This document shows, piece after piece, positions 1-64,000 of a stretch of DNA of 64,000 bases. Both the position numbers and the translations under genes were made by a program. Source of the stretch: Gordionus sp. m RMFG-2023 (taxonomy: Eukaryota; Nematomorpha; Gordioida; Chordodea; Parachordodidae); assembly GCF_954871325.1 (NCBI RefSeq), contig NC_088778.1, forward strand, positions 6,543,743-6,607,742, read 5' to 3'. How positions within the stretch are numbered: position 1 is the stretch's first letter; each line of letters begins with the position of its first letter. The notes beneath the pieces are model-generated. The model ran no database searches. It was given only the letters and a program-made list of their open reading frames with translations, and was not told where the DNA came from.

Positions 1-540
1 ATACCTTTAGTAAAAATTCCGCCTTTTCCTAAGTGCAAACTAGCGAATAGCAGTCCCATCATTGTCACTGTTAAGCATATCATTATTATGAGAAATTAAA
101 TTATATATAAATATTTTAAATTATGGGTTCCCTTCTTTTAATTTTCTATTGAATAAATATTTTTTTAATAATGAAAAAAAAAATAAGTGTAAATATAAAA
201 ATCATGTAATAATTGGACCTCGTCCAACTAATCATTCCTTTTCATTATAACCTTGAAATTTAAATTACTCTAAAAATAATATAAGTAAATATATTATAAC
301 CAGGATTGCCAGACTTCCTGATTTTGGCGTAACACCATTAGTATAACTACAAACTTACAATGCTATTTTCTTTAAATATTTTGAATTTCAATCACATATT
401 TTTAGAGGCATCTTGTTTGTGATTATTTTATTTTCTTTTTCATTTTTAGAGAAAAAAAAAGGAACAAAATAACCTTATAATTTTAAATCAAAATATTATG
501 ATAAATCTTTTCTTCTAATTTCCGAAAAAATGATTCTTAT
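1..540. other. AT-rich intergenic DNA, no gene seen
   Basis: No open frame with coding character, RNA gene or recognisable repeat on either strand. It ends at the target duplication of the first hAT-like MITE. Confidence 0.6.
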
Positions 541-548
541 GTGAAGAC

Positions 549-701
549 TAGTGCTGTTAAATGGCTGTCCAAGCTTTGAAATTTCGTTAATAGATGTCCA
601 AACCTTTGTGCCATCTATGAGCGAGAGTTATATTTTTATGGATAAAATATTGAGTTAGTAGGTTTTTAAAAATCGGCTCATTGAGCCGTTTAACAACATT
701 A
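549..701. mobile_element. hAT-like MITE, family A, copy 1
   Basis: The ends are inverted: TAGTGCTGTTAAATGGCT at the left, and GAGCCGTTTAACAACATTA at the right. They are flanked by 8-bp near-identical target duplications, gtgaagac (541-548) and atgaagac (702-709). There is no coding capacity. The family recurs at 15200, 28225, 28616 and 62208, and as truncated halves in the MULE palindrome. hAT membership is inferred from the 8-bp duplication and the end type. Confidence 0.8.
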
Positions 702-904
702 ATGAAGACCTAAGTGTTTTATATACTTTTTTAATTCTATTCGAAACTATATAAAATGATATTAGAGTTTAAAGCGATTCTGCATTTTTCATTATTATTT
801 AAAATTTTTTAGAATTAGGGTATCAATCGATAGCTAATCAAAAGATCTATTTAACTGGAGGTCAATCTTTCCCCATAATGGGCGGGTCTAGGTCTTGGGG
901 GGAC

Positions 905-1900
905 AGAAATATTTTTATCAACACAAAATATCGATATGGGTATCAAATAAAAGCTAATTTTAATATGGTTTGACTGAAAGTCTTCATTCTTGGTCTGGAT
1001 GGGTATGACTTGGTCTGGAGGGTGGGGATGGGGGATGTAAAAAATAATTTTTTTTGATATGGGTATCAAATAAAAGCTAATTTTAATATGGTTTTGACTG
1101 AAAGTCTTTATTTTTGGTCTTGATGGGTATGACTTGATCTGGGGGGTGGGGTGGGGGTGTAAAAAATATTTTTTTGATATGGGTATCAAATAAAAGCTAA
1201 TTTTAATATGGTTTGACTGAAAGACTTCATTCTTGGTCTAGGGGTGGTGGGGGGTGTATAGAGGGGGGGGGTGTAAAAATAATTTTTTGATATGGGTATT
1301 AAATAAAAGCTAATTTTAATATGGTTTGACTGAAAGACTTCATTCTTGGTCTAGGGAGGTGGGATGTATGGGGGGGTGACTGATATGGTCTATGGGATGA
1401 CTTGGTCTGGGGGTGGGGGTGGGGATGTAAAAAATTTATTTTTGATATGGGTATCAAATAAAAGCTAATTATAATATGGTCTGACTGAAATTCCTTATTC
1501 TTGGTCTTGATGGGTATGACTTGGTCTGGGGGGTGGGGCTAGAGGGTGGGTGTGTAAAAATAATTTTTTTGATATGGGTATCAAATAAAAGCTAATTTTA
1601 ATATGGTTTGACTGAAAGTCTTCATTCTTGGTCTGGATGGGTATGACTTGGTCTGGGGGGTGGGGATGGGGGATGTAAAAAATATTTTTTTGATATGGGT
1701 ATCAAATAAAAGCTTAATTTTAACATGGTCTTGACTGAAATTCTTTATTTTTGGTCTTGATGGGTATGACTTGATCTGGGGGGTGGGGTGGGGGTATAAA
1801 AATTATTTTTTTGATATGGGTATCAAATAAAAGCTAATTTTATTATCTTTATGAAAGTATTCATTTTTTGTCTTGATGGGTATGACTGTCTGGCCCTCAA
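905..1900. repeat. Subrepeat array in left arm of FB1
   Basis: About seven or more head-to-tail copies of a roughly 130-160 bp unit. Each carries GATATGGGTATCAAATAAAA, an ATGGTTTGACTGAAAG segment, a TGGGTATGACTTGGTCTGG segment, a G-rich tract of 10-20 bases and an A/T run. The G tracts vary in length and in interruptions between copies. Confidence 0.85.
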
Positions 1901-2589
1901 CATATTAACAAAATGTCTAGTTGGATATAATTTACAGAAATAAAAGAGAATGAAGATAAAACAATTTTTTAAATCTTTTTTCGGTTCCAATCCTGAACTT
2001 GAAATATATAATTTGCAGTGTTCTATATTTAACGCATTATTCCATAGCTATTTTTTTTAGTATCGCAGCATGCTACATTTTTTTAAAAAAAAGAGATAGC
2101 AGTAGCTTGTTACTAAATAAATGGCAAAAAATATTATAATAATTTTATAATTAATTCTAAAGTCATAATCTTTTTATTTTATTTTAAAATTTAAATTAAC
2201 ATTAAAAAATATACATTGTAAATATATTTTTCAAAAAAATTTTTTTTATTTAATGTCGACAGTAGACATTGATAATGAAAATAATTTTGGTACAGATAAA
2301 ATAAAAACATTGATGATTTTAGAATTAATTATATATTATAATAATTTTTGCTATTTATTTAGTAACGAGCTACCGCTATCTCTCCTTTTAAAAAAATATA
2401 GCACGCTAAAGCTATCGAATTAAAAAAAAATAGCTATGGAATAACGCCTTAAAAATAGAATACTGCAAATTATATATTTCAAGTTCAGGGTTGGAACCGA
2501 AAAAAGATTTTAAAAATTGTTTTATCTTCATTCTCTATCATTTCTGTAAATTCTATCCAACTAGACATTTTGTTAATATGTTGAGGGTC

Positions 2590-3350
2590 TGACAGTCATA
2601 CCCATCAAGACAAAAAATGAAGACTTTAAGTTTAAAGATATTAAAATTAGCTTTTATTTGAGACCCATATCAATATTTTGTGTTGATAAAAATATTCCTG
2701 ACCACCCCCCCCCTCCCAAGACCTAGACCCGCCCTCTATGAGTGATGATTATTATTACAATAAAAAATATTTTAATTACCTTTTGATACCCATATCAAAA
2801 AAAAATATTTTTTACACCCCCCTCCACCCCTATCCCTCAAATCAAATCATACCCATCAAGACCAAGAATAAAGACTTTCAGTCAAACCATATTAAAATTA
2901 GCTTTTATTTGCTACCCATATCAAAAAAAACTTTTATTTGCTACCCATATCAAAAAAAATTTTTTTACACCCCCCCCCCCCCTCCCAGACCAAGTCATAC
3001 CCATCAAGACAAAAAATGAAAACTTTAATTCTAAAGATATTAAAATTAGCTTTTATTTGAGACCCATATCAATATTTTGTGTTGATAAAAATATTCCTGA
3101 CCACCCCCCCCCCTCCCAAGACCTAGACCCGCCCTCTATGAATGATGATTATTATTACAATAAAATAATATTTTAATTACCTTTTGATACTCATATCAAA
3201 AAAAAATATTTTTTACACTCCCCCCCTCCACCCCTACCTCTCAGACCAAGTCATACCCAGCAAGACCAAGAATGAAGACTTTCAGTCAAACCATATTAAA
3301 ATTAGCTTTTTATTTGATACCCATATCGATATTTTGTGTTGATAAAAATA
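2590..3350. repeat. Subrepeat array in right arm of FB1 (inverted)
   Basis: The same unit as in the left arm, in reverse complement. ATACCCATCAAGAC, AAACCATATTAAAATTAGC and TTTGATACCCATATCAAAA blocks are followed by C-rich tracts. The copy number is lower than in the left arm, so the arms have diverged by unit gain or loss. Confidence 0.85.
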
Positions 3351-3448
3351 TTTCTGTCCCCCTAAGACCTAGACCCGCCCATTATGGGGAAGAGATTGAC
3401 CTCCAGTTGAATAGATCTTTTGATGCTATCGATTATACCCTATATTAG

Positions 3449-5010
3449 ATATATCTTATTTCATAAGGCCAAAAAAAAGAACATTGAAAATTAATTAATA
3501 ACGATCAAATTAAAAAACGCAATTAAACGTGTGGAAAACACTTTTAAAATAAGATTCCTCTTTATCACGATTAAAACGTGATAATACCGTATTATCATTC
3601 CTTAACCTAAAACCCTAATTTTTTAGTTATCCCTTTAAATCCCGTGAAGATCCCGGATAGTTATGATCCTTTTAAAAATTACGACATATATACTGTTAAT
3701 GATTTTTGATAAATTTAATGAAATACCCTAGTTTAATATTTTTCTTCATTTCTATTTTTTCCATAATTTATATTTTATATAAATTCAAATTACTTAAATA
3801 ATATACTAATAAATAACTAGAATACCACTATTCATGGATAAAAAAAAATAAACAAAATATTTTAAATACAATTGGTGTAGTGTAGTATACAATACAAAAT
3901 TTAGTATCAGCCATAAAAAAAAACATCCAACAAGGCTCAAAGATATATATCCAATTAGAAATCAAAAAAATTCAATAATTTAGAAATAATAATTTATGTA
4001 ATGTTAATACTGTACTAACACATATTAAAATCGTTTAGGAAAATTATTCCCTTTTTAATTAACAGGTTATCTAAATAATAAAAATTTCCAAACATTCCCA
4101 GATATACTATGCTATTTAATGAAGAAACGGGAGTTCTAAATAAATTTCTAAAATATTTCATCGAATTTGAAGAAATCCAAGGATATTCTATGCTCGTGCA
4201 GAAAAAACAAAAATCTAATAAATAGACTTTTTTAAAAAAAATAGTATAATTGTATTCTCCACCACTAATTCGCGCCAACTATTAACGAGTGGTAAGATTT
4301 ATTTTATGTACTGATGATTTTTACAATATATTGGGTGCATATTTTTTATGCAAAAATTTAATATAAAAAATTTTTGGAATTATGATTAAATACTCCCGTT
4401 TTTTGTTTTGAAAGAACTGTCAATCCTAATCATAACTAAAGATAAGAAATTGTTAACTTCAAGCAAATAATTTTAAAATAAGGCAGTAGCTTACGCTGCG
4501 GCTGCAGCCAATTCTTCCATGTTAGATAAGATGATTAGCGGGGAATACTGTAATTAATAATTCCTATATCTGTTAATTTTTAGAACTATTTAATTGTATG
4601 ATATATATTTATTAATTGTTTTCTTGGAGTCGTCAAAATATTGTGAAAAATTAGGAAGTTTTGCAAGAAATTAAAATTTCAAAATTATTTATAGACAAAT
4701 GAAGAAAGCATATTATATTAGAGAAAAAAAGTTACTGCGATATATTAGCAGTGGTACTGATTATTTTTTTTTGGAATTTATTTATCACAAAATTATAATT
4801 TTAGAGTCAGATATAACGGTGCTATCTGACATTATATTGGAATATAAAAGATAAATTAAATTGATTGAAAAGTGTTTATATGTTGCTAATAAAAAGAAAA
4901 TATTTTTTTGCCAAGCATCATTATCCGGCAAATCTTTCGTATTCTCAAGTATTGTAAATTATCAGACCGTGAATTATAGGTATCCCCCCCCCCTCCCGAA
5001 AATTAATAAA
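3449..5010. other. AT-rich intergenic DNA, no supported gene
   Basis: One minus-strand open frame (4015-4278, 87 aa, hydrophobic) could be an exon or chance. It has no recognisable domain and no convincing splice sites. Nothing else is visible. Confidence 0.4.
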
Positions 5011-5015
5011 TACTA

Positions 5016-5634
5016 TTTTAATCTAATTACAATATTGGGGAAATATGGGTGATTTAGCAGAATATCGTTCAAAAGAAGGTTTCTATAAAGGAGTTTGGCA
5101 TATGGGAAATCTCGATTCATACCAACTTCTCGTAAGGTGAAAAGGGTTATGTACAAATCAACTCCTTTGTCAAGATACATTTTGATATCCCCTCATGTGT
5201 CTCACCAGTAAAAGAGTAGTTTGATATCTATCAGAATAATCTACATTTAGAAGATAACACGGAATAATTTATTTGACACAAACAATAATAATTTTTGAGA
5301 TAAATCCGGATGAAGGTCCGCCAAAGGGGGCCAGGTTGATAATTGCTCACCCAGTATGAATAGCGTTGTTTAGGTCAAGATCATGGCAGTAGGAATTACA
5401 TTTGAAATGGTTAGTGTTAAGGAGATAAAAGAAGCAAGATAGAGGATGGATGGCGGGCGGAAACCAATCCCGCCATTTTTCATGGAAAAGAAGCTTAGAG
5501 CCACGATTTGTCTGAAAATATATTGGCACTACTCTCCAACATTCTGCATATATCACATCATGTTTGAATAGAAGATCTTTATCATAAAACATTAGGTTGA
5601 TCTCATGGAATATATGATCATTGATCTTGAGCAT
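5016..5634 (-). pseudogene. Unidentified decayed coding remnant
   Basis: Coding-like sequence on the minus strand. A 95-codon frame (5634-5347) is rich in aromatic and charged residues (for example HEKWRDWFPPA). It is followed, one frame over, by a proline-containing stretch (LGEQLSTWPPLADLHPD) and then, after stops, by about 55 more coding-like residues (LDKGVDLYITLFTLREVGMN). The local base composition is less AT-rich than the surroundings. The frame shifts suggest a dead gene, although CTGG|GTGAGC at the end of the first frame is also a good splice donor. I do not recognise the family: it may be a host gene, a transposon or an old viral insertion. Confidence 0.4.
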
Positions 5635-5639
5635 GTTTA

Positions 5640-7368
5640 AATAATTTTAAGTAAAATGAAGGCTAGATGGTCTGGTAATTCATTTACTTGTCTAAAATAG
5701 TCTTAATTGCGACACCATTAATTGGGGAACCAAGATGAGTAATGTGGAAATTACATGTATGATGGCATTATAATACAAATATAGATAATATTAAGTGTTG
5801 TTAAAAATTTTGATTTGGGTATATGTATGTATAATAGAATGTCGTCTATTGTTTAATACCCAACATAAATGTTATATATTACTGATCTTCGTTTCATATA
5901 CTGAATACCCGTTGCTTTGTTTAGTGTAAATAAATTAATTTGTTATGTGATATGAATTATCCTGTTTATAGTAAGTTCCTTGGAAGTATAAAGGGATTGG
6001 GATGATAGAATTTGTAAGAGAAAATTCAGACTTTGAAATGTTAAGAGGTAAACCTGTAATGGACATAAGATTATTAATAATGTCCGGAATATTGTTTATT
6101 AAAGAGATGTCACCGACTTGAAGCCATATAAATACCAGTTATTTAATAAATGCTTTCAAACTTGGATCGAATCTATTATAACCAAGGCAAAATTTGTCGT
6201 AGAATTTTAAAAAGGCTCGGAATAACTATACAAAATGAAATTTGTATATTCTGGATATTATTGCAGAAATATGGTAATAAAATTACTTGGTTTAATAAAA
6301 ATAAAGGAATTATTGAGATATTCTCTAGTAATATTAAATTTGAATCTGTATTAGCTAGCGTCATTCGGCCTGTGTCTGCTGGAGCTTTTGGACGCAAAAC
6401 CCCATTTGATTGAAATGATTTTAAACGCTTTACTATAATTTTAGATAGAGTATGACGGAATATTGATCCAGTAGCAATAGGTTAAACCCCACCATCTATT
6501 TTTATTTAGAGGAATAACGAGGCCTAAAGATTAAAGTAGCGTCTACATGATCAGGGGCGGGGGTAGGCATAGTTTGCATCTAATTTCTCTTGAGGGGGGA
6601 GGGGGGTATAAATTTATTAAGGGGTTATCTATCAAAATTTTAGATGAAATAGGACAAAATATATTTCTGTAAATATTAATACTTTTATGATAGAGCTATT
6701 AAAATACAATATTACTGATCATCGACCAAATCTATATATTGAAAACAATCATACAGTATTTTCTAATAAAAATTTCTGCTATCCTTTTAAATGTAATTTA
6801 AAAAGGTTAGACATTCTCAACATACTCATATTCATGCCAAACAATATGCCATATTATGTGATCTAAAAATTAACTTTTATATTCACAATATTTTGATAGT
6901 CGTATAACTAAAATAATTTAAGTTAATCTTTTTAAAATTTATGAAATGAATATTATTAAAATTAAAAATAGTTAGGAATACATTTTTAAGGGGGGGGGGG
7001 GGGTTGCATCTAGTGAAAATCCTGTGAAGAATTTTAAAATGTGTCTATATTAGACAAAATGTAGTATCATTTTTAAAAATAAGACCTGCCCGGCCCTGCC
7101 TGAATTTTTAGTAAAAATATTAGGTCCGACCCATCAGGAACCGAAATTATGTTTCGGACGTGATTTGCAGATCTCTAAATATGATTCAGTGCAAACACTA
7201 GGGTTAGTGAATTGGTTTAAATATAATAATTTACAATTATTGTGCGATAATATCATATTCAATTAGTGGGATTAAAGCTAAAACATAATTTTTATAAAAG
7301 TAATAATTTATTAAAAATAGCTCTGATTAATATTCATCTATCACTTTGCAAAAAATCTCAAAAAACAT
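5640..7368. other. Intergenic DNA upstream of INIP
   Basis: Contains an unassigned 87-codon plus-strand frame at 6150-6413 with no recognisable family. It also contains two G-rich blocks (6554-6606, and a run of G at 6990-7003), each followed or preceded by TTGCATCTA, that could be ends of an old hAT-like element. Near 7081, AGACCTGCCCGGCC resembles the end of the GC-rich MITE family C. No core promoter for INIP could be defined. Confidence 0.4.
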
Positions 7369-8074
7369 ATGAATCAAGGTATGCATTTAAGAGATAGAAA
7401 ATTTAAATATTTTGTTTTAGAAATTCAAAACCGTAAAATTTTGGAGGAAATTCAATTAAAAAAGTCCCAATTAACCTTACAAGCTTTGCAGCCAAATGAC
7501 AAGAAGTTATTATTTAGGATATATTCATGTGTATCTAGAATTTTGGGAGGGCGAGGGGGCTGCACTGTTAGGTGGGTTTTCCCCTCATAAATTTTATTGG
7601 AGGTCTTTAGGTCCACTTATTGCAGGCTTATTTTAAAATGATATTTAGAAGAACAGGCATATTTGATAGAAGTGGGAATCTGTCCCCCTTCTGGTTATGT
7701 GTCTGGATATATTACCTCATTTATATCTAATATTTGCATATTTTAAAAATTAATTCAAGTGCTATATATAATTTTTTTTTATTGTCAGGCTTGATATCTT
7801 ACAAAAAAATATTGAATCACCAATACAGGTAAATCATATTATTTAAATTATATAATTTATGTAGGTTGGAATTATGAAACAAGTAAATGAATTTACTCAA
7901 TTAAATCCTACTCAGCGACTTGCTTTGAAAGTATTATAAATAATATTTTAAAATAAATAAAATGTTATATAGCAAGCACACCAATCATCTTTTGCATATT
8001 TTATAACACAAGATTCACAATTTGGAAACTTTATATTGCCAGTAATACCTAGATATGAAAAGAGACTTATTTAA
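7369..8074 (+). CDS. INIP: SOSS complex subunit C (INIP), 5 exons
   Basis: Exons: 7369-7378, 7421-7505, 7789-7828, 7865-7930 and 7973-8074. Introns of 42, 283, 36 and 42 nt begin GT and end AG, and every junction keeps phase. The product is 100 aa; human INIP is about 104 aa. The C-terminal exon carries the family signature (AYFITQDSQFGNFILPVIPR). The N-terminus has the short helix motif QNRKILEEIQLKKSQ. SOSS-C is a small nuclear subunit of the single-stranded-DNA-sensing complex with INTS3 and SOSS-B, which acts in the response to double-strand breaks. The stop codon lies 8 bp inside the last exon of INTS5 on the other strand. The second intron's donor (GTTATT) is weak and was chosen for phase. 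The start ATG is the first in frame with exon 2; a slightly longer N-terminus is possible. Confidence 0.9.
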
Positions 8075-11000
8075 AAAAGAGACTATAATATTTTCCAATT
8101 TTTGTTATATGTTTTTGAAATATTGATCGGAAGAGTTTTGAAGAAGCATCATCTAAATCTATTTTATTTATATAATGAATTATACATTTATAACAATATA
8201 AACTTGGCCGCTTTTTATCAAAATCACTTGTATCAATACATATTGAATTCACCTATTTAATATTATTAGTTATTTACAAAAAAATGTTACATGTAGATAG
8301 TTCCATATAATCACTAAAATGGTGTGAATCTCAAAGGTTGGAAGATAAGGTAATATAATGAGTATGTTGATAAATAGATTTGGTAAAATATTAGCCTGTA
8401 ATAAATAAAAAAAACAAAAATTGTTCATATGAATTTTTCATTAATTACTTTATCCATGCATTATTTGGAAAAAAAATGCAATTTTGGACTAATGATTAAA
8501 TTTGTATAAGTTAGGTTACAATTGATTTCAAAACGATTAATTATAATTTAATCAGGTTATGAGGTATTTAATTAGACAAAACTTTTAAAATTAAAAAATA
8601 AATTGGCCTAAGTCTGGCTTGATTTTTATTTAGACCTGCCTGCACCCAAAATTTTAAGTTTCTAATTCCAAACATCGTTTAAATGTAAAATTAGACAACA
8701 TTAATTTTTTTTAAGCCTGACCCAGACGTATTTATTTTTAGGCCTAAGCTAAGTTTTAGGATGCATGACTCTAAAAAAACCACTAGCTTAATATTAGACT
8801 AAATAAATACCTTATGCATTCCTATTGAAGATTATATGATATGATAATTATAATATAGAAATTTAGAATGTTGGGCAAACTTGATTCAAAGTAGTTAACA
8901 AATCTATGGTTAAACCATAGAAAGGTGTCGATATATGGGCGTAAGGGTTTCTATCACCTTCCCAATGCACTAATAAGTAAGACATGGTGGTCCTTAATAA
9001 GAAAGCACATTCTGTTGTAATAGGTTTGGTAACGTTAATTTTGGAGAAGACTTGAGTCATTAAAGGCCATATGAAGGGATATTTCTTTAGTCTTTTCACT
9101 ATTTTGGCGTCCCTAATATCGAAAATTGGTGTAAGAGTAAGAAAATACATGGGTGATTATCATAGAATTATTCGTTACTTTTAGACCTGTGCGCGCACTA
9201 TCAGGCCACATTAAAAATCAATATTTGATACATAAATTATATAGTGTATATTCATTTAATCCTTAACACTTCTGAGTTGAACACTGTTTACAAATAAAGA
9301 AAAATATGGTAAAAACAAAAATTGAAAAAAAAATGAAGTAAAAAAAACAAATTATGATGAATGAAAAAACTGAAAATAAAAACGATAGCTTTCTGGATGA
9401 TATCATAATTGGAATGAGATATTAACGACTCAAGTATTAAATAGTTAAAATATTATATAATCTTTATAGAGCTTCCTGTATGATATTATACATGGAATGA
9501 GATATTTACGATTCAAATATTTTAAAGTTATAATCGACCATGATTTTGGTACGCCCCAAGCAAAGTCCTCGAGAAAGTAGGGCTAGCAAACTTTACAGTC
9601 ATTTCGCAAAACATTGAATGGGTCTCCACCATCGACAATCCAACCGACGAGCTGTCAAGAACATGGATTGGAGATAGGTCTGCTCTCACGCTTTTTGACC
9701 TGAAACTACCCTGGAATAACGCCAACGAGGCCAGCGATATCAACAACATTAGTGACCAAGCCAACTAAGAGATATCCATTTTCGGGTTCAAAACAAAGAA
9801 ACCCCCTCCCTGATCTCGGGCCAGTCCATAGAAACAACAACCTGACTATTGAATGAAGTCGCAATCAATTACACATTTCCTATGAAATACCCAAGGATAC
9901 TTAAGCCGAAAAATTCCAACAACAATTACTAATTAGAACACAACATCCCAGCACTTATAATAAATATATATCGCAATTATATAAAATTACCTTCATTATT
10001 GCCTTATCTGATATTCACCATTCCTTCACTATTATATTATACAAAAAATCTTGGGCTCAGATCAAAATATAGCGACAAGTACAAAAGCTAAAGGCCGATA
10101 TACTTGGCTAAATTAAATAAAATATAATTTTCTAGAAGGGCAGTGCAATAATTTCTGAGGTAAAAATTTGACCTTGAAATATTTATTAAGCTCATAAAGA
10201 AAATTTATAATCACTAAATAATGGTAAAAATAGGATGTTTGTCGTTGCTTTAGATTTTGTTTTGGTGTACCACCATTTTTTTATTAATTTTGTTATTAAC
10301 TTTTGCATTTTAATTTTGGCTATTAAACTTTTTATATTACTTACTATCAACGTCACACTAAAATATGATATAAGTGTCATCTTTAATGCCTTCATAATTT
10401 GTCAAGTCAAAATTTGACCTTGAAAGGTTTATTTTTGATAACTCACTTTCCTTTTTTTACATTCCGTTTGATAAAATCGGAGGATTGATTTAAGCACTAC
10501 ACTTTGGCATAATTTTCGGTAATTGATTCTAACTTTTTAAAAAAAATTCTGTTAACTTCACATTTTTAAAAAGGTTATAACTCGGTTATGGTTTATGATA
10601 CCGATATCTGTTTTGGAGAATATTAACGTACACTTTGAATACTAGATAATTACCAAGTTTCAGTACATGATCTTTAATATTTTCGGTTTTGGTAAAGTGC
10701 CAACAATTTCTAATTTTGTTCATAACTCAATAACGGTTCATTCCGATAATGTCAGGGTAGAAGATCAATTAGGATTAATTGATTAACGTACACAATGGTA
10801 TAGTTTCGGTAATTGATCCTCAAATCGTTCTGCAAGCTTCAAAATTTCACACTTTCCTTATTTTGCTTATAACTCATTAACCTTTGATTCCGCTGATGTC
10901 TTGTTTGAAGATAAATTAAGACTCTAAATATTGTCATAGGTTTTGTTAATTGATCCTCAAGTCGTTCCGCCAATTTCACGAACCTATTGTATTATAATAG

Positions 11001-14000
11001 TAGAGTTCTAAATGATCAGGCCCGGGTTGTTGAAAAAAAATTTAATTTTAAGAAAAATTATAAGGGCCCGCTAAGTTATACAGATAAAGTCCTGTGTAAT
11101 CTATAAGACATCGTTCACTGATATAAGTGAACAGGTCTAGTTATATTTAAATAGTTATTGTTTTAAAAAACGATTCAACTAATATAGTTCTTCATACATC
11201 TAAAATAATGTTAAAATCAAATTTGAAAGGTTATATTTATACTTTTTTTTTAAAGACCTAACTGTCCTTTTTCATAATTGGCTTCTTGTATCTTTTTTAA
11301 AGTGTTATTTCCCAATCTTAACTAATAATGAAAAAATACACTATTTTAAAAAGTCACAATGTTTCAGATAAAGCTATATGATAACGACAATTGATATCGA
11401 TATTGGGTCAATACCTTTAGAGATCGGGTTCTGCCCAATCTGGGAGCAAGGTAAAAAAAATTTTTGAGCCAGACCAAAGCTTTTAAGTTGATAATTATAT
11501 AAGTTTAGACAGTTTACCTTCATAAAAAAAAATATTGCTAGGCCGGACTTCTTGTATAAAATATATTTTAGGGCTAGGCCGGGTAAAAATAATATTGGCT
11601 AAGCCAAAAAAAACCTGATAGAAAATTTCTGGATATTACCTTGTAATGTTAGCCTTGTGAAGAGCTATATTACCCCATTCGAAAGTGATCGGGCTATCAT
11701 TATCTCCGCTATTTTGTTGCAAAATGGCGACTAAACTCTCGTCCAACGTTATATTATCCATCTCTAACTCCTTACGTCCACGAGGACTATAAGAATTGTT
11801 TGAACAACATAAATGATCCAGGATAAGTTTGGAGAGGCGATTATATAATAATTGGTTGTGATTAGAAGTTTTCGGTTGTTGGATAGCCGGAAGCAAAATT
11901 GAGTCAAGGAGGGTGCATATCAGATGATCGTTAATGGAACGCGTTAGGTAATTCTAAAATATTTTAATGGCAAATAAAGTATTTTCTTCTGATTTTATTT
12001 TAGTTACTCCAAAAAGTAATAAGGTGGTCCGATTAAAGCAAGACCCTTTTTCAATTACTCGTAAATCCGTCAGTTTTTAAGTTTTTACAGTGATAAAATA
12101 ACTTATTATTAGCAAAGTTTTATAAATTTTTCTTAATAAGTTTAAAAATTGTGAAACTTTATTTAAAAATAAAAAAACCAAACGCAAATTACACATTTAT
12201 TTATTAAGGTTTAGATTTAATATAAAAATAATGAAGATTATTATGAAAAATTATATAAAATTCTCAAATCGGCCTCCTTTAGTTTGTACACATGCGCGAA
12301 GACGATTTGTCCATTTTTCATGGCACTGTTTATGAATGCCTGATCAAAATTTTCTCATTTTTTCAAAAGTCTTACCTTAAGATGGTTAAATTCCTTAATT
12401 GTGGTATGGTACACACGTTCCTGCATAATACCCAAATAGCAGATGAATTTGTGATTTCACGGTCACGGTGAAATGGCGAATTGCTCGCCAGACAATTCTT
12501 ATTGTGGGCATTAAGTGCTCCTTTAATAAGATATATCTGTAATAAGATCCATTTACCTTAACATCATCAAAACCAAGATGGATTTTGAAAAAATGAGTTG
12601 ACTTCACTCGTTTTTGTGGCGTATATAACATAAAGCCTATCATTCGCATAATTAAAAGGCGAAGTACGTTAAATAGCTATTCATCGGTAAACCAAATAAA
12701 ATAAATCAAACCTGGATTAAATTTACACAAGTTTCTTAGCACGAATCAAGTTGATATTTTAGTAGCAAATCCATACGAATAATTTAATATACTAAAGTTT
12801 GTGATATACTAATTTCTCTGGATATTTGAGAAATCGTTTTATGGGTGTCCAGTTAGTTTCTCGACTCATTACAAGTGTATCAACAAGTTTTACATATGTT
12901 GCTGATCCTGTTGTATCAATTTTGAGAATTAGCCGATTGAGTCACGAAAGAGACTAATTTCTATTTGAGAATTCCGAAATAATTATTTGGCAAAATAAAA
13001 ATCGTTCTTGCTTAATTAAACTTAAATCATCTTTAGTAAAAAAAAAAACCATATATTTTTTTATCGTTTGGTATCGAAAAAATCGTTTGGTTTTTTTATA
13101 TTTAAATAAAGTTGCATATTTTTTAAATTTATTTAGAAACATTTATAAATTTGCAGAATTATTATGAAAGTTATTTTATCATTCTGTAAAATTTCGTAAA
13201 AAAGATCTTAAAGACTGACCGAGTTATGATTAGGTGGAAAAGAGTGCCACTTCAATTGAACCGCCCTGTATGTTACCGACAATATGCACAATCAGGTAAT
13301 AAATTTATACAAATTAAAAATAACTAAAAAAGTTAACGACCAAGTTGTATAAAGTTAAGATAGGTAAGCGTATTTAAATTGGAAAATCTGATTGCTGAAA
13401 ATGTATAAACATGCATCTCGAAAAGACATGCGTTACTCGTTACGTTTGGAAAAAAAGAAACGCGTTATGGGTTTTTAAAAAAAGTATCTCGTAACTAAAA
13501 AAATACGATTGATTTTCAAAATTTTGATCAGATAAAAAAGAGCGCTCAGTGGTCAACACATATTTCACTGTGCTAAATACATGTTCAGCCGATGCGTAGG
13601 ATGGGAAAGTTGTATTATATTTAATAAATAAATAATTTAATTGGGAGAATTTAAAAAATGATCTTATTAGAACATCTTCGCAAGAATTTTTTTATCAATT
13701 TTTTTTATTATCTGTAACAGAATTTAATCTGAATTCATATTTTTAACTTATGTTTTTTTTATAGATTTGAGCTACTGGACATTGAAGTTAAAATATTTGA
13801 ATTAGGGCATAATCTACACTTACAAAGTGCAAACTTGAATTGAATGCCTACCATCCTTTGCACTGTAAACTCCCGCGAACGGCAACCCCGCCATAAATCC
13901 TTTAACAACATTCTTCGAGCTGTTTTCAAAAAAGTAAATATTTCACTTTCATATGAAAACGGTATATCCCCAGATAGAATGTCCTTTATCCTCTGGACGA

Positions 14001-17000
14001 AAGGTCTCCCACTGACCTGGGACTACACTTTGCAACGACTAATTTTATGCCATCAGAAAGGCAGACAGAAGTCGTTAACAAAGCTGGCCTTACCAAACAC
14101 GTCTTTATACCAATAGTCAATAACACGGTAGGGATGTTCGGAAAATAGGCTCTAAATCTTATCAAAGCAATAGGTAAAAAGGAAGCTTATTATAGGTGAC
14201 ACCAACGGTCCGTAAGCTGATTTCTCTCGAAATCGGCCGATCCAATTTTTTAAACATTCATTCCTCTCTAGGGTGACATTCCCCTTTTTAATGTTTTTTA
14301 TATATTTTTATATATTTATATATAATTTTTAATATATTTTTGTTTTTTTAAATATATTTTATTTTGGTATAGTTTATATTGTATCTTATTCCTATTTTTA
14401 AAATGAAATCGTTTTTTAAACAAAATTATTCGGCAAATAATAATATTTAAAAAAATATACTTTCCATATTTTTTAAGAAAAAATTTAAAATAACGAGTTA
14501 CGTTTTGCATTACCGTTACTCAAAAAAAAGAAACGCGCTAAAAGAAGTAACGTATGGCGTTCCTTTTACTCAAAAAAGATAACGACGTTAGTAACGGTTC
14601 CACGTCAACTCGGCGCGGCGTCAATTCGGCTCAATACAGTTGCAATTTATTATAATTTATTAGTATTAAAAAAAAGGATGATTATATAGAAGTCATTTTA
14701 CATGTTGGTCCTATTAATTTCTTCATATTTTTTTTGGAAAAATCTCAATTTTATTAACTAAATGTGTAATATCAATAAAAAAATTAATAATATCAAAAAA
14801 AATTAACAACCATTATACCGATTAGTGGCGTATCCAGGATTTTCTTATGGGCGGGGGGGGGGGGAAATATTTTTTTTGTGGGGGGGGGGGGTTTCGCCGC
14901 CGGGTCTGATGTGTTAGCTATTCTATTAAATTATTCATAATTTAATAATAATTATATTTCTATTTTTAACTATTATTTACTAATTCGTGCTTATGGATAT
15001 TACAAGCCTATTTTTTATTATTTTAAGTTAGGTATATTATATTTAATAATGTTTTTTTAAATGTAAAGTTGAAATAAAGTTTAATGTCATTTTTTTTTTA
15101 TAAAATTTGCTTTAAAAACTAGCCTCAGCTTAAATTCTCATACAATATAAGTATAATATAATTTTTTTATTGAAAATACTAATAGTAGTGTGTATAAAAT
15201 ATTGTAACGGCTCGTTTTGAGCCGATTTTTAAAAACGGCTAACTTAATATTTTCGCCAGAAAAATATTGACTAAGTCTCAAAATTTCGATACTATATGTC
15301 TAGACCTTTGCTCCTTCTATGAGCAAAATTTTCAGGTTAGCATAATATTTTTCTGGATAAAAAACTGACATAGCCGTTTTTAAAAAATCGGTTCAAAACG
15401 AGACGTTTAACAACAGAAAATAATTTTAAAAACAAGTTTTTTTTAACTTCTTATCAAATACAATATTATACAAAATTTTTTATTAAATACTATAATTATA
15501 ATGTGATTTTTAATTTTCGTGGGAATGTTGCCAATTCATCAAGAATTTCGTTTGTCGTTTGAACCAAATCTCTGTGGATATTTAACAGAGCTAACCCATT
15601 TAGCCGAGATTCGAAAGTAGTACTTCATATATATGTTTTCAACCTTCTTTAGTTGTAAAGTCCTTTCATTCGTACATGTTATAATAGGCAAACATGCAAG
15701 AATATTAAACATCTTCAAAATATTAGGAAATTGAGCCAAGGTTTTTTTACATCGATTGAGCGCATCAATAGCATGCTCAGGTAAAATAGCTAAATGTAGT
15801 AAATATTTATATCACAATTCGAATTCACTAATTAAATTTATTTCAGTATCAATATCATATGAATAAAATTTTGCTAAATATTTAATTTTACCAATAGTGG
15901 CATTAGAAAACGAAGATGGATCTGAGGGTAATAAAACTTGAAGATTGCTAAAGACTTGTTTTTTATCTAAAAACCGTACTTTTATTTGCGATAAAAAGTC
16001 TCTAAGAATGGGATGAAAATGGATATTTTATAATATCAGTTGAGCCAATATTTATTTTACATCTCAATAATTGCCCAGGTGCTAGACGAGGTTTAATTAA
16101 TGTTATATCATAAAATTTAGTCTTCGATTCAATGTCTATATAAATATTATGAAAATATTCATCTACATTCATTCTTATTGTATCTTCCTGTTCATATATA
16201 TTTTCCGCCAAATCAATAATCTGAACCAAATCTAAATTTGGTTTTTGTAAATTTCTACAAAGTATAGTGAGCTATAGAAAAATAATTTATTGATGCAACT
16301 AGCAGCAATGATAAACTCTGATTGATCAATTGAATTCAATAATGATATCGCTTCTGACGACACATTACTTTTTTTCATGCTCAGCCTTATTTAACTTTTG
16401 TATTTCAATTTCTTCTGGTCTACAAAATGGAAGTAAAAATGAAAAATGTTTAAAAAATTATAGATATTTATTAATAAATAAAATATTATTAAAAATACTT
16501 ATTAATTCTAACTCACTAATAATTTTGAATTTAATAAAATAATTGTATATAATAATAAAATAAATTACCGTTTGATTTCAATCTCTTTGACTAAAAATTT
16601 TTCCATTTTATCAATATTTTGAATAATGTTAATGTACTCACAAGGAAAGGAAATTTTAATAAAATTTATTTATAAAAAATAAGTTTTATGTTGGAAAATT
16701 GATATTCAAATATTTGTACAATTTTGATTGGGGGGGGGGGGGGTAAAATTTTTATTAGCTTAAAATGATATTTATGAAAACAGTCAAATTTGTAATGGGG
16801 GGGGAATTTCCCCCTTTCCCTCCCATTGGTGCCTGCTACATTATAAGGTATGTTGATTAGTAGCCGGTATTATGTAAACCTGGTGACTTTGCGGATGTAA
16901 AAAAGGTTTGGACTTCCATCTCGAATCTTGCATATTATTTTGGCTAAAGTTTTAATCGAAAATTTTTAAAAATAGACCCAAATCGGCCGTTTAACAACAC

Positions 17001-20000
17001 TAATGTTGATCCAAAAAAATTCAAATTAAGATTGACTCATTTTTTAGAATTATTAAAAATCCTTAAAATAATTCTATTAATCATTTAAAAAAATACATAT
17101 TATGTTTAGGCTAATTTTTTCTATTATAAAATAATCAAAAACGAATTAACGCACAATTTTTTTTATAAAATGACTATAGAAAATATAAAAATATTATATA
17201 AAACATGCTAAAAATATGTTTAAAAGAACTTTAAAAAAAAATAGATAACATTAATATGTTTGTAAATTAAAATTATTTACGATCCCCCTCAAATAATCAT
17301 TAATCGGGCGAGTTACATAGTCAACTACAATTAATACAATATTTTCAGCTGTATCGCGATACATCCTTCTTGATCTCGGGAGTTGCATACCAGAAATATA
17401 TTGTTCTAAACGTAGAACATCTAAAAATTTCCAAGTAGAGGGATGGTGCGGTGATAGCAGAGATGAAAATGCTCTATGCCAAGGTCAACCTTTAGAAAAT
17501 AATTGCAAAGTATTATAAAAAATAGCAAATTTTGATACCCTCCAATGTGGCAGCGTATTGATTCCAAAGGGGAATTGGAAACCTTGGTGCTTGTCTATCA
17601 CCATTACGAAGAATTTTACCAATCCAATTCGCTTCATAATATGTAATAAGATTATCTAAGATTATTTCATTGTCTTGATAAAATGGTGTTTGCAAAATCC
17701 ATAAAAGGAATCAAATATATCATCCATGGGGACAAATGCAAGAGAGAGCATTTGCCTAATTTTTATTGACCACTCATTTCCTGCATTTCTATCTAAATAA
17801 TGTGCTAGTAACTCCCTATCACTTTGTGTGGTCACCAAATTGTTTGGGTCATATGAAAAAAAACACCCTCTTACAGTTATTGATGGAATTGAAAGAGTAA
17901 TAAATTTAAATCCACCTGCTCAAACAATCATTAACGATATAGGATTTAGATTATTTTGTAATCTTTTTATCTCACCCAAGACCTTTATATATGTAATCTG
18001 AATTTTATTCGGTAATACCGTAAAAATTGTGGGTACAACTGTTTTATGATATAGGACATGGAGGGCCCAAAGTTAATGAAATATTTAGGGGGTTCTCTTA
18101 AACGTGCCATCTGCATACTAGTGACTGCTTTCCGCCATCAATGTAAGGTTTTAGGCGGTGGCGAATATAACTTCCGGTTGAAATTGCTTGCTGTCATATT
18201 GAAGGAATTGCAACCCCGAACATGTAATTCTATAGATATCGGATAAATCCAGATCATAACGAGCATGATGGGATGGGGAACCCCCTGCTATTGCAATGCT
18301 TATAATTTTCTGAGGTGTATCAGTCACCTTAATGGCAGGTTTTTTAATGTTATTTAGGCTTTCGGTTATTAAGACCTCAGTAACATCTAACACATGATTA
18401 TGATTATCAATATGAAGAATTACTTCTTCATTTAATGTGTAGGTATACCTTCCAATAAGTTAAAAGATTCTACCTATTTCCATATTGTTTTGATCCACGT
18501 TCACTTATGACATAATTTAAAGGAATTCTTAAAAATAGAAGATAACTATTATTTAACGGAACCTTACATTGATAGCGGAAAGCAGTCAATGATATACAGA
18601 TGGCACGTTTAAGACAAACCCCTTAATTCTTCATCAACTTTGGACCCTCAATGTCCTATATCATAAAACAGTTGTACCCATAATTTTTGCGCTATTACCG
18701 AATAAAATCCAGATTACATATATAAGGGTCTCGGATGAGATAAAAAGATTACAAAATAATCTAAATCCTATATCGGTAATGATCGATTTTGAGCAGGCGG
18801 AAATAAATGTCTTTACATATTCATTTCCGTCAATAACTGTAACAGGGTGTTTTTTTTATATGACCCAAGCGATTTGGAGACAACAGAGTGATGGCAAGTT
18901 ATTAGCACATTATTTAGATAAAGATGCAGGATATGAGTGGCCTAAAAATTAGACAAATGCTCTCTCTTGCATTTGTTCCCATGGATGATGTAGTTGATGC
19001 TTTTTATGGACTTACACAAACACCATTCTATCAAGATAATGAAAGGGTCTTATATAATCTTATAACATATTATGAAGCGAATTGGATTGGGAAAATTCTT
19101 CGTAATAGAGAAAGACAACCACCAAGTTTCCAATTCCCCTACGGAATCAATATGCTACTACATTGGAGGAAATCCCAAAAAGAAATAATGCAGTTGAAGG
19201 TAATTTTTATTTAAATTTATCTTTATAATCAATATTGCACAATCATTTTTTATAATTTACTTTGCAATTATTTTTTAAAGGTTGGTACAGAGCATTCCAA
19301 TCTCTGCTCTCATCGCATCATCCCTCTATTTGGAAATTTTTAGATGCTCTACCAATCGTTAACCGAAGCAAAAATTGAACAATATATTTCTGGTACGCAA
19401 ACCCCGAGATCAAGAAAGATACAGCTGTAAATATTACATTAATTGTATCTGACTATGTAAATCGCCCGATTAATGATTATTTAAGGGGGATCACATACAA
19501 TTTTAAATTACAAACATAATGTTTCATAAACATTTTTTTAAACATATTTTTAGCATGTTTTATGTCATTTTATAAATAAATAAAAAAATTGTGCGTTAAT
19601 TTGTTTTTGATAATTTTCTAATAGAAAAAATTAGCCTAAACATAATATATATTTTTTTTAAATAATTAATAGAATTATTTTAAGGATTAAAAATGAGTCA
19701 ATCTTAATTTGGATTTTTTTGGAACAACATTCAACATTAGTGTTGTTAAACGGCCGATTTGGGTCTATTTTAGAAACGGTCGATTAAGATTTTAGCCAAA
19801 ATAATAGGTAAAATTCGAGATAGAGGTCCAAACCTTTCATACATCTATGTGCAAATCTTCAGGCTTATATAATATTGGCTACTAACCTCATAATGGGGTA
19901 AATTGGTCCAGCAAGGATATCGGTATAATAATTGTTGTTAATTTTTTTTTATATTACACATTTAGTAAATAAAATTAAGATTTTTGTAAAAAAAATATGA

Positions 20001-23000
20001 AGAAATAATTAATATGACCAACATTCAAAATGACTTCTATTTAATCATCCTTTTAATTTATACTAATTTGCAACTGTATTAAATATGTGCCAAATTGACG
20101 CCACACTGAATTGACGTGATATCGATAGTAATGACCTTACTTTACATATAGACAATTTTATAAGTTATCAAATAAATTTCCCGATTGTGCATAATGCCAT
20201 TAGTGCATAAATCAGGATACAGATTTTTACATTCATCATCATAAACAACATTACTTTATTGTTCAAAATATCTTCCCTATCGCGTTCGTTGATATGCCTA
20301 GTTTTTATGATCTTTCTCCTATCCAGGTTATTACCGGCAATAATCTGATTCGATTGATGGGACGAGGTATCATTTTGTAAGAGCATATTCTCCGAAAATA
20401 AGGAAATATTTTCCGAAGAGTCCTGGTGAGGAGTTGAATGATTATCTTGCTTTAATAAGTTTACATTGATTGATGTTAAATTTTTTTATATTAATAAATA
20501 GTTATGATTGAAAACCTATCTAAACTTATTTTAAGTCCTCCATTTGCATTTGAGTTTAGAATTATGGGCGAAAAAAAATAATCAAATTTCGTCTCAACAC
20601 ATGAAATCAAATTTGTGATTTTTTTTTAAAGAATATTTAACTTGAAAATCATAGTATTCGAAACACGCATCGATCAAGATTTTGACAAAGTAATAGTGAG
20701 TAGAATCGCTACCAGAGCCTTCTCTCTTATTGTCGCTAGGAAAATCTTCATTCAAGATCAGATTTGGTAAAAGCGAGTTTATGACTTGGAAATTATTCGT
20801 TTTACGAATTATATCTGGTAGAAAATATTGTGATTAATTAAGGTATAAATAATCTTTTCTATAAATTTGTATAATATATAATTGGGTGGAATCAAGGTTA
20901 TTTTATAACCTTAATTTAATCAGTCTAATAAAAATATTTCTTATAAATGATTCTCGTATTTTTACATTGTGTGTCCTAATTCGATTTCGTAAATTTCAAT
21001 AATAAATTAATATTTTTAAAAAAATAAATGATTCCCTCATTTATACATTACGCGTCCTAATTCGATTTCGTAAATTTCAATAATAAATTATTTTTTAAAA
21101 AATAAATGATTCTCGAATTTATTCATTATGAGTCCTAATTCTATCTTATAAAATTTCAATAATAAAAGTAATTCTTTTTTTAAATAAAATTTTGACTTTG
21201 GACAAACCCTTACATTAAAAATTTTTTTTTCCTTCTTTATCAATTTCAGTGTTGTTAAAATAGCGCGCTACAAGTAGCGCGCTACTTTTTTCAGTAGCGG
21301 TAGCTATAGCGCGCTACCTTTTTTAAAAAATAGCGGTAGCTCGCTACTAATTTAGAAAGCTACTTCGCTACTTTCAATTTTACATAATAAATACATCTAA
21401 AAATTATTAAAATATATTTTTTATAAAATCTAAAATTATAATCCTTTTATTTAATTTAATTTTGAAATTTATATTTAAAAATATACATTATTGTTATATA
21501 TTAGATATAAACAGTTGTTAAATAGCAATCTGTATTTAATTTATATTTCGCGCATTCATTAAATTATATATTTTTGAAATTCCGTTATTTGTATGTCCTT
21601 GCTTTTATCTTATTTTATATTTCATTTTACATTTTATATTAAACATTATAAATCTTGTTATGTGTGAGATTGTTGAAGATATTGAAATTTCTTTGGAAAA
21701 TGAGCAAAATATAGATGATCCTTTCCCAAAATTCAAGAAATACTTTATTAAACAAATTTAATATCAATGTGTAGGCTAATCTTTAATTTTTAAAATAAAT
21801 TAAAATCAAAAACCAATCATTTTTTTATATATTCATAAATTTTATCTAAATTATTTAAAACATTTTAAAATAGTTATTTCAATCATTTTTATGTATACTT
21901 ATCTCCTACATAATATTTATTCTAAGTATTTTATAATTTTAGACTGTGCACACTTCAAATTATAAAGAGATTGAAAAATATCTTAAAAGTTTTGGGGTAA
22001 TGGAAGAAGATAAACCCACTTCCATATCAAATTTAATACAAACAAAATTAACCAATTTGGATTCATCAACACCTGGTGTATCCCAAAAATTGGCTGACAA
22101 AGTCATTATGAACTTTATAATAGATAAAGTTCAACCATTATCCTTGGTGGATAATGATTCTTTTATAAAGATGATAAACACATTTTCTCCACGGACCAAG
22201 ATCATCCTAGTTTCAAGTTAAATTGGCCATACATTAATTTGACTGAATCTAAAGGGCAACTTGATAGGCTGATGGTAACGTTAAAAAATGGCATGCCTAA
22301 CCACGATATTATAGCAAGATCGTAACCACAGCTTTCCATAGACGATTTTTTTGAAATAAATAATAATAATATTATTGAACCTCTAGATGCTTTTTTTAAA
22401 TCTAAAAATACTAATTTAAATATTTTTGATGATTTTTTTCATATAAAAAGTTTGTTTATTAAATTTAATACTGCGTTGCCCTTAAGTGCTAGTGCTGAAC
22501 GATTATTTAGTATGGCAAAGCTTATACTTTCTGATCGTCGCTCTAGACTTGGGGATGACAGTACCGAAATGTTATTATTATTAAAGTGCAATAATAAATA
22601 AATTATATATACATATGTAACAAATTATAGTCATGTTTTTATATCAATATTTTATTTGTGGAAATAAAGTTACGTAAAAAAAAATATTTAAAAAAAAATC
22701 AAAGTAGAGCTACTTTTTTTAAAAGTAGCTAATAGCGCGCTACTCACTTGAAAACGATAGCGGTAGCGATAGCGGTAGCGATAGCGCGCTACTTTTTTTA
22801 TAAAATAGCGGTAGCAATAGCGCGCTACTTTTAAAAGTAGCGTTTAACAACACTGATCAATTTTCTGTTTAATATTTTATGTGTATTTAAAACAATGAAT
22901 TTAGTTTACCAGTTTGTTGTAAAACGTGACATTTGAAATAGGCTTTGGCAAAGTTTGTGAAAATTATGAAATGTGGGGTATCCTTAAAAGGATGAAGTAA

Positions 23001-26000
23001 GAAATTCGACGATATGCCTTTATGAGATCCGTCAATAAAAGTGGACAAGAACTTCAAAAGCTTCGAGCTCAACGTTTCTAAATAAATGAAAAGAATATAA
23101 TAAGAATAATAATCATGTCTTTTTTAGTAAAAGTTAGCGTAGCTTGACCCTAAAAGGTTTTTGCCAGTAGTCCTTAAAAAAAATTTGGGAAATTCCAGCA
23201 TGACCGTTAAATATATTTTGAAAAAGTTGTTCGATCCAACCTATTATATATATTATACAGCATCTAAAACTTAATTCATGTTATTTCTAACAAGTAATTG
23301 GCATTTTAAATTCTTAAGAAAAACTGTTAAAAGGTAATAAAAGAAAGTTCCCGTTCTAAATCGCTAAAAACAGAAGAAAATTAGGAATTATGCAATAATA
23401 TTATTAGATATTTCTTTTGGAAATTTGGATGATATTTCCCCTATATTTTTAGCAATTTTTTTTTAAATACAAAAACACAAATTTAACATACAAGTGTTTA
23501 CTTCCCTAGCATTTTTTTTATATTTATTTTCAATATTACTTTTAAAATTTTCTAGGAGATATAAAACCGATCCCTAGAGGAAGGACATATACTTGAATGG
23601 TGGGGATAAAAAAAGACGTGAGTGGTTAGATGGGGAAACACCAGATTTTTGAATTTTAATGATATCATACTTACAATATGTATTATGCTATAACAATTAA
23701 ATACAAAGAATTTATAAAATATACAAATTGATTTTCAATAACTAAATAATATATCAGAGACCTGCAGAGGTATTATTTGCCCGCCCAGATATTTTCTAAA
23801 TAAAATTTTCAGATCCAACCCGGATTTCTTTAAAATATATTATATTTATTTTTATTTATTTGCTAATGGCGATAAAATCTTTGATCTCAAAATATAAGTC
23901 CGGTCTTTCCCGGCATTTATTTTCGCATTTTAGGCCTGTCCTAGGTATTTTTAAAAAAAATTCACGCCTGACCCGGTACGAGGTCTGTGTAATATATGTA
24001 TAATTTTTTAAATTACACGAGTTTCAAATATGAAATCCAAATAAAAAATAGTTCAACATCTTTAAAAAACAATGGACAAAAATTACACCCTATGGTCTGA
24101 AAATAATCATACTGATTTTTATTTTAGATGTAGACCCTAAGTCTCTGGCCGTGTTTTGATGGGTGATAATTCTTTTTCCAAGCTCGAAGAAACTATAATA
24201 ATTGCTGTAACTGTCAGTTTGTAATTGACATTTATGGAAGTTTGCTCATATTATGTCGAGAAGATATATTACATGATTTTTATAGATTCTATTGTTATCA
24301 ACGCATTTATATCATATTTTTTTGAGTGTAGTGTTATGTGAATATTTTTAGGAATAAAGATTATTGGAGTCACAATACTACATTATTTTAACGGGATGGG
24401 GGAATCTATGCCGAATGTTAAATTCTTTTCGAAAAATATAAATTGCCATGACCTGAGAGTCTAACTTTAAATTCCCAACAATTCGAAGATAGACTATACC
24501 AGCTATTTTATTTTTTTTAAAGTGATTTAAACTTATATAAATTATGAATGAGATAATTATTATTGGTTTAAAATCGGGTAAATAGGCTAAATCAGGAACG
24601 TGATAAAAATATTAGCTAAACTCTGTGAGGTTTGCTTTCTTCTAAAGTTGAGTTATATTTTAAGAAAATCCGAGGCGCTAGTTTTTGGCTAACCGATTAA
24701 GTTTATTTTAGCCAGCCAAAAATAGAACAATTGCCCAACTATTATAGTACTTGGCCATTAAAGAATTTTATCTTTAGCGAAATTGAAATGCATGAAACTT
24801 ATAAACTCGATGACTTTATTTATAATAATAATCATATGGAGTGTGGCATTTTACGACTCCAAGGTTAATTAAGTTGAAAAATGAATAAATCAAAGATAGG
24901 AATATACTACTAGATTGAAGATTCATGCATTAAATGTTTCGAAAAGTTTACAAAAATATAGGAGTCAGTTGCATCACCATTCTGAGGTTTGTACGTCGAT
25001 TAAATGACATTAATAAATGATCGATAAGCCCAAAATGGCGCCATAGCTGACTCCTCCCATGTATGCACCTTATAATTAATGAATTGCTAATCTTGTAGTA
25101 TATAATATATACATAATTGGCTCTTATGATTTAAAAATGATAATTAAATAAATATAAGCCTTTTTAAATTTTTACAAAAAAAAAATATAATAAGCGAAAT
25201 TACCTGTAATAAATATTGGTTTTCTTATGATATCGGGTAATAGCGTGACAAAAGAATTCAAAAATCTATTTCAAAAAAAAAATTAGAGAAATAAAATTTT
25301 ATTCTTTCTACAAACTTTTTTAAACAATTTCTTGTAACAATAAAATAAATTTAATAAGAACCTAGTGATGCTAAAAGTGATTAAGTTTTATTTCTTATTT
25401 TTTGCCCCCCCCCCCCCCCATCCAAGATTACAGATAAAAATAAAGTTATATATACATTTCTTTAAATGGATTTACTTATAAATAAAATTGGTTAGAGCAC
25501 CGTTATCACTAAAATGGTCGAATTCTTCGCAACGTTTTTCCTCGAATACGTAGCCTAACATTTTTTCAGCAATCCCCAATATTTTCAAGTAATATTCGCC
25601 TTCTTCTGCTTCAATTCCTTCCAATCGGGTTTCACGGGAATCCAATTCTTCTTCCGTTTCGCGGCTGACGATATTATCCTTAACAATTCTTTCTGAGTTA
25701 GATGATGTGTCAATAGGGTGGTTTAGTAAGAGATCCATAAAATTGTGGGAGTATAAGTCTTTGCCGTTAGGGTAACCCAGTGATTCGAGCGCATCAATGA
25801 ATCCCAATAAGACTACTAGCTGTTTTTTATCATTATTAAAAGGTATAATTAATGCTATATAATATATCATGCAAAGACCTGAGGCCCGTCCATAAGACCG
25901 AGAGCCGAGCCGTATATTTTAATACCAAATATTTCAAATCGCCATTATTGGATATAAAAATAAAAAATCCGGGCCGGACCTGCAAATATAAAACCCGGGT

Positions 26001-29000
26001 CTGGCTGGGTCGAAAAATTTTTTTTTTAAAAAAATTCGACCCGGACCATGCAAATGGTACCTCTCGCAGGTCTCTGATATTATATTAGTTGCAATGTTAA
26101 ACAAGTATTATTTCTCCCAATTTTTAACATATTGATTTATGTTATAGGTTAAATAGAAAAAGATTATATTTTTATATATTCTATTCATTATTTATATCCT
26201 AAATTACTAGAGTTGTTTAAAGATAACCGCAGTTAATCACCGCCTTCATCTTATTAAAGCAATTATTAATTGATTTAATCGGTAGCATTTGCTATAAATA
26301 TTAATAATTGACAATCCGAATAATATCATATATATTATTTATTTTTTTTAAAACTCTTAACCTTTTGTTGAGTGTCTGCACTTAGAAATAGTTGCTTTAT
26401 TATGATAAACGAATAATTTTGATCATTGTAATAGACGCACATAGAAGTTATAAAATTTTTGTACCACGTGACTCTGTAAATAAAATAAATAAATCATATT
26501 TAAAAAAAAAACTACACCAACGAATATTCAAAATTCGAATTTAAATATACTTTCCTTGTGATAAATATCTAAATTTTTTGGTTAACAAAAGAGACACAAG
26601 ACAATTTTTAATTCAACAAAAAAAACATTTTCCGAAAACTTTTTTTTCACTACAAAAATAAAGAATTTAGACAAATGGTTTGATTATTTATCTATTCATT
26701 ATAATTGTAAAACGCGTCGAAATGGTCGTTAGCTGTCGTTAATTGTAAGCAGTTGACGTAGTGGTGGCATATGAGTCTGATAACATTTTCGTCCTTGAAG
26801 CTTTCAAAGATAGGCACCAAAATTCCAGTAGTTTGTTGGGGATCCACCGTATTGCCATATACGTATAGAGTTTTTTGAATATTACTCACCAATTTCTCCT
26901 ATAATTATATTTTAAAAAAAATTAGATTAAATCTGGGTTTAACAAAAAAAATTTTAAATAATCCACTAGAAAAGAAAAAATAAGATTTGGAATACGATCA
27001 AAAGATCTTGTTTGAGCATGTTCAAAAAAAAATTCATTTTTTTAAATATGATCTTCAAGATATTTTTTGGTTTTGAAGAGTTTGTGAGACTTTAAAATAA
27101 ATTGTTATATTATTCTGAATTAATATTTAAAGAAAGAAGAAAGTTAATTTAGTGCACAGTTGCCGAGTGTGTACTATGTGGGAACATAAATGTGAATGTC
27201 ACACAAAAATTTACAATTATGATTAAAACAATTTCATTTAAAACCCCGCTTTTCGTCTATAAAATTTATTTTATCTTATATAACAAAATATGGTAATAAA
27301 CAATTTTATTTTTTGATATTAAATAATAAAAAAAAATCATCCAAATGTCGCCATTGCGAAACTGTGATTGGCAGAAAACATTAATTTATTAAATATACAC
27401 TTTAAAAGCATCGATGCAATAATTCATTCATATTAATGGTTAAAAATAAAGATTTTTTTTAGCTTTCACCTTTTTCTGGTGGTAAGCTCCTTCAATATCT
27501 CTCCACTTTATGTTATTCATGCTGTCTCTTTTATCTAGTTTATATTTCTTCATATTGGCTCTAACTTTATGGCCCCATTGATGTTTTGGCCTTCCTCTTT
27601 TACATTTACCTATCACTTCCAAACTCTAAACCTTATTTCCTATATAGTTTATAGGCCTTCTCATTGTGTGCCCATACCACCTAAGTCTGTTCACCATTAT
27701 CTTAGTCTTAATAGGCACTACCTTTAAACTTCCTAGTATTCTTGTACTTAGTACCTTATTTAATGAAATTGTGTTGAATAAAAAAAATATATTAAGTTCG
27801 ATATTAACTGGAACGGAACACGGAGGCAAAAATATCGTTGTTCATTGTTCCTGCTTAAATTTCCATAAAAATATTATTCTCTATGGAAAATGGATACTCA
27901 AATAAAGAATATATATTTTTTTAAAAAAAAGAAAAATTTACCAAAGTTTTTTGACACAATTCGCGCATGAAATAAGATGCTTTGTGAGATTTCTTCTTTT
28001 TGGGATCTGAAAAAAAAATTTTTTTGTTATGTTTTTTGCGCATATTAATAAAATCGAAAATGAGCTCAGTCAATATTATTTATTTTGTATCAAAATGAAC
28101 CCCCTGTTTATAAAAAAAATGTGTACATCTATCTTGGAATCGGCGGTTTAATTTTTTTTTAAATGCATAAACAAATCTTGGGAATATTTTAGGGAGGCAT
28201 TCAGTATCAATCAGCTTATGAAAACTAGAGTCGTTAATCGGCTCGATTAAGCCAATTTAAAATAAAAAAAAATTAAGATTAAAACCAACATAATATTACG
28301 CAAACCTTGTCCAAACATTTCTGTCATCTACGAGCAAAACTGTTGGAATGTGTTAAAATTTTGTGGCTAAAATATTTGGGTTAACAGTTTGAAAAAAAAT
28401 AGGGCCGTTTAACACACTAATAAAAACGGCTTATGTTTTTGGATCAATAATTAGGACAATTTTTTGGGCCTATATGATAGATAGACATATTCCAAAGGCC
28501 TTTTTGGTTTGAATATTATTTTAAGGCAAATTTCTTATGAATAACATATATTTGAATATTATATTTCGTGCGATAATATTGTGTTAACGTTAAATTTTAT
28601 TAGATTTGAATACACTAGTGTTGTTAAAGGGCTCGTCTTGAGTCCGATTTTTTAAAACTACTAACTCAATATTATAGCCAGAAAAATATTGCCTAAGACT
28701 CGAGATTTGGTTAATATATGTCTAGACCTTTGTGTCATCTATGAGCAAAATCTTCGGGCTTGCGTAGTATTTTTCTGGATGAAATATTGAGTTAGCAGTT
28801 TTTACAAATCGGCTCAAAACGAGCCGTTTAACAACACTAAAATACATTGGTTTCGCGTTATAATTTATCTTAACGTTAAACTAGAATATATTTGAATGTT
28901 TGTTTTCGTTATATAAAATTTATATAAAAAGATAGATAATAACCACATATAATACGATTTCAGATTTTTTTTATTCCAAATTCAGTTAAAATTTACTAAA

Positions 29001-31760
29001 TTATATAACACAACATTTTGTAACAAATTTTAATGTTTATGTCGACATTCCAAAAATGTTTAGGCATAAAAAAAAATTAAGGGCCAATTCTGAGATATAG
29101 CCCTTTATAACCCAGTGTCCTTTTAATATCGGCAAAATATCGTGCCCTTAATTCAAAGAAAGCGTATGAAAATAGGATGTGGTACAATCCCCCCCCCCTT
29201 TAAAAAAAAGTAAGGAAAAAGTGTCTAACCAATCACTCAAAGTTTGTGCGAATTCTTCGTCGCTAATTCGAGCTAACTTTGAATGAGTTAGACCTCCTTA
29301 TGGCGGACTTTCCGAATGAGAGGTAAGGCTAAAGACCAGATTTCGAAAAAGAATCCATTAAAGGATAAAAAAGTTTGAACAAGGAAAAATTCCTACAAAG
29401 AAAAAGGTTCAAGCAAAAAAAAATGGTAAAATTTTTCAAAAAAAGGTAAATAGTGAGTTGTCTGATTATTTTTTGGAATATTTATTTATTTTCCCTTATT
29501 TTCTTTTGTCATTTCCAAGATTTAAATAAACGTTTTTTTAGAGCAAAATGATAAAAAGGAATGATTGCAAGAAATTTAGGGATTAAAAACGTGGAAAAAA
29601 AATTACCAAATTACAAATAACATAGAAAGAATTGAGAAATTTATTTTTGAAAATCTTCCTTTTTTTAATTATACTTATTTTTCTTTCAATTGCTTATAAG
29701 AGAATAATGATATATTGTATAAATTGGAGGAGGGGGGGGATTTTTTTTCCTTTTTCGCTGAGATCTTTTACCTCATCGATCAGACATTTTCCTACTTTTT
29801 CCCTTATTGATATGACCGTTTTTCGTTAAAAAGGAAACTTTCTAATAGGCAGTTATTTTTTTAAGTTTATTACTTAATATCTTCTTCTTTTATTAAAGTT
29901 AATTACATGATTTTAAGATAGATTTACCAATCATTTTAAGAATTATAGGTCTAAGAACATGGTTGTACAATTGCCCATTAGAACCACCGCTGTAATAATT
30001 GTAAAAGGCTTTGGCTGTTGAATCAGTGAAACGTGGAACGTCTTGCCAATTGAATAGAACAGATGTGTAAAGATCTATCCCATAATTCCATATGTCATAA
30101 TTGTGCAAAGACACTAAGTATTTAAATATAGATTTTTTACAGCAGATATGATTCTGCAATAGACAATTTTTAAATATCTGCATCATGGCCATGAATAGAG
30201 CTACTAGAGAAAGATGGGAGATACCAGCCATAATTATTTTTCAAATTTTCTTATATACTAAATGCAAGCATATATAAATAATTTTTTAAAAGATTTTTTT
30301 GGGAATCCAAAAATTTTCTAAGTGAGCCTGACCCCCAAATGCCCTGTATTTATGGCCTTGGTTTGATTGTACTTTTCTATTTATTTATAAAATTATTATT
30401 AATAAAAATACAATTTTTAGAAATGAATATTTATTTATTTTAAAAACTTAGTGGCCAAAAAGAGTCCAAAACAATGTTGGAGACTGGGCTAGATAAGGAA
30501 GAAAGGTTTATTAGAAATGAGAGAGCTGATAAGTCTGCATCCTTTGAATTAATTTCTTGACCAAAATATTCCTTTAAAAAAATATTCTAATAGTATTTTA
30601 TTTATTTAAAAATTTTTTAAATAATTCTGTTTAATTATATTTTTGAAAAATTGAATTGTGTATATTTAATATTAAACTATCTCCTACAATGTTTAAAATA
30701 TTTTTTTACCTTGACTTATAATGTAATATACAATACAACTAATCCATTAAATATACTTTAAATAGTTGCGAGAATATGATTTTAACTTCCACATAGGAGC
30801 ATGTTATATAATAGTCTAATATTTTTTGTGTAGATCTTAATTTATAACTATAACTATCATATGCAATCATATTATTTAGCATATTAGTTGTATAATCTTT
30901 TATAGATATTCTAATTAATTTTTTGATCACCGTTTTAGGAAAACAAGAACTAAAAAAATAAAAATAAATTAAAAGTTATAAAAATAATCTATACCCCAGA
31001 TAACCTAAAATCCATTCATAATATGGATGGAATTGCAAAACTGTTTGAATCAAAAAGTCTATATACGTTTCACTCTCTGAATCCGAAAAATTCAATATTA
31101 ATGATGCTAGACATTGATGTAAAATTTCTAAAATTGACCCAATAATAGGGTAATCTATCCATATACTAATCAGTTTATCCAATATAACAATAGGAATATT
31201 GTGATAATCCCATTGTAAACTATGGGAATGATATACATGTTGCCCATGTAATGTGCATAATTTTCCCAGTAGATTTACTGACCACTTAACAATATGCATA
31301 TGTATATATTTCACTATTTATATAAATTACTGTTGATATTAGAGGTGTCCAGCAATCATAATTTTGTTTAATGAGAAGATAAATGCACGATTTAATATTA
31401 TTAAGTGATAACCCATATTTTTCATCAAATAATTGTACTTAAAATTGGTAAACAATAAAAAAACAACTAAAAAGAAGTATACGATCTTTATTAAGAATAT
31501 AGTATTGAAATGCATTGTCATAAATAGATGAAAAATAATCGAAAACAACATTTTTTGAGAAGGGGAAATTTTGTAGTACAATAACAGCTGATTTGATATG
31601 CTCAATAGAATTTTCATTTCCATATAAATTTTCGGATAAGAAAAATCGTAAATTTTTTAATACCTACTCACATGGGAAATATTAGATTAAGTTAATTATT
31701 ATATTAAACTTCATTAGATTTTTCAATAGCATCTTTAGAGCTTTTTTTTCGGTCTATCAT
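8067..31760 (-). CDS. INTS5: Integrator complex subunit 5, 18 exons
   Basis: Exons, 5' to 3': 31760-31710, 31663-31483, 31437-31331, 31284-30995, 30949-30757, 30571-30448, 30203-29928, 28006-27942, 26898-26714, 26473-26362, 25819-25476, 23067-22910, 20814-20642, 20449-20255, 11953-11640, 9112-8881, 8395-8291 and 8252-8067. Total 3291 nt, 1096 aa (human about 1019). All 17 junctions are GT..AG and in phase. Family landmarks appear in order: WTPLISTWSVNLLGKL, YYEWILGYLGSCFPKTVIKK, SALSFLINLSSLSSP, WYKNFITSMCVYY, LLDSILLPAIQQPK, FLLRTTMSYLLVHWEGDR, LPTFEIHTILVIIWNYLH and the terminal SIFQKHITKIGKYY. INTS5 is a helical scaffold of the nuclear Integrator complex, which terminates and processes RNA polymerase II transcripts including snRNAs. 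Introns are tiny or filled with transposons. Exon 12's acceptor (23067 versus 23077) is the least certain junction. No internal stop was found, so the gene looks functional. Confidence 0.9.
8585..8770. mobile_element. Decayed GC-motif MITE (family C-like) in INTS5 intron 16
   Basis: AT-rich DNA carrying inverted, spaced motifs (TGGCCTAAGTCTGGC, AGACCTGCCTGC, CCTGACCCAGACG, AGGCCTAAGC) typical of the GC-rich family at 23755 and 25872. Ends and target duplication are not clear. Confidence 0.4.
9539..9769 (+). other. Unassigned GC-richer open frame in INTS5 intron 15
   Basis: A 76-codon open stretch between stop codons, without an initiating ATG, in markedly less AT-rich DNA than its surroundings. 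It reads as an ordinary soluble protein segment (for example TWIGDRSALTLFDLKLPWNN). Another open-looking piece follows in a different frame (NEVAINYTFPMKYPRIL, near 9855). It lies on the strand opposite INTS5, with no splice sites I trust. It may be a fragment of a mobile element or of an old viral insertion. Family not recognised. Confidence 0.35.
10440..10985. repeat. Degenerate ~150 bp tandem repeat in intron 15
   Basis: Three or four diverged copies with the recurring blocks ATAACTCATTAAC/ATAACTCAATAACGG, GATTCCG.TGATGTC, GGTAATTGATCCTCAA and CGTTC.GC.A.CTTC. Spacing is irregular, so the array is old. It has no coding capacity. Confidence 0.45.
11015..11625. mobile_element. GC-motif MITE debris in intron 15
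   Basis: Spaced inverted GC motifs (AGGCCCGGGTTGTTG, GGGCCCGC, GAGCCAGACC, AGGCCGGACTTC, GGCTAGGCCGGG) in AT-rich DNA, as in family C. At least two overlapping remnants are likely. Boundaries are not resolved. Confidence 0.35.
12020..13268 (-). mobile_element. Dead mariner/Tc1-type transposon in INTS5 intron 14
   Basis: Length 1249 bp, the normal mariner size. The ends are inverted repeats: the left has AAGGTGGTCCGATTAAAG, and the right, reversed, has CAGGGCGGTTCAATTGAAG. Similarity continues about 110 bp inwards (GTCAG.CTTTAAG, GATAAAATAACTT). The right end abuts TA; the left TA has mutated. Transposase pieces on the minus strand are broken by stops. They include a helix-turn-helix-like part near 12860-12920, the central block DDVKVNGSYYRYILLKEHLMP (12395-12649) typical of the DDE region, and a C-terminal piece near 12277-12350. 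Confidence 0.75.
13425..14600. mobile_element. Remnant bounded by GTTACG-type ends, carrying a retroelement fragment
   Basis: The left side has GCGTTACTCGTTACGTTTGG and AAAGAAACGCGTTA (13429-13470). The right side repeats AACGAGTTACGTTTTGCATT and AAAGAAACGCGCT, ending near TAACGACGTTAGTAACGG. Such GTAACG-rich ends occur in some hAT-like elements. The interior holds the fragment described at 13844. Target duplication not identified. Confidence 0.4.
13844..14275 (+). pseudogene. Fragment resembling the C-terminal domain of LINE-type reverse-transcriptase proteins
   Basis: The 90-codon frame contains TVNSRERQPRHKSFNNILRA, SPDRMSFILWTKGLPLTWD and, after frame shifts, FVPIVNNTVGMFGK, LNLIKAIGKK and ISLEIGRSNF. 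From memory, this order of motifs (PRH.S..NIL, PD.M..I.W..G..L.WD, FVP...ET.G.FG.EAL, Q..S.AI.RGN) follows reverse transcriptase in many animal mobile-element proteins. No reverse transcriptase remains. The exact clade is uncertain. Confidence 0.5.
14831..16850 (-). mobile_element. hAT element inserted in the MULE palindrome
   Basis: Starts with TAGTGGCGTATCCAGG followed by long G runs, a common animal hAT end. The other end shows the mirrored CCCCCTTTCCCTCCCATTGG (about 16806-16827). The right arm of the palindrome gives the unoccupied site near 19900, which confirms insertion; about 24 bp of target were lost. Minus-strand transposase pieces survive: NVDEYFHNIYIDIES...KPRLAPGQLLRC (16229-16002) and the C-terminal dimerisation segment FPNILKMFNILACLPIITC TNERTLQ (15739-15539). 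These are typical of the DUF4371/52-kDa-repressor-like group. Multiple stops make it dead. A family A MITE sits inside it at 15200-15416. Confidence 0.7.
15200..15416. mobile_element. hAT-like MITE, family A, copy 2
   Basis: The ends are GTAACGGCTCGTTTTGAGCC and the inverted CAAAACGAGACGTTTAACAAC. The inner body (AATATT.G.C.AGAAAAATATT, ATGTCTAGACCTTTG, CTATGAGCAAAATTTTC) matches the copy at 28616. It is nested in the hAT element at 14831-16850. The outermost bases are eroded. Confidence 0.75.
17270..18480 (-). pseudogene. MULE transposase, left copy
   Basis: Reads from 18480 downwards. It starts with a FLYWCH-like zinc-finger end (HIDNHNHVLD), then the 80-codon frame 18393-18151. The DDE region follows in broken frames. 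Then come the conserved C-terminal block ITYYEANWIGKILRNGDRQ and PRFPIPLWNQYAATLE (17695-17513), and after an intron a segment homologous to the right copy ending near 17270. FLYWCH fingers are usual at the N-terminus of animal MULE transposases. Several frame shifts and stops make it inactive. Confidence 0.7.
18556..19518 (+). pseudogene. MULE transposase, right copy, with intron
   Basis: Catalytic DGTF (Asp at 18599-18601) leads an open frame through FALLPNKIQITYIRVSDEIK, SVMIDFEQAEIN (second Asp) and TGCFFYMTQAIWRQ (family motif CFFH with His replaced by Tyr). It ends at TAG near 18951. One base over, QMLSLAFVPMDDVVDAFYGL continues to NNAVEG at 19199. An 81-nt GT..AG intron (19200-19280) then restores EG|WYRAFQSLLSSHHPSIWKFL. 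Part of the C-terminus is shortened. It lacks the N-terminal zinc finger present in the left copy. Confidence 0.75.
20930..21185. repeat. ~82 bp minisatellite, three copies, in INTS5 intron 12
   Basis: Three head-to-tail units begin ATAAATGATTC near 20945, 21023 and 21105. They share CCTAATTCGATTTCGTAAA and TTTCAATAATAAATTA. The third unit is the most diverged. Confidence 0.75.
21247..22855 (+). mobile_element. Internally deleted hAT element with perfect target duplication
   Basis: Ends CAGTGTTGTTAAA (21247) and inverted TTTAACAACACTG (to 22855), with identical 8-bp flanks atcaattt at 21239-21246 and 22856-22863. The subterminal DNA on both sides is packed with TAGCGCGCTAC, TAGCGGTAGC and similar short palindromes, probably transposase-binding repeats. 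The interior keeps the two ends of a hAT transposase. It lies in intron 12 of INTS5, and the perfect duplication implies a fairly young insertion. Confidence 0.9.
21943..22601 (+). pseudogene. hAT transposase with the central catalytic part deleted
   Basis: The N-terminal part (21946-22195) ends in KVIMNFIIDKVQPLSLVDN, the usual segment after a BED finger, and SFIKMINTFSPR. After a deletion and frame change, the C-terminal half runs from NWPYINLTESKGQL (about 22220) through one stop at 22324. It continues to the dimerisation region LFIKFNTALPLSASAERLFS, MAKLILSDRRSRL and LLLLKCNNK, with a natural stop at 22599-22601. The catalytic DDE core is missing, so any mobility would need another element's enzyme. 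Confidence 0.8.
23755..23989. mobile_element. GC-motif MITE, family C, copy 1 (intron 11)
   Basis: Begins CAGAGACCTGC and ends with the inverted form GAGGTCTGTG. It is flanked by identical 8-bp duplications taatatat (23747-23754 and 23990-23997). The interior has spaced CCCGCCCAGA, CCCGG, GGCCTGTCC and CCTGACCCGG motifs in AT-rich DNA. No coding capacity. The duplication length suggests hAT mobilisation. Confidence 0.85.
25872..26076. mobile_element. GC-motif MITE, family C, copy 2 (intron 10)
   Basis: CAAAGACCTGAGGCCCG at the left mirrors CGCAGGTCTCTG at the right. Flanks atatcatg and atattata differ only by transitions. The interior has CCGGGCCGGACCTGC, ACCCGGGTCTGGCTGGG and ATTCGACCCGGACC. 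It starts 52 bp upstream (on the plus strand) of INTS5 exon 11's acceptor, so it sits inside intron 10 close to the splice site. Confidence 0.8.
27440..27790 (-). pseudogene. 5'-truncated RTE-like LINE, 3' end only (INTS5 intron 8)
   Basis: Reads LGSLKVVPIKTKIMVNRLRW and YGHTMRRPINYIGNKV, then after a frame shift MEVIGKCKRGRPKHQWGHKV, NMKKYKLDKRDSMNNIKW and ends KKVKAKKN. This is the C-terminal tail of the reverse-transcriptase protein of the family found complete-ended at 43083-45016, and the two copies are nearly the same. 5' truncation is the normal result of LINE insertion. Confidence 0.85.
28225..28419. mobile_element. hAT-like MITE, family A, copy 3 (INTS5 intron 7)
   Basis: Left end TAGAGTCGTTAATCGGCTCG, right end GGGCCGTTTAACACACTA. 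Target duplications atgaaaac (28217-28224) and ataaaaac (28420-28427) match 7 of 8. Confidence 0.8.
28616..28841. mobile_element. hAT-like MITE, family A, copy 4 (INTS5 intron 7)
   Basis: The best-preserved member. TAGTGTTGTTAAAGGGCTCG at the left mirrors CGAGCCGTTTAACAACACTA at the right. Flanks gaatacac and aaatacat differ by two transitions. The body contains ATATGTCTAGACCTTTGTG and GAAAAATATTG, shared with the copy at 15200. Confidence 0.85.
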
Positions 31761-32500
31761 AATTTTGAAAATTTGACACCGTACTTATAAGAGTAATGGG
31801 TTATGATTATAATACTACTTACAATTGAGCGTTTTCGATTATCCTTGTTTAAATTAAGGCCTTATAAAATTATATAAATGTAAATTTATTTATAATTTTA
31901 ATATATTTGAATTAACTATTGAATCGCTCCTATTAACGCAATCTTTTTAAATCAAATATTTTCAATTTAACGCAGCGTCAAAATCGCTTAATTCAAATAA
32001 GATGATCTTAAACTCCATTTAATTTAAATTATCTGACGTTTTCTAAATAATCTCCATTATAACAATCTTTTTTTAAGGACTTATACGTCTTCGAGGGTTT
32101 GAGACCAGGATAAAAAAGACGGAGTTATTCAGAACAAATTCATTACGTTATGGTTTAATTCGAGAGGTATGGAGTGATAAATATAAATAAACGGGGGGGG
32201 GGCGTAGCATTTGAAGAACCGGTTATCCCAACAAATAATTTTTTTTCTCAATTGTTAATTGGATAATTTTTTGAATATAAAAAATTTTATATTTCTTTTA
32301 CTTTTGTAATTTAATGACCTTTAAACTTTATATTTTCCTAATGAAAATTTCGTAAATTTTATTTTACTTTTTAAGGACGAATGTAAATTAAAATTGTATA
32401 TATATATATAATTGTAAAATTTTTAGTATGTGATAATAAAAAATAAAATAAAAAATTAAATTTTTATATTCTTTCCGTGCCTTTCCTTAATCTAAAATGG
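31761..32500. other. 5' flank of INTS5 and start of a gypsy remnant
   Basis: AT-rich DNA without a coding frame. No TATA box or initiator can be separated from the AT background. The part before 32505 may include the long terminal repeat of the retroelement below, but no second copy of it is present in the window, so its limits cannot be set. Confidence 0.35.
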
Positions 32501-32504
32501 TGGC

Positions 32505-33497
32505 AGCGTATGTAATTAAAATTTTAACATGATTTTAGATACTGGAACATGATGAAGCTAGAAGAAAGAGGATTAGGGAAAATATTTAATTCTAAAAACA
32601 CGTAAGATATGATTAAAATATAAAATTAAAAATAAATATAATAAAATTTTAATGATGAAATATTTAAAATATGAATAAACCTATATAAGACAATAATGAT
32701 AAAACAAAATCCATAGATTAATTAGAAGATTATTTAGATAGTAAAGAAAATTTTTTAAGGATGATGAAATACGATGAGCACGATAAAGGGATGAAGTCGC
32801 ACGTACACAGACATCAGTGGAAACCGAGATACGATAATTATGAAGATTCGAGACATACAAATAATTATGAACCAAGATATCGAAACAATTATAATCCTAG
32901 AGTTTATGATAATGATAGGGGGTATAATAGCCAAGACCATATAATAATTTTACAAGATTTAACAATAAAAAATTATAATAACAACTACAATAACTATAGA
33001 TATAATAATAATGATAATTACAAATATAATGAAAATAAATAAAGATATTATAGACATCAAGACGAATCAAGATACATACCAAGATACAATAATCAGTCAT
33101 ACAACAACAGATTTGACGTAAATAGAGTGGATGATGATGACAAGGTAAATGATGATTACAAAGTTACGATATACCTTAATGATTTACCAATAGTCATGCA
33201 GATCAACACCGGGTCGCGGTATTCAATATTGCCGATTAATATTGCTAGAAAGATAGGAATTAAAGTCTTAAATAAATCGGATAGGAAACTGACTGGCTGT
33301 GATGGGAAAAGAATAGAGGTGTTCGGAATCGTTAAAATAAAAGCGAGATATGAAGATAAAACTCAAAACTTAAATGCATATGTAGTCCAAAGTGACAAGA
33401 TTGCAATTCTGGGAAGGACGTGGATAAAAGTTTTTGGAAACATACTTAATAAATTTGTAAATATAATCGAGGAAAATAGAAAAGTAGATAGTAAAAA
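32505..33497 (+). mobile_element. Truncated Ty3/gypsy-like element: gag tail and protease
   Basis: TGGCAGCGTATG at 32505 has the TGG start expected of a primer-binding site. One frame runs from 32761 to 33510, interrupted by a single TAA at 33040-33042. Its first part is very rich in Asn, Tyr and Arg (gag-like tail). Its second part (33127-33510) is a retropepsin: NDLPIVMQINTGSRYSILP, GCDGKRIEVFG and AILGRTWI. The catalytic Asp of the DTGS motif is Asn here (NTGS), so the protease should be inactive. Reverse transcriptase is absent because the sequence runs into the hAT element that follows; the last codons (NSAA) come from that element. Confidence 0.7.
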
Positions 33498-35560
33498 TTC
33501 CGCGGCTTGACGGCGTGATACATATTTTTTTCATTTAAATATTTTTTGAATTATTAAAATGTGATTTTATTTTTTAAAATTAATAAATATTATTTGCTAT
33601 AAATTTGATTTGTAACAATCCATATAATACACGTTGGCTTACTTTGGGCAGGTCTGTGACCAACGTGAGATTAGGATAGCAAAACAGAAAAGGTATTGAT
33701 ATTATTATATATTTTATAATTTTAAACTTAATTTTTAAAAATTTTAATTATTTTATAATAGAATATTTAAATAAAAGTAAAACTGATCTCATCCCACATT
33801 TAGAATTTTTTATGGCATAATAGTTTTATTATTAACTTTTTATTATGTAGAAATATGGCATTATTTCAGTTACAAAAGATTTACCAGATAGAACAACACT
33901 TAGCCGGAGTGGATTAGATGATGTGTATTTATCAATGAAAGCATACATATATCAATAAATTAATATAGGTCCTAAATTTTGTGCTATAACTTTTGATATG
34001 TGGACCGACAAATATAGACGGCAAAATTATATTACCTTTACATTTCACGAAATAGATAATAATTTTAATATTGTATTTTATACATTGGCGACACATCATG
34101 TCACTCAAAAACATACCGCTAAAACTATTCTTTCCGAGATAGAAAAATTTGAAAATGAATTTGATTTAGAGTCCAAGAAAATTCAAATGGTTACGGATGC
34201 AGGACCCGATGTAAAGAAAAGTGTTCGTCTAGGAAAATATGACCATCATTTATGTTTGGGGCATGGATTACATAATCTAGTGACAATCGATGAAATTAAA
34301 AAAGGTTAATAAAATCATTAAAAAAGTGGGAGAAATTATATTTGCCTTAAGATTCAACACAATTGATTTTGAAAATATAAACGATATCGAAAATGATAAT
34401 GATTTTTTTATGAAGATGGTTTGGGGTTTGATGATGATAGTGAATATCAAAAATCATATGAGAAAAAACCTTAAAATTAAATGTTCTTACATGTTGGCAT
34501 AGTATTTTAATAATGCTGGAAAGTGTGGGCAATAACAAAAATCCTATAAATATTCTATTAAATAGAATGGAGAAACCGGATCTCAAATTATCTAACTCCG
34601 ATTGGAACTTGGTGCATGAACTTTTAAATTTTCTTAGAACCTTCAAAAAAACTGTTGAATTTTTATACGTCCAAAAAGGATTTACTATAAATTTATCCTT
34701 ATTATTTCGTAGTGAAATTAAATATAATTTAATTGTAAAAGAATATGATAATCCTCCCACGCATCCCTTAAACAAAATATGCTTACTAAATTTGATCATA
34801 GATTTCCAATAACCGATCATCAGGTAGTATTTTAAAATACATAAATTATTTTTTATATATTATTTCTCTTTATTTTATATTTTTTTACTTAGGTGTTAGG
34901 AGCGCTTTTGGATCCTCATATTTTCAATCTATAAATATAGTAAATGAATATTTATGGGGAAAAAATATTACTCCGATGCAATTTTTATGTCAACACGTAC
35001 CTCTCTATAGCCTTACACGGACGAATTAACCGAACGTGAAACGACAGAAGTTGCTTCAAAATTCGATTATCTTACATTGGCTACGAAACATTCATCTATT
35101 CATAACAATAATCTGAAACAACAAGACTATTTAACTAGTTTAAAAAAAGAGTGTTATTCATTATTTTCGCCTTAAAATTTAGAGATAAAAGATTTCATTT
35201 CTGGAAGATAAAAGCATTGAATCTTCCTAAACTTTCAATATTAGCCAGAAAGGTCCTGTGCGTTCCAGCAACGATCACCCCCAGCGAGCGTGTATTTTCC
35301 ATAGCTGGGCTCACTCCGACTAAAAGATCATATGTCCAATTTAAACTTAAAAATCATTAAATTATAGTTATAAACATAATTAAGCATAAATTTTATTTTA
35401 TAAGTGTTTCCAATGAATTTATAATTTTAATTTTAAAAAATTTGAGTTAGAAAAATATTTGACGCCGTCGCGCCGCCGCCCATTTTGGCGTTTTAATCGA
35501 TTTGAAGAAACACCGCCGCCGATAATGATGTCGGCGCGGCGCACATGTTTGTAAAATACG
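33497..35560 (+). mobile_element. hAT element with GC-rich ends
   Basis: Left end CGCGGCTTGACGGCGTGATAC mirrors the right-side TTGACGCCGTCGCGCCGCCG, and the right part also holds CGCCGCCGATAATGATGTCG and GGCGCGGCGCAC. The left end looks truncated. The interior is a hAT transposase pseudogene. The element interrupts the gypsy remnant to its left. Confidence 0.7.
33965..35360 (+). pseudogene. hAT transposase pseudogene
   Basis: Consecutive pieces in order. FDMWTDKYRRQNYITFTFHE contains the first catalytic Asp. Next is KKIQMVTDAGPDVKKSVR (second Asp), then YDHHLCLGHGLHNLV (33998-34309). The frame moves at about 34290-34502, then LESVGNNKNPINILLNRMEK and LVHELLNFLRTFKKTVEFL follow (34513-34812). 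The dimerisation end is LPKLSILARKVLCVPATITP and SERVFSIAGLTPTKRS (35151-35360). It reads like the ZBED/Hermes-type hAT enzymes. Frame shifts and stops make it dead. Confidence 0.8.
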
Positions 35561-38490
35561 AAACATATATTATTGAATCAAAAAGAATAAATTCATTTGT
35601 ATAATAAAAAATTTCAGCAAAAAAAAATGAAAGTAAATAATAATAAATGGCCCACCCCGTCGCTTACTCACTGGCCAAATAATTTATTAAAAAATTATTT
35701 TATCTCAAATTTATAAGTTTTCATAATAATTACATTAGTTTATTTTATATTATATTTTTTTTAAATAAAATGAAATGAAAAAAAAATGTATTTTTTTTGC
35801 TAGACTCAGCAGGTAGTTTTTTTAATATTATTTTTCATTTTGCCTTTATAGATAATAATAAATGTGACTACATATATTTTAAAAAAATTAATTTGATTTT
35901 TTTTATATCTAAAACTACTCTTTGTACTATTGGGCGAAAAGTAATTGGCTCAGAAATTAACTAATCATAAAATACCAATCAGTTGATAAATAACTCATTT
36001 TCACAAAAACTTAGATCAATTCCTTTATTAAAATGTGTAAAACATTAGAGTCCTTTAATGAAAGGCATCAAGAACGAAATGTAAATGAAAGGCATTTAAA
36101 TGGAACAACCTTTCAATCGCGTCAATTTTAGCCAATGGCATTAACTAGAGTCTTTAATATAAGTATATTTTTTAAAAACTGGCCGTCAGTTTTAGGCTTG
36201 TAGTAGTGTGTTATAGGTCCAAACCCTATTACTAGGTACCTTTATTAAAATAGATTATAAAAAAGACGTGAAAATATTTAAAACCATACAAATACATAAA
36301 CGAACATTAAAAAAAAAAAATTAAACATTAAAAAATTTCATAAAAGACAAGAAATAAGAATATAAAGGAATTTAAAAAAATATATAAACAAATTCTTAGG
36401 CAGAACTGGCATTGAACCATGAATAGAGATCTTGGTTAGAATAGAGCAATTGAGATTTTTTTTTTAGATAAAAGCATCCATTTTTAATTAAACAAATGTG
36501 TAAACTTATTTTATTTATAGCATTTATATATAAGCTAAATTAGTATATTAAAATATAAACAACGAATTAATAAATTAAGAGTTTGCTAAAGAAACAAAAA
36601 AAAGGAAAATGTTTACTCACTGTAATTGGAGGAAAAAATTGGTATCAAAAGCTCTAGAGATAAAACATATATATTTCGTAAGGTTTGTTTAAACAAATTC
36701 AGGATTAAGCTTCAGTGATCCGAGGAAAATTTTTTCAAAACTTGAATGATTCATAGTTGAATGATTTATAATTTTTAAAAAAAACATGACTTTTTCAGTA
36801 GTATGTTACATCCTGTGAATTGTAATACCGTTTTGCCATCAGCCTTTGAATAATTTATTTATTAATTTTTGATATATAAATTTTTCCTATGAATTAAATA
36901 CACAGAAATTCGTAGCGGAATTGTTTAAAATTCTTAAAAATATGGCTAGGAATTTTATAAAGGACAGAATAGTATATTAACACAATTGTATTTTTTTTTA
37001 ATTAAAAAAAACGCTCTATAATCGGTAATAGTTTTAAAAATTAGCGCAAACCCCTGGTCTATAAAGCATAGCCCTAAAATTTGCTGAACCCTGCTAGGAA
37101 ATTTATTTCTCACGATTTAATGTGGTGTATTTTGTAATTCTAAATTGTACTCATATTTGTAAAGCATCCATTTATATCAAAATTCTATAAAGATTTTAAT
37201 AAATGATCTTATATCTTAAGCTTTTCATATTTAATTTTTTTTATAATCGAAAATATTTCGATAAAAGCTAAAAAAAAATAAGAAGTAAATTTTTTACCCA
37301 GCCGAGTATAATAAAGTAATAATATATCATCCAATCCATTATAAATCCAATATTTTGAAACAAATCAAGCCAGACGTTATTTTATTCTTGTATTTTTTTC
37401 TTCTCTTAAGATTGTGTCCTAAATATCAAAAGTATAAATAAATTTATTAATTTTGAAGAAATGAAAAATGAAATAGTGTTTTTAAATCATTTTTTGTCAT
37501 TTAAAAAAATTAAATTTTTATGAAAAAACTACAAAGTAATATTAAAAGAGAAGAGAAGCGAGCATTTACTTTTTTTATTTTTTTATAGCTAACTTTATCC
37601 CAATTTACCTATATTTTAGTTTTAAAATTACCTTTTCTATTTGGTGATATAAAAAATAATTTCAAACTAACTTTGTTACTTTTCGTATTCTATTTTATTT
37701 GTTTTTTTTGGTTGTTTTTTTTCTCGTCTTTTTCTTTTGTGTTTTTTTATGTTTCCTATTTCGAAAATTAGGTTTTTTTTTCGATATATTTAGAAATCTG
37801 CATACCTTTTTATTTTTTATAATATTTTTTATTCAAATTATGATCATACTTGTTAAATTTTGATTGGTAATTCAATAATAGCCACTCACTTTATTATACG
37901 TTTCACCATAAAAAATAGGTATAATATCTGAAACAACGTGTAAATTATCATTTTGCATTTATTTTCCAAATTATAAAATTTTATTTTTTAAGATTTTAGA
38001 AATAAATTATACGAAATATGAAACTACAAATATTCACTCTTATAGTTGTTACGATCCTTGTTCTTTGTTCTTGTAAGAAAGCCATTTACAATAAAATATC
38101 ATATTTATATAAATTAATTTTCAATTTATTTTTAAAAAAATAACAAATTTATTTCTTTCACTTCATTTTAATTAATAAAATTATACATGAATCAATAACC
38201 AAAACGATACGTTCCTCTTAGGTTTAGAAATATTAAAATTATAGGGCGATGATATTGTAATAATACGCATACTGTATTCTTGAATTATAATTTATATAAT
38301 GTTAATTTTTTTTAAAAAATTCATATCTTTTAGTCGTTGAGGTAAAAAAGAAACAACTTTTTATTATTAATTTTCTGTGATATATCTTTGTATATTATGT
38401 GATGGACACGTTTTGCCCTCTAGTTGTGGATAAAAGAGAGCTACTTTAGGTTTTCCTCAAGCTCAATAAACTAGATATTTAATATAGGAG
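35561..38490. other. AT-rich DNA, no gene or element recognised
   Basis: Long A and T runs and low complexity on both strands. No open frame of note, no splice-site chain and no inverted ends. Confidence 0.6.
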
Positions 38491-38494
38491 GAAA

Positions 38495-39720
38495 AAAAAT
38501 GAGGCACATTAGCGGGAAAGTAGCACGTACTTGTACGCGTTAAAGTCCTTGGACTATTAAACGCCTATACCCGAGATTGCGCATATATTTATTACTTTAT
38601 GAAATAGGGGAAGGGCTGATTTTAATTTTAAACGTTTACGTTAAATACGTAAGTTTTACTGATGTTGATGTTACTATTATAAAAAAATTAAAGGTCTTGT
38701 TGTCATGTTGACCATTAATAATAAATTACAAACTTTTAATTTTGATATTCCATTCTTTGCATTTATAGGTATAGAAAAGGTAGATTTGTTGATTTTGGTA
38801 TGTCTTCAGGATATATGCCAACATCTTTAACATTTAAATCCTTTAGTGCATGTATTTAAATCTTTTATAATTTGATTTTGCCCAAATTATTTCGAGCATA
38901 TATTTAGTATATCTATAATCCCATTTGGGTTGAAGTTAATTTGCCATAAAATATTTGCGTTAATTTGAATTAAAATATAAATATATATTGAAAATCAAAA
39001 TAAATTCAAAATTGATTTAAAATTTCATGATAATATTGTCTGAAGTTCTTAAAAATATACTCTACAGATCCATGAAACTATTTCCTACAAAACCTTAAAA
39101 AAATGTCCATTATAACTTATTGAAATGTCAAAGATCACTATTATAAACTTTGAATTATAATGTATTCTACATCTTTAAAATATAAAGCATATTTTAGTAG
39201 AGTATTCCACCATATGTTGCAGCTAGCGTCCTATCCTCTAAAAAATTATCTGAAATTTATAGGTAAGCTAAGATATTTATTTAATGCGGAAATACAATCC
39301 ATGCAAGATCATTTCTTTAAAAATTAAAAAGCTTTATTTAAATTTTAAAGTCGAGTCTTTCTCCATAATCAAAGACTAGGATTTTGAACCGATATATAAC
39401 GGTTCAGTTCGAATACGGTTTTAAGTTTAAAATTAAAAATTAAAAAACGAATTATATATCGGCGGTTTATTTTGGTTTTAATAATTTTTTGGTGATATTG
39501 ATTGTCGTAAGTATTATATTGTTGACTGACACCCTATCAATCTAATAAAATTATTTTTACAAAAGCTTTTAAACAATAAATAACTCAACAAAAATTGGAA
39601 AAAAATAAGTTGAATTTATTTTAAACTATGTGCTGATAAAATAGCAAATTAAATTCCATAACATAGCCGCTTATAAATTTGTATTTTAAAACTCCTTTAT
39701 AAACCAAAAGTATAAATTTA
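38495..39720. repeat. First copy of a dispersed block (spacer S) next to the tandem array
   Basis: Shares AACGCCTATA-like start, ATTGC.CATATATTTAT, TACGTAAGTTTTA, TTGTCATGTTGACCATTA, GATATTCCATTCTTTGCATT and AGATTTGTTGATTTTGGT with 47930-48260, and its end with 42870. Order and orientation are the same, so the whole array-plus-spacer unit has been duplicated. Confidence 0.55.
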
Positions 39721-39723
39721 TAG

Positions 39724-41240
39724 TGTTGATTAAAACTTGAATATATAGATTATTTCCCTTTTTTAATATATCGTCAGGCTCAATTAAATTAGTTAGGCAT
39801 TTAGTATAGGAATTTGGTATAAATGTTAATAAGCATCAGTGTCGAAGTTGTAAAACTAAAATTAGAAATTTATTTTCGAAATTAAATTTCAATCATATAT
39901 TATTCGTATAATATTTTATTATTGAAAAATTAATTTATATTTTATAATATAATACAATATGGCAGCTTCAGGTGATAAACACATTAATTTCATATATTGA
40001 TGAACTGAAAAATATTATATAAATTTATGTTATTGAGTAAAGTAATAATATAACAAACATATCCATACTAATAAAATAGGTTAAATATTTGATTAAAACT
40101 TGAATATATAGTTTATTTTCATAATATTTCGTCCAAGCTCGATTAAATTAGTTATGGATTTAGTATAGGAATTTCGTATAAATGTTAATAAGCGTAAGTG
40201 TTTAAGTTGCATAAGTAAAATTAGAAATTAATTTTCGATACTAAATTTCATTCACATATTATTCGTAAAATTTTTTATTACGCAAAAATTAATCCATAAT
40301 TTATAATATAGAATTCTAGAGAAGAGGTAAACACATTGATTTTATATATTGAAGATCTGAAAAATACAAGATAAATTTATTCATTTATATATTTAGATAA
40401 TAATATAACATTAAATAAAATACCCATACTAATAAAAGGTATTAATGTATAGGGTTGATTAAAACTTGAATATAAATTATTTTCCTTTTTAATATATCGT
40501 CAGGCTCATTTAAATTAGTTATGCATTTAGTATAGGAATTTTGTGAAATGTTAATAAGCATCAGTGTCGAAGTTGTAAAACTAAAATTAGAAATTTATTT
40601 TCGAAACTAAATTTCAATCATATTATTCGTATAATATTTTATTATTCAAAAATTAATTTATATTTTATAATATAATATATTATGGCAGCCTCAGAAGATA
40701 AACACATTAATTTTATATACTGATGAACTGAAAAATATAATATAAATTTATGTTATTGAGTAAGGTAATGATATAACAAACATATCCATACTAATAAAAT
40801 AGGTTAAATATTTGATTAAAACTTGAATATATAGTTTATTTTCATAATATTTCGTCCAAGCTCGATTAAATTAGTTATGGATTTAGTATAGGAATTTCGT
40901 ATAAATGTTAATAAGCGTAAGTGTTCAAGTTGCATAAGTAAAATTAGAAATTAATTTTCGAAACTAAATTTCATTCACATATTATTCGTAAAATTTTTAA
41001 TTACGCAAAAATTAATTCATAATTTATAATATAGGATTTTGTGGAAGAGGTAAACACATTAATTTTATATATTGAAGATCTGAAAAATACAATATAAATT
41101 TATTCATTTATATATTTAGATAATAATATAACATTTAATAATTAACCCATACTAATGAAAGGTATTAAATGTATAGGGTTGATTTAAACTTGAATATAAA
41201 GATAATTTAATATATCGTCAGGCAATTAAATTAGTAATGA
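39724..41240. repeat. Tandem array of a ~362 bp unit with dimeric higher-order structure
   Basis: Unit starts (GATTAAAACTTGAATAT) lie at about 39729, 40091, 40457, 40814 and 41181, so periods are 357-367 bp. Units 1, 3 and 5 share AAGCATCAGTGTCGAAG and TATGGCAGC; units 2 and 4 share CAAGCTCGATTAAATTAG, AAGCGTAAGTGTT and GAGGTAAACACATT. The true period is therefore an A-B pair of about 725 bp. All units contain TTTCGAAACTAAATTTCA-like and ATAATATTTTATTA segments. No coding capacity. Confidence 0.85.
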
Positions 41241-42764
41241 CAGGCGCGTACGCAGCGGTGGGAGGGGGCAGGGGGACAAATCCTTTCCCCCCACCAAAGC
41301 CAAAAAATGCAGATACCGTATATATTTTTCAAAAATATTATTAGTTTATATTTGTTATTATTTATTCCTATCTCATATGAAATATATATTTAATTATATT
41401 TATTATCACATTCATCAACTAAGTTATTTTATCAATTAATTTCGATATCAAGTTTTCAGGCGTAATATTTACTTATTATTTTCAATAGTGGCGTAATATT
41501 TATCTACCATTTTCAAATTTCTATTCTGAAATTGTCCAACATTAAGACCTTGTCCAACGAGATAGTCTCCGTCATAGCTGTAACAGCTTTTATGGAGTTA
41601 GAAGAGCCGATTATTTGCTATTACTGAAATATCACAATGGCCTGATAGAAAGATTTCCTCAGAAGCAAGAAAATTATTGGATTCAATGCTTATTCCAAAT
41701 TTTTTTTCTCATTAGAATGTATTATTTAATTATACAACTATTTTATGTTATACTTTTCAAAAACATGACATTGACTTGATTAAGAAGATTGAGAATAATG
41801 GAGAGCATTTTATTAAAATTCAATGAAATTAGGGCGAATGTTGATGAAGAATTTCATATTTTATATGTTATTGTTAAGTCAAAAGCAGAGCTAATGAGAG
41901 AACATGCAGAAGTACCATTAGAAAGGCACGGCCCAGGTTTTTTTAAAATTTTTACGGCACGGTTCGGGTTTTTTTTAAAAAAATTTTCAGGCCCGGCACG
42001 GCTTTTTTAAAAAATATTTTAGGCCCTGCCCGACTTTTTTTAAAATAAAATTTTCAGGCCGACCTGGATATTTTTAAAATAAATTATATTTATTTTTGAT
42101 TTTTATAGCTAATATAAACCATTTCAAATATATACTGTTTTAAAATAAACAGCCCGGCCCGGATATTTTTTTTAAAAGAAAATTTAAGCCAGGCCTGGGT
42201 GTTTTTTTAAAAAAATTCAGGCCTAACCCGGGTGTTTTTTTAAAAAAGTTTAGGGCCTGGCCTGGGTATATTTATATAAATTAAAATAAGCTCCCGCCCG
42301 AAGGCCGGGCCTGCAGGTCTCTGAAAAACATACCAAGAAGTACAACATCTGAAAGTAGATTGAAAGATTTGGATCTTATATTCATAAGCATTTGACGACA
42401 AGCAAGGATGAGATAATTGAAAAATTTGCTCAATCCCAACGAAAATTGGATTTTACAATTGTAAATATATAACACAATATAATTCCTAAGAAACTTTTTG
42501 TATATTAATTTATATTTCTAACATTTAAATTTTTTATACTTTATATATAAATTATAAAGGCTCAAAAAATTTAAATTTTTATTTTGGGTCATTTAAGTTA
42601 TTCTTTACATATAATTTTTATTATATTAATTTAAAATTGTGTATTAGGAATAGTTATTAGTTCTAATAAATTTATGCTTGATATTTTTAAAAAACAATAA
42701 TATTTATTTAAAAAATTTATTATCTCCCCTCCCCCCCCTCCCAGACTTCCTGCGTACGCGCCTG
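41241..42764 (+). mobile_element. hAT element inserted in the tandem array
   Basis: CAGGCGCGTACGCAGCGGTGG at 41241 mirrors the right end CTTCCTGCGTACGCGCCTG (to 42764). Both are followed inwards by G or C runs. Target duplications agtaatga (41233-41240) and ggtaatga (42765-42772) match 7 of 8, and the tandem unit continues on the far side. Transposase scraps on the plus strand belong to the DUF4371-type group. They include RANVDEEFHILYVIVKSKAE (41789-41905), then after a nested MITE KRSTTSESRLKDLDLIFISI and DEIIEKFAQSQRKLDF. Confidence 0.85.
41906..42323. mobile_element. GC-motif MITE, family C, copy 3, nested in the hAT
   Basis: Runs from near GCAGAAGTACCATTAG to GGCCTGCAGGTCTCTG. The inner repeats GGCCCGG, GGCCTGGGTGTTTTTTTAAA and GGGCCTGG repeat about every 35-45 bp. 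It splits the hAT transposase pseudogene between its PR..RQ-equivalent region and its C-terminal end. Flanks gagaacat and aaaaacat match 6 of 8. Confidence 0.7.
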
Positions 42765-43082
42765 GGTAATGATTTAGTATATGAATTTGGTATAAATGTT
42801 AAAAAACATCAATGTTCATATTGCAAAACTAAAATTATAAATTAATTTTCTAAACTAAATTTCAATCATATATACGTAGATTTATTGATTTTGTTTGATT
42901 CTTAGGGTAAAAGCCGACATCTTTAAATTATGATCCTTTTGAAGCGCAAAATGTTTTTTTTGGATTTTATAAAATATTTTATTCCAGGATAAATTTAGTA
43001 TATATATATATAGTACCCTATGGATTATTATTATTGTCTTAAATTTTTTGCTTGAATTTGAAATAATATATAAACATCTATC
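42765..43082. repeat. Continuation of the tandem unit and spacer up to the LINE insertion
   Basis: 42772-42875 completes the unit interrupted by the hAT. 42875-43082 matches 48210-48420 closely (GTAGATTTATTGATTTT, AAGCGCAAAATG, CAGGATAAATTTA, CCCTATGGATTA, TATATAAACATCTAT). It is cut at ACATCTAT by the LINE. Confidence 0.8.
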
Positions 43083-43155
43083 GCCAGGGTGGCCTAATGG
43101 GTTAGATGTATGCTTGGAAACAGAAGGACGCAGAGGACGCAGGTTGAATCCTGGC
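43083..43155 (+). ncRNA. tRNA-like head of the LINE
   Basis: 73 nt with an A-box-like TGGCCTAATGGG (43091 on) and a B-box-like GGTTGAATCC (43142 on), at tRNA-like spacing. GCCAGGG at 43083 can pair with TCCTGGC at 43149-43155. The T arm does not fold properly alongside that pairing, so it is not a working tRNA gene. It resembles the RNA polymerase III promoter of a SINE, fused to the LINE's 5' end. Confidence 0.5.
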
Positions 43156-45016
43156 AAGGAGTATAAAAACTTTCAGGTTTGTAAGATGAATTTCGGAGCT
43201 TAGAGATGACACCCCGGTCACCGACAGGCATGGACAGCCGAGTGCTAAGGATACTTGTCCAATAAACAAAATGAAGGAAACAAATGAAAATATGAATATG
43301 AAAGCTAAGGCGTTCCCTCCAAGCGACGCGCAGGTGTAGACCTCCATCCTGCGAAAAGTAAAATAAAGGTCAAAGCAAAAAAGACAAGTTTAGCAAGTTT
43401 GAATATTGGGAAACTTAAAGGTAAAACGAGAAAATTGGCATCAATGTTGAACAAGAGAAAAGTTAATATAGCGTGCATACAAGAGACGAAATGGAAAGGT
43501 CAGAAGACTTTATTGGAGATGGGTATAAATTGTACTATAATAAAATTGTTAGCAATAGGAACGGTGTCAGCATCATCCTCAATCAAGATTTAACCTCCTC
43601 AGTAGTAGAAGTCAAGAGGATCTCTGATAGACTAATGAAGATAAACTCTGCATTGGTCAATCAATATACTACACATCCTTTCAGTGTATTCTCCTCAAAC
43701 GGGGTGCAAGGAAGAAGAGAAAGATTACTTTAGAGATATCCTTGATGAAGCTGTAATGGAAATCCCTAAAGATGACCTTAAATGCTCATGTGGGAAAAAC
43801 AAGAGATAGCCACAAAAGGCATCATGGTGGTTTTGGATACGGAGAAAGGAATAATGAAGGAGAGCATGTATGAAATTTACGTAAGCCTTTGACCTTGCCT
43901 TCGACCTTGCCTTAACCAACACCTACTATAGGAAAAAAGACAGTCATTTAATAACATATGAATGTGGTACAAGGAAAACACAGATAGATTACATACTTAT
44001 CTCTCAAAGATATAATAGACTGCTAAGTCATCCCAGGAGAAGATATAGCCCCGCAACACAAGCTACTAGTCATGTATTTACACATCACAAATAAATCCAT
44101 TCAAAACAAGATAAAACTGGAACCATTGCATCAAATGTGACAGATGCCTTGCAATCAATGCAAACATTGAAACAATAGATCCGTCACATGTCAGTGAGAA
44201 AATGTGGACAGGCCTTTCATCCAGATTAATAGACACTGCCAAATCAACACTAGGCTTGACAAGGGGAGGTAACAAATCATAAGAACAGTCTATATCTCAA
44301 ACAGTTTGCAGATGATATTTTGATACTTGCCGAATCCAAGGATGAAATGAAAGAAAAATTAGTGAGTTGGATAAATATCCTAGAAAAGCACGGACTAAAA
44401 GTAAATAGAGAAAAGACGGAGTATATGGTGATAGGAGGAGATGAAACAGAGAGTATTGATATAAATGAATGGCAGATATCGGCAATTGAAAGCTGCAAAT
44501 ATTTGGGCTCCACTATACCAACAAACGGCAAAATAGAAAAAGAGATAAAGAGTAAAATTAATCAAGGGTGTTTAAAGTGGAGATCTTTATCTGGAGTGAA
44601 AAGAATCCTATACAAATTAAAGGGAAAAATTTACAGTTCCATAGTACAACCAACTATTATATACAGTTCGGAAACATGGCCAGGGGTAACAAGAAAGGAA
44701 AAGTGCGCAGTACAAGCATACTAAGTAGTTTAAAGGTAGTGCCCAATAAGACTAAGTTAATGGTAAACAGACTTAGGGTGTGCAATGAGAAGGCCTATGA
44801 CCTACATAGGAAATAAGGTTGAAAATTTGTTAGTGATGGGAAAACGTAAAAGAGGAAGGCCAAAACTTCAATGGTGTCATAAAGTTAGAGCCAATATAAA
44901 GAAGTATAAATTAGATAAAAGAGATTGTATGAAAAACATAAAGAGGAGAGAGATATTGAAGGAGCTTACCACCAGAAAGGTAAAAGCTAGAGAGAGAAAA
45001 AAACAAACAAAAAATC
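43083..45016 (+). mobile_element. RTE-like LINE, internally deleted
   Basis: Inserted at ACATCTAT: the undisturbed site exists at 48412-48425, and AATCTATG follows the A-rich 3' end at 45010-45020, giving a short target duplication. The 5' part (43399-44090) encodes an apurinic endonuclease in shifted frames: NIGKLKGKTRKLASMLNKRK, IACIQETKWKGQKT, FIGDGYKLYYNKIVSNRNGV and later TQIDYILISQRY. The 3' part (44278-45010) has QFADDILILAESKDEMKEKL (the FADD reverse-transcriptase box), KYLGSTIPTNGKIEKEI, VQPTIIYSSETW and the tail MGKRKRGRPKLQWCHKVRAN. Most of the reverse-transcriptase palm is deleted, so it is inactive. Confidence 0.85.
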
Positions 45017-45019
45017 TAT

Positions 45020-46210
45020 GAAAAATCAAATTAAATTCAAAATCGATTCAAAATTTCTATTAACTAATTTTTAATTCAATTAGTAGGTCTTACGATAAAT
45101 TTTTCTAAAATATCCCAATCTGTGAATGAAATATTTAGACAATATTTTCCATTAGCTCTCTTTCAGATACATTTATGAATTCTGATATATTAAATAAGAA
45201 CCAAAACGATCTTTATAGTATTATATCTATTGGAAACATTCCGCCAGATCTAGTAATGCGTTAAAAATCCAAATCTTATATTCTTTTGAGTCATGATGTG
45301 GCGTGTCATCTCCTTAGTAAGAAAATTGTTTTTGAACCTTCTTTCTAAGAATTAATGTTATTTAAGAAACGCACAGCTCTCTTATTTTCGATTCCTGCAG
45401 ATCTGAGTTAAGGGAATTCTGAAAGCAGTTTTCCTCCAAGCGATCTAAAATATCATTCATAATGGCTGTATCCGATTCAATATTATCATTTGCATGACTT
45501 TACCAACTAAATTTACCTAGGTTAATATATCAAACCAGATTACAAGAGTTACCAAAAAACTGTTTTAATTCTTTTGCCAATGAAATGGCTTCTGTGCAGC
45601 ATTTGGGGACATTAGTTTTTTCGGATAGTCTTACTGCATCGTAAATATCATCAACCTGATTTTTAATGGTATTTGCAATCTCCACCTTACACTCACATTG
45701 CGTTTCAGGTAAGGGTCTAAAGTAAAATTATTTATATGATCCTTTAAAATTTGCCATGACTGGGTAGAGACATATAAGATAATATATAATCGTTGGTCAA
45801 TCCTAAAAATGATTTTGCAACTATTGATAATCGTGTCATGTCATCAATTAGAAGATTTAACCTGTAACAATCACAAGACATAGGTTTATTGTGATATTCG
45901 AGATTTAACCCCTTTATAACATTCTTTAATATACTATCTTTTATTTCTAAATCCAATTTTTTGATAATGATAAAAGGTATGGCCAGTAGTGGAATCAATT
46001 TTTAGAAAGCCAACAAATACCTCATTTATTTTAACGAGTTGTTGCTAAATTCTACCTATCGTATTAAGCTTAATTGTTCTCTGTGGTTTAGGTGTGTAAT
46101 ATAATATTACAGGAAAATATATTGCTTTTTTAATAGCATCAACAATTTTTTCTACAACTTTATCGCCTCTCAAGTTAATAATTTAATTTTGAATCTAATT
46201 TCCAAAGTAA
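45020..46210 (-). pseudogene. hAT-type transposase pseudogene, copy 1
   Basis: On the minus strand, the frame 45998-45744 contains NVIKGLNLEYHNKPMSCDCY and RLNLLIDDMTRLSIVAKSFL. This is the C.AHRLNLV..D block of DUF4371-type hAT enzymes. One frame over, at 45720-45535, are TQCECKVEIANTIKNQVDDI and EAISLAKELKQFFGNSCNLV. Many stops. The whole region is repeated at 48421-49610. The plus-strand junction with the LINE tail is at about 45017. Confidence 0.65.
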
Positions 46211-46439
46211 TAATTATGTACTTGACTATTCTTAATTCGACGAATATGGTTTAATAATATTATATCAAATTTCGATAAAAAATCAAATTTCTTAACTAGT
46301 AAATAAATAAGTTATTTTTAAACTAAAATATAAATCAAATATTTTGATATAATTCATATATGGCTAAACTTCTAAACCCTTTTCAAAAACATACATGGAA
46401 TTTTTTAAAAAAAATGAATATTGCCTTGCTTGTATGATA

Positions 46440-47940
46440 CAAATCATTGTGCTTAACTTATTAATTTTATAAATTGATAAACTGAAAAGTATAATATAAA
46501 TTTTTTCATTTATATTTTTAGACTACGGTAATAACATATCATTAACTAACAAACCCATACTAACAAAATGTGTATATGTACAGGGTTAATTAAATCTTGA
46601 ATATGTAGTTTATTTTACTCCTCTAATATTTCATCCAAGTTCGATTAAGTTAGTTAAGAATTAAGTATAGAATATTCATATAAGTGTTATTAAGCATTTG
46701 TGTCCAAAGTCAAAACTAAAATTATAAATTAATTTTCGAAACTAAATTTCAATCATATATTATTCGTATAATATTTTATTAATCAAATATTAATTTAATA
46801 ATATCTCAGACTCCGATTTTGGTAGTTTATTTTCATTGTTTGATATATCGTCAGCTCGATTAAATTAGTTATAGATTTAGTATAGAAATTTCTTATAAAT
46901 GTTAATATGCGTAAGTGTCCAAGTTGTAAAATTAAAAATAGAAATTTTTAGAAACATTCATAAAATATTATATATTATACCTGTAATATTTTATGACTCA
47001 AAAATTAATTTATATTTTATAATATGTCAGCCACAGATTATGGTAAACATATTAATTTTATATATTGATGAACTGAAAAATATAATATAAATTTTTTCAT
47101 TAAATTTTTAGACTACGGTAATAATATATCATTAACTAACATACCCATACTAATAAGGGTTGTAAATGTACAGGTTTAATTAAAACTTGAATATGTAGTT
47201 TATTTTTATTTTTAATATTTCGTCCAAGTTCCATTAAGATTGTTAAGTATTTAGTATAGGAATTTCGTTTATGTTTTATTGAGCATAAATTATCAAGTTT
47301 CATAACTAAAATTATAAATTAATTATGGAAAGTAAATTTCAATAATATTTAATTCGAATTATATTTTATTACTCAAAAATTAATTTATATTTTATAATAA
47401 GGTGGCTTAAGATTGTGCTTAACCTAATAATTTTATTAATTGATAAAGTGAAAAATATGATATATATTTTTTCATTTATATTTTTAGACTAAGGTAATAA
47501 CATATCATCTAACAAACCCATACTAACAAAATGTGTATATGTACAGGGTTAATTAAATCTTGAATATGTAGTTTATTTACTCCTCTAATATTTCATCAAA
47601 GTTCGATTAAGTTAGTTAAGGATTTAGTATAGAAATTTCATATAAGTGTTATTTAGCATATGTGTCCAAGTTACAAAACTAATATTATAAATTAATTTTC
47701 GAAACTAAATTTCAATTTTATATTATTCGTATATTATTTTATTGCCCTATTAATTTATATTTATATTATGGCAGCCTAAGAAAGTGATAACTCATTATTT
47801 TATATATTGAATAACTGAAAAATATACTATATATTTATTTATTTTTATTTTTAGATATTAATATAACATTAACTAACCTACCCATACCATTAAAAATTGT
47901 TAGATATACAGGGTTGATTAAAACTTGAACGTACCTGTAG
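46440..47940. repeat. Second array of the ~362 bp tandem unit
   Basis: Diverged units again begin ATTAA..CTTGAATATGTAG (about 46588, 47179, 47548 and 47918). They contain GATTAAGTTAGTTAAG, AAATTTCAAT.ATATTATTCG and the ACTAACA.ACCCATACTAA motif. The spacing is less regular than in the first array because of internal deletions. Confidence 0.75.
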
Positions 47941-48420
47941 GCGTTAAAATCCTAGATTTATTATACGCTAATAGGCTAATATATTGGGCAAAATTAGTTC
48001 ATAGCCGAGAATTGCACATTTATTTATATACTTTATAATTTTAAACATATTTATAAAATACGTAAGTTCTAGAAGTGTAGATGCTAGTATTCTGAAAATA
48101 TTGAAAGTTTTATTGTCATGTTTAACATCTAAAATATAAAAATTATAATTATAAGAATACTTTTTTTATCTTGATATTCCATTCTTTGCATTTTTAATTA
48201 TTTCTGCTACAGAAAACGTAGATTTATTGATTTTCTTTGATTCTTAGGGTACAAGTCGACATCTTTTGAAGCGCAAAATGTGAATTTTTTGGACTTTATA
48301 AAATATTTTATTTCAGGATAAATTTAATATATATAATATATATATATAGCACCCTATGGATGGATTATAGTTATTGTCTTGAATTTTTGGCTTGAAATTT
48401 AATTAATATATAAACATCTA
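47930..48420. repeat. Spacer S, second copy
   Basis: Starts GTACCTGTAGGCGTTAAAATCC (compare 38525 on) and ends at the ACATCTAT site that is filled by the LINE in the other copy. It is the uninterrupted reference for the LINE insertion. Confidence 0.65.
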
Positions 48421-49610
48421 TGAAAAATCAAATTAAATTCAAACTCGATTCAAAATTTCTATTAATTAAATTTTAATTCAATTAGTAGGTCGTACGATAA
48501 ATTTTCTAAAGTATCTTAATTTGTGAATAAAATGTTTAAACAATATTATTCCTTTAGCTCTCTTTCAGTTGCATTTATGAATTCTGGTATATTAGATAAG
48601 ATCTAAAATGATCTTTATAGAATTATATCTGTTGAAAACATTCCGCCTGATCTAGTATTGCATTAAAAATCTTAATCTCATATTATTTTGAGAATCATGA
48701 TATGGCGTGTCATCTCCTACGTAATAAAATTGTTTTCGAACCTTCTTTCTACAATTAATGTTATTTAAGAAACGCACAGCTCTCTTATTTTCGATTCCTG
48801 CGCAGGATCTTTAGCTGAGTTAAGGGAATTCTGAAAGCAGTTTTCCTTCAAGCGATCTAAAATATCATTCTTACTTTAAGTGTAATGGCTGTTTCCGATT
48901 CAATATTGTCATTTGCATGACTTTACCAACTAAATTTACTTAGGTTAATATATCAAACCAGGTTACAAGAGTTACCAAAAACTGTTTTAATTCTTTTGCC
49001 AATGAAATGGCTTCTGTGCAGCATTTGGGGACATTAGTTTTTTCGGATAGTCTTACTGCATAGTAGGTATCATCAACCTGATTTTTATGGTCTTTGCAAT
49101 CTCCACCTTACACTCACATCGCATTTCAGAAAGGGTCTAAAGTAAAATTATTTATATGATCCTTTAAAATATGCCATGGCTGGGTAGAGACAGAAAAGAT
49201 AATATATAATCGTTATGCAAGCCAAAAATTTATTTTGCGACTATTGATAGTCGTGTCATGTCATCAATTAGAAGATTTAAACCTGTAACAATCACAAGAC
49301 ATTATAAATGCTCTCCGATTTATTGTGATATTCGAGATTTAACCCCTTTATAACATCCTTTAATATACAATCTTTTACTAATTACAATTTTTTGATAATG
49401 ATAAAAGTTTCAATTAAGGTAAGGTCAGTACTGGAATCAATTTTTAGAAAGCTAACAAATACCTCATTTTTTTTAACGGAGTTGTTGTTAAGTTCTACCT
49501 ATCGTATTAAGCTTAATTGTTCCCTGCGGCTTATGTCTGGTGTGTAATATAATATTACTGGGAAATATTTGGCGTTTTTAATAGCTTCAACAATTTTTCC
49601 TACGACTGAT
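48421..49610 (-). pseudogene. hAT-type transposase pseudogene, copy 2
   Basis: Collinear with 45020-46210. Shared blocks include CGCACAGCTCTCTTATTTTCG, GCAGTTTTCC.TCAAGCGATC and GTCATGTCATCAATTAGAAG. There are small indels (for example an extra GCGCAGGATCTTTAGC near 48802). It is not coding in any continuous frame. Confidence 0.65.
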
Positions 49611-49754
49611 GTGTATTAAATTGTTTCGTTATTTTTTGTAAAATGTTTATTTTATTATTATTATATTGATATTAATTTGAATAATAAAAGATTATTATAT
49701 TTCTGTATTAAAGAATCAAAATAATTCGATAATATACTACATTACATTACAAAA

Positions 49755-50500
49755 ATGGCGCAGTTGATAAAAAGTCTAACAGATTCAAACCTGAGTTACA
49801 AAAATTGGTACAACTTATTTCAAGAATATAAAACATACAACCAAGTTTATAATCATCACATGAAAAATCTCATTAACAACAATAGGGTGTGGTCTTACAA
49901 AATACTGGTAAATTTATGTGCACCTGATAGTCCGGGAAACAAAGAGGTATTAGAAACACATAATATTTTAATCAAACATTTTCATCCCAAACCTAATATA
50001 ATAGTAGAGAGATATAATTTTTATCACTATAATCAACAAAATGATGAAAAACTAATAGAATATATAGATATACAAAATCTACGAAAATTAGCAACGACAT
50101 GTGATTTTGGGGAATATTTAAATACTGCATTAAGAGATAAATTTATATTCGGATTAAAAAATTCAAAAATTTTACAAAGATTACTATCCGAAGACGATAT
50201 AGACATAAATAAAGCTATTCAGTAAAAAAAATACAAAATTAATACAAAATGATGAAACTAAAATTGATCATTTAGAAGAGGAACATAATGATAATATAAA
50301 TAAAATTAAAAAAGTTAATAATGATAATGATAAACAATCAAAATCATATAATAATTAGAATGCGAGCTACAAAAAACCAAATCCATGCCACTCCTGCGGC
50401 GGTAACCACAAAAGGGAAAATTGTCTTTTCAAGAATGCCACTTGTTATAAATGCAACAAAATTAGGCACATTGCTCGAGTCTGTAGAAAAGAAATAGTGA
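49755..50500 (+). pseudogene. gag: gypsy gag with two zinc knuckles
   Basis: Frame 49755-50225 (156 aa) is a capsid-like domain (MAQLIKSLTDSNLSYKNWYN, then RDKFIFGLKNSKILQRLLSE). After a frame shift near 50222 and one TAG (50356), the nucleocapsid shows CHSCGGNHKRENC (a C-x2-C-x3-H-x4-C variant knuckle) and CYKCNKIRHIARVC (the canonical C-x2-C-x4-H-x4-C). This pair is typical of the K02A2.6-like gypsy group of animals. Confidence 0.8.
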
Positions 50501-50534
50501 ATTTTATAATAATAAAACAAAAGAATATAATCCA

Positions 50535-50860
50535 GATGGGTGGATGTCAGAATAAACAACGATATAAGAATGGAATTGAATACTGGAGCTGGGGTCAGTA
50601 TAATTAATGAAATAGATTGGAAAAATAAACTTAATCATCCTAAATTAACAAATTGCATGCTAAAACTTAAAAGATATACAGGAACCAATATACCACTATT
50701 AGGTCAGACTGTAGTATAATGCAATATAAAGGGCGAACATTAGAACTACCTCTCATAATTACAAAAGGATATACCAAAAATCTAATTGGAAGAAATTGGA
50801 TAACTAAATTTCCCAAAATGACTGAATTACCTGAAAGGACCATACAAATAAAATGAATTT
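50535..50860 (+). pseudogene. gypsy aspartic protease, catalytic Asp lost
   Basis: WVDVRINNDIRMELNTGAGV then SIINEIDW. The expected LDTGA is LNTGA, an Asp to Asn change. Later NLIGRNWITKF-like sequence (about 50780-50810) marks the protease end. The frame is broken by a TAA near 50718. Confidence 0.7.
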
Positions 50861-50939
50861 CCTCAATTACTTACCAAAGAATTAGGCTGCTTGAAAGATT
50901 TTAAGAAATATATTTGAAAAACGAGAAACCAATTTTCTG

Positions 50940-51400
50940 TAAATCACGTCCCATACCATACGCATTAAAATATAAAGTTGAAGGAGATTTAGATAGATTA
51001 AAAAACTAGGAGTAATAGAGAAAATTAATCATTCACTTTATGCATCTAGTAATTGTTCAAAAGAAAGATAAATCATTAAGAATTTTCGGGGATTTTAAAA
51101 GAACTATAAATCAAAATATTAATATTAATTCATATCCAATACCAAGAATACAAGATTTATTAGCCAATTTGGGAAAAGGAGAAAAATTTTCAATATTGGA
51201 TCTCTCAGATGCCTATTTTCAAATTAAAGTGAGGGAAGAGTCTCAAAAATATCTTGTAATCAATACGCATAGAGGATTATTCAAATATACAAGACTACCT
51301 TTTGGTATATCGTCTTCTCCAGCAATATTTTAACGGGCCATCGAGAATTTATTAAAAGATTATGAAGGAGTAGCTTGTTTTATAATGATATTATAATAAC
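50940..51400 (+). pseudogene. pol: gypsy reverse transcriptase, N-terminal half
   Basis: Conserved blocks LRIFGDFKRTINQNININSY, PIPRIQDLLANLGKGEKFSI, LDLSDAYFQIKVREESQKYL and YTRLPFGISSSPAIF (51040-51333), then a stop. SILDLSDAY contains the first catalytic Asp of the palm; the YxDD box and RNase H are missing through a deletion that joins directly to the integrase zinc region. Confidence 0.85.
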
Positions 51401-51484
51401 CGAGAAAAATAGAGAGAAACACGAAACAAATTTAAAAAAGGTAAGATGTCTAGATGAAAATAGAATCAAGCTAAAAATAGATAT

Positions 51485-52345
51485 GCGTGGTGGCCTAATA
51501 TAAACCAAGAGATAGAAACATGGGTCGAAAAAATGTAGAGAATGCCAGGAACAACACGATATGCCTCAAAAGACAGCAGTTCAAAATTGGCCAAAACCAC
51601 TAAAAGCATGGCACTAGTACATATTGATTTTGCTGGACCATTTCAATTATTATTGGTTTGTAGTGATAGATGCTAGTAGTCGCTGGCCAGAAATAGTTCT
51701 TATGAATAGCACTACAACCAAAAGCACGATAAGTAATATTTTTGCAAGAATCGGATTTCCCAAGATAATCGTTTCTGATAACGGACCCCAATTCAGAGCA
51801 AAGATTTCCATGATTTTTGTGAAAAAAAACGGGATTCAATTAGTGCACGGAAGTCTTTACCATCCTCAGACAAACGGCATGGCCGAACGTTCGAACTTTT
51901 AAAAAGAGTATGAATAAAAGAAACGAGAGGGATTTAGAAAACAGTCTAGCTATTTTTTTCTACAATTACAGAAATACACCAGGGACTGAAACTGAACAAA
52001 GTCCCGCTGAAATACTACTAAAATTTAAACCTAGAGGATTGTTAGATCAAATATTCGAACGGGGGAACAAAAAGGAGAAGTTAGAATACCACAATCAAAA
52101 ATTCCAGATAAATGAAAAGGTTTGGTCGCGCCTTTACAAAAATAAAGAAAAAAAATTGGGAAGAAGAAGCCATTATTAAGGGCTTACTCGGATCACAATG
52201 TTATGAAGTAACTATAGCGGGTATTACGATTATACGTCATACAGACCAATTAAGGAAAAGAACCGAAAATATATTAATTGAAGAATACGAATTAGAAGAG
52301 AGAACTGAAGTAGAAGAGCGAAGAGATAGTAAACAAAGAGAATAA
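51485..52345 (+). pseudogene. pol: gypsy integrase
   Basis: Starts with RWWPNINQEIETWV-like sequence and MALVHIDFAGPFQ (first Asp). Then VVIDASSRWPEIVLMNSTTT, FPKIIVSDNGPQFRAK (second Asp) and YHPQTNGMAERSNF (catalytic Glu) follow at 51624-51902. The C-terminal FFYNYRNTPGTETEQSPAEI (51910 on) leads to the last segment, TIIRHTDQLRKRTENI (to about 52285). The core D, D and E are all kept although the frame shifts three times. Confidence 0.8.
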
Positions 52346-52579
52346 TAAAAATAACGATGAAATGAATTTAAAGAAGAGGGAGGAAGAAACAAGTCAAAAT
52401 GATATCCCAAAAGGATACGATCAAAACCAGATAGACTGTTTTTTGTAAAATGTTGATTTTTTTATTATTATATAATATGATATTAATTTGAATAAATAAT
52501 CATGATTTAGATTTTGTATACTAAATAAAAGAATAAAAAGATTTCGATATTTTACTACTACTGATAATACATTACATAT

Positions 52580-54770
52580 AGTACTTAAACAATTATATTT
52601 TTAGAATTGCACAATTGAAGAAATGTATGTTATATTATATAATTAAATAATTTCATAAATATATAGATTATATTAAATTTTGTCCGTTAAAAATAAAATT
52701 AATTGCAGCTTACTTGTTTTTTGAAATGGTCTTTAATGGTGTCTCTAGGTTAACATTGCCAAGTTTAATGTTCGTTTGAATATTTTTATTTTGATAAACA
52801 TCCTCTTTCTAAATTGGTAACGTAAAAGGGGGAAAAAACGATATTTTATTAACATTAGGGGGTTCCTTCGATTCTAAATGTTTTTTTTTCCCATATATTT
52901 CTTCAAATATGATTCGCGTGTGAATAAACCAGAGTTCATAATTTGTCTCAAAAAGAAAAAATTTACAAAGATATTAAACCCGGAAGATTTATAATTTCTA
53001 AAACGAAGATTTATTTTAGAATGCTCGGATATTTGATAAAATTTTACCTATGATTTGAAAAAAAAATTTTTTTTTTAAATCTTCAAAGATTTTTGCTCAA
53101 AATGTAAAAAAATATCTTCAAAGGCACTTTTAAAGATTTTTGTTAGCCATTTGAACGATCTACAAAATAGATGATAAAATAAAAAACCATTTTAAATTAA
53201 GAGTACGAAAATACAATAAGAAATGGAAGTGCGCTGAAAAAAATATTTTAAGAAAACAATTTGAGTAGAAAAGTGCTTCATTTTTTTCAAATTGGATCAA
53301 AAAAAATCGAATTCATTTACGTTAAAAATTTGTCTAAATAATAGTATAACATCGTCTACTGTTTTAAAAAAACAAATTTAATTCTAAGAATGACACGTTC
53401 GTTTATCTAATTCATTTTATATTTTATGGGGGGTAGTCTACATCTAAAATAGGTTAATTTTCTTAAGCAATAATATATTATATAAGTTCTCAGCCATAAA
53501 CTTTGGGACTATTGTTTTAAACTGCTCTATTTCACCGTTTTTTTAAATTAAGATTTTTTTCCGGAATAATATTAAGCAAAAACCTCTAGATTTCGTTAAT
53601 AGATGTCCAAATCTTTCTGCAATGAGAAAAAATTTCAAATTAGAGATTAATTCATAATATATATTATTATATAATATTAATATTTAAATACTATATTCAG
53701 GATGTCTTATGGGATAACCTACAAGTTTTTAGCTAATAAGAAGAATATGAGTAAGTTCTATTATATTTTTCAAATGGAAAAAATTAAATAACACATTACT
53801 TACAAATATCAATTAAAGGTTTTCTTTTTAAAAAAATAAATTCTAACTAATTGATAAAATGACAGTTATTTATTTTTTTTAATATTATTATCATCATTCC
53901 TTTTTCAGTATTATAATGAAATTTGTCAGAGCATAAATAAATAAAATAAAATACCGGTATTTTATACAGTATAAAATTTAAAATATATATGTATCTTTAT
54001 TTCAATATACTATAATATAATTTGTCAGTAAATATAAAGGGTACATGGCAGGTGGGATATAAAGGGCAAACATCTATAACTTTTTGCATCTCTAGAAATA
54101 ATGGGTCAGGAGATATTTTAGTGGTGGGATCTCCGCATTGTTTTTGCAACATTTCCTCAACCTTTTATTTGATATTTTTTTTTGTCTTAAGGATGCAAAA
54201 GTACCTCTTCTAATTTTGTAAAATTTTTAGGGAATATTTCACAATGTATAAGTTATCGAATTCCACTTATCAAGGGTTTCTGGCTTAAATAGAAGAATTC
54301 TAACTAACAACTGAGGCTACGCGGCGAGGGTTAAAATGACAAATTTGTGAAGCAAAAATTTCCCTGGTCGACGATCAAAATATTTTAAGTGGGTTCTCTG
54401 CCTGCAGAAATTTTCTGATATTTAATACATATCATATTTGTCGTGATCGTTCTAGAGATTTGCCATATTAATTTTAATTGATTTACCAGTAAATATATTT
54501 TTCATATTTACTTTACATTAATAAATGTACTCATTATTTCAATTAATTATTTAAATTAGGAAATATTTACTTAATTTTTTAAAAATTTCTTCCCTATTTT
54601 AATATCATATTTACTTTAATATAATTTTTTTTTACAAATTTTAATCAAAGGAATTCAAATGAAAACTACAATAGGAAAGGGGATTTGTTTCTTATTGATA
54701 TTTTCTTGCCTAAATGTGTAGGGATTGGGAACGAGATTCCCTATAATATTAAAGATTAAGGGAATCAATA
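52580..54770. other. AT-rich DNA, nothing recognised
   Basis: Only short chance frames (for example 54022-54213). Some C/G-poor microsatellite-like runs. No inverted ends were paired. Confidence 0.5.
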
Positions 54771-54779
54771 TGAAAGAAT

Positions 54780-55515
54780 TCAACAGGAACCATTCGACTT
54801 TTTGATCTCTTGAGGGAATCAGGTAATGACACACAAGCTATCGCTATGCCAATTCATTAAAGATAGACCATCCAGAAGCTTCCCATTCTTATTTTAAAAG
54901 CCTAAGGGCTCCATAATATTGGGAAAACTGGAAGAAATCAAAAATTTGTCAATCAACCTATTAAGGTTATCATGCCGCTATAAGGGACCACTGACTTTAA
55001 GACAATATTTCTGGGGTTGCTTTAAGATCCCTCCATAAACGCTCAATACGTTGAGTATGGGTTGATATTGGGTCTAAAGTTTTTACTGTGACCGAGTAAT
55101 TATCATATCCATTAAAAAAATATTAAATTTTAAGATTTATCGATATCTTATTTACCCTCTTCATTTGTCCGTCATTATTGTTGAATCAGTATTAAAGTGT
55201 TTACTGATTATACCCAAAAGAGTCTCTTTATCTCTTTTTTTTCAGTTTCGGAAATAAAATAATTTACACAATTTATTGATATCCCACCTACAACCCAAAT
55301 GGCATATGATATTAAATCCTCCCTGTTTTATTTTTCCTTTTAAAAATATGATATTCATCTATTTCGATCACGTGCCCCCCAAGGCCCTTTATTTTTTCAA
55401 AAGAAATGACCTGTGTATTGCAGCAAATTTTTCTAAATATTGCATTCCAACTTATTGGCAAATTTTAGATATATTTTACCATTTTCCAAGAGTACTTTGT
55501 GCCAAAACTATTTAA
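54780..55515 (-). pseudogene. Merlin/ISXO2-type transposase remnant
   Basis: Read on the minus strand from about 55515 down: GHVIEIDEYHIFKRKNKTGR (first catalytic Asp in the EIDE motif), later STIMTDK and RGYDNYSVTVKTLDPISTHT, then HTQRIERLWRDLK (the terminal conserved block with the catalytic Glu). The order and spacing fit Merlin (IS1016/ISXO2-like) enzymes. Numerous frame shifts; no terminal repeats identified. Confidence 0.6.
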
Positions 55516-55559
55516 ACGAAGACTGTCACGCAAAAAGAATATATTTTTTCACGGGAAGA

Positions 55560-56560
55560 TTATTATTTACAAATATATTACGTAATTAATAAAATAAAAT
55601 TAAAAAAAAATAATACAATATTAAATACTTGTCCATATAGAATGGCTACTTGAAGATGTTGAGCATCTTACTCTATAAAATGCTATATTTTTCTTCATTT
55701 CCATGCTATTATCCATGTGATTTATAAAAAGCTCATCTTCTAAAAAAAAAGTCATGGTTTTTGTACATGAAATTATGATCTCGGTAAAATTTATGTAATC
55801 CATAAAAAGGGGAAAAAAATATTTGTTAAATTTAAAAAAATATATATTAGCATTATAAAATTAATATTTATTTATGGTAAAAAAATATGCAAATCTTAAA
55901 ACTTTTGAGTAATGAAACTTTGAATTATTATTACATCAAAATTTTCCAGAAATATCAAGAGGATGGCATACTTATTAATTTTAAAAGAATAGTTAAAAAT
56001 AATTAATTAAAAAAATATTAAAATTTTCTTCTAGTTTCAGTGACTTACCAAAATATTATAATATTTAATTTTCAAGTTGGCATTTATTGTTTTTAAAAAT
56101 TTATTATAAATCACAATAGGCTGAATAGGATATACTAAACAAAGACCAATATTATTCGGAGGCCCTTTATCTAACCTTAATATCCTCATCAAATTAATAT
56201 GCCAATTTGCGAGATATATATTATCGATTTTTAATTTTTTTATTTGAATTTAATTTTTTTTTATAATATTATATATTATAAAGATTTATATATGTTTAAA
56301 GTCAATGTGTTATTTTCGGCAATGTGTATATTTTATTTTTGTAATATTATATTATTAATAATTTTTTCCTTAATAATAAAAAATTTTAGGATTAATATTT
56401 TACTTAATTAATTTGTAACATCTTTTTTATAATGTTTTTATATAATATTTTATAAAATGATTTTTCTGGTGTATCTTTTGATCTGCAATTTTTAAGATTA
56501 TTTTTTACGTATTTTTTCTTATAAATATATCTTTTGATCGCTAATTTTTTAGGTAAAAAT
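55560..56560. other. AT-rich DNA, no gene seen
   Basis: No coding-like frame longer than 60 codons with sensible composition. The last part (56450-56560) has CTTTTGATCTGCAATTTTTA, which recurs inside the inverted array that follows. Confidence 0.5.
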
Positions 56561-56564
56561 ATAT

Positions 56565-57370
56565 ATTATGAAAAAATCTCAGTGAAGATGTACCATACGT
56601 AGAAAAGTGACAATTGTCATAATCGTTATTTTTGAACTTTTTTAAAGTAAATAGGTAAAAATACATAATGTAAGTTAAATTTAAAATAGAAAAGTAACAA
56701 TTGTCAAAATCGTAATTTTTGAACTTTTTTGAATATTTTTTAAAGCAAATATGTAAAAATATATATTGTAATTAAATTTAAATTTAAGTGAAGATGAAGA
56801 TGACCTTACAAAAAATAATTGTAATATTTTCTGATAATCTTTTGATCATTAATAATATATTTTTTAGATTATTTTTATATTTATTTTTTATGGACTTTGT
56901 TTCTGATATATTTTTTAATCGCTAATATTTTTAAATATTTACTTTAATAGTTCAAAAATAACGATTTTGACAATTGTCACTTTTCTATAGTAAATATTCA
57001 CTGAAATTTTAATTTAACATATTTAAATATATATTTTTACCTATTTACTTTAAAAAAATTTGAAAAAGTTCAAAAATAATGATTATTACAATTGTCACTT
57101 TTCTATAGTAGTTCTTCACTGAAATTTTAAAACATGTTTACAAAACATATTTTTACCAAACTGCTCTGAATAAAATCAAAAAATAAAATGATTTTGACAA
57201 TTTTCATTTTTCTATAGAATATCTTCACTGAAATTCTAATTTAACATGTTTATAAAACATATTTTTACCTAATTGCTTTGTAAAAATTCAAAAAAGCTCG
57301 AAAATAACGATTATGACAAATTGTCACTTTTCTATATTGCATCTTCACTGAATTTTTAATTTATATATCA
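56565..57370. repeat. Inverted array of ~115 bp subrepeats
   Basis: Three left units (starting about 56575, 56685 and 56780) are the reverse complement of four right units (about 56950, 57070, 57180 and 57300). Shared blocks are GTGACAATTGTCA (itself a palindrome), CTTTTCTATAGTA, TTCACTGAAATTTTAATTTA and TTTTTACCTATTTACTTT. The centre is near 56870. The organisation is like a small fold-back element; no ends or target duplication were found. Confidence 0.75.
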
Positions 57371-57619
57371 GAAAAAAAGTACATAACAAATTAAAAATTA
57401 TCAATCAAAAGATATATTTTAAAAATAATATAACATAAAATATATTAACTCAAAAAAAATATATTAAAAAAATAATATAAACATTAAAATAAATTATTTC
57501 AAAATAAATAATATAACACATAAAAATAAATCTCAAAAAAATATATTTAAAAAATACTGATCAGAAAACCTTAATTAAAAATATTATTTAAAAAATAACG
57601 ATAACATATATATTATATT

Positions 57620-58990
57620 ATTGAATTTTTTATTATTTAACGAGTGTAAACTTTTTAGATAATACATCTAGTAATTTAATTTGAATGACTAGTTCATAAT
57701 TATAAAAAAAATTAATCAGAACTTAATTAAATAAAGTATAAATAATTTTTACCTAAAGAATTTTCAGTTGATTACTTAGGCATTTGCAGTCAGCTAAAAC
57801 CCTCTCAATAATTTAAATTAAAAATATTTACAACTCAAAAAAATTAAAAACTTCCCAAAATGTCAAGAAAAAAATACTTAATTAATATAATGAAAAATTG
57901 TATGAGTTTAAATTAAGTTGGATATGGTAATATGAATATATGTATTTTATATATTTTCAAGATGGCAAGATAGGTAAAAGATTATCGAATAATAAAAATA
58001 AAATTTAATTAGAGCCATACATGCCCGGACCGAACTAGGCGTGCCAACTAGACAACATCAATAAAATAAAGGACCGGACATAAGCACGACAAAATATTAA
58101 TCTTATGTTTATTTCCTGTTTTTACTTTTTATTGTCGAATATCACAATAAAAAAAAAGAAATTAGTAAGGTAATATATATTTCCATAAGCCTATTTTGTA
58201 CTCTAGCAAAAATAGATAATCATTAATTAAATTATCAGAGATGTTGCTAATTTTTAAAAAATCAATAAAAATAAGAGGAATATATGAATAAATTTATAAG
58301 TACAACAAATTTCTTCTTAAATCATTAATTTAAAATATTGTTTGGGCGTTATATTTAAGGGCATGGAAATGGAATTTTCACCTAAATTTTGACATCGATA
58401 TATATTTAAATTGTTTATATTTTGACGCTTTAGTTCATCCGTTAATAAGAAAAAAATCTATATTCAATTTTAGCATATAATACTTAAAAATTTATATTGT
58501 TTTTTTTTCAGACATTTTATCATATTTATTTATTTTTAAAAAATATATATTAATAATACTATATAAAAAATTTAGATGAACGTCCATCATGTAAGTTAGA
58601 TTTTTCTTATTACATAGCTATTTTTTATTAATGATATTGCGATTTACATTTGATAAGTAAAAGCGGATATTAATGGTTACTTATATTTTATTTCGTTATA
58701 TTAGATGTAGGTTCATATGCTCGTAGTACCGGTGTGCTACGGACGGAGGATGGGAAAAGTTATTTCCTTATTCTAATTCCTGCGAAATACAAGGTTTTTT
58801 AAAAAAATAATTATTTACGTATAATAACCGTTTTTATTAGTCTATTTTTTTTTAACTCATCCCTTTTTGCAATTGATACCATTACGCTTTGCAAATCACA
58901 CTATTTTATTGCTTAACTACACTATGTTATGGCAAAAAGATAACTAAATTATTGCAAAAATACTATTTTATTGCAAAAATATGCTAAAAA
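57620..58990. other. AT-rich DNA, no gene seen
   Basis: Only low-complexity AT sequence and short frames. A short GC-richer stretch at 58015-58085 (ATGCCCGGACCGAACTAGG) may be family C debris. Confidence 0.5.
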
Positions 58991-59327
58991 AAGATACTAT
59001 TGTAGGGGAGACCGGGGTAAAACGATAGGCATTTTGCATATTTACCATAAAAATTTTAAACAAGAGTCAAACACAACAAATTATAGATCAATGTGTAGCC
59101 CCATCTCTCTTCTACAAGAGAAAAAAAAGTGTAGCCCTCTACCTATAATATTTTAGGAGCTATGATTAGTTATGTAAAACTACTCATTTTCGCCATTTTA
59201 CCCTGGGTACAGGGTAAAATGGATAAGCACTAGGGTAAAGTGGTTAAAATAATATTTGACACATATTTATTGTTTTATTTAACAAATATTACAAATTTAA
59301 GATTTATTTATGATTTTTATTTAAAAA

Positions 59328-59969
59328 CTAATCGATACAATAAGGACATGTAAAATAATTATCATAATTAGCACATTTAGAATGTGCCCATTCAAGGCAC
59401 ATTGTACATTTTAGCCATTCATCGCCCTCGCGACTATTTTTATAGTTTTTATTACAAATAACACATAAACAATTATTTTTTGATATCTTTTTTTTTCTCT
59501 GAATTAATAAATTTTTTTTATAAGGTGTAGATGCTAATATTTCTGAATTCTTTTTTTTAGATATTTTATCCGATGAAATATTGAATAATTTTGGAATAGG
59601 TATTATAGATGAAGGATTGAATACTTTATTATAATTTTTTGAGCATGATGGTAACATATCATGATAAGGTTCATCAATATCATCTGGAACATTTTCGTTC
59701 AATAATATAGATAAATCACTATCATTATTTTGAGTCACTGTAAGATTTTGAGTCACTCTAATATTTTCATCATTATTTTCAAATTCAATATTTGAGTTAG
59801 CATTTGAATTATTACAGCAGATATAATCTTGTTCTGTAAATATATTTGGGTTTAAAGGAAATATGCCACATGCTAAGAATCCATTTAATATATTATTTGA
59901 TGTCACTGCCCTTGGTATTTCATTTTTTAACACTCCTGGAATATCATAAATCTGAAATTGTTGCCCCAC
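59328..59969 (-). pseudogene. pogo-type transposase, C-terminal part with zinc finger
   Basis: 213 codons. It begins GQQFQIYDIPGVLKNEIPRA and NNILNGFLACGIFPLNPNIF, the usual C-terminal flank of DDE_1 domains in pogo/Tigger. A low-complexity Asn/Asp/Ser stretch follows, then a Lys-rich nuclear-signal-like part (RKKKISKNN). It ends in a Cys-rich PHD/RING-like finger: CVICNKNY, WLKCTMCLEWAHSKCANY and FTCPYC. This frame is intact; it is the best-preserved transposase coding piece in the window. Confidence 0.75.
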
Positions 59970-59976
59970 ATGATTT

Positions 59977-60250
59977 TTAGATTGAGCATTATTAAAATTA
60001 TGAAATACAATATAATTTCAATTGAGCATTTTTATTAAAGTCACCAAATTAATAATATTTAGATTGAGCATTATTAAAATTATGAAATACAATATAATTT
60101 CAATTGAGCATTTTTATTAAAGTTACCAAATTAATATTGATATTTAGATTGAGCATTATTAAAATTATGAAATACAATATAATTTCAATTGAGCATTTTT
60201 ATTAAAGTTACCAAATTAATATTGATATTTAAATTGAGTTATTAAAATTA
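59977..60250. repeat. ~84 bp minisatellite replacing the pogo catalytic core
   Basis: Three units of 83-85 bp plus a partial fourth. Each has AGATTGAGCATTATTAAAATT, ATGAAATACAATATAATTTC and AATTGAGCATTTTTATTAAAG. The last partial unit runs into the N-terminal transposase frame. Confidence 0.9.
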
Positions 60251-60552
60251 TGAAATACAATATAATACAAACAATATAATTTAATTACTTGTTTAGGCGT
60301 TAATCCCATAAATGACCTACTTGCTTCTAATATGTAGTCACACAATCTAGATTCTTCTTCATTTGTAAATATTTGTTTATGATGATCTGAACTTTTAATA
60401 CCAATTTTACATCTCCTTCTCAACGTTGTATAAGGTATGTTAAATTTTTTAGCAGACAAATTTAATGAAGTATTATTTGTTATTTTATATTTTATGGCTT
60501 CATTTATTATATTTACATCTCTGTATATGGTTTTTCTTTTATAATTTCTCAT
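60245..60552 (-). pseudogene. pogo-type transposase, N-terminal helix-turn-helix
   Basis: RNYKRKTIYRDVNIINEAIK, then SLNLSAKKFNIPYTTLRRRC, the psq-type helix-turn-helix of pogo/CENP-B relatives. FTNEEESRLCDYILEASRSF and GLTPKQVIKLYC follow, the start of the second DNA-binding domain. The frame enters the minisatellite after about residue 92. Confidence 0.8.
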
Positions 60553-61841
60553 TATTTGATTGATACAATAAAAATTATAATAAATGAATTAATGAAAAAT
60601 TAATGTGAATAATTTTATATTTTAACCGTTTTACCCATAACAGCTTTACCCCTAGGTGACATATATTATAAATATCGTTATTGCGTGACTTCTAATATAG
60701 CTAAAGATGTCAGATAAATTTTATTTTATAGCTAATACATTAAGGAACATGTGTGCCAAATTTTGAATCCTGAGGATATGTAAATTTTACTAAAAGCAAA
60801 ATATACTAGAGAATGATTTTTATATTTTTTGGGTAAAAAACAGTTTTTTGACAAAATATATAAAACCAGGTAAGTTTTTTAAAAGATGAACATAGGTAAG
60901 AAATTAGATATAAAAATACATCTTCACACCAAATTTAAGGTCTTTATACTCAATGGTTAAAAAGTTATTCGCGTTAACATTGTTACCCCGTCAATCGCTT
61001 TACCCCGGTCTCATCTACATATATTAACTAAATATATCAATATAATTCTATCCAGGTTAACTTCTAACCTTTCCACCTCCGATTGTCTTTTAATAAATTA
61101 ATAAATATATTTTTAAAAAAAGTTATATCATAAAGAACTCAAAAAATAAAAAGGGACTCTTTAAATGTCAAAAGATATTAGACATATAAATGGCATTAAA
61201 AAAATAGCGTACGATTTTATTAGTTGGTTTATTGTGTCACTTCAATTTTTATGTCTTTTTTTGGGCAGCTTTTATTTGGCAATGCATAACTAATTGCCGA
61301 TTATAATTTAATTAAGAGCGAGAAGGTAAAAATGTACTATCGAAAAATTAAGATGAAAAAAAAATATTTGACTGGATTTGATTTGATACTTGTTGTTACT
61401 TGTCTAGGGATAAGTTATACTTATAATTTTAGCGACAAACCCCGGTAGTATAATTTATTTGATGTGTGGGGCCAGGTGAGCATGCCATAATGCACCATAT
61501 AAATACAATCCAAAAATATCATAAGATCTAATTAAGATACAAAATGAAAATGGAGCTACCTTTTATCATACTTATCTTATCTTTCATATTAATTTTAAAA
61601 TTTTTTTTATATTGTTTTCGCTTTCATCTAATACATATTTATTTTTTTTAAGTCACGCAATATTTTTCAAGAGACATTGTTTTTTTAAAGAATTACATAC
61701 TTCAGGATAAGGAGTCCCATCTCCCTATATGACTTAAAAAAGCTAAAACCTATTTTAATTTAGTTGATGGAAAACCCAGTTTAGTTATCAGTAGTTGATT
61801 TTTTAAAAAAAAATCATTCTTTTATTTAGAACCTGTGATCT

Positions 61842-62087
61842 CTAACCATCTGGTGGTTCTCTATTTCTTGGGGCAGAATGTATAAAAATTTTATCCTCAC
61901 AGGCAAGACATCTTAATGGCAATCTTCTGTAATCGCGACGATACTCCATAGGATGCCCCTCCCTCCCTTGTCTTATCGAGCGCATAAACCCCTGACATAC
62001 TTGGCTAATCACTTCTCCATATAATATAATCAGATTGATTCTTCCCCTACTGTCTGAAACCAATGGCGTTTTTAATCTCGACAACAT
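61842..62087 (-). CDS. Unassigned open frame, possible exon
   Basis: 81 codons starting MLSRLKTPLVSDSRGRINLI and ending in a Cys-containing basic segment (RRLPLRCLACEDKIFIH). Less AT-rich than its flanks, with no stop for 246 nt. A possible donor (CAA|GTATGT) lies inside. No family recognised, and neighbouring exons were not found. It may be a true exon of an off-window gene or part of an unknown element. Confidence 0.3.
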   Translation of the reverse strand: MLSRLKTPLVSDSRGRINLIILYGEVISQVCQGFMRSIRQGREGHPMEYRRDYRRLPLRCLACEDKIFIHSAPRNREPPDG

Positions 62088-62207
62088 TTTGATCTCTCTT
62101 ACCCAAATACATCATATAAAATATTTTACTAAAATCTTAAAAATAATTTTATTCGCCATAAAATTCTTATTTTTTTTACTTTGTTCTTATACTGGAATAA
62201 TCATGAG

Positions 62208-62415
62208 TAGTGTTGTTAAACGGCAATTTTTAAGCCGATTTTTAAAAACGGCTAACTCAATATTTATTAAGAAAGACTGAAGATTTTGTTCATAGCAGGC
62301 AAAAAGGTCTAGACATACATTTGTGAAATTTTGAGGTTTAGGTGATTTTTCTGGCAAAAGTGTGGAGTTAGCCGTTTTTAAAAATAGGCTCATAACGAGC
62401 CTTTAAACAATACTA
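62208..62415. mobile_element. hAT-like MITE, family A, copy 5
   Basis: TAGTGTTGTTAAACGGCAATT at the left mirrors ACGAGCCTTTAAACAATACTA at the right. Target duplications atcatgag (62200-62207) and attatgag (62416-62423) match 7 of 8. The inner AAAACGGCTAACTCAATATTT matches its inverted partner. Confidence 0.85.
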
Positions 62416-62423
62416 ATTATGAG

Positions 62424-64000
62424 TAAAGTAGAACCTCCATGAGATGTTCCCTTAAGAGAATCATTTTTTAAGCGTTACATGTGAACCGTTAAAACGAGGA
62501 AATTTGCACTTTTCTTCCTATTTCCTTAAATAATTATGCCTTTTAAATTAGAACATTTGAGGGTTGTCATTAAAATTCCAGTCTCCATTCATAAGGCACT
62601 TTTATTTAGTTGGATTTTAATACTTCATCTATCATTTCGAATTATTTACTAGCCCCTATCGAATTTTGAATATCAATAAGGTTTTGTTTAAGGTGGTAGC
62701 AAAATCTCCTCCCATACACCCGCATATGCAGCTCTTAGGTAGACAGTAAAAGAGTAAACCCTAACTTAATTCAAAGATAAATAGGCTAGTCACCGAGCTG
62801 CATCTCTTATCCATAGAAAAAACATGAAGGTATAACGTCTACGTTTTGGGATAAATGGTTTATGATTTAGGATTATACTATGTTTTTATAGATTATTTTT
62901 TTTTCAATTTTTTTAGTTATTCTCATAACAATGTATTTTATAAGAATATTTAATTAGTTTTGATAATTATTATAATCATATATTTTCTTTAAATTATAAA
63001 AAAAAAATTAAGAAATATTAATTATCTTTATTCTTAAATCACAAATTAAAACAATTTGTTTTTAATTTTTTTTATTAAGAAACATTGAGATTAACAAAAA
63101 TTCATAAAAATTATAGGAGTTTCTGATATCTACAGTGTAGGAATTCTCCATACCCATTGAAATATGATTCCAGCATAATCAGATCTTTCAAAATTTAAAA
63201 AAAACCCGCATTATAAAATAATAATGTTATGATGATTTGCTAAACTCCTCTGAACATATACGTTATATTATTATAGATATTATTTTCTATATAACCCTAA
63301 GGTCCAAATCGCTTTTACTTTTTGTAAGCAATCATGTAAAAGGGCAAGAGTTTTTTTTATTGGATAATTATATCTTTACATTATTGCTTACTTTTTATTG
63401 GATAATTATATCTTTACATTATTGCTTACAAAAAAAATATAAATAGACTTAGAAAAAAAAAACTGGAAATAGCACTTAAATGGAGAAATTTTACAAAAAA
63501 TATAAACGCAGGAAAGGGGGTTAGAATATTGTTACGGAAAACAATTTCGATAAATAGTCGCATACTAAAATGATTCTTAAAATTGGTTAGAGCAAAAGAA
63601 ATCTACATAAAGGGGAGTTGGTTTGCATTAAATATAGGCGAAGACACCCTATTTTTGATTAAATGCTTGATTTCTATAAAAACGGGGGGAAGGGTAAAGT
63701 TACCTTTCAAGACGAAATATTTTTAGCATATGACTATTTATCGACACCTTCCGTTTGGTAGCAATAACCCAAAAGATTATAATATGAAGAAAACAAATTC
63801 AACAATACATTCTTTTTATTTGAAACCACGATTTTCTAAAACTAAGCGGAAACGTTAAATAAGGGGAACATTTTAATTCGGAGTTATTCTAATAATATTT
63901 ATATTCTAATTTTAAAAAGATTCATTCGTGATTATTATTTTTTTTTTGAAAAGCTAAGTAAGGAATATGAGCCAAAAAAGCAATGCGATGATCCACAAAT
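62424..64000. other. AT-rich DNA to window end
   Basis: No gene recognised. Contains the perfect 38-bp direct duplication described next. Confidence 0.5.
63354..63429. repeat. Perfect 38-bp tandem duplication
   Basis: Two adjacent identical copies (63354-63391 and 63392-63429) beginning TTTTTATTGGATAATTATAT. Identity implies a recent event. Confidence 0.95.

Follow-up and report, generated by a model that had tools for sequence, protein, structure and literature searches.

A probable convergent coding overlap between INIP and a corrected INTS5 gene model in Gordionus

In this study, we have analysed a window (the whole stretch of 64,000 nucleotides, C4:6543743-6607742, 27% GC) from Gordionus sp. 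m RMFG-2023 (Nematomorpha), a horsehair worm that is presumably the G. montsenyensis of the papers; its genome comprises 287 Mb in 267 contigs. Our analysis confirms that two genes of this window, INIP (SOSS-C) and INTS5, would truly overlap in their coding sequences once the deposited model of INTS5 is corrected and its predicted final splice is accepted. By way of this putative last exon of INTS5, the two genes form a convergent pair, lying on opposite strands with facing 3' ends and with coding bases in common. This is probably an ordinary convergent pair, INIP (+) and INTS5 (-), in which the overlap came about by run-on to the first available stops after a neutral juxtaposition. The main value of the result is the correction of a gene model: it is the missing end of INTS5 that brings this gene into contact with INIP.

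INIP and the deposited model of INTS5

The following features describe INIP and the part of INTS5 that can be placed by exact or domain matches.

7369..8074, plus strand: coding part of the INIP / SOSS-C gene, by identity with P0001 and the Pfam SOSSC match
7369-7378, 7421-7505, 7789-7828, 7865-7930 and 7973-8074, plus strand: the INIP coding exons, by translation
7973..8074, plus strand: coding part of the INIP last exon, ending in TAA at 8072-8074; SOSSC 47.7 bits alone
8881..9112, minus strand: INTS5 exon with the HWE...NPY segment, present in P0004; INTS5_C 22.8 bits for ORF 8863-9156
11640..30192, minus strand: ten further INTS5 exons of P0004, by exact matches, the blocks being separated by introns of 192 to 8,301 nt
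30979..31317, minus strand: frame with the INTS5_N domain, outside P0004, by Pfam

The gene identities and the INIP exon chain can be read directly from the letters, and the names INIP and INTS5 used in the preliminary description are borne out by the SOSSC, INTS5_N and INTS5_C matches together with the identity to P0001. The INIP translation (100 aa), joined over four GT-AG introns of 42, 283, 36 and 42 nt, agrees in 100/100 residues with P0001, deposited for the same species under the name SOSS complex subunit C homolog. The translation carries the SOSSC domain (PF15925), which scores 57.7 bits (cut-off 27) over profile positions 5-101 of 101. The same chain bears out the end of the gene as first described, a last exon closing on the plus strand with the stop codon TAA at 8072-8074, and this exon alone matches the human SOSS-C PDB chains 4owt_C and 8rbz_C. 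Exon 4 (7865-7930, +) has an alternative acceptor, giving an exon start at 7916, which is used by P0002: this protein of the same species (83 aa) equals the INIP translation with exon 4 begun at 7916 and 17 residues lost in frame.

INTS5 lies on the minus strand, where INTS5_N (PF14837) reaches 46.4 bits (cut-off 27) at 30979-31317; INTS5_C (PF14838) is found in P0004 at 50.4 bits (cut-off 27). P0004 (710 aa), the representative of a cluster of three sequences and the one member examined, matches the minus strand exactly in eleven blocks, the first beginning at 30192 and the last ending at 8866, and has its stop at 8863-8865. If the deposited model is right, this stop means that INTS5 has no coding overlap with INIP, and taken at face value it leaves 789 bp between the INTS5 end and the INIP stop. 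The comparison with 107 INTS5 proteins (E up to 0.001; the named ones mostly from vertebrates, with two insects, Diploptera and Xenopsylla) suggests otherwise. In the 104 homologues with the tail present, 94-125 aa (median 109) follow the HWE-like segment, while the tail of P0004 after HWE...NPY has 25 residues; P0004 is thus probably short and misses the conserved C-terminus of INTS5. The spliced model that we propose below is identical with P0004 over the first 705 residues, remains open to a TAA at 8067-8069 and has a tail of 116 aa after HWE...NPY, and by this model the last 96 residues of INTS5 would be absent from P0004. At the other end of the gene, the INTS5_N frame stands upstream of the start of P0004 (30192), which seems to be N-terminally truncated too.

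The window also holds a number of other elements. A hAT dimerisation-like frame (15542-15811, -) lies inside an INTS5 intron of 8.3 kb and, at 21.3 bits, just misses its cut-off of 21.4. Retroelement pieces on the plus strand (33043-33507, 44260-44721 and 51019-51899) match an aspartyl protease, reverse transcriptase (twice) and an integrase core. At 59331-60588 (-), a frame with an HTH_psq domain is followed by one with a weak PHD-finger match, and this region is possibly a pogo-like transposase. Diverged repeats occupy 900-3450, with a unit containing gatatgggtatcaaataaaagctaattttaatatgg; the repeats at about 900-1860 run in one direction and those at about 2600-3350 in the reverse direction (judged by eye). 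At gathering scores, Rfam gave 0 matches in the window.

The two proposed terminal exons of INTS5

Downstream of the HWE...NPY exon, the proposed end of INTS5 comprises two introns and two exons.

8396..8880, minus strand: putative INTS5 intron, 485 nt, into which P0004 reads and stops at 8863-8865
8291..8395, minus strand: INTS5 penultimate coding exon, not in P0004, by the INTS5 tail profile and INTS5_C
8253..8290, minus strand: putative INTS5 intron, 38 nt, GT-AG, joining 8291-8395 to 8067-8252 in phase
8067..8252, minus strand: putative INTS5 last coding exon, stop TAA at 8067-8069, by in-phase splice and open frame

We infer the splicing of these two terminal exons from evidence of unequal weight. 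For the penultimate exon, the match to INTS5 clearly exceeds chance. Its ORF ranks 1/1,896 (23.0 bits) when the window's ORFs of 20 aa or more are scored against a profile of the INTS5 C-terminal tail, by itself it aligns to INTS5_C positions 625-657 at 14.6 bits, and its product, ANILPNLFINILIILPYLPTFEIHTILVIIWNYLH, aligns to the conserved LLPP...FE...LL..W.Y segment. The acceptor at 8396 outscores 14/14 known acceptors (0.1% of minus-strand AGs are as good); the donor at 8880 scores 4.38, under 11/14 known donors, and 14.5% of GTs are as good. The joined C-terminus scores 44.9 bits for INTS5_C, against the 22.8 bits of ORF 8863-9156 alone, and since the Pfam alignment stops two residues inside the last exon, this gain is due to the penultimate exon.

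The short end of P0004 could also be genuine, with INTS5 having two ends: a short one, in which intron 8396-8880 is retained and the stop at 8863-8865 is used, and a long one overlapping INIP, so that the overlap would be conditional. The deposited short end does stand alongside well-formed downstream exons, and the intron contains the hexamer AATAAA at 8736 and 8630 (minus strand). However, an error of gene prediction accounts equally well for the short end, and such hexamers have a density of about 3.3 per kb per strand in this DNA; we have set poly(A) hexamers aside as evidence of 3' ends, as they are too common in DNA of 27% GC. We regard two INTS5 ends as unlikely.

Returning to the long, spliced model, the assignment of 8067-8252 as the last exon of INTS5, by a predicted splice, is its softest link, and we nevertheless hold it to be very probable. 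It draws its support from the exact place, phase and length of the exon. By itself 8067-8252 gives no match in Pfam, and against the INTS5 tail profile it scores 6.0 bits, which ranks 2/1,896 among the ORFs but barely exceeds the top score (5.9) among 1,000 shuffled tails. In context, the tail scores 28.7 bits without the last exon and 35.4 bits with it (28.2 and 35.9 bits with a seven-sequence profile); the deposited 25-residue end gives -1.8. Only 2/348 phase-0, AG-started frames of 40-90 aa reach the full score: one is the last exon, and the other repeats the penultimate exon. Among unrelated frames in the same context, the highest scores are 34.7 (+42153) and 34.9 (-18287), leaving margins of 0.7 and 1.0 bits with the two profiles, and a shuffled last exon attained the in-context score in 9/2,000 and 3/2,000 trials, respectively. 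A match of the last exon beyond chance is, in our reading of these scores, modestly supported. To this may be added that the end of the exon, SKLFRSIFQKHITKIGKYYSLFF, is similar by eye to TDTLRCTMQNNIQHLGKLYGQLF of Diploptera P0109. Of the two splice sites, the acceptor at 8253 (6.7) is above 11/14 known acceptors, with 3.9% of minus-strand AGs as good, and the donor at 8290 (2.87) is weaker than 13/14 known donors, with 30.8% of GTs as good.

The codon usage of the last exon (rank 264/270 ORFs) speaks against it. Its GC3 is 0.10, but verified exons 3-5 of INIP are also low, at 0.15, 0.14 and 0.12, and we have not counted codon usage either way. GC3 drops toward both 3' ends of the pair (7421-8395), from 0.37 in INIP exon 2 to 0.12 in exon 5, and through 0.38, 0.29 and 0.10 in the last three exons of INTS5. 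The junction (7369-8300) also contains four introns of 36-42 nt, compared with up to 8.3 kb for other introns of INTS5. A processed copy of INTS5, which would show the splicing, was sought in the genome and none was found, the three matches being the locus itself (4/4 candidates scored).

A further alternative is that there is no coding overlap, with INTS5 ending at 8863-8865, or 8291-8395 reading on into a stop at 8270-8272, and 8067-8252 being a chance ORF. The deposited end of P0004 would fit this directly, as would the weak single score of the last exon, its small margin over unrelated ORFs, its poor codon usage and its weak donor. Against it, the deposited tail is far outside the length range of the 104 homologues, the ORF that ranks second of 1,896 for the INTS5 tail stands exactly downstream, in phase over a 38-nt intron, and low GC3 is shared by verified exons of INIP. 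That the frames do not overlap at all strikes us as rather improbable. The idea that 8067-8252 is unrelated to INTS5 was likewise set aside, the conserved C-terminus of the homologues having led to a penultimate exon from which an in-phase splice reaches this frame.

The eight common bases and their likely origin

The last exon given for INTS5 in the preliminary description, 8067-8252 with TAA at 8067-8069 on the minus strand, is in this way supported by the predicted in-phase splice from 8291-8395, and with it the 8-bp overlap claimed there holds.

8067..8074, both strands: the eight bases TTATTTAA, in the reading frames of both INIP and INTS5, depending on the INTS5 last exon

These common bases are read from the sequence itself: INIP ends CTT ATT TAA and INTS5 ends TTT AAA TAA. 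The INIP Pfam match ends at codon 8054-8056 and the PDB alignment one codon further; the INTS5 tail alignment ends at codon 8076-8078, or one codon later when the exon is aligned by itself. The conserved cores are about 13-19 bp apart, with both stops inside the gap, and the last codons and stops of INIP (8057-8074) and of INTS5 (8067-8075) fall outside the aligned cores. We filled the 19-bp gap between the cores with 20,000 random Markov AT-rich sequences: an overlap resulted in 18,390/20,000 and was absent in 1,610, with a median of 29 bp and with 1-19 bp in 27%. As overlaps are this frequent among the fillers, overlap is the default outcome once two genes are so close. An 8-bp overlap is unremarkable, and it is the closeness itself that could be special. 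Arithmetic on assumed rather than measured spacings (mean convergent spacings of 10-26.5 kb, with the 10,819 genes reported in PMC11603191) gives 4 to 11 expected convergent pairs with ends within 20 bp.

Based on these results, we propose that INIP and INTS5 came to converge in Gordionus with conserved coding cores ending about 19 bp apart, and that each frame would continue to the first stop in the AT-rich gap, giving an 8-bp overlap of terminal codons. Most likely, the pair originated by neutral juxtaposition, and most likely it has no functional consequence other than those that convergent transcription commonly brings. Three of the 107 INTS5 matches (P0018, P0045 and P0054) are named neutral alpha-glucosidase AB, a hint of another neighbour in some vertebrates. 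The titles and abstract openings of the papers listed in our searches do not refer to an INTS5-INIP gene pair. Were other nematomorphs to have the same linkage, with overlapping mRNA ends, the pair would serve as a modest test case for two members of a single transcription-termination assembly that have a 3' end in common.

Regulation and known convergent pairs

The preliminary description had gone further, proposing that the two genes are locked together and could be co-regulated by antisense pairing. Its premise follows from the geometry: in a tail-to-tail arrangement the mRNA ends would be mutually antisense, and whatever 3' UTR each gene has would run antisense to the last exon of its partner. 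The link that it drew between Integrator and SOSS is stronger than was said, as in human cells SOSS (INTS3, SSB1/2 and INIP) and INTAC, with INTS5 in the shoulder module, are reported to form one stable complex, SOSS-INTAC, tied to promoter-proximal termination (PMC10511320), and PDB entry 8rbz contains both SOSS-C and INTS5 chains. The proteins are linked; touching genes need not follow from this. In the co-regulatory reading, mRNAs running past the stops would form duplexes with the last exon of the opposite gene, or transcription would collide, and the amounts of INTS5 and INIP would be coupled. The overlap geometry, the partnership of the two proteins in one human complex and the reported ability of convergent 3' overlaps to cause interference in yeast (PMC3900390) speak for it. 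On the other side, the overlap lies outside the aligned cores and is expected anyway for cores this close, poly(A) hexamers are too frequent here to place the 3' ends, and in human tissues convergent pairs are reported to be the overlap type with the smallest proportion of expression-associated pairs (PMC6746723). No result of ours supports the locking or the antisense co-regulation, which we consider very unlikely, and a regulatory reading of the overlap is speculation. Least probable of all is a feedback switch, suggested by the role of SOSS-INTAC in terminating transcription and likened to the convergent RNAi genes of fission yeast, reported to be self-regulating. In this scheme, when SOSS-INTAC is scarce, transcription of INTS5 and INIP would extend deeper into the partner gene or, in a variant, INTS5 would change from its short end, with the intron retained, to the long one that overlaps INIP; duplexes or collisions at the common tail would be altered, and both subunits would thereby be tuned together.

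With neutral juxtaposition as the preferred explanation, the pair can be set beside known convergent systems. Among human overlaps between different strands, 281/615 are reported as convergent, and pairs with common coding regions number only 51 in human and 28 in mouse (PMC2335118); these are orthologous, annotated pairs, whereas INTS5/INIP comes from a single genome with a predicted last exon. In Saccharomyces cerevisiae, over 20% of genes (645 pairs) are reported to be convergent with overlapping 3' UTRs (PMC3900390). Like INTS5/INIP, these are arranged tail to tail, so that the mRNA ends would be complementary; there, however, the overlap is in 3' UTRs and interference was measured, whereas in Gordionus it is the coding frames that would touch. 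The convergent RNAi genes of Schizosaccharomyces pombe (PMC3900390) resemble INTS5/INIP in that their products belong to one pathway, with the difference that autoregulation has been reported for the yeast genes and is conceivable for INTS5 and INIP.
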